The notes under the pieces: model-generated
Database searches by the model: none
Told to the model about the DNA's origin: nothing
The model's input: the letters and a program-made list of their open reading frames with translations, nothing else
Shown: piece by piece, positions 1 to 33,446 of the stretch
Layout of the letters: every line of letters begins with the position of its first letter
How positions within the stretch are numbered: the stretch's first letter is position 1
Virus record (IMG/VR): IMGVR_UViG_3300027859_000051
Span: 1-33,446 of that record
Strand: one strand, 5' to 3'
DNA: 33,446 nucleotides
Source: a virus
Program-made: the position numbers and the translations under genes

Positions 1-138
1 GGTTATCCTATAACAGCAAAAGAAATAGAATATCTTATTAGAGATTTAGATTCTGAAACTGGTAATTGGTATTTAAAACGTCCAATTGATAAAGAAGCAG
101 AACGTGCTATTGAATTTGTATACAGGAAAAATATATGA
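1..138 (+). CDS. 3' end of an unidentified CDS (partial)
   Basis: An open frame runs from the first base of the window to a TGA at 136-138 and gives the last 45 residues of a protein. The tail is charged and includes an ITAKEIEYLIRDLDSETGNWY stretch followed by a basic end (VYRKNI). The stop overlaps the next start as ATGA, so the two genes are translationally coupled. No domain can be assigned from this fragment. Confidence 0.7.
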   Translation, partial: GYPITAKEIEYLIRDLDSETGNWYLKRPIDKEAERAIEFVYRKNI

Positions 139-668
139 CAAAAAATAAATACATGAATAAAGAATACAAATCATTTTTAATGGGAATGCTTTTTGGTGCA
201 TTTCTTATGTTTGTATTACTATTACCAACCAATGCGTATGGATACGACGAAAACAATGATAGGTTTTGTTTAGCACAAAACATATACTTTGAAGCGGGAA
301 ACCAACCATTTGCTGGGAGGTATGCAGTAGGAAATGTAACTATGAATCGTGTAGAAGATTTACAATTCCCTAACACAGTATGTGATGTGGTTTATCAAGC
401 CAAAGAATATAAATTATCTTGGACTGGAGAAACTATTCCAGCAAGAGGTATGTGCCAATTTAGTTGGTATTGTGACGGAAAGAGTGACGAACCAAAAGAT
501 AGTAAAACATGGATAGAGTCAATACGTATAGCAGATATGATATTAAATGAACCAACAATTGATGTGACATCTGGAGCTTTATGGTATCATGCAGATTACA
601 TACGACCATATTGGGCAGATCATTTAAAGTATGTTATCACAATCGAAGATCATATCTTCTATAAATAG
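135..668 (+). CDS. SleB/CwlJ-type cell wall hydrolase with N-terminal membrane segment
   Basis: This 177-residue protein has a short basic N-terminus, a hydrophobic segment at about residues 15-34 ending in NAYG, then a Hydrolase_2 (SleB-like) domain. Family signatures visible are CLAQNIYFEAGNQ with the catalytic-type glutamate, GRYAVGNVTMNRV and CQFSWYCDGK. SleB-family enzymes cut the glycan part of peptidoglycan, so this is a candidate endolysin. The hydrophobic segment could be a cleavable signal peptide or a signal-anchor-release sequence, allowing export through Sec without a classical holin. It starts in an ATGA overlap with the gene before it. Family call is strong; the lysis role is inferred. 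Confidence 0.88.
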   Translation: MTKNKYMNKEYKSFLMGMLFGAFLMFVLLLPTNAYGYDENNDRFCLAQNIYFEAGNQPFAGRYAVGNVTMNRVEDLQFPNTVCDVVYQAKEYKLSWTGETIPARGMCQFSWYCDGKSDEPKDSKTWIESIRIADMILNEPTIDVTSGALWYHADYIRPYWADHLKYVITIEDHIFYK

Positions 669-685
669 AATTAGAGGAAATAAAT

Positions 686-1186
686 ATGCCAAGAAAAAAG
701 AAAAGTGTTAAAGTAGCAAAGACCAAAGATGCGGTAATACCACAATCAGAAACAACTACAGTCACAAAGGTTAAAAGCATTCCTGATAAACAAGATGAGC
801 TTGAATTTTTAGGTGAATGGTTAGCAAAAGAATATTTGTCTATTGAATTGAATTACGATCCTTTAGAAGAACACCACATAACAAGAAATAATAAACTACA
901 ATCTTGCGATGGAAAAGATCCAAATGGAAGAACAGTAGAGGTTAGAACTAAGAAAAGATCTAATACTAATTTCGTATTAACTAAAGATGATTTAGAATCA
1001 TTTAATAATGCAGAAAGATGTATTATATGTGAATATGGAGATTCTAATACCATTGGAATGTGGGAGATTTTAGATAGAGAAGTTGTAGAGAAGAACAAAC
1101 AAATTAGACTTCCTATTAAACAATTACAATTATTGCTCTCCTTCGATAACGAAGAATTTGCAAACAAGATGAGAGCTAAGGGGTAA
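686..1186 (+). CDS. Hypothetical protein with basic N-terminus
   Basis: This 166-residue protein begins with a lysine-rich tail (MPRKKKSVKVAKTKD) and a threonine-rich linker. From about residue 35 a compact mixed alpha/beta region follows, with the segment DGKDPNGRTVEVRTKKR near residues 75-91. That D...ExR/K pattern is faintly reminiscent of a restriction-endonuclease fold, but the spacing is not convincing. An AGAGG-type ribosome site lies about 9 bases upstream of the ATG. It sits between a lysin and a secreted-nuclease homologue. I do not recognise the family. Confidence 0.8.
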   Translation: MPRKKKSVKVAKTKDAVIPQSETTTVTKVKSIPDKQDELEFLGEWLAKEYLSIELNYDPLEEHHITRNNKLQSCDGKDPNGRTVEVRTKKRSNTNFVLTKDDLESFNNAERCIICEYGDSNTIGMWEILDREVVEKNKQIRLPIKQLQLLLSFDNEEFANKMRAKG

Positions 1187-1188
1187 AC

Positions 1189-1614
1189 ATGTACGAATAT
1201 ATGGCAACAATAACAAGAGTAGTTGATGGAGATACAGCTAAGGTAGATATAGATCTAGGGTTTGGTATGTCTTACAAAAATCAAACTGTAAGATTTTATG
1301 GTATTGATACAGAAGAATCCAGAACAAGAGACCTTACAGAAAAATGGTATGGAAAGTTAGCTGCACAATATGTGAAAGATAGATTGATTGTAGGAGAGAA
1401 ATATAAAATGACTACATCAATTAGTAAAGGAAAGTTCGGAAGAATATTAGGAACTTTCTATTGTGAAGATGAAAATGGTGAATATAACCTTAATGAAAGA
1501 ATGGTCGAAATGAGTCATGCAGTTGCATATCACGGTCAATCTAAAGAAGAAATCCAGGAAGGACATATCGCTAATAGACAAAGATTAGCACAAAGGGGTT
1601 TACAACCAGACTAA
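1189..1614 (+). CDS. Staphylococcal nuclease (thermonuclease) homologue
   Basis: This 141-residue protein matches the SNase OB-fold family almost end to end. ITRVVDGDTAKVDIDLGFG gives the calcium-binding first part, VRFYGIDTEES carries the catalytic-type Arg and Glu, KFGRILGTF carries the second catalytic-type Arg, and LNERMVEMSHAV is the usual C-terminal signature. All key residues appear intact, so activity on DNA/RNA is expected. No signal peptide is present, so it should act inside the cell, probably in host DNA degradation or nucleotide scavenging. The last codons (RGLQPD) overlap the -35 region of the next promoter. Confidence 0.9.
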   Translation: MYEYMATITRVVDGDTAKVDIDLGFGMSYKNQTVRFYGIDTEESRTRDLTEKWYGKLAAQYVKDRLIVGEKYKMTTSISKGKFGRILGTFYCEDENGEYNLNERMVEMSHAVAYHGQSKEEIQEGHIANRQRLAQRGLQPD

Positions 1615-1627
1615 ACTATGATATAAT
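1599..1627 (+). promoter_or_regulatory. Sigma70-type (T4 early-like) promoter P1
   Basis: TTTACA at 1599-1604 and TATAAT at 1622-1627 are separated by 17 bp. The -35 is preceded by GGGG and the -10 by TG one base upstream (extended -10). The -35 lies inside the end of the SNase gene. The predicted start (about 1634-1635) coincides with the ATG at 1635, so the transcript should be leaderless. Confidence 0.8.
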
Positions 1628-1634
1628 ATACATT

Positions 1635-2123
1635 ATGAATTTAATTGAAACCTTTGGAATAAATATAGAAACAACTTTTACAATAGATGACTTAAACCAA
1701 GAAAGCTTAGATTGGGTTGAGTCTGAAGCTTCCCGATTCGCATCAGACGTAATCGACAATGAAGCAAGTCGCTATTCATTAACAGGAAAACCTAGATCCT
1801 ACGATGAAATCAAAAGAGACGCAACGCACGGTTTAGTCGCAGAAGCCTATCTTATGGAACACTGCGGTTATACCAACAACCCTAGAAAGTGGCATGACCT
1901 TATTACTCAGGCAGGTATAGAAACTGAAATAAAAACCTATAATGGATATAGCGAAGTTACAAGGTTTAATCAGATCCTAAAACTTGAAAGAAGAAAAACT
2001 AAATACCCACATGTTCTTATGTTTAAAAGACTTGATGGTGTATATACGTTTGACTCTTATTGGACACATAATGATGATAAAAAAGTATATGATGCAATCA
2101 TTGAAACCGGTACTACACACTAA
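1635..2123 (+). CDS. PD-(D/E)XK-like nuclease (putative)
   Basis: This 162-residue protein has an N-terminal helical half and, at about residues 87-100, the pattern WHDLITQAGIETEIKTYN. The D-(about 10)-ExK arrangement (D, then E-I-K) fits a PD-(D/E)XK nuclease core. The upstream ATHGLVAEAYLMEHCGY helix resembles the alpha helix with the accessory Glu in the same fold. Restriction-like phage nucleases of this size are common. It has no Shine-Dalgarno sequence and starts right at the predicted start of promoter P1. Gene prediction is strong; the nuclease call is an inference from one motif. Confidence 0.8.
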   Translation: MNLIETFGINIETTFTIDDLNQESLDWVESEASRFASDVIDNEASRYSLTGKPRSYDEIKRDATHGLVAEAYLMEHCGYTNNPRKWHDLITQAGIETEIKTYNGYSEVTRFNQILKLERRKTKYPHVLMFKRLDGVYTFDSYWTHNDDKKVYDAIIETGTTH

Positions 2124-2215
2124 TGAACCACGAAGACTACTTACCTCTTTCACTCTTATTAATTTTATTAATGGTATTGATTTACGGACCATTAATAAGA
2201 TCTATAATTTATTAA
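2123..2215 (+). CDS. Small single-span membrane protein (30 aa)
   Basis: A TAATG junction couples this 30-codon frame to the nuclease gene before it. The product starts MNHEDYLPL and is then almost purely hydrophobic (LLLILLMVLIYGPL), ending RSIIY, as expected for one membrane helix. It stops at 2213-2215, inside the hairpin that precedes promoter P2. The coding region contains a perfect 11-bp inverted repeat (2165-2198), so the sequence may serve a DNA or RNA role as well or instead. Function unknown. Confidence 0.55.
   Translation: MNHEDYLPLSLLLILLMVLIYGPLIRSIIY
2165..2198. repeat. Perfect 11-bp inverted repeat
   Basis: TTATTAATGGT at 2165-2175 is matched by ACCATTAATAA at 2188-2198, with a 12-base spacer. 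It lies about 28 bases upstream of the -35 of promoter P2 and inside the 30-codon membrane gene. It could be an operator or an RNA stem-loop. Confidence 0.6.
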
Positions 2216-2235
2216 GCCCTAGGGGTTTACTTTTA
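2213..2235 (+). terminator. Weak terminator-like hairpin overlapping a -35 box
   Basis: Bases 2213-2219 (TAAGCCC, with one G-T pair) can pair with 2223-2229 around a 3-base loop, and the stem is followed by a T-rich run at 2231-2238. The 3' arm is the GGGTTTA of promoter P2, so one sequence could both end upstream transcription and start new transcription. The short loop makes this less certain than the other two examples. Confidence 0.4.
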
Positions 2236-2254
2236 TTTAAAACTACGGTATAAT
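2226..2254 (+). promoter_or_regulatory. T4 early-like promoter P2
   Basis: TTTACT (2226-2231) and TATAAT (2249-2254) are 17 bp apart, with CTAGGGG before the -35. The predicted start is about 2261, three bases before the ATG at 2264, so the GGAG between the -10 and the ATG would not be in this transcript. It drives the nucleotide module at 2264-5063. Confidence 0.85.
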
Positions 2255-2263
2255 GGAGATATT

Positions 2264-2599
2264 ATGAAACCTTTAAATATATTAAAAACAGCTGCCGATC
2301 TTATTGTTAAGAAAGGCAATGACTATCAGAATCCTAAATCTAGGATCAAACAAGCAGACTACTATCCAAATGGTGCACAAACTATTTTAGATATTATGAC
2401 TGGTAAAGTTAATCGTATGCACTCTGTATTAGATGCTATGAAAGACGATGAAAACTATGTAGAAAATTTCGAATCACTTCATGATTCAGCTATCGACCTA
2501 ATTAACTATGCTGCTTTCTTTTCAGCGTATTTAGACCACGATATAGATGGCCAAGATTCAAGTCGTGATATATTCAATCGGGTGAAAGATGAATCTTAA
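2264..2599 (+). CDS. Nmad1/DUF1599-like nucleotide-modification-associated protein
   Basis: This 111-residue protein begins with a helix ending VKKGNDYQNP, followed by YYPNGAQTILDIMTGKVNRMHS and, near residues 67-90, FESLHDSAIDLINYAAFFSAYL. This layout (early YxNP, a KVxR-type middle and a final DxxxDLxNYA helix) matches the DUF1599/Nmad1 family, a MazG-like all-alpha fold linked to modified-nucleotide metabolism in phages. It is the first gene of a coupled set and overlaps the next gene by 11 bases. Its exact reaction is not known; family assignment is from memory of the motif pattern. Confidence 0.75.
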   Translation: MKPLNILKTAADLIVKKGNDYQNPKSRIKQADYYPNGAQTILDIMTGKVNRMHSVLDAMKDDENYVENFESLHDSAIDLINYAAFFSAYLDHDIDGQDSSRDIFNRVKDES

Positions 2600-3308
2600 A
2601 GAAGGCTTATATAAATTACGTAAAGACCTTTTAGAAAAAGGTTATGAAATAGATACCGAAAGGTGGCAAGGTGCTACAGAACATCCCACGTTCTTAGAAA
2701 TATTACATGCAGATATGCAAGCAGAAATGTACAATGATCCACAAGAAGCTAGTACAGAATTAGGTGCAGCACAACCTTGGGCAGACGAACACTTTGAAGA
2801 ACGTGTTGGAGGTATACCTTGTAACCCACCACCAAGTCATGTACACTGGTTAAAAGATACAGACAAATATCTAATGGATGAAGCATTCTCTCATTCATAT
2901 CCAGAACGTATGTGGCAAGATACAGAACAAATGGGTGTTAGATTTAATATAGCTAATCTAAATACCGCAGTAGAATTACTAAAGAAAGAACCAACAACAA
3001 GACAATGTTATATTCCTATTTGGTTTCCTGAAGATGGTACGGCCGCTCTCGCGGGCGAACGCGTTCCGTGCACGTTCGGGTGGCACTTTATGATTAGACA
3101 TGGAAAACTACATTGTGCTTATCACATGCGTTCTTGCGACGTTATGCGACATCTACATAATGACTTATACTTTGCTAATCGTTTGGCCTTATGGTTAATA
3201 GAACAAGCAGATCTAGATGTAGTACCAGGAACAATACACTTTAGTGCTAGCTCTCTACATTGTTTTGTAGTAGATAAATATTCTTTAAATCAATTTGTAA
3301 ACGGATAA
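2589..3308 (+). CDS. dCMP hydroxymethylase-like enzyme (T4 gp42 / thymidylate synthase superfamily)
   Basis: The C-terminal half has the thymidylate-synthase fold signatures: RQCYIPIWF, a nucleophilic Cys161 in VPCTFGWHF, HMRSCDVMRHLHNDLYF, and GTIHFSASSLHCF. In thymidylate synthase the residue after this RS.D block is an Asn that binds dUMP. Here it is Asp192 (in HND), exactly as in T4 dCMP hydroxymethylase (MRSNDV...RNDY). That residue is known to set preference for dCMP. The expected reaction is dCMP to 5-hydroxymethyl-dCMP using methylene-tetrahydrofolate. At 239 residues its length is close to T4 gp42. A GC-rich codon island covers the active-site cysteine. It overlaps both neighbours. 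dCMP preference is inferred. Confidence 0.88.
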   Translation: MNLKEGLYKLRKDLLEKGYEIDTERWQGATEHPTFLEILHADMQAEMYNDPQEASTELGAAQPWADEHFEERVGGIPCNPPPSHVHWLKDTDKYLMDEAFSHSYPERMWQDTEQMGVRFNIANLNTAVELLKKEPTTRQCYIPIWFPEDGTAALAGERVPCTFGWHFMIRHGKLHCAYHMRSCDVMRHLHNDLYFANRLALWLIEQADLDVVPGTIHFSASSLHCFVVDKYSLNQFVNG

Positions 3309-4633
3309 TGTGCGGATTTTTAATACATAAACATAATACACCTAACAAGGAATTAACAGAACAAATCATGGAAGGAATGGCCTATCGCGGTCTTCCTGGA
3401 TATTCTAATTATAAACATTGGAAAGGTTATGACATGGCTCATACATCTTTACCAATGGTCTGTAAAGACAAAGAAAAATCTATTCAACCAATACAAAATC
3501 ATAGGTGGGAATCTCCATCAATGTTTGTTGGTGAAATATTTAATTGGGAAGACTTTGGTGAAGATTTCGATCACGACGGTCACATGTTACATTCACTATA
3601 TAAAGAAATGGAAGACGATGATCTATTCCATCACTTCGATGGGTTCTGGTCCTTTATTACTTTTGTAGAAGATAAACCAATAGTCTATACAGATTTCTTA
3701 GGTATTAAACCTGTATATTATAGAACAGATGTAGAAGCTATTGCATCAGAACCAAACGCACTGATGGGTCTTGGTACTATTACACCTGATTACCTATATC
3801 TTTCTAATGTTATGAAATGGGGTTATGATTATACTGGTGCTACACCGTGGAACGAAATTAAACAATTAAAACCTGGCCATTATTTGTATGAGGGTCAAGA
3901 AGTAAGATACTATGATTGGACAAAGGTTCCTTGTCATAATCTAAGAGATGATTTAAGTCAAGCAGTTATTAATCGTTTAGGTGGATTTAGAGAGGCAGCT
4001 ATATTACTTAGTGGTGGTTTAGATTCTACAATCATACATGGATTAATCAAAGAACAAGGTTTGGATATAACACCAATACATGTTAGTAATCACGAAAAAG
4101 ATTTCGCGTCCTTAGTCTGTAAAGATGTCGTAGAGGTTTCATTAGATTCTATTACAGATAGGGACGCAATCTCTATACACCAAACTCCTGTTGACCTTGG
4201 TTCAGTTAAACCACAAATAGCTATGGGAGAACAGTTAAAAGAATTGGGATTTCATAATGTTCTAACAGGAGATGGCGCAGACGAATTATTTGGTGGTTAT
4301 CGAAGAGCAAAAGAATACGATAGCCAATATTCAGATGTGTTTTGTGAATTGCCATATTATCATTTACCAAAACTAGATAGAACTATGATGTGGTCTACAG
4401 TGGAACTACGTGCTCCATTCTTAGCACCATCAGTTATATGTCATGGATTAAATACACCTTATTCAGAAAGACAAGGTGAAAAGAAAAGATTAAAAGAAGT
4501 ATTTGCAGATCTAGTACCAAGTAAGATATTGGAAAGAGATAAGCATCCACTTAAAACTGATTCAATTAGGTATGAACCAATGAGACAAAGACAAATCAAT
4601 AATACACTATGGAGAGACATGTATGGGTTCTAA
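3308..4633 (+). CDS. Asparagine-synthase-like glutamine amidotransferase (AsnB family)
   Basis: This 441-residue protein starts MCGF, so removal of Met exposes the catalytic Cys of a class II glutamine amidotransferase; the ATG at 3308 is therefore the true start. Residues up to about 190 form the glutaminase domain. The second domain has the PP-loop SGGLDST (about 235-241) and GDGADELFGGY (about 321-331), both AsnB hallmarks for ATP-dependent adenylation and amide transfer. It is shorter than E. coli AsnB (about 550). It begins on the last base of the hydroxymethylase gene and overlaps the deaminase gene by 11 bases. The acceptor could be aspartate or a nucleotide-derived carboxylate. Confidence 0.92.
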   Translation: MCGFLIHKHNTPNKELTEQIMEGMAYRGLPGYSNYKHWKGYDMAHTSLPMVCKDKEKSIQPIQNHRWESPSMFVGEIFNWEDFGEDFDHDGHMLHSLYKEMEDDDLFHHFDGFWSFITFVEDKPIVYTDFLGIKPVYYRTDVEAIASEPNALMGLGTITPDYLYLSNVMKWGYDYTGATPWNEIKQLKPGHYLYEGQEVRYYDWTKVPCHNLRDDLSQAVINRLGGFREAAILLSGGLDSTIIHGLIKEQGLDITPIHVSNHEKDFASLVCKDVVEVSLDSITDRDAISIHQTPVDLGSVKPQIAMGEQLKELGFHNVLTGDGADELFGGYRRAKEYDSQYSDVFCELPYYHLPKLDRTMMWSTVELRAPFLAPSVICHGLNTPYSERQGEKKRLKEVFADLVPSKILERDKHPLKTDSIRYEPMRQRQINNTLWRDMYGF

Positions 4634-5063
4634 AAAGTATGACCACAGATATTTAGAGTTAGCTAAGTTCTTTTCTACTTGGTCTAAAGACCCTAGCACA
4701 CAAATAGGTGCAGTAGCTATAGGATCAAAAGGTCAAGTATTGGCACAAGGTTATAATGGGTTTCCTAGAAAGGTAAATGAATCAGATGAACGTTATACTA
4801 ATAGAGAAACAAAATACAAATATGTAGTTCATGCAGAAATGAATTGCATATACAACGCATCTTATAATGGTGCTAAGTTAGATGGTGCAACTATGTACGT
4901 ATATGGATTACCAGTTTGTCACGAATGTGCAAAAGCTATTATCCAAGTAGGAATTACACGTGTGGTTGTACCAATTATAGATTTACCAGAAAGGTGGAAA
5001 GAATCCACCGACCTAACAATGACAATGTTTGAAGAAGCAGGGGTCGAATATGAATTCATTTAG
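4623..5063 (+). CDS. Deoxycytidylate (dCMP) deaminase
   Basis: This 146-residue protein has STWSKDPSTQIGAVAIG and GYNGFPR near the N-terminus, then the zinc site HAEMN (His and catalytic Glu) and PVCHECAKAIIQ with the two zinc cysteines. This pattern is typical of dCMP deaminases, which convert dCMP to dUMP for thymidylate synthesis. Length fits. It overlaps the AsnB gene by 11 bases and is the last gene before promoter P3. With a dCMP hydroxymethylase-like enzyme in the same operon, the two would compete for one substrate, as happens in T4. Confidence 0.92.
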   Translation: MGSKKYDHRYLELAKFFSTWSKDPSTQIGAVAIGSKGQVLAQGYNGFPRKVNESDERYTNRETKYKYVVHAEMNCIYNASYNGAKLDGATMYVYGLPVCHECAKAIIQVGITRVVVPIIDLPERWKESTDLTMTMFEEAGVEYEFI

Positions 5064-5067
5064 GGGG

Positions 5068-5096
5068 TTTACTTTTATTAAGTTTTATGGTATAAT
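5068..5096 (+). promoter_or_regulatory. T4 early-like promoter P3
   Basis: TTTACT (5068-5073) and TATAAT (5091-5096) are 17 bp apart, with GGGGG before the -35 and TGG before the -10. It begins right after the deaminase stop. The predicted start near 5103 leaves a leader of about 26 bases with a GGAG ribosome site before the ATG at 5129. Confidence 0.88.
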
Positions 5097-5128
5097 AGGC
5101 CTTGCAAAAACAATTATGGAGAAAATAA

Positions 5129-5641
5129 ATGTATGGAATAAATGATGTATTTCCTGGCTTTGCTATGAATATAGTTAAACCTCATGGAAATGAAATGACA
5201 AGTATGACAGAAGAAGATCTTTTTGGAGAATGGTCTGTCGTATACTTTTATCCAAAAGACTTTACTTTTATTTGTCCTACAGAAATAGCTGCAATGGATA
5301 TTGTAGAAAAAGAATGTGATGTTCTAGGTATATCTGGAGACAATGAATTTTGTAAAGCCGCTTGGAAAGAGGTTAATGGATTAATAAGAGATATTAATCA
5401 TCCACTTGGTGCAGACTGTGGACTACTATTAGCTTCTGAATTAGGTATTGTAGATATAGATGAACAAGTTGCTTTAAGAGCTACATTCATTCTAGACCCT
5501 GATAATATTATAAAACATGTGAGTGTAAATGCTTTGGACACAGGAAGAAACGCTGATGAGATCCTTAGAACATTACAAGCACTTAAAGCTGGTGGGCTAA
5601 CTGGATGCAGTTGGAACCCAGGGGAGGAGTTCGTTGCCTAG
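5129..5641 (+). CDS. Peroxiredoxin (AhpC/TSA family)
   Basis: This 170-residue protein has the peroxidatic site [12 protein letters not shown] with Cys49 and the Pro and Thr that polarise the peroxide. A C-terminal [11 protein letters not shown] places a candidate resolving Cys at 160. The middle [14 protein letters not shown] and [13 protein letters not shown] strands are typical of AhpC-like thioredoxin folds. It should reduce hydrogen peroxide or organic peroxides in the cytoplasm. It is the first gene after promoter P3, with a normal leader and GGAG site, so early expression is likely. A phage-borne peroxiredoxin would protect DNA synthesis or the RNR radical from oxidative stress (inference). 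Confidence 0.93.
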
Positions 5642-5885
5642 TGTAGATCTAAGACCAAGGAAACGTCATCCCAAAGATAAGCGTCCGCCTAAACCAATGC
5701 CTTTCGATGTTGCATTACGTAAGTTTAAAAAGCAATGTGAAAAAGCTGGTATCGTGCAAGAAGTAAGACGTAGAGAGTATTACGAAAAGCCAAACCAGAA
5801 AAGGAAAAGAAAGAAAGCTGAAGGAATAGCACGCTGGAAAAAGAAAGAAAGATCAATGCAACTCAGACCAGAAAGGAGGTACTAA
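5634..5885 (+). CDS. rpsU: Ribosomal protein bS21
   Basis: This 83-residue, very basic protein contains [19 protein letters not shown] and [20 protein letters not shown], which match bacterial bS21 residue for residue over its core. bS21 sits next to the anti-Shine-Dalgarno end of 16S rRNA on the 30S platform and helps choose mRNAs. The start is TTG at 5634, set by the strong AGGGGAGGAG site 5-14 bases upstream and an 8-base overlap with the peroxiredoxin gene. An N-terminal extension ([16 protein letters not shown]) goes beyond the usual start. bS21 genes are known from several phages, including phages of SAR11. Likely role: biasing host ribosomes to phage mRNAs. Confidence 0.93.
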
Positions 5886-6946
5886 TGGCTAGTTTAATGT
5901 CTAAATTACATAAGAATTCTAAGATTAAAATGTCTAACACTTTAGATAAATCAGAATTCTTTACAGATAAAAATGCAACCACCACATCCGTTCCAATGAT
6001 AAACGTAGCTTTGTCAGGAGATATGGAAGGTGGATTATACTCCGGACTTACAGTTCTAGCTGGTCCGAGTAAACACTTTAAAACTTCTTTTGCCTTATTA
6101 ATGGCATCAGATTATTTAAAAGAAAACGAAGATGCAGTCTTAATGTTTTATGATTCAGAGTTTGGTTCACCACAATCATACTTTGAAGCATTTGACATTG
6201 ACACATCTAGAGTTTTACATACTCCTATAACTGATGTAGAACAACTTAAGTTCGATTTAGTTAGTCAACTAGATAATCTAGAGAAAGGAGATAAAGTCGT
6301 GATTATTATAGATTCGATTGGTAACTTAGCATCTAAGAAAGAATTAGAAGATGCACTAAGTGAAAAATCGGTCGCTGATATGTCACGTGCAAAGGCGCTA
6401 AAAGGTTTATTCAGAATGGTAACACCATATCTGAAAATGAAAGATATTCCTCTTTTAGCTGTTAACCATACCTATCAAGAGATGGGTTTATTCCCTAAAG
6501 CTATTGTTTCAGGTGGTACTGGAATATATTACTCTGCCGATAATATTTGGATTATTGGAAGACAACAACAGAAACAGGGAACACAAATAAAAGGATATAA
6601 TTTTGTTATTAACGTCGAAAAATCAAGATTTGTTAAAGAAAAGTCTAAAGTCCCTATCTCAGTTTCTTGGGATGGTGGCATCGAAAAGTACAGCGGTCTT
6701 CTGGATGTTGCTCTTGCTGGTGGGTATGTTGCTAAGCCTAATGTTGGTTGGTACTCTAAAGTTGATAAGTCTACTGGGGAACTCTTGGATCCTAAAGTCA
6801 GAGAAAAAGATACTCTCAACAAAGAATTCTGGGACTCGATTTTTGAAGGAACAGACTTTAAAGAATTTGTCAAAGGCCACTACCAAATTGGATCAGTACC
6901 CTTATTAGATGTAGAACTAGATATAGAGACTGAAGATGGAAGTTAG
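5885..6946 (+). CDS. uvsX: UvsX RecA-like recombinase
   Basis: This 353-residue protein has the T4 UvsX-type Walker A GPSKHFKTS at residues 60-68, where Phe replaces the usual Gly as in T4 UvsX. Walker B follows at VVIIIDSIGN (about 137-146), with LLAVNHTYQEMG and GGTGIYYSADNIWIIGR further on. It forms filaments on ssDNA and drives strand exchange in recombination-dependent replication and repair. The ribosome site AAAGGAGGT lies 4 bases before the ATG and pairs with about 11 bases of an alphaproteobacterial 16S 3' end, suggesting strong expression. It starts on the last base of the bS21 gene and overlaps the next gene by 11 bases. Confidence 0.95.
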   Translation: MASLMSKLHKNSKIKMSNTLDKSEFFTDKNATTTSVPMINVALSGDMEGGLYSGLTVLAGPSKHFKTSFALLMASDYLKENEDAVLMFYDSEFGSPQSYFEAFDIDTSRVLHTPITDVEQLKFDLVSQLDNLEKGDKVVIIIDSIGNLASKKELEDALSEKSVADMSRAKALKGLFRMVTPYLKMKDIPLLAVNHTYQEMGLFPKAIVSGGTGIYYSADNIWIIGRQQQKQGTQIKGYNFVINVEKSRFVKEKSKVPISVSWDGGIEKYSGLLDVALAGGYVAKPNVGWYSKVDKSTGELLDPKVREKDTLNKEFWDSIFEGTDFKEFVKGHYQIGSVPLLDVELDIETEDGS

Positions 6947-7271
6947 TCACGCAGATTATCAACTCGTAGAATCTAATAACGTAGAATTTTATGGGGTCAA
7001 ACTTCTTACAGGTAAGTGGAAAAATGTTACATACATATATGGTAAGGTTCAAATAAAAGAGTCTAAAGAACTAGACATAGCAACACTTTCATTTACTTAC
7101 AACATTCAGGAATCAGCTGAATACGAAGAAGACGATCTCATAAATGATATTAACTTCCGTAATTATATAGGTGGAATCCTCCAACATATTATAGAGGATT
7201 CTTTAGATAATGGAGCACAGGTTGGAACAATCAAATCAAATACAGACACACATACTGAATCATCTAATTAA
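6936..7271 (+). CDS. Conserved hypothetical protein between uvsX and gp41
   Basis: This 111-residue acidic protein has alternating strands (VEFYGVKLLTGKWKNVTYIYG, then LDIATLSFTYNI) and a helical C-terminus (FRNYIGGILQHIIEDSL), suggesting a small alpha/beta fold. It overlaps uvsX by 11 bases and the helicase gene by 62 bases in another frame. A small gene at this place between the recombinase and the helicase occurs in other marine T4-like phages, so a replication or recombination accessory role is plausible. I do not recognise a named family. Confidence 0.8.
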   Translation: MEVSHADYQLVESNNVEFYGVKLLTGKWKNVTYIYGKVQIKESKELDIATLSFTYNIQESAEYEEDDLINDINFRNYIGGILQHIIEDSLDNGAQVGTIKSNTDTHTESSN

Positions 7272-8613
7272 TAACGAAGATTACTGTAGAAGAGTAATAC
7301 CGTTTTTAAAGAAAGATTATTTTGAAGGCACACATAAAGTTGTGTTTGATCTTATTGTGGACTTTGTAGTTACACATAATAAGATACCTTCAGGTAAAGT
7401 TTTAGAAATGGAATTATCTAAGGTCGGTGCACCAGAAGATGTGCTAACCCAAGCCAATAATCTTATACAAGAAGTTAAAACTAAGTCTGATATAGATACA
7501 GACTATCTTATAAAAGAGTCTGAAAGCTGGTGTAAAGAGAGGGCAGTTTACAATGCAATTATGGAATCAATTCAAATTATTGATGGAAAAGATAAAGAGC
7601 GAGGAGATGGAGCTATTCCGGACATACTCAGTAATGCTCTTGGGGTTAGTTTTGATCCTAATATTGGACACGATTATATAGACAATTCTGATAAGAGATT
7701 TGATTTCTATAATACAGAAGAGTCAAGAATACCATTTGATTTAGATTACTTTAACAAAATAACGAAAGGCGGTTTACCGAACAAAACCTTGAATATAGCC
7801 ATGGCAGGTACCGGTGTAGGTAAATCGCTTTTCATGTGCCATTGCGCAGCTTCTAATCTTTCTTTAGGAAACAACGTCCTATACATTACCATGGAAATGG
7901 CGGAAGAAAGAATCGCAGAAAGAATAGATGCTAACCTTATGGACTTGCCTATACAACAATTAGAAACATTACCTAAAAACGTATTTGATTCTAAGATACA
8001 AAACATTGCGCAAGGTTCGATTGGGAAACTTATAGTAAAAGAATACCCAACAGGCGCAGCGCATACAGGACATTTCAGGGCATTACTAAATGAACTGAAA
8101 CTTAAAAAGAACTTTAAACCCGATATAATTTATATCGATTATTTAAACATTTGTGCTTCTAGTCGCGTCCGTGGGCTCGGCGGAAGTATAAATACTTACT
8201 CGTATGTTAAATCAATAGCTGAAGAGTTACGTGGTTTGGCAGTCGAGTTTAATCTTCCAATCGTGAGTGCAACGCAAACGACTAGATCTGGTTATTCTAA
8301 CACTGATGTAGGATTGGAAGATACTTCGGAATCGTTTGGCTTACCTGCGACCGCCGACCTTATGTTCGCTCTGATTAGTACAGAAGAACTTGAGGAACTT
8401 GGTCAAATGTTAGTTAAGCAATTGAAGAATCGTTACAACGATCCAACCAAATATAAGCGTTTTGTAATTGGAGTGGATCGTAGTAGGATGAAACTTTATG
8501 ATGTAGAAGAGTCAGCCCAAACAGACATAATGTCTGACTTGGTACCTGACAAAGCAATAAATAAATTTGGTGAGGGTGAATCCGAAGACCCTTACGCTGA
8601 ATTTAAAATATAG
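7210..8613 (+). CDS. 41: DnaB-family replicative helicase (T4 gp41-like)
   Basis: This 467-residue protein has an N-terminal DnaB-type helical domain (NNEDYCRRVIPFLKKDYF...), a linker, and a RecA-like ATPase core with Walker A GTGVGKS at about residues 200-206. LYITMEMAEERIAERIDANL follows, then Walker B IIYIDYLNICA and ATQTTRSGY. It unwinds DNA ahead of the fork and would pair with a gp61-type primase located elsewhere. The ATG at 7210 overlaps the previous gene by 62 bases. A TTG at 7222 downstream of GGAG is an alternative start that would shorten it slightly. A GC-rich codon island lies over SRVRGLGGS. Confidence 0.93.
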   Translation: MEHRLEQSNQIQTHILNHLINNEDYCRRVIPFLKKDYFEGTHKVVFDLIVDFVVTHNKIPSGKVLEMELSKVGAPEDVLTQANNLIQEVKTKSDIDTDYLIKESESWCKERAVYNAIMESIQIIDGKDKERGDGAIPDILSNALGVSFDPNIGHDYIDNSDKRFDFYNTEESRIPFDLDYFNKITKGGLPNKTLNIAMAGTGVGKSLFMCHCAASNLSLGNNVLYITMEMAEERIAERIDANLMDLPIQQLETLPKNVFDSKIQNIAQGSIGKLIVKEYPTGAAHTGHFRALLNELKLKKNFKPDIIYIDYLNICASSRVRGLGGSINTYSYVKSIAEELRGLAVEFNLPIVSATQTTRSGYSNTDVGLEDTSESFGLPATADLMFALISTEELEELGQMLVKQLKNRYNDPTKYKRFVIGVDRSRMKLYDVEESAQTDIMSDLVPDKAINKFGEGESEDPYAEFKI

Positions 8614-8623
8614 AGGAAAATAT

Positions 8624-8800
8624 ATGTTAGTAAAAGCAAAAGATTGGATAATGGCGCGTGTCACTGAAAGAACTTCTTATGACGGCCTACTGCTTCTTGC
8701 AGTTGGTGGTTCAGTTCTTTTATTTGGCGGTTTGGCCAAGCTTCTAGCTTGGGTCGCTGTAGTATGGGGTGTTTACACACTCATAAGGGCAGAGGCGTAA
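8624..8800 (+). CDS. Small two-helix membrane protein
   Basis: The 58-residue product has an amphipathic start (MLVKAKDWIMARVTERTS) followed by two hydrophobic segments, LLLLAVGGSVLLFGG and LLAWVAVVWGVYTLI, separated by AK. I chose the ATG at 8624 because GAGG lies about 8 bases upstream and the frame upstream only overlaps the helicase. Proteins of this size and layout are common in T4-like phages. Two short helices could make a holin-like pore, but location next to the helicase gives no support for that. Confidence 0.8.
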   Translation: MLVKAKDWIMARVTERTSYDGLLLLAVGGSVLLFGGLAKLLAWVAVVWGVYTLIRAEA

Positions 8801-8802
8801 TT

Positions 8803-9393
8803 ATGAATAAGCTATTTGCAACGGCAGCTTTATTTGCCGCAATATTAATCTCTCCTATGGCTTCGGCCGGTGGATCTGTTGGGGTTGACTCTGACAAATT
8901 CTGGAGAGGAGTGAATATGAGCAACGGTCTAGCAACTAACCTAAGTCTGGATTACGGACATAAAGGTTGGTTTGTAGGATTAGAAGCTTTCAATGGTGAT
9001 GAACTTAATTCTATGGTTCATGCAGGTTATTCAGTAGATTTAACTGATAGCATGTCAGTCCGAGGAGGTATCGTATCTTATGATATGGAAATGCTCGGTG
9101 ATAGATTTGAGGAAGCTGTTATCGGCGGTTCATATAAAGGTCTAGATGTAGACTATTTTATAAACGTTGATGAAACAGATTCAACTTATTTAGAGGTTGG
9201 ATATACTTTACCATTAATATCCATTGTTGACCTTGAACTAAATTACGGAAGGTTTGACGACGGTGAAGACGTATTAGGATTTACCGTATCTAAAGATGTA
9301 GGACAGATGGTCTTATCACTTATGGTTCTAGAAGAATCTAGACATGGTGAGTTTATGGACCACGCTTCTGTTGGATTACATTATCGATTTTAA
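8803..9393 (+). CDS. Exported outer-membrane beta-barrel-like protein
   Basis: The 196-residue product begins with a clear signal peptide (MNKLFATAALFAAILISP then MASA, cleavage before GGSVG). The mature part is a chain of alternating strands rich in Tyr, Gly and Asp (SVGVDSDKFWRGVNMSNG, SLDYGHKGWFVGLEAFN) and ends HYRF, with the C-terminal Phe recognised by the outer-membrane insertion machinery. The RGVNMSNG start resembles the Gcw_chp family (TIGR02001). It likely sits in the host outer membrane, where a phage-made barrel could alter the surface, for example blocking superinfection or serving nutrient entry. I preferred ATG 8803 for the signal peptide; upstream codons give none. Confidence 0.85.
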   Translation: MNKLFATAALFAAILISPMASAGGSVGVDSDKFWRGVNMSNGLATNLSLDYGHKGWFVGLEAFNGDELNSMVHAGYSVDLTDSMSVRGGIVSYDMEMLGDRFEEAVIGGSYKGLDVDYFINVDETDSTYLEVGYTLPLISIVDLELNYGRFDDGEDVLGFTVSKDVGQMVLSLMVLEESRHGEFMDHASVGLHYRF

Positions 9394-9404
9394 GTGAATT
9401 AATT

Positions 9405-9424
9405 GTCACGAAAAAGTCACGAAA
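9405..9424 (+). promoter_or_regulatory. Direct repeat GTCACGAAA, candidate operator
   Basis: GTCACGAAA occurs at 9405-9413 and again at 9416-9424, an 11-bp period (one DNA turn). It ends six bases before the -35 box of promoter P4. Two half-sites on one face of the helix at this position suit an activator or an UP-like contact. No protein is known. Confidence 0.45.
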
Positions 9425-9426
9425 GG

Positions 9427-9451
9427 GGGGTTTACAAACCCCTCTTTTTTT
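9427..9451 (+). terminator. Rho-independent terminator overlapping promoter P4
   Basis: GGGGTTT (9427-9433) and AAACCCC (9436-9442) form a perfect 7-bp stem, followed by TCT and a run of seven T. It ends the operon that finishes with the outer-membrane protein. The TTTACA in the loop and stem is also the -35 box of promoter P4. Confidence 0.85.
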
Positions 9452-9459
9452 GGTATAAT
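9431..9459 (+). promoter_or_regulatory. T4 early-like promoter P4
   Basis: TTTACA (9431-9436) and TATAAT (9454-9459) are 17 bp apart with TGG before the -10. The spacer contains the terminator's T-run. The predicted start near 9466 leaves a 26-base leader with AAGGAG before the ATG at 9492. Confidence 0.88.
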
Positions 9460-9491
9460 ACTCTTATAAAATAAAAAAGTAAGGAGATTTT

Positions 9492-9836
9492 ATGACAAAA
9501 GAACAAGCAACACAAAAAGCTACTTTATTAGTAGATGCTTTAGATAAACTATGTAAAGATATAGTTAACGCCCATGATATGAGACACCCAGGATTAGCTG
9601 GTGATATGTCATGTGATTGGAAAAAAGGTCAAAAGTTTATCAAGGTTATTAGAACTACAGATTCTGGTGATTCTGTATGGGGATTTATTAACCTTAAACA
9701 TGAAGACTTTGAATTAGGTGATGTTCTTATGGCAAAAAGCTGGAAGGCTCCTGCTCTAAACCACCCAAGAGGAAATATCCTAGAAGGTTATACAATTACT
9801 GGAATGAGACAATACGGACCGGATTATATTAGATAA
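9492..9836 (+). CDS. Conserved hypothetical phage protein
   Basis: The 114-residue product has a helical N-terminal third (about residues 1-30), then a beta-rich part: KFIKVIRTTDSGDSVWGFI, DFELGDVLMAKSWKAPALN and RGNILEGYTITGMRQYGPDYI. The GDVLMAKSWKAPALNHPRGN segment is a recurring motif in marine T4-like phage proteins. A strong AAGGAG site lies 7 bases before the ATG, directly after promoter P4, so it is probably made early and abundantly. Function unknown. Confidence 0.85.
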   Translation: MTKEQATQKATLLVDALDKLCKDIVNAHDMRHPGLAGDMSCDWKKGQKFIKVIRTTDSGDSVWGFINLKHEDFELGDVLMAKSWKAPALNHPRGNILEGYTITGMRQYGPDYIR

Positions 9837-10129
9837 TGACAAAGTTTGATAAAAAAGAATTAGAGAATTCAAAAAGAATCTTTAAATCTGCAACGCCAAA
9901 GTACACTGCAGATTGGGTAGTTAAATGGATAGCTTCAGTATTTGTTTTAATGGCTATCTCAATTCGTGGAATCCCAGAATTGGCATTCTACGATTTATGC
10001 TTATCCTTAATCGGAATTAGTTTATGGTTATGGGTTAGTATAGTATGGAAAGACCGAGCACTTATAATGCTAAATGGTGCTGGTCTATTATTCTTAATTA
10101 AAAATTTAGCAGAGCAATTAATAAGATGA
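9836..10129 (+). CDS. Small multi-span membrane protein
   Basis: This 97-residue protein has a charged N-terminus (about 30 residues) and then three hydrophobic stretches: VVKWIASVFVLMAISI, LCLSLIGISLWLWVSIVW and LIMLNGAGLLFLI. It starts on the last base of the gene before it (TAATG). Likely an inner-membrane protein; no catalytic residues are visible. Small membrane proteins of this layout accompany replication genes in other marine T4-like phages. Confidence 0.8.
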   Translation: MTKFDKKELENSKRIFKSATPKYTADWVVKWIASVFVLMAISIRGIPELAFYDLCLSLIGISLWLWVSIVWKDRALIMLNGAGLLFLIKNLAEQLIR

Positions 10130-10560
10130 AAGACGCAATTATAGTAGACATAGATGGAACTATCGCTTCGCATTACGATGCAGATGGTAACCAAATAAGA
10201 GAACACCACGATTATAGCCAAGTTCATAACGATTTACCAATACCAGAAGTTATTGAATTGGTACAATTATATGAAGACCAAGGTTATACAATCTTAGTGG
10301 TAACTGGAAGAATGGGTAATGATGTATGCAGAGAACTTACTGCAGAGTGGTTAAGAACACATCACATAAACTATGACCAATTACTAATGAGAGCAGATAG
10401 AGATTTTAGAGAAGACAGCGTTGTTAAATTTGAAATCTATCGTGACCATATTTTAGATAATTATAACATTAAGTTTGTTCTTGATGATAGACAACGTGTA
10501 GTTGATATGTGGAGAGGACAAGGCTTAAGAGTTTTACAGGTTGATAAAGGAGACTTTTAA
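10126..10560 (+). CDS. HAD-family polynucleotide 3'-phosphatase (T4 Pnk C-terminal-domain-like)
   Basis: This 144-residue protein has the HAD motif DIDGT at residues 8-12 (Asp8 nucleophile, Asp10 acid/base), VVTGRMG as motif II, and FVLDDRQRVVDMW with the magnesium-binding aspartates. The spacing and the DRQ...MW..QGL..LQV end match the 3'-phosphatase half of T4 polynucleotide kinase. It would remove 3' phosphates from nicked DNA or cleaved RNA before ligation. The 5'-kinase half is absent, as in many phages. It overlaps the membrane gene before it by 4 bases (ATGA). Confidence 0.88.
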   Translation: MKDAIIVDIDGTIASHYDADGNQIREHHDYSQVHNDLPIPEVIELVQLYEDQGYTILVVTGRMGNDVCRELTAEWLRTHHINYDQLLMRADRDFREDSVVKFEIYRDHILDNYNIKFVLDDRQRVVDMWRGQGLRVLQVDKGDF

Positions 10561-10561
10561 T

Positions 10562-10741
10562 ATGAAAGAGTACAATGTGACGGAAGGTCCGTTTCAAACA
10601 GAGTATGAATGTATACACAGAATGCGCGAAATATCTGACTTCTTACTTAAGTGGCATTCTAAGAAAGAAGTCTCCTTTTCTACTAAATTGAAAGAAACAT
10701 CTAATTGGTTTTTAGATTATACAATTTATGATAGAGCTTAA
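10562..10741 (+). CDS. Small hypothetical protein (59 aa)
   Basis: The start at 10562 is preferred because AAAGGAG lies about 9 bases upstream; a start seven codons earlier lacks a ribosome site. The product (MKEYNVTEGPFQTEYECIH...) is soluble-looking, with Trp and Phe scattered through a likely helical body ending in WFLDYTIYDRA. It follows the phosphatase gene by one base and overlaps the next by 14 bases. No family recognised. Confidence 0.7.
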   Translation: MKEYNVTEGPFQTEYECIHRMREISDFLLKWHSKKEVSFSTKLKETSNWFLDYTIYDRA

Positions 10742-10931
10742 CATATATCAAGTTTTTATATTACTCATATTCTCAGTTCTAATAGGAAGAGAGATATGGA
10801 TTAAAGGTCTAAGAGTTGGCGCAGAACGCGCGGTGGAACAACTACATAGAATAAAAGTTATTGCATTTGATAACAAAGGTAATATAAAACCTAATCCTTT
10901 TTTTGACGGTTACGAAGAAACAGAAAAATAA
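10728..10931 (+). CDS. Small single-span membrane protein (67 aa)
   Basis: The N-terminus (MIELNIYQVFILLIFSVLIG) is one hydrophobic helix. It is followed by a charged cytoplasmic-type tail with AERAVEQLHRIKVIAFD and a proline-containing end. It overlaps the previous gene by 14 bases and is the last gene before the block of late-type proteins. No function can be given. Confidence 0.7.
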   Translation: MIELNIYQVFILLIFSVLIGREIWIKGLRVGAERAVEQLHRIKVIAFDNKGNIKPNPFFDGYEETEK

Positions 10932-10933
10932 AT

Positions 10934-10950
10934 TGCATAAATAGACATGT
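10934..10950 (+). promoter_or_regulatory. Candidate T4-type late promoter
   Basis: TTGCATAAATA ends at 10943 and contains CATAAATA (10936-10943), one base from the T4 late consensus TATAAATA. It lies in a short gene-free gap exactly before the run of late-type, capsid-targeted proteins. The predicted start near 10950 is upstream of every possible ATG of the next gene. Confidence 0.5.
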
Positions 10951-10977
10951 AATTTTATTTAAATGGGAAACATGTTT

Positions 10978-12381
10978 ATGCGTTTTAAAACTTTCACTAT
11001 ACAAGAAGCAGTCAAGCTAACCCCACAACAATTGGAAAAAAATAATTCCAAAACGGGTGAAGCCAGAATCGATATTCTTATGCGTCTTATTCAAGACAAA
11101 GTTCCTTTGGAACTTGCAAAAGGTGGAACGTTTAAAGTTGGTGATGAATACATTGATGACGCCATAGCACATTGTCAAAATTTTAAAAAAAATTCAGACC
11201 ATTACGGCAAATCTGGATTTCCTCTTACAGATAAAACTGGAAAGGAAATTAAATCAAACGATCTTGCTAAATCTAAAGTAATGGGTGGTGGAACCGGTGG
11301 CGCTGGTTCTGGTTCAAAAGATACCGCAAGGAACGAATCTCATAACGCATGTATGATGCGTGCAATGGTCGATGATGGTTGGAGTAATGATTTAGATCAT
11401 TTTGACGAAGCACGTATAGCAAAAGCGTATAAAGATAATGGTTCCAAACACATTGACATTAATACAGATCAAATATTAGAAGCACCAGATAACTGGGTTA
11501 TGTCTTCGTATGTTATATCTAAATGGTTAGCAAAAGAAGGATATATCCATAAAGGTCAAGTCTTCGACCGCGCGGGTCCGTACATGACTTTAATATATCA
11601 ATTAAAGAATATGGCTTATAAGAATAATGGATTTAAACCATTAAAAGATGATAAGTGGAACCCAGGTGATGTTTGGGCCGTAGAAAAAGGTATGGATGTA
11701 AAAAAAGAACTAGATGTTAGTTCTGTTGGCGCACTAAACGCTTCCATTATGAAATTGTTTAATGAAAGAAGATTAGTTGCTATCTCATTAAAGGGTCCAG
11801 AGAAAAGCGATCCTCCACCAAATAAAGAATATAATAACAAAGTACCACCAGAAACCCCAAGACATAAATTAAAAGCAATTGAACTAGAATCCAAAGGTGG
11901 AAACTTTTGGTCATCAAAAGGTATGACAATTGTTTATGATACTGGGGCTATGACATTTAAGGATAACTCTCCAGGTGATTCAAACAAAGCTGAAATAAAA
12001 GGTAAGAAAGCCAGAGGTGGTGGATTATCTTGGGGTATTATGCTAGACTTTATAAAAAGAACTGTTGGTAAAGCTCCTCCCGCACACGCGAAGGGTATTA
12101 AACCTAAAGCCAAGCAAATAGCAAAAGGTAATAGAAGAGCTACTAAATTAATGTTTGATTTATATAGTGAATTCTATAGGGGTACAAAATTTAAAGACTT
12201 TGAAGAAGAACTAAAGAAGAAAGATTGGACATGGATCTCTGCTAAACTTGGTGCTTTATATGTTGCATATTTCTTACAAAAGAATATAGGGCAAAAGGCA
12301 GATAACATTATGACAAACTTTGTTAACTATGCAGGTTCAAATATGACCGATTCTTCAACTTACATAAAGGTAGGAAAATGA
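10978..12381 (+). CDS. Late-type protein with capsid-targeting-like N-terminus and possible PD-(D/E)XK-like core
   Basis: ATGs at 10963, 10972 and 10978 are in frame. I prefer 10978 because it gives MRFKTFTIQEA, matching the capsid-targeting-like start of the genes that follow, and GGGAAA lies 7 bases upstream. The 467-residue product has a glycine-rich linker (MGGGTGGAGSGSKD) near residue 100. GDVWAV at 230-235 is followed about 35 residues later by LVAISLKG (Lys272). A D...SxK pair after an alpha-helical LNASIMKLFNERR is compatible with a degenerate PD-(D/E)XK nuclease. The C-terminus is basic. The first gene after a late-type promoter; the nuclease idea is tentative. Confidence 0.8.
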   Translation: MRFKTFTIQEAVKLTPQQLEKNNSKTGEARIDILMRLIQDKVPLELAKGGTFKVGDEYIDDAIAHCQNFKKNSDHYGKSGFPLTDKTGKEIKSNDLAKSKVMGGGTGGAGSGSKDTARNESHNACMMRAMVDDGWSNDLDHFDEARIAKAYKDNGSKHIDINTDQILEAPDNWVMSSYVISKWLAKEGYIHKGQVFDRAGPYMTLIYQLKNMAYKNNGFKPLKDDKWNPGDVWAVEKGMDVKKELDVSSVGALNASIMKLFNERRLVAISLKGPEKSDPPPNKEYNNKVPPETPRHKLKAIELESKGGNFWSSKGMTIVYDTGAMTFKDNSPGDSNKAEIKGKKARGGGLSWGIMLDFIKRTVGKAPPAHAKGIKPKAKQIAKGNRRATKLMFDLYSEFYRGTKFKDFEEELKKKDWTWISAKLGALYVAYFLQKNIGQKADNIMTNFVNYAGSNMTDSSTYIKVGK

Positions 12382-12755
12382 AATCATTTAAAGATAGACA
12401 TTTTGGATTACATGAGGGTAAAATGGTTCCTTTGGAACAACCTATGGTCGAGGCAGAATACCAAGGCGATAATGTTGAACTAAATAAACCAAGAAGAAGT
12501 TCAGGTCCAAAAAAATTCGTAGTATACGTAAAAGACCCTTCATCAGGAAACGTTAAGAAAGTTAATTTTGGAAACGCAAAAGATGTAGAAGGTGGAGACG
12601 TAAAAATTAATGACAAAGAAAGAGCTAAAGCTTTTTCGGATAGACATGATTGTCCGAATAAGAAAGATAAATTAGCTCCTGGATATTGGGCATGTAATTT
12701 GCCTAGATATGCTAAACAGTTAGGATTAAAAGGTGGCGGAAATTATTTCTGGTAA
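12378..12755 (+). CDS. Late-type protein with MKSFK start and Cys-containing C-terminus
   Basis: This 125-residue protein begins MKSFKDRHFGLHEGKM: a capsid-targeting-like start followed by an L-H-E|G site at about residues 11-14. The rest contains GPKKFVVYVKDPSSGNVKKV and RAKAFSDRHDC plus APGYWACNL, a two-cysteine motif with flanking aromatics. Proteins with this YVKD...KVNFG / RH.C...YWAC pattern are frequent in phages and seem to form a small stand-alone domain. It overlaps both neighbours (4 and 23 bases). Function unknown. Confidence 0.85.
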   Translation: MKSFKDRHFGLHEGKMVPLEQPMVEAEYQGDNVELNKPRRSSGPKKFVVYVKDPSSGNVKKVNFGNAKDVEGGDVKINDKERAKAFSDRHDCPNKKDKLAPGYWACNLPRYAKQLGLKGGGNYFW

Positions 12756-13005
12756 ACCTTATACCGAACAAGACGGTATCAGGACATTTAATGTTCAGGC
12801 ACCTGATAGTGAATATGTTTGGCATAGAGATAATTCAGATCGTGAAGTAGAAATACTAGAAGGAGAAGGTTGGCAATTACAAATAGAAGATTGTTTACCT
12901 ATGTTATTAAACGATGTTAAAAAGGTATTTATTCCAAAAGGGGTTTACCATAGACTAATAAAAGGATATAATACTTTAAAGGTACAAATAAATGAAATCA
13001 CTTAA
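12733..13005 (+). CDS. Small cupin-like protein
   Basis: This 90-residue protein starts with GTG at 12733, overlapping the gene before it by 23 bases. It contains YVWHRDNSDREVEILEGEGW and VFIPKGVYHRLIKG, the two conserved halves of a cupin beta barrel with candidate metal ligands (His, Glu and the second His). Such mini-cupins occur in many marine T4-like phages. No capsid-targeting start is present, unlike its neighbours. It could be a sugar- or amino-acid-binding barrel or an enzyme; the substrate is unknown. Confidence 0.8.
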   Translation: MAEIISGKPYTEQDGIRTFNVQAPDSEYVWHRDNSDREVEILEGEGWQLQIEDCLPMLLNDVKKVFIPKGVYHRLIKGYNTLKVQINEIT

Positions 13006-14227
13006 ACAATACATTCCGGAATCTAAGAATACTCACATGACACATATTGAGGATTTAGTTCTGGATGGTGGAGTTAAGGGAGCCAGACAGGCAATACTTG
13101 CCCTTCGATCACTAAGGGATATGCTTGCTGGGAATTCACCCACAACGGTAGACGTCACTGTGAAGTGGGACGGTGCTCCCGCCGTATTCGCGGGAATTGA
13201 TCCAAGCGATGGTCAATTCTTCGTTGCAAAGAAAGGGATCTTTGCAAAAACTGGGGCTAAGGTGTATAAGAATCATGATGACATTGATGCAGATACATCT
13301 GGCGATTTAAATAAAAAACTTAAGCTCGCATTTAACGAACTAAAAGATCTTGGGATAACAGGAGTTATACAAGGTGACTTTATGTTTGAAAAGAAAGATC
13401 TTAAGATAGAAAAAATAAATGGTATTAAACATTTAGTCTTTCACCCAAATACAATCGCTTATGCCGTACCGGTAAACACACCTTTAGCAAAAGAAATAGC
13501 TAAAGCAAAAGTAGGAATAGTATGGCATACATCTTACTCAGGCGCAAACTTTCAATCCATGAAGGCAGAGTTTGGTGGTAATATAACTAAAAAATTAAAA
13601 CAATCTAAATCTGTTTGGATGCAGGACGCAACATTACCTGGTACACAAGAAGCAGTATTAGATTCCAAAACAACAAAAGAAGTTACATTGGCATTATCAA
13701 ATGCTGGTAAAATGTTTCAAAAGATTAAGTCAGGTGTATTAAAAGAGATAGAAAGTAATAAAGAATTAAATATGGTTCTGAATATATTTAACAATACAAA
13801 GGTTAGAGAAGGAACTAGAATAACAGATACATCTAAACATGTTGACGAATTAATCGATTGGGTTAATAATCGTTACACAAAACAAGCAGATAAAATGAAA
13901 TCAGACAAAGGTAAAGCTGGCGTTGAAGCTAAAAAATCTGCAGTATTATCATTTTTCAGTAAAGAAAATAAGAAAAATCTGAAAAATGTCTTTGATTTAC
14001 AGAATTTTATTGTTGATAGTAAATTAATTATTATAAATAAACTAAACAGTCTCAGTAATATTGGGACGTTTGTAAAAACAAAATCCGGATTTAAGGTAAC
14101 CAACGCGGAAGGTTTTGTTGCCATAGATCGTACGGAAGGTGGAGCTGTTAAGCTTGTTGATAGATTAGAATTTTCTTTTAACAACTTTAGCAAAGATATA
14201 ATTAAAGGCTGGGATAATCCAGGCTAA
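12992..14227 (+). CDS. Ligase-like nucleotidyltransferase with KxDG motif (DUF6267-like), capsid-targeting start
   Basis: This 411-residue protein begins MKSLKQYIPES (I-P-E|S site). It then has TVKWDGAPAVFAG with Lys58 in a KxDG motif, the adenylated-lysine site of DNA/RNA ligases and capping enzymes. A QGDFMFE block (127-133) resembles motif III, and KVGIVWHTSYSG (about 165-176) resembles motif IV. A lysine-rich helical C-terminal part follows from about residue 230. If the motifs are functional, it transfers AMP to a nucleic acid end. It may be related to cyanophage DUF6267 proteins. A GC-rich codon island covers the KWDG region. The ligase homology is from motifs only. Confidence 0.83.
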   Translation: MKSLKQYIPESKNTHMTHIEDLVLDGGVKGARQAILALRSLRDMLAGNSPTTVDVTVKWDGAPAVFAGIDPSDGQFFVAKKGIFAKTGAKVYKNHDDIDADTSGDLNKKLKLAFNELKDLGITGVIQGDFMFEKKDLKIEKINGIKHLVFHPNTIAYAVPVNTPLAKEIAKAKVGIVWHTSYSGANFQSMKAEFGGNITKKLKQSKSVWMQDATLPGTQEAVLDSKTTKEVTLALSNAGKMFQKIKSGVLKEIESNKELNMVLNIFNNTKVREGTRITDTSKHVDELIDWVNNRYTKQADKMKSDKGKAGVEAKKSAVLSFFSKENKKNLKNVFDLQNFIVDSKLIIINKLNSLSNIGTFVKTKSGFKVTNAEGFVAIDRTEGGAVKLVDRLEFSFNNFSKDIIKGWDNPG

Positions 14228-14245
14228 ATGGGAATAACCGAGGAT

Positions 14246-14596
14246 ATGAAATCATTTAAAGAGTTTCATCAAACAGACGAGGCCTTGTCAATGGCAACTC
14301 GTATGAAGATGAAGGCAGCATTTAGAAAGAATAAAGCCAAGATCGCAATTGGTAGAAAGAAAGCTGCAAAAAAACTCGCATCCCCAGAAAAGCTCAAGTC
14401 AAGAGCAGTTAAGCAAGCCCGTAATTTAATTATAAAGAAGATGTTAAAAGGAAGAGATAAGTCTGAACTTTCTTTTGCCGCAAGAGGTGATTTAGAAAAG
14501 AAAGTATCAAAGAAGAAAGGTAAGATAATGAAACTTGCTAAGAAACTTCTCCCTGCCGTAAAAAAAGCTGATAAAGCAAAATTGAGAAAAGATTGA
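14246..14596 (+). CDS. Lysine-rich late-type protein with capsid-targeting-like start
   Basis: The preferred ATG at 14246 gives MKSFKEFHQTDEALS; an in-frame ATG at 14228 adds six residues and cannot be excluded. The 116-residue product is extremely basic: MATRMKMKAAFRKNKAKIA, then GRKKAAKK, and KKLLPAVKKADKAK at the end. Composition is like a DNA-condensing internal protein such as T4 IPI-IPIII. Its first 17 bases are identical to those of the gene at 12378. Homologous lysine-rich proteins occur in cyanophages. Likely packaged with DNA, by inference. Confidence 0.85.
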   Translation: MKSFKEFHQTDEALSMATRMKMKAAFRKNKAKIAIGRKKAAKKLASPEKLKSRAVKQARNLIIKKMLKGRDKSELSFAARGDLEKKVSKKKGKIMKLAKKLLPAVKKADKAKLRKD

Positions 14597-14597
14597 T

Positions 14598-15806
14598 ATG
14601 AAAGAATTTAAATCATTTAGTAATTATTTAAAAGAAAACACGAACGACGTAGTATTTGCATTTGGTCGATTTAATCCACCAACTATTGGTCATGAAAAAT
14701 TAATGGAAGCAGTAAAGAAATTAGCAAGAGGTGGAACATATAGAATATATCCAAGTCAATCTCAAGATGCTAAAAAGAATCCATTAGACTTTAAATTAAA
14801 AGTAAAGTTTATGAGAAAGATGTTTCCTAAACATGCTAGAAACATTATGGCTGATAAAGGAATGAGAACAGCATTTGATGTTATTGTTGCTCTATATGAC
14901 CAAGGATATACAAAGGTTACATTTGTAGCTGGTGAAGATAGAATCATAGAATTTAATAAACTCTTTAACAAATATAATGGTGTTAAAGGAAGACATGGCT
15001 TTTACCAATTTGAGAATGGGGTAAAGGTCGTAAGCGCGGGCGAACGCGATCCGGATGCCGAAGGCGCTACTGGTATGTCAGCTTCTAAATTAAGAGCGGC
15101 AGCCTCTGACAATAATTTAAAATTATTTGCTAAAGGTATGCCAAAAGGATTTAAAGAAGTAGAAAGCCTATTCAATGCAGTAAGAGCTGGTATGGGTTTA
15201 AAAGAATCCAAAGACTTTAGAAAACATGTACAGTTAGAAAAAGTTTCCGACAGAAGAGAAGATTATGTAAACGGAAAACTATTTAGAACTGGTGACGAAG
15301 TTATAATAAAAGAAACCCAAGAGGTTGGAAAGATTACAGTTCTTGGAGCTAACTATGTTATGGTTGATTTTGGAAATAGCAAAAGAAGGTGTTGGCTCGA
15401 AGATATAGAACTATTTGAATATTTAGAAACAATGGCTGGGGAAGATGGAACAAAGAAATTAGTTAAGAACTATAAGAAGATGACCCCAGGCGAAGGTATG
15501 AAAGAAACTAAAAAGTCTTTTAGGAGTTTCTTAGAAAAGAAAAAGAAAAGAGATACACATGGGGATAAGCTAAGAAAAGACTTTGAAGCTAATCCAGGTA
15601 AGGGAGATGATTCCACAGACGCTAAAAGAAGAGCACAGTTTAATAAGCAGGCAGAGATGGATGATGATAACCCAAGGGCATATAAAGATGCACCAGGGGA
15701 CAAAAAAGCTAGATCTAAACCTATGAAAAAGTCACAATATACAACTGCTTACCATAGAATGTATGGTGATAAGGAAAAAGAATTGGAGAAAAAGAAAAAG
15801 AAATGA
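14598..15806 (+). CDS. Cytidylyltransferase/NMN-adenylyltransferase-like protein fused to basic modules
   Basis: The N-terminal 200 residues of this 402-residue protein are a nucleotidyltransferase: after a MKEFKSFSNYLKEN start comes FGRFNPPTIGH (T29-x-G-H32, the HxGH-like site). VTFVAGEDRI lies near residue 120 and GMSASKLRAAA at 160-169, the equivalent of the ISSTxIR signature. A small beta domain with DEVIIKETQEVGKITVLG follows (about 230-280). A second capsid-targeting-like segment appears at about 301-315 after a GEG site. The end is lysine-rich with SQYTTAYHRMYGD. It likely makes a dinucleotide or activates a phosphate group; the fusion and the targeting start suggest packaging. Overlaps the next gene by 4 bases. 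Confidence 0.88.
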   Translation: MKEFKSFSNYLKENTNDVVFAFGRFNPPTIGHEKLMEAVKKLARGGTYRIYPSQSQDAKKNPLDFKLKVKFMRKMFPKHARNIMADKGMRTAFDVIVALYDQGYTKVTFVAGEDRIIEFNKLFNKYNGVKGRHGFYQFENGVKVVSAGERDPDAEGATGMSASKLRAAASDNNLKLFAKGMPKGFKEVESLFNAVRAGMGLKESKDFRKHVQLEKVSDRREDYVNGKLFRTGDEVIIKETQEVGKITVLGANYVMVDFGNSKRRCWLEDIELFEYLETMAGEDGTKKLVKNYKKMTPGEGMKETKKSFRSFLEKKKKRDTHGDKLRKDFEANPGKGDDSTDAKRRAQFNKQAEMDDDNPRAYKDAPGDKKARSKPMKKSQYTTAYHRMYGDKEKELEKKKKK

Positions 15807-16633
15807 AACAATTTAAACAACTAAGAGAAGGACTTTGGGCTAACATTCATAAGAAAAGAAAAGAAGGTCGTCCAATGAGAAAGAAAGGTGAGAAAGGCGC
15901 ACCAACAGCAGCTGCTATGGCTAAAGCAAAAGCTGGTTCCAAGAATGGAAGTACATCGATGGAAGCTGTTGAACAAGCTCTAACACAATTAGAAAAAGCA
16001 TACGATGCAAAAGATATAGCAAAGGTTAAAGTTTTAGAAAAGAAATTAGAAAAAATGCTTAAAGAAGTAGATAAGACTATGAAAGGTTCAGGTTTATCTG
16101 CACCGGCATTCTCAATGGTTCGTGGTGGTATCGTAAAAGGTCTTGAAGCTATAAAGAAATTCTATAGAATTGCAGACAAAAATGAAAGTGTTAATGAAGA
16201 CGGTATGATGTCAGTAAGAAAACAGAATATGTCTAAAGTTAAACCCATGTTATCTAAACTTGCACAGAAACATAAAGGTGTTACTTTAGATTTCGAAAAA
16301 GATGGTATTACCGTAAACTTTAAAGGAAAAGATAAAGACATTGATAATCTAATGAGAGATATGGAAAAAGACAAAAAGCTTATGAAGCTTATGGAGTTAA
16401 CAGAAGGAAAAGGTACAGATGCAGCTTTACAGAAAAAAGCTGATGCATCTGGTATTTCAAAAAGTATTTTAAAAAAGGTATATGATAGAGGATTAGCTGC
16501 TTGGAAGGTTGGACACAAACCAGGTACAACTCCACAACAATGGGGAATGGCTAGAGTAAACTCCTTCATAACAAAAGGTAAAGTTTGGCACAAGTATGAC
16601 AGTGACTTACGTAAACAACACCAAGGTAAATAG
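15803..16633 (+). CDS. Modular late-type polyprotein ending in a DUF5824-like domain
   Basis: This 276-residue protein begins MKQFKQLRE|G, followed by GLWANIHKKRKEGRPMRKKG, a short basic module that recurs in marine phages. A coiled-coil-like region (about 55-90) leads to V-N-E|D at 130-133, then a small module, then L-T-E|G at 199-202. The last 75 residues (ILKKVYDRGLAAWKVGHKPG, PQQWGMARVNSF) match the DUF5824 family. Each module boundary coincides with an [LIV]-x-E site, as expected of a prohead-protease substrate. Functions of the modules are unknown. Separate-protein versions seem to exist elsewhere, from memory. Confidence 0.82.
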   Translation: MKQFKQLREGLWANIHKKRKEGRPMRKKGEKGAPTAAAMAKAKAGSKNGSTSMEAVEQALTQLEKAYDAKDIAKVKVLEKKLEKMLKEVDKTMKGSGLSAPAFSMVRGGIVKGLEAIKKFYRIADKNESVNEDGMMSVRKQNMSKVKPMLSKLAQKHKGVTLDFEKDGITVNFKGKDKDIDNLMRDMEKDKKLMKLMELTEGKGTDAALQKKADASGISKSILKKVYDRGLAAWKVGHKPGTTPQQWGMARVNSFITKGKVWHKYDSDLRKQHQGK

Positions 16634-17983
16634 GTGAACGAAAAGTTAAAAGTTTCTGACGGTATAGGTGCTTGGATTAAAGACTTCATGAAGTCTGATG
16701 CTCCACAATTTGATGGTAAGAGTATGGACAGAAGAAGAAAAATGGCAATTGCGGCGTTTGTAGATGCCGGAGGAAAATTAAAAGAGGGTAAAATGAATAA
16801 CGAAGGTAAAATGGATGGATCAAAGTTAACTGGTCAAGAGATCAGTGTATACTTTCGAAAGAATCCAATAAAAGCGACAGATAAGAAATACGGCAAAATG
16901 TTAAAGAAAGCCGTTGAATTTGCACTAGACCACGGCGGAGCAATGAGCTACGCTATTAAAGGTATAGAGAAAATGGCGAGGGGTTTATCTAAACATCCCG
17001 AAGTTAAAAAAGCTTTAAGATATGCAAACGAAAGTGTACACCACGAATCAGTTTGGACTGTTAAGAATATTATACAGGAAAACTATACACGTAACTTTGA
17101 AACACTATGTCAAAGCTTAAAGTTAAATGGTATACAACAAAAGATCTTAGATGACTTTATTCACAAAGGAAGAATTAGAGATCAATACGTTGGACGTGTA
17201 GCTGGATCTAAAAAAGAATCTAGAGTATTTGCAGGTAAAAAGAAATTTACTGGAAGTATAGATAATAGAAACGAAGCTTTAACTCAAGCCCTCAAGGTTA
17301 ATGCTAAACAAAAATCTATACTTGATGCTTATCTAAAAACAGGTAAAGTGATTGGTAAGTACACAGGTTCAATGGCTGGATCAACAAAGACAACTAAAGA
17401 ATATAAAGGCTTTAGAGGATTTAAAGAACACTTTGATACTGAAACAATCTTTGAAACAAATCTAATTGCTGAAGGTATGAGTAAACCTATGACAATGAAA
17501 GATGTTAAAGCAATTGAGAAAAAGTATGGCGAAAAAATGAGTCCAGAAGAGGTAAAAGATTATTTAAGTACACAGGTAAGTCCGAAAGGATCAGCAAGAC
17601 CAGAAGCTTGGTTATCATTAAGTTATCCTGTAAGATCTGGGGATTATTACTTTGCTCTAATTGGAAAAGATAGAAACACCAATATTAAAAACAATATTAA
17701 AATGAATGACCAGCTTAAAAAAATGACTAAAGTATATGATGAACCAGATCCATTATACGACAACTTTATGGATTGGGCTTATAAAAATATTAAGAATTCA
17801 GGTGTTGGCGATACAATGTCAAGAGAAGAGATTTGGGCAGCTTGTTTACACATACTAAAAATGAGAGTAGCTACAGTTTACGTAAAAGAAGATGACTTTA
17901 AAGAATCTAAGTTTAAACAGTTATTAGCAAAATTTAAAAGAGGTTTTAGAAACCTAAGACCAAAATTTAAAAAGAAAGGATAA
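16634..17983 (+). CDS. Modular late-type polyprotein with an internal tandem repeat
   Basis: GTG at 16634 follows the upstream stop directly, with AAGGT about 8 bases before it. The 449-residue product opens with the module KVSDGIGAWIKDFMKSDAPQ, common in marine phages. L-K-E|G (49-52), I-Q-E|N (147-150) and I-A-E|G (278-281) sites separate parts. I-A-E is exactly the T4 internal-protein cleavage type. Residues 154-206 and 212-265 are two copies of one unit (LKLNGIQQKILDDFIHKGR versus LKVNAKQKSILDAYLKTGK, each followed by a VAGS/MAGS turn). The last module (281-449) is soluble with Trp and Tyr. Unlike its neighbours it lacks MKxFK. Role unknown. Confidence 0.82.
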   Translation: MNEKLKVSDGIGAWIKDFMKSDAPQFDGKSMDRRRKMAIAAFVDAGGKLKEGKMNNEGKMDGSKLTGQEISVYFRKNPIKATDKKYGKMLKKAVEFALDHGGAMSYAIKGIEKMARGLSKHPEVKKALRYANESVHHESVWTVKNIIQENYTRNFETLCQSLKLNGIQQKILDDFIHKGRIRDQYVGRVAGSKKESRVFAGKKKFTGSIDNRNEALTQALKVNAKQKSILDAYLKTGKVIGKYTGSMAGSTKTTKEYKGFRGFKEHFDTETIFETNLIAEGMSKPMTMKDVKAIEKKYGEKMSPEEVKDYLSTQVSPKGSARPEAWLSLSYPVRSGDYYFALIGKDRNTNIKNNIKMNDQLKKMTKVYDEPDPLYDNFMDWAYKNIKNSGVGDTMSREEIWAACLHILKMRVATVYVKEDDFKESKFKQLLAKFKRGFRNLRPKFKKKG

Positions 17984-17988
17984 TTATT

Positions 17989-19062
17989 ATGGCATATCAA
18001 ACATGGAAAGACGCATACAAACAAGTTGTATTGGATGAGGCAAAGGTTTCATATAAAATTGACCACATTAATTCAGTTGGTGACATAGAAAAAGAATTAA
18101 AAAGAGGTGATGCAAAAATTGTAAACACTAAATCAACAAGAGATGGTGTCATTGTACAATTTGATGTACCTTCTAGAAGGGCTCACGCTGAGTTAAAAAA
18201 ACTTGTTATGAAACATGATAAAGATGCTGTAATGGAAGGTAAAACCGATATGACTGCTATATCCTCTTGGAAAAAGAAATTAAAGGATGTAAAAGGTTTA
18301 ACTAAACAACAAATACAAATGTTAAGTACTTTACCAACACCAGTAATTACTTCTCTTATAAACCAAGTTGGTATGATTGTTGCTGATATGAGTGAAGATA
18401 TAAGTGAAGGTAAAAGAACAGATGGCGCAACATCCTTTATGTTTAAGAATGGTCCAGATTCTAAAAAGTTCTTAGCATACGCAAAAGATTTTAGAAAGGC
18501 AGAAAGATGGACAATGAATGGTTTATTCTTTGTAGATGTATATGATGTTAATAAACCAGTTGCTATAAAGTTAGCTAAGTTCCACAGACAGTTTTGGAAA
18601 GAAGATGTTAACGAAGGTATGAACATGAAACAGATCATGCGTAAACACGGAAGAGAGTTAAAGAAGGCCGTAAGAACTGGTAACTTAGAATTATCTGACA
18701 AAGCAGAAGAAGATCTACAACAATGGGTATTTGATAACGAACCCTATGTAGGTGATGACCCTGATGATTTTGACCAATGGTTAGATGATAATATAGAAGA
18801 TATTGTCAAAGGCAGAATTAAAGAAGTTAATGAAGGAATGGTTGATATAGAAAAAGCACGACAACTTCCTGATAAGATTCAAAAACAAATCATAGCTTTG
18901 AAAAAAGAATACGATAGAACATGGGACGGAGTATTTGTCCCTATGGGTAAAGAAGGAAGCTCACAAAGAAAAGAATATGAAAGAAGAGGTGCTTTATTCA
19001 AAGCAGCAAGTAAAAAATACAAAGATTTCCTAAAGAAACATAAAGTAGCAAATTTCAAATGA
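17989..19062 (+). CDS. Five-module late-type polyprotein with regular [LIV]-x-E-G junctions
   Basis: This 357-residue protein has candidate cleavage sites L-D-E|A (15-18), V-M-E|G (81-84), I-S-E|G (138-141), V-N-E|G (207-210) and V-N-E|G (280-283). They cut it into five parts of 57-75 residues. The second VNEG is followed by Met, and the first by MNMKQIMRKHGRELKKAV. That second-last module (RTGNLELSDKAEEDLQQW...DDPDDFDQWLDDNIEDIV) is a separate helical domain I have seen in other marine phage proteins. The start MAYQTWKDAYK is only loosely like the MKxFKxF signal. AAGGATAA precedes the ATG. Function unknown; see findings. Confidence 0.82.
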   Translation: MAYQTWKDAYKQVVLDEAKVSYKIDHINSVGDIEKELKRGDAKIVNTKSTRDGVIVQFDVPSRRAHAELKKLVMKHDKDAVMEGKTDMTAISSWKKKLKDVKGLTKQQIQMLSTLPTPVITSLINQVGMIVADMSEDISEGKRTDGATSFMFKNGPDSKKFLAYAKDFRKAERWTMNGLFFVDVYDVNKPVAIKLAKFHRQFWKEDVNEGMNMKQIMRKHGRELKKAVRTGNLELSDKAEEDLQQWVFDNEPYVGDDPDDFDQWLDDNIEDIVKGRIKEVNEGMVDIEKARQLPDKIQKQIIALKKEYDRTWDGVFVPMGKEGSSQRKEYERRGALFKAASKKYKDFLKKHKVANFK

Positions 19063-19349
19063 AAAAATTTAAAGACTTTAGAGAGAACGTAACATTTGCA
19101 AAACATAATTCTTATGTTGGTGCAAGTGATACTGATAATCCTTTAGATGAAAAATTGGTAGCTAGTGATATTAGTATATTAGATACTATTTTAAATAAGA
19201 TTAAAGATGATGTTATGAAGAATAAGTTAGCTGGTAAGTTTGAGAAAAGTTGGCCGATGATGCAGCAGTTAGCAAAAATGGCTGGGTATGGTATAACTAA
19301 AAAAGGTCAGCAAAAGAGTAAAACATACCAATGGAAATTAAAGAAATGA
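19059..19349 (+). CDS. Small late-type protein with MKKFKDF start
   Basis: This 96-residue protein overlaps the polyprotein gene by 4 bases and begins MKKFKDFRENV. An L-D-E|K lies at about residues 29-32. The rest is a helical domain with a winged-helix-like layout (ILDTILNKIKDDVMKNKLAG, WPMMQQLAKMAGYGIT) and a basic end. It may be a small DNA-binding internal protein, but no family is recognised. Confidence 0.8.
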   Translation: MKKFKDFRENVTFAKHNSYVGASDTDNPLDEKLVASDISILDTILNKIKDDVMKNKLAGKFEKSWPMMQQLAKMAGYGITKKGQQKSKTYQWKLKK

Positions 19350-19726
19350 AAAAGTTTAAAGAAGTAAGAAAAGAAACAAAGAAACCTACTCCATATATGA
19401 CATGGAATAATAAAAACTTTGGTGAAGGAACTATGTCTCAAGGTATATTTGACAAAGATATGGACAGAGCCAAAGACGCAGCAAGAAGTTTAGTTATGTT
19501 TCTTAAGTCTAACCAAGACGTAACAGTTGGTGGCAAACAAGATAAAGAAGGAAATCCAATCGAAGGTCCAAGCGACACATTAGATGGATATGTAAAAGAA
19601 CTTATGGGTTATGTGTTTGATGACAAAATGATAGATGAATTATTAAACGTTAAATCTAATAGCGGTAAAAAAGCAAATGATATTGTTGTTGTTAGATTAA
19701 AAGAAATGGGAGTCAGAATACACTAA
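19346..19726 (+). CDS. Small late-type protein with MKKFKEV start
   Basis: The ATG at 19346 makes an ATGA overlap with the upstream stop, which fits the coupling used throughout, and gives MKKFKEVRKETKK; an ATG 15 bases upstream is less likely. The 126-residue product contains WNNKNFGEGTMSQGIF, which looks like a module junction followed by a helix-rich domain (RAKDAARSLVMFLK, DGYVKELMGYVFDDKM). No known family is recognised. It ends in a TAATG overlap with the coiled-coil membrane gene. Confidence 0.8.
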   Translation: MKKFKEVRKETKKPTPYMTWNNKNFGEGTMSQGIFDKDMDRAKDAARSLVMFLKSNQDVTVGGKQDKEGNPIEGPSDTLDGYVKELMGYVFDDKMIDELLNVKSNSGKKANDIVVVRLKEMGVRIH

Positions 19727-20043
19727 TGGCAAAAATGACAGCAAACGAGCAAAGAGAACAACAGTCAGCTAGACTAGATAGGATTGAACAAAAGATTGAT
19801 AAGATGTCGGATGTAATTGTTGCACTCGCGAGGGCGGAAGAGAAAATAACTACCCTTACTAGCTTTAGTAAACAACAATCAGAAATGATTCAACACATGA
19901 CAATAAGGTTGGATAGGTTAGAAGCTGCTGTGCAGCAGAATGCTTCAACCATAAATATTATAAATAAACTGTTCTGGATAATAATCGCAGCTGCTGCAAC
20001 AGCGGTGACCGGAATGATATTTTTAGGATCTCCAATCCTATAA
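19726..20043 (+). CDS. Coiled-coil protein with C-terminal membrane anchor
   Basis: This 105-residue protein has a long heptad region (about 8-75, ARLDRIEQKIDKMSDVIVAL and further) and ends with one hydrophobic helix, LFWIIIAAAATAVTGMIFLG. A C-tail-anchored coiled coil of this size recurs in marine T4-like phages. It could form a membrane-bound oligomer at lysis or assembly, but nothing visible decides that. Start overlaps the previous stop (TAATG). No capsid-targeting sequence. Confidence 0.8.
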   Translation: MAKMTANEQREQQSARLDRIEQKIDKMSDVIVALARAEEKITTLTSFSKQQSEMIQHMTIRLDRLEAAVQQNASTINIINKLFWIIIAAAATAVTGMIFLGSPIL

Positions 20044-20073
20044 ATTTAATGCAATATAACGGGAGAAAAAACT

Positions 20074-20844
20074 ATGAAATTGCAAGATAAAGAGAACCTG
20101 GACATTGCATCCGCGGTCAGCGATGTTTTAGAAGGGAAAGTAAAAAAAGAGGAATTTAAACCTCACATGATGTACCACCCAGACAACGGTAAAGAAGTTC
20201 ATGTTAAGTCGAAAGAAGAACATGAAAAATATGCCGCTAAAGGTTGGGTTCACGAAAAACCTAAAATGGAATCACCTGAAGAGCCAAGAGCAAAAGGCGA
20301 AAAGGAATTTAAAGATAAGCATTCTGTTAAAAAATCTGGTATGAGAAATGATGGTTCTAATATGAAAGAAGAAACCACAATCACACTAGAAATAGGTGAT
20401 GAAGAGCTAGATGAAGCTTCAAAACCAGGAAGAGGTAAAACTAAACTTGATATAGATTATATCGGTGATAGAAAACTTACAAAAGATGCTGAAAAGAAAC
20501 ACAAAATTAAAATCAAGCAAACTGGTAGAACAACTGCTGATGTTAGTGGCGAAAAGAAAAATATCGTAGCATTTATGAAAGACCCAGATATTATGGGAAT
20601 GGATGATATGGATTTAGAAGATCTATACCCAGAACTATATGAAGCTACTAAACAAGAAGGATATTTGGATGTTGAAGAAGGTGAAGAACTTTCTCCAAAG
20701 CAAAAAAAATATCAAGCATTCTTTAAGAAAGCTTTGAAAAAGTTTGGTGTTGAATCTCCATCTGAATTAGACGATGCTAAGAAAAAAGAATTCTTTAATT
20801 ACATAGACAAGAACTATGATGCAGGTGATGGGGAGACAGACTAA
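20074..20844 (+). CDS. Late-type modular protein (256 aa)
   Basis: GGGAG 8 bases before the ATG gives a good start. The product opens MKLQDKENLDIASAVSDVLEGKV, with V-L-E|G at about 18-21, then an acidic/basic low-complexity part including YHPDNGKEVHVKSKEEHEKY. L-D-E|A (about 112-115) leads into a small alpha/beta module (KTKLDIDYIGDRKLTKDAEK, IVAFMKDPDIMG). After a VEEGEEL junction comes the final module LSPKQKKYQAFFKKALKKFG plus SPSELDDAKKKEFFNYIDK, a domain widely present in phage proteins. It fits the modular pattern of this block. Function unknown. Confidence 0.8.
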   Translation: MKLQDKENLDIASAVSDVLEGKVKKEEFKPHMMYHPDNGKEVHVKSKEEHEKYAAKGWVHEKPKMESPEEPRAKGEKEFKDKHSVKKSGMRNDGSNMKEETTITLEIGDEELDEASKPGRGKTKLDIDYIGDRKLTKDAEKKHKIKIKQTGRTTADVSGEKKNIVAFMKDPDIMGMDDMDLEDLYPELYEATKQEGYLDVEEGEELSPKQKKYQAFFKKALKKFGVESPSELDDAKKKEFFNYIDKNYDAGDGETD

Positions 20845-21119
20845 TGAAAACATTTTTTGAATTTAGAGACGAATCAGCTGAATTGTCAGAAGGCAAATTA
20901 ATGGTTAAAGCTTTCGTGGGTTCAGAAGGCGGCGGACCATCTTATAAAAAGTTTGGACTTAAACTTAAGAAATTAGGTTCAAGCCAATATGGTGGAGATG
21001 ACGTAGAATTATCTGGGCCAGACGCTAAACTTATGAAATTTGCAATTGCTGCATTAGGAGTTGAAAAACCTAAGAATCTTAAGGATGCACAAAAACAAAT
21101 AGATGACCAAGGTCCATAA
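20844..21119 (+). CDS. Small late-type protein with MKTFFEF start
   Basis: This 91-residue protein starts MKTFFEFRDESAELSEGKL: the capsid-targeting-like stretch, then L-S-E|G at 14-17. The remaining 75 residues form one small domain (MVKAFVGSEGGGPSYKKFGL, with a final FAIAALGVEKPKNLKDAQ helix). It starts on the last base of the gene before it. The 40-base gap after it holds a possible promoter. No function known. Confidence 0.8.
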   Translation: MKTFFEFRDESAELSEGKLMVKAFVGSEGGGPSYKKFGLKLKKLGSSQYGGDDVELSGPDAKLMKFAIAALGVEKPKNLKDAQKQIDDQGP

Positions 21120-21144
21120 GTTTTAATTAACCGCTCTGACAGAG

Positions 21145-21157
21145 TGTATATATAATA
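21145..21157 (+). promoter_or_regulatory. Candidate second-class promoter element TGTATATATAATA
   Basis: The 13-mer lies two bases before the ATG at 21160 and is identical to one at 23568-23580, also right before an ATG. It includes TATAAT and resembles the T4 late -10 box. No -35 of the P1-P7 type is present at 17 bp. A small palindrome CTCTGACAGAG (21134-21144) lies just upstream. Confidence 0.4.
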
Positions 21158-21159
21158 GT

Positions 21160-21528
21160 ATGAAGGTTTTTGATAAATTGACAAATAAGAACTTTGAGAT
21201 GTTCGCAGCTCATTATTATAATAATCCAGAATGCATGGATATAGATGAGTTTAAAGAAGATCTTTCTAGGTTTAAGTATTTAAAAAGATTACTGAAAAGG
21301 TATGAAACCGACGGTGATCTACAAGAAAGATTAATATTAAATCATTTAATTGTTCTATATAATGTGTTTGGTATTAAACCATGTAATAGAATGATGTGGT
21401 TTAAAATCAACAATGAACACTATCATTACATAAAACCTTTCTTAGTATTTTTACATTATCTGCCAGAAGATGAGAAAGTTGAAATTGGTATGGATCCAGA
21501 GATTGTAGAGAGACTAAGAAACTTATGA
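21160..21528 (+). CDS. Conserved phage protein (FKEDLSRFKYLKRLL family)
   Basis: This 122-residue protein has FKEDLSRFKYLKRLLKRYETD, then LILNHLIVLYNVFGIKP, and MMWFKINNEHYHYIKPFLVF followed by YLPEDE. This pattern recurs almost unchanged in many T4-like phages (a DUF7207-type family). Location in the late block suggests a role in morphogenesis, but its function is not known. The ATG at 21160 has no Shine-Dalgarno sequence and follows a TATAAT-containing element by two bases, so the mRNA may be leaderless. It overlaps the next gene by 4 bases (ATGA). Confidence 0.85.
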   Translation: MKVFDKLTNKNFEMFAAHYYNNPECMDIDEFKEDLSRFKYLKRLLKRYETDGDLQERLILNHLIVLYNVFGIKPCNRMMWFKINNEHYHYIKPFLVFLHYLPEDEKVEIGMDPEIVERLRNL

Positions 21529-22190
21529 GATGGACAACAAAACATATACAGCAGTTAAAAGAGGGGTCAATCTCCCGTTTGGCCGATACTGCTTATGCAC
21601 TGAGATTTCTTAGACTTTTAACTATGCCTTGGGAAAAGACTGAGGCATTTAAATTAGGTATCATAGACAAAAATGGTCGAAGAACAGAGTATAGAGATTA
21701 CTCTGCTTCTACTGTTGGCAGAATGGAAAGAACACCAATTGATACTCCTAAAAAGAAAGCCGCATACACTGTATTCCATAAATTAGTTTTTAATCTAAGA
21801 AGAATCCTAGCTAAAATCCCATTTGGTAAAACCGTAGTTGCAAGATACGGCGCAGCACTTTATCTTATAAAAGAACATACAAATATGAGTGAGAAACAAT
21901 TACGTAAGATAATGGATAAAGTGGAAACAGAATTTGATTGGGATAATTTACAATTAGAAGAAAGTACTTGGTTCCAATCTATAGATGGTAAATTAAATCC
22001 AGGTTCATACGTATTAGTAAATGATATAGCTTCTCCTTTAACTGGTGAGCTAATAGCAAAATCTAATTCTAGAATTAAAGTAGAAGAACAATTAGAACCA
22101 TGTGATACATTTTTAGGTTCATCAATCTATAAGGTAAAACACCAAACAGGTCAACACATTTTTATTACAAACCAGGACATAGTAAGATGA
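21525..22190 (+). CDS. Conserved late phage protein with capsid-targeting-like start
   Basis: This 221-residue protein opens MRWTTKHIQQLKEGSISRLA with L-K-E|G at residues 11-14. It continues with the well conserved phage block ADTAYALRFLRLLTMPWEKT and AFKLGIIDKNGRR. FHKLVFNLRRILAKIPFGK and ARYGAALYLIKEHT follow. The C-terminal third is beta-rich (GSYVLVNDIASPLTGELIA, IYKVKHQTGQHIFIT). It overlaps both neighbours as ATGA. Similar proteins occur across marine T4-like phages with no known function; a structural or packaged role fits its place. Confidence 0.83.
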   Translation: MRWTTKHIQQLKEGSISRLADTAYALRFLRLLTMPWEKTEAFKLGIIDKNGRRTEYRDYSASTVGRMERTPIDTPKKKAAYTVFHKLVFNLRRILAKIPFGKTVVARYGAALYLIKEHTNMSEKQLRKIMDKVETEFDWDNLQLEESTWFQSIDGKLNPGSYVLVNDIASPLTGELIAKSNSRIKVEEQLEPCDTFLGSSIYKVKHQTGQHIFITNQDIVR

Positions 22191-23578
22191 TAACAGTAAT
22201 ATGCCTAACAAAATCCGAAGGTGACGATAAGAATGATACTGTTTATAAGTTAGAAAAACAAGCACAAAAACGTGGCATTTCTTTTTATAAGGTTAGTCTT
22301 GGCGAAGCATTTGTAATTGATAATGATCTATTTGGTGATAAGATTACTATACACAACTTTGATGGTGAAGGTAATAAGATTAATATTAAACCTTCCGAGA
22401 CCGCGTGCATCGTGCGCGGAGGCGCGCTTACAGATATAGCCGGAAGAGGATTAACTAAATCATTAGAAGAAGCTGGTATGTTTATGATTAACAGATACGT
22501 ACCAATGGAACTATGTGCAAATAAATTTACATCATCTATTGCACTTAAAAAAGCAAACATTAATACACCAAGAACAGCATTAGTTACAAACGAACAATCC
22601 ATTGATATTGCAATGAAAGAGATTGGTGGTAAACTTCCAGTTATAGCTAAAACCATAACCGGTGCAGAAGGTATCGGTGTTATGAAGATTGAAAGCAAAG
22701 AATCGCTTACTTCAGTCTTACAAGGTTTATGGAAACATAACGCAGAAATTATCCTACAAGAATATATGGATATTGAATACGATGTACGTACATTAGTATT
22801 AGATGGAAAAATATTTGCTGCTATGAAACGTAAACAAACAACTAAAGATGATTTTAGAACAAATAAATCATTAGGTAATGATTATGAACCATACGATTTA
22901 AGTGAAGAAGAACAAAAAATCGTATTAAAAGCAGCAGAAACAAGTGGATGTTATTGGTGCGGTGTTGATACAATTGTTAACGATGGAAAGGTATACGTAT
23001 TAGAAGTCAACGGTTCTCCAGGTACAGGAGATAGTAATGAGATAAGTTATATGAATTACTATGGAGATAAAAAGACTAAAGTAAATGGTTCTAAAATGGT
23101 TGATAACCTTTTAAACTATATAGAGAACAAAGACAATTGGGCATTTCCTAAAACATCAGTTGGTGTTATAGAATGGTGTAAAGTTGAGGGAATGAAATTT
23201 AAAGCTAAACTAGATACTGGTAATTCTGCTGGTGGTATTAGTATACATGCCACAGATATAAAAGAAAAGAATGGTTCAGTATCATTTAAAATAAACGGAA
23301 AGACTTTTAATAAAAAGATAGAAGATCGTAAGATGATTTATTTTGGTGGTGGAGATAATGGTGAAGAAAGACTATTTGTTAAATTAAATATGTCTATTGG
23401 AAACCGTAAACCAAAACCAACATTATTTAATTTAGATAATAGAGAAGATGCTATTTACGATGTACTAATTAACAAAGGATACATGGCGGATGAGAACCTT
23501 GTGGTTGATCCATCTAAGAAATTTACGCTTGGAGAAAGTGTAAAACGTGTATCTACATTCAGGGAAATGTATATATAA
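22187..23578 (+). CDS. RimK-like ATP-grasp ligase fused to a retropepsin-like domain
   Basis: This 463-residue protein has an ATP-grasp ligase in residues 1-300: PVIAKTITGAEGIGVM (ATP loop), IILQEYMDIEYDVRTLVLDG, and metal ligands E273 and N275 in VLEVNGSPGTGD. This is the RimK family, which adds glutamate to protein C-termini (S6 in E. coli). From about residue 325 a second domain begins: KFKAKLDTGNSAGGISIHAT, with D343-T-G, the retropepsin-like DTG of the RimK-associated protease family (Zn_protease/DUF785). Here the two are one chain. The end (FTLGESVKRVSTFREMY) has an L-G-E|S site. Substrate could be a phage internal protein or a ribosomal protein. It overlaps the previous gene by 4 bases. 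Confidence 0.88.
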   Translation: MITVICLTKSEGDDKNDTVYKLEKQAQKRGISFYKVSLGEAFVIDNDLFGDKITIHNFDGEGNKINIKPSETACIVRGGALTDIAGRGLTKSLEEAGMFMINRYVPMELCANKFTSSIALKKANINTPRTALVTNEQSIDIAMKEIGGKLPVIAKTITGAEGIGVMKIESKESLTSVLQGLWKHNAEIILQEYMDIEYDVRTLVLDGKIFAAMKRKQTTKDDFRTNKSLGNDYEPYDLSEEEQKIVLKAAETSGCYWCGVDTIVNDGKVYVLEVNGSPGTGDSNEISYMNYYGDKKTKVNGSKMVDNLLNYIENKDNWAFPKTSVGVIEWCKVEGMKFKAKLDTGNSAGGISIHATDIKEKNGSVSFKINGKTFNKKIEDRKMIYFGGGDNGEERLFVKLNMSIGNRKPKPTLFNLDNREDAIYDVLINKGYMADENLVVDPSKKFTLGESVKRVSTFREMYI

Positions 23579-23580
23579 TA
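23568..23580 (+). promoter_or_regulatory. Candidate second-class promoter element TGTATATATAATA
   Basis: Identical in all 13 bases to the element at 21145-21157, and ends one base before the ATG at 23582. It overlaps the stop region of the ATP-grasp gene. Function as a promoter is inferred. Confidence 0.35.
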
Positions 23581-23581
23581 T

Positions 23582-23770
23582 ATGGACTTTAAAACTTTTA
23601 AACAAATGTGGGAAGACGCTGCAGCCAATAGCGTAGGTGCTGGTGGTATAGATGGCATTGGAGTTGGTCCAAAAGGTGAACCAGGTGTTCATGTAAACAA
23701 AAAGAAAAAGAAAAAGGAACAAGAAATTCTTATTAAGATGCAGCGTAGATTGATGAATGGAAAGACTTAG
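23582..23770 (+). CDS. Small protein with MDFKTFKQMWE start and poly-lysine stretch
   Basis: This 62-residue protein begins MDFKTFKQMWEDAAANSVG, a variant of the capsid-targeting-like start. A glycine-rich part follows (GAGGIDGIGVGPKGEPGVHV) and then a run of six lysines and a basic tail. Proteins with this VGAGG.dGiGVGP.GEPGV layout occur in other marine phages. It ends inside the next gene (14-base overlap). Probably a small internal protein; function unknown. Confidence 0.75.
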   Translation: MDFKTFKQMWEDAAANSVGAGGIDGIGVGPKGEPGVHVNKKKKKKEQEILIKMQRRLMNGKT

Positions 23771-23999
23771 AAAATTATATAATTGGTTCGTATCATGGTT
23801 TGAAAAACACCAATACTTATACGTATCACACAATCAATATAACTATAACGGCGAAGTTATAGATGTGCTTGAAAAGAAATTTGAAGTTAGAAGATTTTAT
23901 AAACTCAGTGCAAAGCACATGAAATTTAAAACAATGAATGGTAAAAAGGTCGAATTAAAGACCGCTACACCTATGGATTATATGTTGGAGGAAATGTAA
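23757..23999 (+). CDS. Conserved hypothetical protein (80 aa)
   Basis: This 80-residue protein overlaps the gene before it by 14 bases and the spanin-like gene by one. It starts with an aromatic basic helix (MERLRKLYNWFVSWFEKHQY) and continues with strands, a VEVR/KKFEVRRFYKL core and the end ATPMDYMLEEM. The PMDY ending recurs in marine T4-like phage homologues. A membrane-surface role is possible given the aromatic helix, but unproven. Confidence 0.78.
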   Translation: MERLRKLYNWFVSWFEKHQYLYVSHNQYNYNGEVIDVLEKKFEVRRFYKLSAKHMKFKTMNGKKVELKTATPMDYMLEEM

Positions 24000-24382
24000 T
24001 GCAACAATTATTAATAGGTATTATTTTAGTATTAGGACTAGGAGGCTGGTGGCTATTACAAGAAAATGAAACCTTAAAAAATAATAACGTGAAATTGGAA
24101 GCTGCAGTAGAAGAACAACAACAAACTATTGCGGTCATGAAAGAAAATTATGAAAAGCAAGGACAAGCTTTAATGAATATGTCCAGAAAGAATGCTGAGA
24201 TAGAAGCAGAAAAAGCAGAATACTTATCAATCTTTGCAAGACACAATCTAGATAACCTAGCACTCAAGAAACCAGGTCTTATAGAAATTAGATTTAATAA
24301 TGCTAGTGAACTTGTAATGGAGGGATTAGAAGATGACACTGAAAAACTTTTCAATATTGATTCTCCTGACAACGATAATTAG
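23999..24382 (+). CDS. Inner-membrane spanin-like protein (i-spanin candidate)
   Basis: This 127-residue protein has one N-terminal membrane helix (LLIGIILVLGLGGWWLL, residues 4-20). A long charged coiled coil follows (about 22-80: NETLKNNNVKLEAAVEEQQQ and further), then an acidic tail. The gene for a lipoprotein starts inside its 3' end in another frame (50-base overlap). That overlapping arrangement, an N-in membrane coiled coil plus a lipoprotein, is the known Rz/Rz1-type spanin layout. It would span the periplasm and fuse inner and outer membranes at lysis. Confidence 0.72.
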   Translation: MQQLLIGIILVLGLGGWWLLQENETLKNNNVKLEAAVEEQQQTIAVMKENYEKQGQALMNMSRKNAEIEAEKAEYLSIFARHNLDNLALKKPGLIEIRFNNASELVMEGLEDDTEKLFNIDSPDNDN

Positions 24383-24866
24383 CGGATGCTCCATATTAGG
24401 AGAAAAAAGAATAGAAGTACAATCTAAACCTGTACAAATAGATATTATGCAACCACAATTACCAAGACCGGTGGAATTAACTGCACCAAAATGGTATGTG
24501 GTTTCAGAAGCACGTATAACTAATCCGTGTAAAAAGACTATTCCATTCGATCCACCTAAGTTTAATGATAAGGGTGAAGAAGAATTAAAAAGACCTAAAA
24601 CCTGTGCTAAAGAGGATACCGAAAATCCAGATTGGCCAGATGGTTATACATATCTAGACAGATTTCTAGATGATATGAAAGAAGTAAACAACGGAGAAAT
24701 TGTATTCGTTGCCACAACAGTAGGAGACTATAAAGTTATGGCAGAAGATATGCAGGAACTAAAAAGGTATATCAATCAATTAGGTGAAGTAGTTATCTAC
24801 TATCGCAATGTAACATTACCCAACGGCGATAAAGGTGTTGGGGCGAAAATTGAGGTTAAAGACTAA
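24333..24866 (+). CDS. Lipoprotein, o-spanin candidate
   Basis: The N-terminus MTLKNFSILILLTTIISGCS has a typical lipobox I-S-G-C with Cys19, so the mature protein is anchored in a membrane, probably the outer one. At 177 residues it is longer than classical Rz1 proteins and has a folded-looking domain with CKKTIPFDPPKFNDKGEEE, TCAKEDTENPDWPDGYTYL and a final strand YYRNVTLPNG. It starts 50 bases inside the coiled-coil membrane gene and ends in TAATG with the lipase gene. O-spanin role is inferred from the arrangement. Confidence 0.72.
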   Translation: MTLKNFSILILLTTIISGCSILGEKRIEVQSKPVQIDIMQPQLPRPVELTAPKWYVVSEARITNPCKKTIPFDPPKFNDKGEEELKRPKTCAKEDTENPDWPDGYTYLDRFLDDMKEVNNGEIVFVATTVGDYKVMAEDMQELKRYINQLGEVVIYYRNVTLPNGDKGVGAKIEVKD

Positions 24867-25624
24867 TGGCAACAACAAGGCATAAAGAAGAAAAGACCCA
24901 ATTGGAAAGAGCACTCATTGCTGCCAAACTATCTGCACACGCATATAAAAGTGAAAAAGCCGCAGTTAACGCAGTAAAGAAAATGGGATTTCCATGGGCA
25001 AAGTTAATCTCCAGAGATGGAGCAGAGGTATTAGTAGCTAAAGATAGGAACGATCTTTGGTTTGCTTTTAGAGGTACAGAACCAAGTAAGATTAATGATG
25101 TAATGGCAGATTTAAATCTTATTAAAGGTGCTGCAAAAGCAGGTGGTAAAGTACACAGTGGATTCCAAAAAGAAGTAAATGATTTATGGATGGACGTTCT
25201 AGCAGAGATTGAACATAACGATCAATTGAAAGTTAGAAAGGACGTTTATATGACTGGACATTCTTTAGGAGCAGCAATGGCAACTATCGCAGCTACAAGA
25301 TATCAACCATACGAATTATTTACTTTTGGTTCTCCAAGAGTAGGTGGACCTAGGTTCATAAGACATATCAAATGTCCACATCTAAGGTTTATGAATAACA
25401 ATGACATAGTTTGTCGTATACCACCAGCATGGTTAGGTTTTAGACATCACGGCGAAATGATTTACTTTAACGCTGTTGGTGACCAACAACCTAAACCAAC
25501 TTGGAAGGATTTATTATTAGGAGTATTAAACTCATGGAAGAGATTTAAATTCTTTGATGGTATAGTAGATCACGGTATTCCAAACTACGTTAAAGCTATT
25601 CAAAAATTAATTAAGGCTCAATAA
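24866..25624 (+). CDS. Class 3 lipase (alpha/beta hydrolase)
   Basis: This 252-residue protein contains the nucleophile elbow TGHSLGAAMATIAA with Ser133, FRGTEPSKINDVMADL earlier (oxyanion region), FTFGSPRVGGPRF, FMNNNDIVCRIPP with the catalytic-type Asp, and DHGIPNYVKAI with the His. This is the full class 3 lipase (PF01764) pattern, so acyl-ester or phospholipid hydrolysis is expected. No signal peptide is visible. It lies in a coupled group with the spanin-like pair, so a role in breaking membranes at lysis is the natural inference. A phage class 3 lipase is uncommon. Confidence 0.9.
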   Translation: MATTRHKEEKTQLERALIAAKLSAHAYKSEKAAVNAVKKMGFPWAKLISRDGAEVLVAKDRNDLWFAFRGTEPSKINDVMADLNLIKGAAKAGGKVHSGFQKEVNDLWMDVLAEIEHNDQLKVRKDVYMTGHSLGAAMATIAATRYQPYELFTFGSPRVGGPRFIRHIKCPHLRFMNNNDIVCRIPPAWLGFRHHGEMIYFNAVGDQQPKPTWKDLLLGVLNSWKRFKFFDGIVDHGIPNYVKAIQKLIKAQ

Positions 25625-25941
25625 TGCATTGGCTTTTACTCTTATCAGTAAAGTCAATACTTAGTTCTGTAATTGGTTCCTCTTTCTATCAGTGGTTCCA
25701 GGGAACAACAATGGGCATCTGGTTTCAGAAACAAGTGGATAGATTCATGCAATACTTTGCCGAAAAATACGATCTTGAATTGGCTAAAAAAGACGCAAAG
25801 TTTCGTAAACAATATCCGCTTGCCGCTGAGCGATTAGATAAATTGGAAAAGAATTCTCATCCTTGTAAAGAGCTACATGAATTTGATGCTTATCCAGCCC
25901 TGATAGATAGAATAGAAAAATTAGAAAAAAAAATTAAATAG
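25624..25941 (+). CDS. Membrane-associated coiled-coil protein (105 aa)
   Basis: This 105-residue protein starts on the last base of the lipase gene. The first 30 residues (WLLLLSVKSILSSVIGSSFY) are hydrophobic enough for one membrane segment. The rest is helical and charged, with AEKYDLELAKKDAKFRKQY and a closing RIEKLEKKIK heptad. It could be a holin-type or lysis-regulating protein by its position after the spanin-like and lipase genes, but no conserved family is visible. Promoter P5 follows four bases after its stop. Confidence 0.75.
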   Translation: MHWLLLLSVKSILSSVIGSSFYQWFQGTTMGIWFQKQVDRFMQYFAEKYDLELAKKDAKFRKQYPLAAERLDKLEKNSHPCKELHEFDAYPALIDRIEKLEKKIK

Positions 25942-25944
25942 TTA

Positions 25945-25973
25945 TTTACAATCACCACGTTTTGTGGTATAAT
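25945..25973 (+). promoter_or_regulatory. T4 early-like promoter P5 (RNR operon)
   Basis: TTTACA (25945-25950) and TATAAT (25968-25973) are 17 bp apart. The -35 lacks the GGGG of the other copies, but the -10 has TGG before it. A hairpin CCAC-GTTTT-GTGG fills the spacer. An A-rich stretch upstream could be an UP element. The predicted start near 25980 gives a 29-base leader to the ATG at 26009. Confidence 0.85.
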
Positions 25974-26008
25974 AGACATTCTTTATTATGATTAGCGGAA
26001 CAAATCAC

Positions 26009-28297
26009 ATGCAAATAAACGTCACCAAAAGAGATGGCAGTTTACAATTATTCGATTTAGAGAAGGTACATAAAGTCCTCGAATGGGCAACTGAGGGAAT
26101 TACAGGGGTATCACAATCAGAGATAGAAATTAGAGCTAACCTACAACTATATGATAAGATACCAGCTTATGACATACATGAATTAATAATTAAAAGCTCA
26201 TCTGAACTAATATCAGAACACACACCAAATTATCAATTTGTAGCAGCACGTTTAATTAGTTACAAATTACGTAAAGAAGTTTATGGCCAATATGAACCAT
26301 GGTCATTAATAGATCTAATTAATAAAAATGTAGAGATTGGTGTATACGATAAAAAGATTTTAGAGTATTACACTGAAGAAGAATTAGATCAGTTAAATTC
26401 TTATATCAAACATGATAGGGATGATACTTTTACTTACGCGGGAATGGAACAATTCCGTGGTAAGTATTTGGTTCAAGACAGAAGAACAAAACAATGTTAT
26501 GAAACCCCACAAATGTTATACATGATGGTGGCAGCTACATTGTTTGCAAAAGAAAAAGAAAACAGAATAGCATGGGTGAAAAACTATTATGACGCAATTT
26601 CGCAATTTTATATCTCGCTGCCGACTCCGATTATGGCTGGAGTACGAACGCCTACTCGCCAGTTTTCGTCTTGTGTACTTATTGAATCCGGAGATAGTTT
26701 GGACTCTATTAATAGTACTAGTACTAGTATCGTTAAGTATATAAGCAAGAAAGCAGGAATAGGAATCGGTGCTGGCTCCATACGTGCGTTAGGAGCAAAG
26801 ATTGGTGATGGTTCTGTAGTACATACAGGACTAATACCTTTTCTTAAATATTTCCAAGCAGCAGTTAAATCTTGTTCTCAAGGTGGCGTACGCGGAGGCG
26901 CGGCGACCGTGTATCTTCCAGTATGGCATTATGAGTTTGAAGATTTAGTTGTATTAAAGAACAATAAAGGTACAGAAGAAACAAGAGTAAGGCACATGGA
27001 TTACGCCTTCCAATTCAATAAGTTAATGTATGAAAGGTTATTAGAAGGTGGTAATATAACTTTCTTTGACCCAGTAGATGTACCAGACTTATATGAAACA
27101 TTCTTTACCGACCAAGATAAATTTAAAGAACTATATGAAAAGTATGAACGTGCATATAGTATAAGAAAAAAATCATTACCTGCAATCGATGTATTTTCAT
27201 CATTCTTAAATGAAAGAAAAGATACAGGAAGAATATATCTAATGAATGTAGACCATGCAAACGAACATGGTTCTTTCAACCCAGAACAAGCACCTATTCG
27301 TATGAGTAATCTATGTTGTGAAATAGATTTACCAACTAATCCATTAGGTGAAGATGACAATGGAGAGATTAGTCTTTGTACCTTATCTGCAATAAATTGG
27401 GGCCTTATTGATGATACAGATGACTTTGAAAAGTACTGTACGATGACCGTACGTGCGTTAGACAACCTGTTAGACTATCAGAAGTACCCAGTTAAAGAAG
27501 CAGAAAGATCTACAATGGATCGTAGACCATTAGGTGTAGGTATAATAAATTTAGCATATTTTTTAGCAAAAAGGGGCTTAAAATATGATTCTGAAGCGTT
27601 TGATATTATAGATAAGTATAGTGAGGCCTGGTCGTACTATCTAATAAAAGCCTCGATGGAACTCGCAGAGGAAAGAGGAAGTTGCTTCAAGTCAATTGAA
27701 ACTAAGTACGGATCAGGAATCTTACCTATTGATACATATAAGAGTGCAGTAGATACTTTAATAGAGCACAAAGAGAGATTACCATGGAAAAAATTAAGAC
27801 AAGATCTTAAGAAACATGGTATTAGAAACTCAACTCTAATGGCATTAATGCCTGCGGAAACATCTGCACAAATCAGTAATAGCACAAATGGTATTGAACC
27901 TCCAAGAGCGTTAGTATCATATAAACAAAGTAAAGACGGTGTAATGGCACAAGTCGTGCCAGGCTATCATCATCTGAAAAATAAATATGATTTACTCTGG
28001 GAACAAGAATCCCCAGACGGTTATCTTAAGATCTGTGCTATATTACAAAAATATATAGATCAAGGTATTAGTGTTAATACCTCTTACAATCCTGAGCATT
28101 ATGAAGACCAGAAAGTTCCCATGTCCATAATGATTACAGATTTAGTAACAGCATACAAATATGGATTAAAACAATTATATTACTTTAATACATACGATGG
28201 TTCTGGAGAACATAAAGAAGAGGAATTATTAGAAGAACAAAATGAATGGGAACAATTAATTCAAGACGAAGAGGACTGCGATAGCTGTACAATATGA
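26009..28297 (+). CDS. nrdA: Class Ia ribonucleotide reductase alpha subunit
   Basis: I place the start at ATG 26009 (MQINVTKRDGSLQLF), not 25988, because the promoter leaves room for a leader and the numbering then runs three behind E. coli NrdA. Visible features are an N-terminal ATP-cone-like start, QFSSCVLIESGDSLDS with active-site Cys222, SNLCCEIDLPTN with N434, C436 and E438, MPAETSAQISNSTNG, and the C-terminal CDSCTI pair that reduces the active site. It makes dNDPs with NrdB, supplying phage replication. It overlaps nrdB by 4 bases. GC-rich codon islands lie over PTPIMAG and VRGGAATVY. Confidence 0.96.
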   Translation: MQINVTKRDGSLQLFDLEKVHKVLEWATEGITGVSQSEIEIRANLQLYDKIPAYDIHELIIKSSSELISEHTPNYQFVAARLISYKLRKEVYGQYEPWSLIDLINKNVEIGVYDKKILEYYTEEELDQLNSYIKHDRDDTFTYAGMEQFRGKYLVQDRRTKQCYETPQMLYMMVAATLFAKEKENRIAWVKNYYDAISQFYISLPTPIMAGVRTPTRQFSSCVLIESGDSLDSINSTSTSIVKYISKKAGIGIGAGSIRALGAKIGDGSVVHTGLIPFLKYFQAAVKSCSQGGVRGGAATVYLPVWHYEFEDLVVLKNNKGTEETRVRHMDYAFQFNKLMYERLLEGGNITFFDPVDVPDLYETFFTDQDKFKELYEKYERAYSIRKKSLPAIDVFSSFLNERKDTGRIYLMNVDHANEHGSFNPEQAPIRMSNLCCEIDLPTNPLGEDDNGEISLCTLSAINWGLIDDTDDFEKYCTMTVRALDNLLDYQKYPVKEAERSTMDRRPLGVGIINLAYFLAKRGLKYDSEAFDIIDKYSEAWSYYLIKASMELAEERGSCFKSIETKYGSGILPIDTYKSAVDTLIEHKERLPWKKLRQDLKKHGIRNSTLMALMPAETSAQISNSTNGIEPPRALVSYKQSKDGVMAQVVPGYHHLKNKYDLLWEQESPDGYLKICAILQKYIDQGISVNTSYNPEHYEDQKVPMSIMITDLVTAYKYGLKQLYYFNTYDGSGEHKEEELLEEQNEWEQLIQDEEDCDSCTI

Positions 28298-29370
28298 GTA
28301 TATTAAAAAAGAATAAAAAATCACATTTAAAAAAGAATATGTTTCTGGATGAAGCTGTTGACATTGCAAGATATGACCAAGTAAGATATCCACAAATAGA
28401 TAAAATTATAGATAAACAATTAGGGTTTTTCTGGAGACCAGAAGAAGTTGATGTGTCTAAGGACAAAAAAGATTTCGGAGAACTAACAGAACATGAACAA
28501 CATATTTTCACATCTAATCTTAAAAGGCAAATACTACTGGACTCTATTCAAGGCAGGGCGCCCAATATGGCTTTCCTTCCTATTGCTTCGTTACCCGAAA
28601 TTGAGACATGGATCGAAACTTGGTCCTTTTCTGAAACTATACATTCTCGAAGCTATACTCATATTATCCGTAATATATATCCTGATCCGTCTTTTGTCTT
28701 TGATAGTCTTCTCGATATCGAATCTATCTTAGAAACAGGAAACGACATAGCAAAATATTACGATGAATTAATTAGATTAAATAATAACGGTCGCGAAGAT
28801 ACATACGAACATAAGAAAGCTTTATGGATGTGTCTAATGGCAGCAAATGCTTTAGAAGGTGTCAGATTCTATGTTTCGTTCGCGTGCTCGTGGGCGTTCG
28901 CGGAACTTAAAAAGATGGAAGGTAATGCTAAGATTATTAAATTAATTGCACGTGATGAGAATTTACATTTGGCATCTACAACTATTATATTAAAAAGTCT
29001 TATGAAAGACGATCCAGATTTTACAAAGATAAGTAAAGAGTGCGAACAAGAAGCAGTAGATCTTTATATGAAAGTTATAGAACAAGAAAAAGAATGGGCA
29101 GAATTTTTATTTAAAGATGGTTCAATGATAGGACTAAACGAAAAACTATTATCAGATTATATAGAATGGATAGGAGCTAGAAGAATGCGAGCAATTAAAT
29201 TACCTTGTCCATATACAGTTTCAAAATTAAACCCATTACCATGGACGGAGAAATGGATTGGTGGTGGTAACGTACAGGTCGCTCCACAAGAAACAGAAAT
29301 TACTTCTTATGTGGTCGGCGGAGTTAAGCAAGACGTAGATAATAAAACATTATCTGGTCTATCACTATAA
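28294..29370 (+). CDS. nrdB: Class Ia ribonucleotide reductase beta subunit
   Basis: This 358-residue protein has the diiron/radical site: LLDSIQGRAP (Asp), SFSETIHSRSYTHI with Glu, His and radical Tyr121, ALEGVRFYVSFACSW (Glu) and ARDENLHLAST with Glu and His. All equivalents of E. coli NrdB metal ligands and Tyr122 are present. The C-terminus (KTLSGLSL) is the peptide that docks on NrdA. It overlaps nrdA as ATGA. A GC-rich codon island covers VSFACSWAFAE. Like T4, the phage brings both subunits plus a glutaredoxin. Confidence 0.96.
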   Translation: MSILKKNKKSHLKKNMFLDEAVDIARYDQVRYPQIDKIIDKQLGFFWRPEEVDVSKDKKDFGELTEHEQHIFTSNLKRQILLDSIQGRAPNMAFLPIASLPEIETWIETWSFSETIHSRSYTHIIRNIYPDPSFVFDSLLDIESILETGNDIAKYYDELIRLNNNGREDTYEHKKALWMCLMAANALEGVRFYVSFACSWAFAELKKMEGNAKIIKLIARDENLHLASTTIILKSLMKDDPDFTKISKECEQEAVDLYMKVIEQEKEWAEFLFKDGSMIGLNEKLLSDYIEWIGARRMRAIKLPCPYTVSKLNPLPWTEKWIGGGNVQVAPQETEITSYVVGGVKQDVDNKTLSGLSL

Positions 29371-29376
29371 GGAAAA

Positions 29377-29817
29377 ATGAGAGAATTAGGATACGTATTA
29401 ACTGGATGCTTTGCATTTGTTTTATTTTTTTCAACGTTTATATATCCACAACTGGAATATAAGAATGTGAAAAACAACAGTAGTTGTACAGGAGAATGTT
29501 ATGAAGAATATGTTAAAAAATATGGTACAGTGGTTGAACAGCTTCAGGCCAAACAAGAAGCAGCAATGGAAGATCCATTTAGTTCCATTAGAGGACTTTG
29601 GTCGGGATGTGCAGCGTGCCATGGACAAACAGGCGAGGGAATGGGAGTCTTTCCCAAACTTGCCGGACAAAGTTCTGAATATGTATCTCAAAGACTATAC
29701 GCATACAAGAACAGAGAAACGGTAGGCAATATGTCTTCCACCATGTGGGCACAAGCTGGTATGCTTAGTGACCAAGATATAAAAACATTATCAGAATTTA
29801 TTGAAGTAGAACTATGA
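29377..29817 (+). CDS. Membrane-anchored c-type cytochrome
   Basis: This 146-residue protein has an N-terminal membrane helix (YVLTGCFAFVLFFSTFIYP), a periplasmic linker and a single cytochrome c domain with CAACH at 78-82. GEGMGVFPKLAGQSSEYVSQ follows, then the likely axial Met in GNMSSTMW (Met119 or 123) and LSDQDIKTLSEFI. It resembles class I cytochromes of the c4/c5/c552 type. It needs host cytochrome c maturation. It follows nrdB by six bases with AAGGA upstream and overlaps a small membrane gene. A phage cytochrome c would feed electrons in the host respiratory chain (inference). Confidence 0.92.
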   Translation: MRELGYVLTGCFAFVLFFSTFIYPQLEYKNVKNNSSCTGECYEEYVKKYGTVVEQLQAKQEAAMEDPFSSIRGLWSGCAACHGQTGEGMGVFPKLAGQSSEYVSQRLYAYKNRETVGNMSSTMWAQAGMLSDQDIKTLSEFIEVEL

Positions 29818-30083
29818 GTCCATACGATCCAGTTTGGAAAAGAGAACTGCCTTCTGCAGCTGATGACGCAGCAAATGTAATGAGTGGTTATCAACAACAA
29901 TTAGAATTTAATTTTAAGCCAAGAGAAGCTACACCAGAAGAAGCAGAAGAATGGCAAGAGAAAGAATTAAATTGGTGGGGGGAAAAACAATTAATGTTTG
30001 TAGCTATAGCTTCTCTAATACAATTAAGTGCTTTAGGATTTATGTTTACAATGATGTTTTTAATAGGAGTAGGATTTAAATGA
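29814..30083 (+). CDS. Small membrane protein next to cytochrome c
   Basis: This 89-residue protein overlaps the cytochrome gene (ATGA) and the glutaredoxin gene (4 bases). The N-terminal half is acidic and charged (REATPEEAEEWQEKELNW), and the C-terminal half is one membrane helix (LMFVAIASLIQLSALGFMF). It has no known family. Its position between cytochrome c and glutaredoxin suggests a partner of one of these, for instance an anchor or assembly helper, but this is a guess. Confidence 0.78.
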   Translation: MSPYDPVWKRELPSAADDAANVMSGYQQQLEFNFKPREATPEEAEEWQEKELNWWGEKQLMFVAIASLIQLSALGFMFTMMFLIGVGFK

Positions 30084-30325
30084 AAATAGAAATATACGGT
30101 AAAACACAATGTCCATATTGTGATATGGCTAAAAGATTAGCAGAAAGAGTATGTAAAGAATCAGAACAGCAATTACATACGTATAATTATTATCAATTAG
30201 GAACAGACTTTCAAAGGGAATTTATATTAGAAGAATTTCCTGGGGCAAGAACCTTTCCACAAATAAAAATTGATGGTAAGAACATAGGTGGATATACCGA
30301 CTTTGAGGAGTATATGCGTGATTAG
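30080..30325 (+). CDS. Glutaredoxin
   Basis: This 81-residue protein has the redox motif CPYC at residues 11-14, the cis-proline region RTFPQIKID and the GGYTDFEEYM end that binds glutathione. It is the smallest classical glutaredoxin type and serves as hydrogen donor for class Ia ribonucleotide reductase, like T4 NrdC. It lies in the RNR operon, overlapping both neighbours. Function is well supported. Confidence 0.94.
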   Translation: MKIEIYGKTQCPYCDMAKRLAERVCKESEQQLHTYNYYQLGTDFQREFILEEFPGARTFPQIKIDGKNIGGYTDFEEYMRD

Positions 30326-30473
30326 TATACTACAATGTCCAGAGTGTTTTATTCATTGTGAAGTAATAACAGATAATGAAGATACTATGGAAGAGGCAAG
30401 ATTTTGTCCTCATTGTGGTTATGAAATAAATGTAAAAGAAGAAGAAGATTATGATGAAGATATTGATTATTAG
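30318..30473 (+). CDS. Small zinc-ribbon protein (51 aa)
   Basis: I chose GTG at 30318, since GAGGAG lies 7 bases upstream; an in-frame GTG at 30288 has no good site. The product is VISILQCPECFIHCEV..., with a second knuckle FCPHCGYEI about 25 residues later. Two CPxC pairs make a typical zinc ribbon. The tail is very acidic (EEEDYDEDIDY). It overlaps the glutaredoxin gene by 8 bases. It might bind nucleic acid or a protein, like many small phage zinc-ribbon proteins. Confidence 0.78.
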   Translation: MISILQCPECFIHCEVITDNEDTMEEARFCPHCGYEINVKEEEDYDEDIDY

Positions 30474-30603
30474 TATTGCACTGTATTGCACTTTTGGATG
30501 TGTTTCCAAACCAATGAATCCAGTCGAACCAAGTAATAATAAATATAATACGTGTGATTATGCAACAGTAGAGCCAAATATTGACTGTACTTTGGTTGCA
30601 TAA
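30451..30603 (+). CDS. Very small putative lipoprotein (50 aa)
   Basis: The frame overlaps the 3' end of the zinc-ribbon gene by 23 bases. The product begins MMKILIISIALYCTFGCVSK, a short signal-like segment with Gly-Cys17 as a possible lipobox. A proline and asparagine rich part follows with three more cysteines (TCDYATVEPNIDCTL). It ends with TAA at 30601-30603. Too short for most gene finders. Exported lipoprotein status is inferred from the N-terminus. Confidence 0.55.
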   Translation: MMKILIISIALYCTFGCVSKPMNPVEPSNNKYNTCDYATVEPNIDCTLVA

Positions 30604-30611
30604 ATACATGT

Positions 30612-31052
30612 ATGAATTGGAAATATAATGGTCTAGATTGGAATCCACCGGAGAACTTCTCTCCTAAAGATTACTATGGATTTGTATATGTTATTACAAA
30701 TCGAGCAACAAACAAAAAATACATCGGTAAAAAATTCTTTTGGAGTAAGAAAACTCTCCCACCATTAAAAGGTAAAAAGCGTAAAAGAAGAAGTATAGTA
30801 GAATCTAATTGGAGAGATTACTATGGTTCAAGCGCAAACCTAATGGAAGATATTAATCAATGTGGGAAAGAAATGTTCTATAGAGAGATCTTATATCTTG
30901 GAAAAGGAAAAGGTGATCTTGCATATATGGAAGCAAAACTCCAGTTTGATAACGATGTTCTCCTATCAGACCAGTACTATAATGGCATAATCCAAGTCAG
31001 AATAGGTGGTAATTCAGTAAAAGTATTAAAAGAGGGGTTTACAAATGAGTAA
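30612..31052 (+). CDS. GIY-YIG-like putative endonuclease
   Basis: This 146-residue protein has YGFVYVITNRATNKKYIGKK, the G-(F/L/I)-V-Y...Y-I-G core, followed by a lysine-rich insert, WRDYYGSSANLMEDI and MEAKLQFDNDVLLSDQYYN with the likely catalytic Glu. This exact layout is common in phage Seg-like nucleases without a fused DNA-binding module. It is probably a nicking or homing-type endonuclease, perhaps free-standing. The last codons (EEGFTNE) overlap the -35 of promoter P6. Confidence 0.83.
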   Translation: MNWKYNGLDWNPPENFSPKDYYGFVYVITNRATNKKYIGKKFFWSKKTLPPLKGKKRKRRSIVESNWRDYYGSSANLMEDINQCGKEMFYREILYLGKGKGDLAYMEAKLQFDNDVLLSDQYYNGIIQVRIGGNSVKVLKEGFTNE

Positions 31053-31067
31053 ATCTATGGTATAATA
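31039..31067 (+). promoter_or_regulatory. T4 early-like promoter P6
   Basis: TTTACA (31039-31044) and TATAAT (31062-31067) are 17 bp apart, with GGGG before the -35 and TGG before the -10. The -35 lies inside the GIY-YIG-like gene. The predicted start near 31074 allows an mRNA for the short ORF at 31091 and RNase H. Confidence 0.85.
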
Positions 31068-31090
31068 TGCCTATGTTTTTGGAAAATGAA

Positions 31091-31180
31091 ATGGGTTTGT
31101 TTATTATGCTAAACATATTTGCATGGTTTGGACTGCCCGCAATATTTATTTTATTAGGAGATTACTTTGATATTACTTGA
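31091..31180 (+). CDS. Possible membrane microprotein (29 aa)
   Basis: After promoter P6 an ATG at 31091 with GGA 7 bases upstream opens a 29-codon frame. The product is nearly all hydrophobic (MGLFIMLNIFAWFGLPAI, then FILLGDYFDIT) and would be one membrane helix. It overlaps the start of RNase H by 14 bases, so it could also serve as a coupling leader ORF. Evidence is only the position, ribosome site and composition. Confidence 0.45.
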   Translation: MGLFIMLNIFAWFGLPAIFILLGDYFDIT

Positions 31181-32009
31181 TTATAGCCAAATTGCGTTGG
31201 CAAATATTATAGTACAAAAAATAGATGATGAAGAACTAATACGTCACATGATTCTTAATTCTATCCGTATGTACAATAAGAAATATCGTGATGAATATGG
31301 TCAAATGATTATATGTTGCGATGGATTCAACACTTGGAGGAAACAATACTTTCCTGAATACAAGGCTAACAGAAAGAAAAGCAGAAATGCTTCAGATCTA
31401 AATTGGGAAAATATATTCTTATTCCTAAACCAAATCAGAGAAGAAATAAAAGAAAATTTACCTTATAAAGTACTACACATGGACGGGGTAGAAGCAGATG
31501 ATATTATAGGAACACTAACCTATGAAACACAGGAGTTTGGACAACACGAACCTGTTATGATTATATCATCAGATAAAGACTTTATACAGTTACACAAGTT
31601 TAATAACGTCAAGCAATATTCGCCTGCACTTAAAAGAATGGTGGAAGAAAAACACCCAAGACAATATCTATTTGAACATGTATGTCGTGGCGATTCAGGA
31701 GATGGTATACCAAATGTCTTATCTCCAGACAATAGCTTTACAGACGGGATTAAACAAACCCCACTCAGAAAAACAGTTATAGATTTCTGGATGGAAAATG
31801 AAGAGAACATGCCGCAGGAAGTACTTAGAAATTATCAAAGAAATTCAACACTAATTGATCTTTCTAAGATTCCTACGGACATATATAGTAATATAGTTCA
31901 AGAATACAATTCGCAGAAACCTGCAATGAAAATGAAAGTACTAAATTACCTAATTAAAAAAAGATGTAAAAACTTGATTGAAGTCGTGGAGGAATTTTAC
32001 AATGGCTGA
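31167..32009 (+). CDS. rnh: RNase H / 5'-3' exonuclease of the T4 type
   Basis: The start is TTG at 31167, set by AGGAG 6 bases upstream. The 280-residue product has the FEN-like acidic sites: LDYSQIA (N-terminal Asp), CCDGFNTWRKQYFPEYKANR, GVEADDIIGTL, ISSDKDFIQL and GDSGDGIPNVL. This matches T4 RNase H, which removes RNA primers from Okazaki fragments. The final helical part is as in T4. It overlaps the next gene by 8 bases. T4 also groups this gene with replication functions. Confidence 0.93.
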   Translation: MILLDYSQIALANIIVQKIDDEELIRHMILNSIRMYNKKYRDEYGQMIICCDGFNTWRKQYFPEYKANRKKSRNASDLNWENIFLFLNQIREEIKENLPYKVLHMDGVEADDIIGTLTYETQEFGQHEPVMIISSDKDFIQLHKFNNVKQYSPALKRMVEEKHPRQYLFEHVCRGDSGDGIPNVLSPDNSFTDGIKQTPLRKTVIDFWMENEENMPQEVLRNYQRNSTLIDLSKIPTDIYSNIVQEYNSQKPAMKMKVLNYLIKKRCKNLIEVVEEFYNG

Positions 32010-32490
32010 AAAAATGATTTCAGAGGTATTACAAAAAGCCGCTGAATTAAAAACAAAAAACGAGAAGATAGAGTACTTACGTGCTAATAATTCTAAACCT
32101 TTGAGAACTATATTGGCTGGATCTTTTGATCCGTCAATACAATTTCTATTACCGGAAGGTACACCACCATACAGAAAAGATGACGCACCAAAAGGGTTCG
32201 AACCATCTAATCTGCATAAGATATCTAGACAATTTAAATATTTCGATGTTGGCGGAATCGGAGAAAGATTAACGGCTGCCAAGAGAGAGAAAATGTTTAT
32301 TAACTGTTTAGAATCTTTGCACCCGGACGAAGCAGAACTAGTGCTTCTCATGAAAGATAAGAAGATGGCTGGCAAATATAAAGGGATTACTAAAAAGTTA
32401 GTATCAGATGCTTTCCCAAATCTTATCAAAGGCGCCCGTGAGGGCTTAGAGGGACTTCCAGCTAGTGAGGCGGAGGAAGTTAAACAATAA
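32002..32490 (+). CDS. DUF6433-like conserved phage protein
   Basis: I place the start at ATG 32002 because GGAGGA lies about 9 bases upstream; an ATG at 31978 lacks a ribosome site. The 162-residue product has KNEKIEYLRANNSKPLRTIL, then LPEGTPPYRKDDAP and KREKMFINCLESLHPDEAEL, KDKKMAGKYKGITKKLVSDA. This layout (LPEGTPPY...LE.LHP.DAEL...YKGIT) is that of DUF6433 proteins, found beside RNase H in many marine T4-like phages. Function unknown; the neighbourhood suggests replication or late transcription. Confidence 0.85.
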   Translation: MAEKMISEVLQKAAELKTKNEKIEYLRANNSKPLRTILAGSFDPSIQFLLPEGTPPYRKDDAPKGFEPSNLHKISRQFKYFDVGGIGERLTAAKREKMFINCLESLHPDEAELVLLMKDKKMAGKYKGITKKLVSDAFPNLIKGAREGLEGLPASEAEEVKQ

Positions 32491-32574
32491 CCAACGTTAA
32501 GGAGGTGATCTAAGTAAGATATATTATGTTTTACTTTAACTTTTTTACAGGAGGACACCAAACTTAAAAATTCA
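32491..32574 (+). other. 3'UTR with two ribosome-binding-like sites and no proper gene
   Basis: This stretch lies between the DUF6433-like stop and the terminator. It contains TAAGGAGGTGATC at 32498-32510, complementary to the 3' end of bacterial 16S rRNA over 12-13 bases, and AGGAGG at 32549-32554. Neither has a start codon at normal spacing. The only ATG (32526) opens 13 codons. I see no other signal here. Confidence 0.6.
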
Positions 32575-32609
32575 GTAAACCCTTAGTCTGCAGCTAGGGG
32601 TTTACTTTT
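32575..32609 (+). terminator. Strong rho-independent terminator overlapping promoter P7
   Basis: GTAAACCCTTAG (32575-32586) pairs with CTAGGGGTTTAC (32594-32605) as a 12-bp stem with one G-T pair and a 7-base loop, followed by TTTT. It ends the RNase H operon. The 3' arm is also the GGGGTTTAC -35 region of promoter P7. Confidence 0.85.
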
Positions 32610-32629
32610 CACACTTGATATGGTATAAT
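32601..32629 (+). promoter_or_regulatory. T4 early-like promoter P7
   Basis: TTTACT (32601-32606) and TATAAT (32624-32629) are 17 bp apart, with CTAGGGG before the -35 and TGG before the -10. The predicted start at about 32636-32637 coincides with the ATG at 32637, so this transcript should also be leaderless. It shares 16 bases (CTAGGGGTTTACTTTT) with promoter P2. Confidence 0.88.
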
Positions 32630-32636
32630 AGATATT

Positions 32637-33029
32637 ATGAATATATTAACTAGATTCGCTACATGGGTCGTCGATTGCTGGAGATTAGTAATGGACAACC
32701 GATACAACCCACTTAAATATATCCCAGATCCTAGTTTACAATCATACTTTACTTTAGTATTGTTTGTAATGTGGTCTGTGTATTTTGGATTCTTAGCTAT
32801 ATTTTATATGGGCTGGTTAGGATATGATATTGTCCTAAGTATTATTATTCACATGATGGTTTTAATTCCAGTTATGTTTACTAACGCTGTTTTTATGGAC
32901 GCAGAAAGAAATGGTTCCAAATGGTTAAAAGATGTTAGAACACAACAAGATATTGAAGCCATGGATAAAAGACTAAAAAAACGTAATTATGAAAAAAGAA
33001 TAAAATGGGATATTGATATAGAAGCATGA
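32637..33029 (+). CDS. Conserved membrane protein with two to three helices
   Basis: This 130-residue protein has a positively charged amphipathic start (MNILTRFATWVVDCWRLVMD), YNPLKYIPDPSLQSYF, two hydrophobic segments (TLVLFVMWSVYFGFLAIFY; IIIHMMVLIPVMFTNAVF) and a basic, helical C-terminus. The Asn-Pro-Leu...Ile-Pro-Asp start and helix pair recur in marine T4-like phages. The ATG has no ribosome site and sits at the start of promoter P7. It overlaps the next gene by 4 bases. Function unknown. Confidence 0.83.
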   Translation: MNILTRFATWVVDCWRLVMDNRYNPLKYIPDPSLQSYFTLVLFVMWSVYFGFLAIFYMGWLGYDIVLSIIIHMMVLIPVMFTNAVFMDAERNGSKWLKDVRTQQDIEAMDKRLKKRNYEKRIKWDIDIEA

Positions 33030-33446
33030 ACATATTTGTATTAGATAGAGACCCAATTGTTGCAGCACAAATGCAATGTGACAAACACATTGTAAAAATG
33101 ATTGTGGAATCAGCTCAGATGATGTCCACTGCACATCGTATGCTAGACGCAAGAGTTACACGTGGTCCATCTAAATCAGGAAAGACTATACAAAAGAAAT
33201 GGGTCTTTGATGACGAAAGAGAAGATATTCTATACAAAGCTGTTCACATGTATCATCCATGTACCACTTGGACTATGGAATCTATGCACAACTATCGTTG
33301 GCATTATATACACTTCATTGGTATGTGTGACGAATATAAATACAGGTATGGTAAGGTTCATGGCACTGATGAAAGACTAAGGGGACCATTAGAAAAAATA
33401 CCACACAATATACCACGTGGAAAAATGACAGACTTTGCATTAGCAA
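33026..33446 (+). CDS. Conserved phage protein (partial, cut by window end)
   Basis: An ATGA overlap starts this frame, which runs open to the window end (about 140 residues). It opens MNIFVLDRDPIVAAQMQCDK and HIVKMIVESAQMMSTAHRML. After a small insert, YKAVHMYHPCTTWTMESMHN and YRWHYIHFIGMCDEYKYRYG follow. The run of His, Cys and Trp (CDKHIVKM, HPCTTW, NYRWHY) is strongly conserved in similar proteins of many phages and suggests a metal- or nucleotide-binding enzyme, but I cannot name a reaction. Confidence 0.82.
   Translation, partial: MNIFVLDRDPIVAAQMQCDKHIVKMIVESAQMMSTAHRMLDARVTRGPSKSGKTIQKKWVFDDEREDILYKAVHMYHPCTTWTMESMHNYRWHYIHFIGMCDEYKYRYGKVHGTDERLRGPLEKIPHNIPRGKMTDFALA

Follow-up and report, generated by a model that had tools for sequence, protein, structure and literature searches.

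The DNA analysed here is a 33,446-nt stretch (the window), which probably comes from a marine phage related to T4. We conclude that a block of 18 genes in the window (positions 10978 to 23770) very likely encodes a much expanded set of leader-bearing head cargo, comparable to the T4 internal proteins. The block genes are predicted to carry T4-type capsid-targeting leaders with prohead-protease sites, a prediction well supported by the T4 proteins ipI and ipIII, by retention of the sites in homologues, by gp21 and gp23 in relatives and by homologues found in virions. In the proposed mechanism, a short leader would bind the prohead core via hydrophobic residues near positions 4 and 7, and the leader-bound protein would be trapped in the head. 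The prohead protease gp21 would cut behind the Glu of [LIV]-x-E and free a mostly basic protein, which would stay with the DNA and be delivered to the host at infection. In T4, mutagenesis indicates that residues 4 and 7 target and residues 8 and 10 process, and gp21 cuts after L/I-X-E (PMC9026906). The role in the host may be early takeover or anti-defence, with the nucleotidyltransferase perhaps acting on NAD. Leader cutting, module release, injection and host function are all steps that we infer.

The shared start and predicted cut sites

The initial annotation quoted ten protein starts of the MKxFKxF type, all of which are present, in frame and at the positions it gave. For the block counts, the 18 block genes were compared with 33 genes that we picked outside the block. 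With the pattern of the initial annotation itself, M[KR]x?[FL]K, 8 of the 18 block genes match and none of the 33 outside do (Fisher p=7e-5). Its statement that most of these genes have [LI]-x-E in the first 20 residues fared less well: the motif is enriched in the block (8/18 vs 6/33, p=0.048), but six of the ten named genes have it, so "most" holds weakly. Broader patterns, devised after the sequences were read, gave 11/18 vs 7/33 for the start by itself (p=0.006) and 9/18 vs 0/33 for the start combined with [LIVMF]-x-E-[AGSDN] within 30 residues (p=1.6e-5). Over whole proteins, [LIV]-x-E-[GAS] occurs 27 times in the block (shuffle mean 9.7, maximum 21 in 1000 shuffles), and outside the block the count is 25 vs 18. 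Block proteins are also basic, with a median pI of 9.5 vs 5.4 outside (exceptions: 20074, pI 5.4, and 20844, pI 7.9). T4 ipI and ipIII, used as controls, show the same start as the block genes; the strict pattern matches ipIII, misses ipI and hits none of the stretch's 17 other T4 genes. Scans for T4 late promoters (TATAAATA, CTAAATA) showed no enrichment, so the description of these genes as late is unsupported by the promoter route.

A patterned site lies within the first 30 residues in 12 of the 18 consecutive block genes, which are all on the + strand and are named below by their first position (bars mark predicted cuts, numbers in brackets the residue before the cut, and fractions the homologues that keep [LIVMF]-x-E). 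The phrog_1462 protein (10978..12381) has the leader MRFKTFTIQE with a predicted cut IQE|A after residue 10 (codon 11005-11007; 26/26 distinct homologues); a longer frame of this gene begins at 10963. A small basic protein of phrog_7595 (12378..12755) has a predicted cut LHE|G after residue 13 (33/33), and the DUF6267 protein (12992..14227; PF19782, E 1.3e-99) has the leader MKSLKQYIPE with a predicted cut IPE|S after residue 10 (66/68; the DUF6267 locus scan covered the best 80 of 597 relatives). In the very basic small protein at 14246..14596 (pI 10.9, phrog_23027; leader MKSFKEFHQTDE), a possible cut E|A follows residue 12, where P3 is not L/I, and [LIVMF]xE is found near it in 23/26 homologues. 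The NMNAT/cytidylyltransferase-like protein (14598..15806; phrog_395, E 2e-76), a homologue of which has a NadD-like fold, carries the leader MKEFKSFSNYLKE and a predicted cut LKE|N after residue 13 (60/62), with extra candidate sites after residues 203 and 313.

Three larger genes follow. The multi-module protein at 15803..16633 (PF19141) begins MKQFKQLRE|G; two sites lie further in, VNE|D (132) and, ahead of a DUF5824 module, LTE|G (201). A second multi-module protein (16634..17983) starts with GTG, in frame with the previous gene and directly behind its TAG; the protein has just M-N-E near its start, and sites LKE|G (51), IQE|N (149) and IAE|G (280). The gene at 17989..19062 encodes a string of modules in units of ~57-75 aa, with sites LDE|A (17), VME|G (83), ISE|G (140), VNE|G (209) and VNE|G (282).

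Among the smaller genes further on, the 19059 protein (19059..19349) has the leader MKKFKDFRE and LDE|K (31), a site kept in 22/24 homologues, and the 19346 protein (19346..19726) has the leader MKKFKE and FGE|GTM (27), kept in 3/3. An acidic protein (20074..20844; pI 5.4) has VLE|G (20), kept in 22/22, with LDE|A (114) and LYE|A (190) further in. The 20844 protein (20844..21119) has the leader MKTFFEFRDESAELSE|G (16), and the last gene, encoding a small basic protein (23582..23770), begins MDFKTFKQMWE|DAAANSVG, with the site in 12/14 homologues. The phrog_18642 protein (21525..22190) has a poorly kept LKE|G (13), found in just 9/25 homologues, under the random level of 42%. In 17989, 20074 and 21525 a site is present with no MKxFKxF start.

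The initial annotation proposed that the whole block is packaged. This fits the tagged genes and is too strong for the rest, as a leader followed closely by a site is missing from at least four genes: a small acidic protein with no family found (12733..13005; pI 4.9), the 19726 protein (19726..20043), which has a C-terminal hydrophobic stretch by eye, a phrog_407 protein (21160..21528) and a RimK-like ATP-grasp fused to a Zn_protease domain (22187..23578; PF05618). The 12733 and 19726 proteins are probably not cargo.

Among homologues the leader sequence varies freely, and the [LIVMF]-x-E ahead of the conserved domain persists. Homologues >92% identical to the window (95% in the module census) and duplicated junction strings were left out before counting, and the counts are not independent because the homologues are related to one another. 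We did not find gp21 in the 33 kb fragment. Both gp21 and gp23 lie on the block-bearing contig in 4 of 16 relatives, gp21 is annotated in C48C1, and the gp23 junctions in relatives read ISE| or INE|, fitting the cut specificity.

The initial annotation also named a ligase-like protein. The DUF6267 protein (12992) has a KWDG motif by eye, and its model found no Foldseek match at E <=0.001; in a second structural look, tRNA and DNA ligases scored Z 4.0-5.3, listed together with helical rows unrelated to them. A ligase nature is thus just hinted at, and we rejected filing DUF6267 as a ligase on rows this weak. We also found the likeness of the 23582 protein to the gp23 arm unconvincing, as 8 of 300 shuffles were equal or better for the window protein (62, 11 and 15 of 300 were as good for three homologues). 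A tblastn search of the phrog_1462 protein in phages returned just 6 weak records, megablast of window positions 9000-25000 in phages returned none, and neither of two alignments found a useful match when solved structures were searched by sequence.

Virion proteomes of related cyanophages

Published virion data for cyanophage relatives consist of tryptic-peptide detections, and we set the limits of the corresponding blocks ourselves. At the corresponding place, 4 of 7 genes were detected in S-CREM2, 3 of 10 in S-SZBM1 and 7 of 10 in S-SCSM1 (14/27). The nucleotidyltransferase, which the initial annotation had suggested to be packaged in the head, has a homologue detected in virions of S-CREM2, S-SZBM1, S-SCSM1 and S-SM1. 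The 10978 family is represented by the phrog_1462 member S-SCSM1_90, flagged as a virion protein. Of the 14 detected, only the nucleotidyltransferases and S-SCSM1_90 are homologous to window proteins; another feature of this set is that two members have structural or tail fibre annotations. The strict T4-type leader is present in three of the 14 (the three nucleotidyltransferases) and absent from 11, which speaks against packaging of the whole block. So do the S-SZBM1 DUF6267 protein, which lacks a leader and was undetected in the virion proteome, and the 21160 counterparts assigned by eye (S-CREM2 gp159 and S-SCSM1 96), which were undetected in virions.

Four S-CREM2 virion proteins, a SAM hydrolase, a kinase, a Cas9-like nuclease and the nucleotidyltransferase, have the strict motif within 32 residues, as do 8 of 167 undetected proteins. 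Two of three pattern versions gave p ~0.04 in S-CREM2 and the third, a looser one, was not significant (5/52 detected vs 8/167 undetected, p=0.17). None of these versions was significant in S-SZBM1, and the strict pattern in the first 14 residues was unenriched in S-SZBM1 (1/30 vs 3/188) and S-SCSM1 (1/48 vs 3/234). The three genomes combined gave 7/130 detected vs 4/589 undetected (p=9e-4), with a pattern that was narrowed after S-CREM2 had been seen. The S-CRM01 kinase, a protein not used in forming the idea, begins MISFDQFLSE and is reported in virions (as cited in PMC10665884).

Modules, internal sites and alternative readings

Neither the internal sites nor the modular organisation of several proteins, which resembles that of polyproteins, was mentioned in the initial annotation; both are new here. 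Several block proteins look like modular polyproteins: strings of small modules have joints with the same cut sites, and fused genes often have an internal copy of the leader. As the same sites and internal leaders occur at module joints, several cargo peptides may come from a single gene. We slightly favour a modular delivery system: cargo modules would move from gene to gene, some standing alone behind a terminal leader and others fused and bearing internal leaders, and cleavage by the head protease would split the fused chains into several separate injected proteins. That fused modules are released as separate proteins we hold at similar, modest confidence. The module after LDE|K (31) of the 19059 protein occurs fused to other proteins in relatives, the 20844 module forms the C-terminal part of large ORFs behind an xE|G site in four relatives, and 4 of 7 loci related to 17989 match one module only. 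Homology break points fall at sites in 14 of 33 cases vs 5.9 expected (p=0.001).

The main competitor, somewhat less probable though a serious one, accepts head cargo with T4-type leaders and regards the internal sites as Glu/Gly-rich flexible linkers, so that fused proteins would stay whole as ordinary multidomain proteins. Interdomain linkers are often E-, G- and K-rich, and the internal cuts are predictions from sequence. Against it, 109 of 119 fused module copies retain the predicted cut site vs 30 expected from the same ORFs, a total that omits two modules (16634 helical, with an upstream site in 27/40 fused copies, and 20074 115-190, with 14/14). Whole leaders are also copied internally, in 31 of 44 fused proteins vs 0 of 1470 background windows, by a pattern written once examples had been seen, a post hoc origin that favours the linkers; but MKSFKQSLEE-type strings occur inside 8 of the 13 fused proteins that this pattern missed. 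In one fused family, four of 29 Glu columns are invariant, among them the Glu of the leader (12) and that of FGE (380). A model of a fused homologue places both leaders (1-13 and 380-393) among eight segments with pLDDT <50, beside better-predicted domains; the further low-confidence stretches suit the linker reading.

Two other explanations concern the block as a whole. That its products belong to the prohead core or scaffold (like gp22, gp67 and gp68), are chopped by gp21 and mostly leave the head, is unlikely: 17989, 16634 and 20074 each have many sites, which recalls scaffold proteins, and core proteins share the protease (PMC9026906), but some homologues are found in mature virions, folded enzymes are among the block proteins, and the block adjoins replication genes, not gp21-gp23. 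We consider it very improbable that abundant contaminating proteins account for the virion detections and that the shared start relates to translation initiation or another localisation. Carry-over was raised by the S-CREM2 and S-SCSM1 authors themselves and may account for some detections, as the S-SCSM1 flags include a translational repressor. The nucleotidyltransferase was undetected in virions of S-PM2 (Clokie 2008, cited through PMC3037559) and is unnamed among the 14 proteins detected for S-CREM1. However, the nucleotidyltransferase turns up in four phages described in four papers, none of the 33 other genes has the start, conservation is at the protein level and includes the cut residue, and the leaders match proven T4 ones.

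Head cargo with T4-type leaders, our preferred reading, would bear on enzymes that cyanophage virions repeatedly yield (nucleotidyltransferase, kinases, SAM hydrolase, Cas9-like nuclease), which authors have been unable to place or to separate from carry-over. Leaders of the T4 type, each with its conserved cut site, would explain their entry into the head and would allow injected proteins of T4-like ocean viruses to be predicted from sequence, and they make the cargo delivered at the first moment of infection a directly testable question. The finding points to polyprotein-style processing inside the phage head. If the modular reading is true, the viral head is a processing chamber for cargo polyproteins, and the injected proteins of abundant ocean viruses become predictable from the leader. 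In the literature searched, "capsid targeting sequence" and "cyanophage" occur together in a single paper, which mentions cyanophage once, among its references.

Comparison with known systems

The closest parallel is with T4 IPI, IPII, IPIII and Alt, which have a capsid targeting sequence and are cleaved by gp21. They resemble the block proteins in the hydrophobic or aromatic residues near positions 4 and 7, followed by L/I-x-E|A. Both the T4 IPs and the block comprise unrelated proteins that share just the leader and are basic when mature, the maturation being predicted for the block. T4 has three IPs and Alt, whereas the block has sites in two-thirds of its genes, as well as enzymes and module strings with internal sites. 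In T4, the IPs act as inhibitors of Type IV restriction (PMC12373910). Cyanophages S-SM1, S-SCSM1, S-CREM2, S-SZBM1 and S-CRM01 have virion-associated NMNAT/cytidylyltransferase and kinases, with a homologous nucleotidyltransferase at the corresponding genome position. Their papers, in the portions available, describe no targeting leader or protease site and leave the route into the virion open; we found leaders in the nucleotidyltransferases of three of these phages and in the S-CRM01 kinase.

Polyvalent proteins of phages and conjugative elements likewise have many effector-like domains per chain, which are thought to be injected and freed by proteolysis (PMC5512222). Several distinct domains per chain also occur here, in the fused nucleotidyltransferase-DUF5824 and the module strings. 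Polyvalent proteins are said to be freed by embedded peptidases, and T4-type leaders are not described for them in the available part of PMC5512222, whereas the head protease is the proposed cutter for the block. Pfam and PHROGs gave no embedded peptidase in the module proteins, most modules of which have no family; the Zn_protease domain of 22187 sits on a separate chain. The head and ejection proteins of phiKZ and SPN3US resemble the block in having propeptides cut after a short Glu-ending motif, which is S/A-x-E in phiKZ and A-x-E in SPN3US, and the cargo there includes a virion RNA polymerase (PMC5694885, PMC9026906).

Leaders and predicted cleavage motifs in the block

The block comprises 18 consecutive genes (10978-23770), located between a helicase gene (7210) and nrdA (25988). 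The window, which spans an entire virus record, has several genes typical of T4-like phages, namely those for UvsX, for the DnaB-type helicase and for the two subunits of ribonucleotide reductase. In the related phage S-SCSM1, the counterpart genes have primase-helicase/mazG on one side and primase/nrdA on the other. Judging from its relatives, the phage appears to be of marine origin. A class 3 lipase gene (24866-25624) and a cytochrome c gene (29377-29817) were also detected in the window.

The initial annotation quoted ten gene starts resembling the T4 capsid-targeting leader, all of which proved to be real. Its MKxFKxF-like start pattern occurs in 8 of the 18 block genes and in none of 33 chosen genes outside the block (p=7e-5), and leader and predicted gp21 site (cut after Glu) occur together in 9 of 18 versus 0 of 33 (p=1.6e-5). 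Its accompanying motif, [LI]-x-E within 20 residues, is present in 8/18 versus 6/33 (p=0.048), a weak signal by itself. The block contains 27 [LIV]-x-E-[GAS] strings, versus 9.7 in shuffles (maximum 21 in 1000). Its proteins are basic (median pI 9.5 versus 5.4 outside the block, p=4e-4), with a lysine content of 14% versus 7.5%. No gp21 was identified in the 33,446-base window.

Conservation of the sites and polyprotein-like build

Homologues were taken from 80 loci with DUF6267 (the family of 12992), which are the best 80 of 597 relatives. A site was scored as kept if [LIVMF]-x-E lay ≤6 residues from the expected place, and all counts are of distinct homologues from mutually related sequences. 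Among these best 80 of 597 relatives, leader sequence and length vary, and the site is kept in 26/26 homologues of 10978 (phrog_1462), 33/33 of 12378, 66/68 of 12992, 60/62 of the nucleotidyltransferase (14598), 22/24 of 19059, 22/22 of 20074, 12/14 of 23582, 3/3 of 19346 and 23/26 of 14246 (P3 often Phe or Val), against a random-position background of 2-28% in the same proteins, excluding 21525. In the 21525 family (phrog_18642), from the same best 80 of 597, just 9/25 homologues keep it, less than that family's own background of 42%. gp21 and gp23 are both present on 4 of 16 block-bearing contigs, where the gp23 junctions read ISE/T, ISE/A and INE/ (the slash marks the predicted cut).

The top tblastn match for the nucleotidyltransferase, phage C48C1, is annotated with a head maturation protease, scaffold and major head protein, and its block genes start with similar leaders. 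The annotated start of its cytidyltransferase (L081:20070) omits the leader, and the open frame extends upstream via VIKNFSQYLLEEEREVYFTFGR; thus, annotations can lose leaders.

Several block genes have multiple predicted sites. In 17989 these follow residues 17, 83, 140, 209 and 282 and define modules of about 57-75 residues; in 4 of 7 related loci the match is to a single module only. Of the 33 distinct internal positions in the block at which homology breaks off, 14 coincide with a predicted site, versus 5.9 expected (p=0.001). For eight modules, fused copies keep the site in 109 of 119 cases versus 30 expected, and none of 20,000 simulations exceeded 49. The clearest case of this build is DUF5824. 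In C48C1 it is its own short ORF (leader MITFKKYLEE); in the window it makes up the C-terminal region of 15803, behind LTE/G; and in 49 of 54 ORFs it follows the nucleotidyltransferase in one chain. An internal leader (e.g., LTFEDFMVEE) was found in 31 of 44 distinct nucleotidyltransferase-DUF5824 fusions and 0 of 1470 background windows, using a pattern composed after examples had been seen; eight of the 13 fusions it missed contain MKSFKQSLEE-like strings. All 44 have [LIVMF]-x-E, a lenient count because upstream FGE or MAE can fulfil it. One fused homologue was modelled with a mean pLDDT of 69; eight segments of the model score under 50, including both leaders (residues 1-13 and 380-393). 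The catalytic portion is similar to NadD/CoaD-type adenylyltransferases (best Foldseek E 1.6e-4). Cyanophage authors have suggested NAD metabolism for the nucleotidyltransferase.

Genes 15803 and 16634 share a frame, with TAG followed immediately by GTG (16631-16636), an arrangement also found between their counterparts on another contig (L095/L101) that is near-identical to the window in this region. The gene at 22187-23578 combines RimK-like ATP-grasp and Zn_protease (PF05618) domains in one chain, and one scan found copies 71-100% identical on five viral contigs.

Virion proteomes of related phages

Table 3 of PMC10665884 lists gp154 (nucleotidyltransferase), gp155, gp156 and gp160, among S-CREM2 genes 154-160, as detected in virions, and Table 1 of PMC9146016 does so for 136, 139 and 140 among S-SZBM1 genes 133-142. 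Record notes for S-SCSM1 genes 89-98 flag 89, 90, 91, 92, 93, 95 and 97; by our count that record flags 48 proteins versus 45 in its paper. Summed over the three phages, 14 of 27 genes at the corresponding place were detected, within block limits that we drew. Only two window families are among the 14, the nucleotidyltransferase (three phages) and phrog_1462, represented by S-SCSM1_90 (E 4e-66); S-SZBM1_136 and S-SCSM1_95 are annotated as structural or tail fibre.

We defined a strict pattern as hydrophobic residues at i and i+3 with [LIMVF]-x-E immediately after. The detected nucleotidyltransferases start MKNFSSFLTE/A (S-CREM2), MRFRQFIIE/A (S-SZBM1) and MKSFLQFLKE/A (S-SCSM1), and the strict leader is absent from the remaining 11 of the 14. 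The S-SZBM1 DUF6267 protein has no leader and was undetected in the virion. PMC3037559 counts the nucleotidyltransferase (T4-GC190) among the core genes shared by 16 cyanophages and records its detection in S-SM1 virions, whereas it had earlier gone undetected in those of S-PM2; passages of PMC9964418 report 14 S-CREM1 virion proteins and do not name it. Some detections may possibly represent carry-over in the published proteomes.

Among six non-structural virion proteins named in the S-CREM2 account, the SAM hydrolase, kinase, Cas9-like nuclease and nucleotidyltransferase (names from its record) have the strict motif within 32 residues, as do 8 of 167 undetected proteins; the two endolysins lack it. 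In S-CREM2 the strict pattern marks 7/52 detected versus 8/167 undetected proteins (p=0.04), and a loose pattern 5/52 versus 8/167 (p=0.17). There was no enrichment of the strict pattern in S-SZBM1 alone or S-SCSM1 alone. As a further check, we read by eye ten starts of S-CREM2 kinase and SAM hydrolase homologues elsewhere and neighbouring genes, outside the set from which the idea was formed. Seven match the strict pattern, including the S-CRM01 kinase (MISFDQFLSE), whose virion presence is reported in the literature; the S-H34 and S-N03 kinases and the S-H34 SAM-hydrolase-like protein do not.

The S-CREM2 Cas9-like nuclease, gp12 (L084:7704-10313), which is virion-detected, has FASFMAE/A about 25 residues in, and S-H34 and S-N03 proteins at the apparently matching place have FSSFLKE/A and FSNFLKE/A. 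The small virion-detected proteins S-CREM2 gp160 (L082:18343-19236) and S-SCSM1_97 (L114:43122-43307) each hold a near copy, by BLAST, of the segment after the predicted gp23 cut site, and match phrog_696 (E 5e-10 and 5e-12, respectively); the likeness of window gene 23582 to this segment is only suggestive. The virion-flagged S-SCSM1_93 (L114:41627-41836, 69 aa) ends in RTFKEFLEYIE, which resembles a targeting leader.

Comparison with T4 internal proteins

By analogy with T4, the leaders would attach proteins to the prohead core and gp21 would cleave after Glu, module joints included. The mature proteins, mostly basic, would remain with the DNA and then enter the host. We infer capture, cutting and host entry from this analogy; presence in virions is documented for some homologues only. 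The initial reading as T4-type cargo is largely right and is extended by the polyprotein evidence, but its inclusion of the whole block was too wide, as at least four genes inside lack the leader. Searches of titles and abstract beginnings, with subscription journals mostly outside coverage, found no description of such leaders in cyanophages.

We conclude that the block probably works like, and is, a T4 internal-protein cargo set, with virion data coming from relatives. T4 internal proteins are described in PMC12373910 as inhibitors of Type IV restriction. In the T4 stretch examined, the strict pattern matches ipIII (MKTYQEFIAE/A), not ipI (MKTFKEFTSTTTPVSTITE/A), and 0 of 17 other genes. According to the review PMC9026906, targeting by the IPIII leader depends chiefly on residues 4 and 7 and processing on 8 and 10, and gp21 cuts after L/I-X-E. 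In T4, Asp in position 10 prevented processing. The block leaders agree with this description: around positions 4 and 7 they have an aromatic residue or Leu, and L/I-x-E comes either immediately afterwards, as in ipIII, or some residues downstream, as in ipI.

Follow-up and report, generated by a model that had tools for sequence, protein, structure and literature searches.

The gene at positions 17989–19062 (plus strand) of the window, meaning the whole stretch of 33,446 nucleotides analysed here, probably encodes a polyprotein of five internal head proteins of 6–9 kDa each, which in a T4-like, Kyanoviridae-like phage would be targeted to the prohead, cut there by a gp21-type protease of family S77, retained with the DNA and ejected. 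To judge from the alignment of related contigs, phages of this kind add, drop and exchange modules precisely at the short [VIL]-x-E sites that separate them. The window is a 33.4-kb piece of a marine T4-like virus genome (IMG/VR record IMGVR_UViG_3300027859_000051), and both homology and the gene order (UvsX-like protein, primase-helicase, DUF6267 protein, cytidyltransferase, modular genes and ribonucleotide reductase, RNR) place it among the Kyanoviridae and marine T4-like phages, with synteny shared with C48C1, Melnitz, HTVC008M, S-PM2 and S-SM1.

Sites and modules of the 17989 product

The 357-residue product, of which an identical copy is encoded in IMGVR_3300009550_000089 (L002), is composed of an N-terminal peptide and five modules. 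The sites listed in the initial annotation are all present (LDEA at 15, VMEG at 81, ISEG at 138, VNEG at 207 and VNEG at 280), with the cut-site Glu at E17, E83, E140, E209 and E282 and pieces of 17, 66, 57, 69, 73 and 75 residues. These five [VIL]xE[GA] sites compare with 0.54 in shuffled sequence (P of five or more = 0.00015), and the even spacing that had been pointed out earlier likewise stands out upon shuffling (P = 0.0002 for five parts this even). All five fit the gp21-type motif [LI]-x-E, although with Val at P3 in three of them.

Residues 1–17 (17989–18039; MAYQTWKDAYKQVVLDE, ending LDE/A, where the slash marks the putative cut) constitute a candidate capsid-targeting propeptide, with counterparts in the same place in the related locus L005 (MAHRTWKEAYKQSIGLKE/A) and in a sister contig (MGYKRLTDLYIDIVE/G); it does not share the MKxFxxF pattern seen in the neighbouring genes and fits a T4-type targeting sequence only loosely. 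The four remaining sites lie, on the plus strand as are all modules, at 18229–18240 (VME/G, E83), 18400–18411 (ISE/G, E140), 18607–18618 (VNE/G, E209) and 18826–18837 (VNE/G, E282). Each of the five parts that they delimit occurs in other protein contexts in related phages, where homology begins or ends at the site. M1 (residues 18–83; 18040–18237), for instance, has a homologue inside a 564-aa protein of L016, between IKE/ and LQE/, and M2 (residues 84–140; 18238–18408) has 13 non-redundant homologues in other contexts, among them one in L071 placed after MKTFKQHINE/. M3 occupies residues 141–209 (18409–18615), and for the acidic, three-helix M4 (residues 210–282; 18616–18834; pI 4.5) IMG/VR yields 51 distinct contexts on the upstream side. 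The basic M5 (residues 283–357; 18835–19059; pI 10) is known from 16 IMG/VR loci and stands elsewhere as an 88-aa gene of its own (L006), at the end of a 668-aa protein (L004) or behind an unrelated M2-like part (L005).

The AlphaFold model of the whole product (mean pLDDT 78, pTM 0.40) shows five compact units, of which M1 and M3 are predicted to adopt a beta-alpha-beta-beta-alpha fold, ferredoxin-like in M1, and M2, M4 and M5 to be helical. Confidence drops below a pLDDT of 50 at residues 8–16, 84–88, 129–142 and 206–208, so that four of the five sites lie in or next to such a segment. The structural check proposed with the initial annotation thus turned out favourable in most places, the domains mostly meeting at low-confidence linkers at the sites, but the M1 helix continues, at low confidence, through E83. 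The model supports the predicted boundaries, short of proof; since the folding alignment (A3), which held no rows from deposited phage records, had the M4 ends and one M1 row misplaced, MAFFT having misplaced short module fragments, it is taken as secondary evidence only. Foldseek returned no match to the model at E ≤ 0.001 in either PDB or BFVD. The weaker matches were mostly generic ferredoxin-like designs in PDB and, in BFVD, some 66-aa phage proteins (TM 0.77 at most, on a single domain), and the fold gives no functional clue because these matches are generic or uncharacterised. No homologue of the whole protein was found among 50,697 phage records, nor of the M4 and M5 consensus sequences among deposited phage records; M1, M3, M4 and M5 were not found in any cultured phage in the phage-record searches. 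The protein had no match in PHROG and a single sub-threshold match in Pfam, with no domain above the cut-off.

A Met does follow both VNEG sites directly, as had been noted, yet its interpretation as the start codon of a once-separate gene is not supported. The search for stand-alone modules recovered M5 and M4 as genes of their own, of which the M5 gene (L006) begins farther upstream, with the targeting peptide MKTFDEIREQNKLKEMLNMKKAREL, and the M4 genes likewise begin upstream, with short targeting-like peptides (MKTFKELREAR in L132, MKSFNEYLLNE in L135); nor is a Met conserved at the M4 edge (GKKIQD, AKKIQD, EAKMKD). The same Met was considered as an internal translation start and rejected, since it varies across M4 contexts, and the upstream starts of the inspected stand-alone M4 and M5 genes also disfavour that possibility.

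Module exchange at the sites

At the N-terminal edge of M4, [VILM]xE is present in 32 of the 51 distinct contexts versus 2.1% of control positions, the motif there being imperfect or missing in about one third, and at that of M5 it is present in 10 of 10 versus 3.1%; with many loci coming from overlapping marine metagenomes, these counts are of distinct contexts and not of independent events. At the C-terminal edge of M4, a Glu is found in all 25 internal copies but in only 3 of the 13 that end their protein (P = 6e-7, an optimistic value, as the copies are not fully independent). The Glu is lost where M4 is terminal and therefore belongs to the junction signal rather than to the module.

When 604 proteins were scanned for homology breakpoints irrespective of any motif, Glu came out as the commonest residue at P1. 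L, M and V were favoured two positions before it, at P3, and at P1', directly behind [VILM]xE, the residues A, K, D and G ranked high. An initial breakpoint test over all proteins had given a 2–3-fold enrichment, diluted by unrelated proteins, and was replaced by these residue-resolved and module-specific tests. Among the junctions, P3 was Val in 15, Leu in 14, Ile in 11 and Met in 4; it is often Val, whereas L or I is described for T4 gp21.

The exchange itself can be followed in a sister contig (IMGVR_3300009550_000529, L097) that is 99.8% identical to the window across 3.4 kb. Identity ends at 17436 and restarts at 18235, the codon of E83: the 798-bp stretch 17437–18234, comprising the end of the upstream gene 16634 and the start of 17989 with M1, is replaced by 56 bp. 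The sister gene consequently begins MGYKRLTDLYIDIVE/GKTDM, with a different propeptide, the same Glu-Gly joint and no M1, and the sister homologue of 16634 ends in KEHFEKG and a stop codon, without the C-terminal module that follows IAE/G in the window. M3 shares 87.0% nucleotide identity with its sister counterpart, against 98.8% and 97.9% for the flanking M2 and M4, and such a divergence implies that this middle module has been exchanged too. A third contig, from the same metagenome, matches the window version at 100%.

The gene cluster and its link to prohead processing

The surroundings of 17989 are of the same kind. Across the 14 proteins of the cluster at 10963–23770, 20 [VIL]xE[GA] sites were counted where 5.6 are expected, the maximum of 500 shuffles being 14, and for control genes from elsewhere in the window the count is 11 versus 10.2 expected; the excess is a trait of the whole cluster and is absent from the remainder of the window. 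The conserved anchor gene of the cluster encodes the DUF6267 protein (12992–14227, plus strand; PF19782, 1e-99), present in 406 phage records.

The further sites named in the initial annotation (VNED at E132 and LTEG at E201 in the 15803 product, LKEG at E51 and IAEG at E280 in that of 16634, LSEG at E16 in that of 20844) are likewise present and, as proposed, separate modules, given that they coincide with the module boundaries of homologues. The 449-aa product of 16634–17983, on the plus strand like the other genes of this paragraph, carries a C-terminal module that recurs after FLAE/ in L015, L016 and L071. The 276-aa product of 15803–16633 consists of MKQFKQLRE/ followed by a basic GLW, an alpha/beta and a DUF5824 module, the last of which is encoded by its own gene in C48C1 and, in HTVC008M and Melnitz, forms one protein with the cytidyltransferase; confidence in the model of this protein falls before E132 and not at E201. 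The gene at 12378–12755 encodes MKSFKDRHFGLHE/ plus one module, which is also a separate gene in C48C1 and the last part of a 650-aa protein in Melnitz, and that at 20844–21119 encodes MKTFFEFRDESAELSE/G plus one 75-aa module, which closes a 356-aa protein of L071 after VKE/. Finally, the cytidyltransferase-like protein of 14598–15806 has the targeting-type start MKEFKSF and is 43% identical to SSM1_190 (T4-GC190), which begins KKFSAFLNEAER after the first residue and was detected in S-SM1 virions (PMC3037559).

Two short units recur. The basic module of ~40 aa (GLW-NIH-KR--G--MRKPGEKGAPT) occurs in many unrelated cluster proteins (the N-terminal part of the 15803 product, L005, L087, L140, L071 and others), usually with a targeting-like peptide or an xE/EG junction immediately before it. 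A cysteine module of ~23 aa (C-W-x-G-Y-K-Q-V-G-T-K-x-K-x-G-K-x-V-P-N-C-V-P) is a short repeated unit between sites in L006:3958–4776, L010:14914–16866 and L009:16688–18031.

In T4, gp21 cuts after the Glu of L/I-x-E and strips capsid-targeting propeptides of 10–19 residues from the internal proteins (IPs; PMC9026906); T4 ipIII begins MKTYQEFIAE/A and ipI MKTFKEFTSTTTPVSTITE/A. Genes of the present cluster begin MKTFFEF, MKKFKDF, MKQFKQL, MKEFKSF and MKSFKDR, and at ~80 DUF6267 loci such targeting-like starts are found in 32% of the ORFs within 8 kb downstream versus 4% upstream. Starts resembling the T4 targeting sequences (MKTYQEFIAE, MKTFKEF) are thus found in the neighbouring genes, where they end in the same [VIL]xE motif, and in stand-alone copies of M4 and M5 (MKTFKELREAR, MKTFDEIRE). 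A protease of family S77 (PF03420) is encoded by the cultured phages C48C1, Melnitz and HTVC008M, as well as by each of the four contigs above 130 kb that carry M4, and the major capsid protein gp23 carries LTE/A at residue 57 in the sister contig and LSE/A in Melnitz. The protease is documented in relatives with complete or near-complete genomes and the matching gp23 site in the sister contig and Melnitz, the 33-kb window being a fragment with neither gene. The S77 prohead proteases of L101, L102 and L103 themselves begin MKLI and carry I-[TAV]-E/A at residues 16–17, and this start is, from its sequence, likely an autoprocessed propeptide.

Other genes of the window add to its coding content. 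At 29377–29817, directly behind NrdB, lies a phage gene for a c-type cytochrome with the heme motif CAACH (PF00034, E=1e-8) and a hydrophobic segment at its N terminus, possibly an auxiliary metabolic gene. One 463-aa protein (22187–23578) combines a RimK-like ATP-grasp domain (PF08443) with a putative retropepsin-like Zn_protease domain (PF05618), and a class-3 lipase-like protein (24866–25624; PF01764, 4e-20) adjoins small lipoprotein-like genes. An asparagine synthase-like protein (PF00733) and an AhpC/TSA peroxiredoxin (PF00578), the latter annotated in C48C1 too, are encoded at 3308–4633 and 5129–5641, respectively.

Proposed mechanism, alternatives and known systems

According to the proposed mechanism, the whole chain would be translated from gene 17989 and brought into the prohead core by its N-terminal ~17 residues, as in T4. 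The S77 protease, once activated in the prohead, would then cut after the Glu of [VIL]-x-E, yielding the freed propeptide and five mature modules of 6–9 kDa, which would stay with the packaged DNA. The least certain step is the last, in which the modules would be ejected and act in the host, as T4 IPI–III are ejected. The initial annotation had proposed a polyprotein with cleavable linkers; separate modules are indeed joined and swapped at protease-type sites, and cleavage itself is what we infer. With one and the same short protease site at the end of every junction, modules could be added, lost or traded among phages while leaving their neighbours unharmed. Such junction-bounded exchange would make the locus at 12.4–21.5 kb an exchangeable cargo cassette, which most likely serves early infection or counter-defence, and by analogy with the T4 IPs the most likely role of the modules is that of cargo of this sort.

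The main rival to this reading as internal head proteins is a scaffold or core polyprotein, whose sites the prohead protease would also cut but whose modules, like gp22, gp67 and gp68, would be pieces of the assembly core, with fragments that for the most part exit the head and play no role in the host. It is unlikely: T4 core proteins are fragmented by gp21 (PMC9026906), M4 is acidic as core proteins are and the modules have no recognisable enzymatic domain, but the assembly core is conserved among related phages, unlike modules that are rapidly gained, lost and swapped. The modules are, moreover, of opposite charge (pI 4.5 to 10.0), and their compact predicted folds of ~60–75 aa have the size of T4 IPI*, an injected restriction-enzyme inhibitor with 76 residues when mature (PMC3012670). 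Still less probable is an ordinary multidomain protein that works uncut as one chain, its small domains being shuffled via flexible, incidentally Glu-rich acidic linkers. Shuffling of domains through linkers is common, and the M4 edges without a perfect motif and the predicted helices that cross sites in the 17989 and 15803 models are compatible with it; the loss of Glu from terminal M4 copies, the specific pattern of hydrophobic P3 and Glu P1, and the recurrence of the motif at the gp23 cleavage position of the sister contig and at the close of the neighbours' targeting-type starts argue against it. Chance recurrence in Glu/Lys-rich proteins is hardly credible: the motif is short and the control genes match it as often as expected, but chance is contradicted by the site numbers in 17989 and its cluster, by the coincidence with the M4 and M5 boundaries and by the Glu pattern of internal and terminal M4 copies.

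Beyond the single gene, there is about an even chance that a general cargo polyprotein system exists among marine T4-like phages, in which dozens of families of small modules bounded by prohead-protease sites would recombine, as interchangeable cassettes, between polyproteins and stand-alone genes, a single targeting signal delivering mixed injected proteins for host takeover or counter-defence. If so, one rule, a cut after [VIL]xE with cargo between the cuts, would divide hundreds of "hypothetical" proteins from abundant ocean phages into correct functional units, explain their patchy homology and point to a large set of small injected proteins.

Eukaryotic RNA viruses typically make polyproteins that are cut into separate cargo. 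To the knowledge of the initial annotation, a phage polyprotein of such a kind had not been described; this remains so for cargo cut by a prohead protease in the open-access literature searched, which is not proof of novelty, but not for multi-site cleavage as such, long known from the action of gp21 on T4 gp22, gp67 and gp68. In these proteins one precursor is likewise cut at several LxE sites, into several fragments each, but what results are structural fragments, most of which exit the head (PMC9026906), in contrast to the autonomous, exchanged units described here. In phiKZ and SPN3US, the prohead protease (gp175 or gp245, respectively) cuts internal, ejected proteins after xxE, several times in each; however, those cuts trim one long propeptide to leave one mature protein, the motif is S/A-x-E and the sequences are unrelated (PMC10052503). 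Polyvalent proteins resemble the present system in their mosaic of domains on one chain, their delivery together with the DNA and the analogy to polyproteins already proposed for them (Iyer et al. 2017, PMC5512222), but they are large and enzymatic, and any cutting of them is the work of an embedded metallopeptidase (PMC5512222), whereas 17989 has small modules, none of them a Pfam-recognised enzymatic or effector domain, and a motif of the prohead-protease type.

The closest counterpart is the IP system of T4. Sequence homology of 17989 to T4 IPI, IPII or IPIII was not detected in PHROG, Pfam or the 50,697 phage records, and T4 uses one gene and one propeptide per IP, whereas here up to five or more cargo modules share a chain with internal sites. 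Both systems have a short N-terminal targeting peptide ending in [LI]xE, mature parts of ~60–80 aa, a highly diverse cargo of fast turnover in which only the targeting and cleavage signals are conserved, and a T4-type protease and gp23, known in the present case from the genomes of relatives. By this analogy, 17989 would work like the T4 IP system without being a proven member of it.
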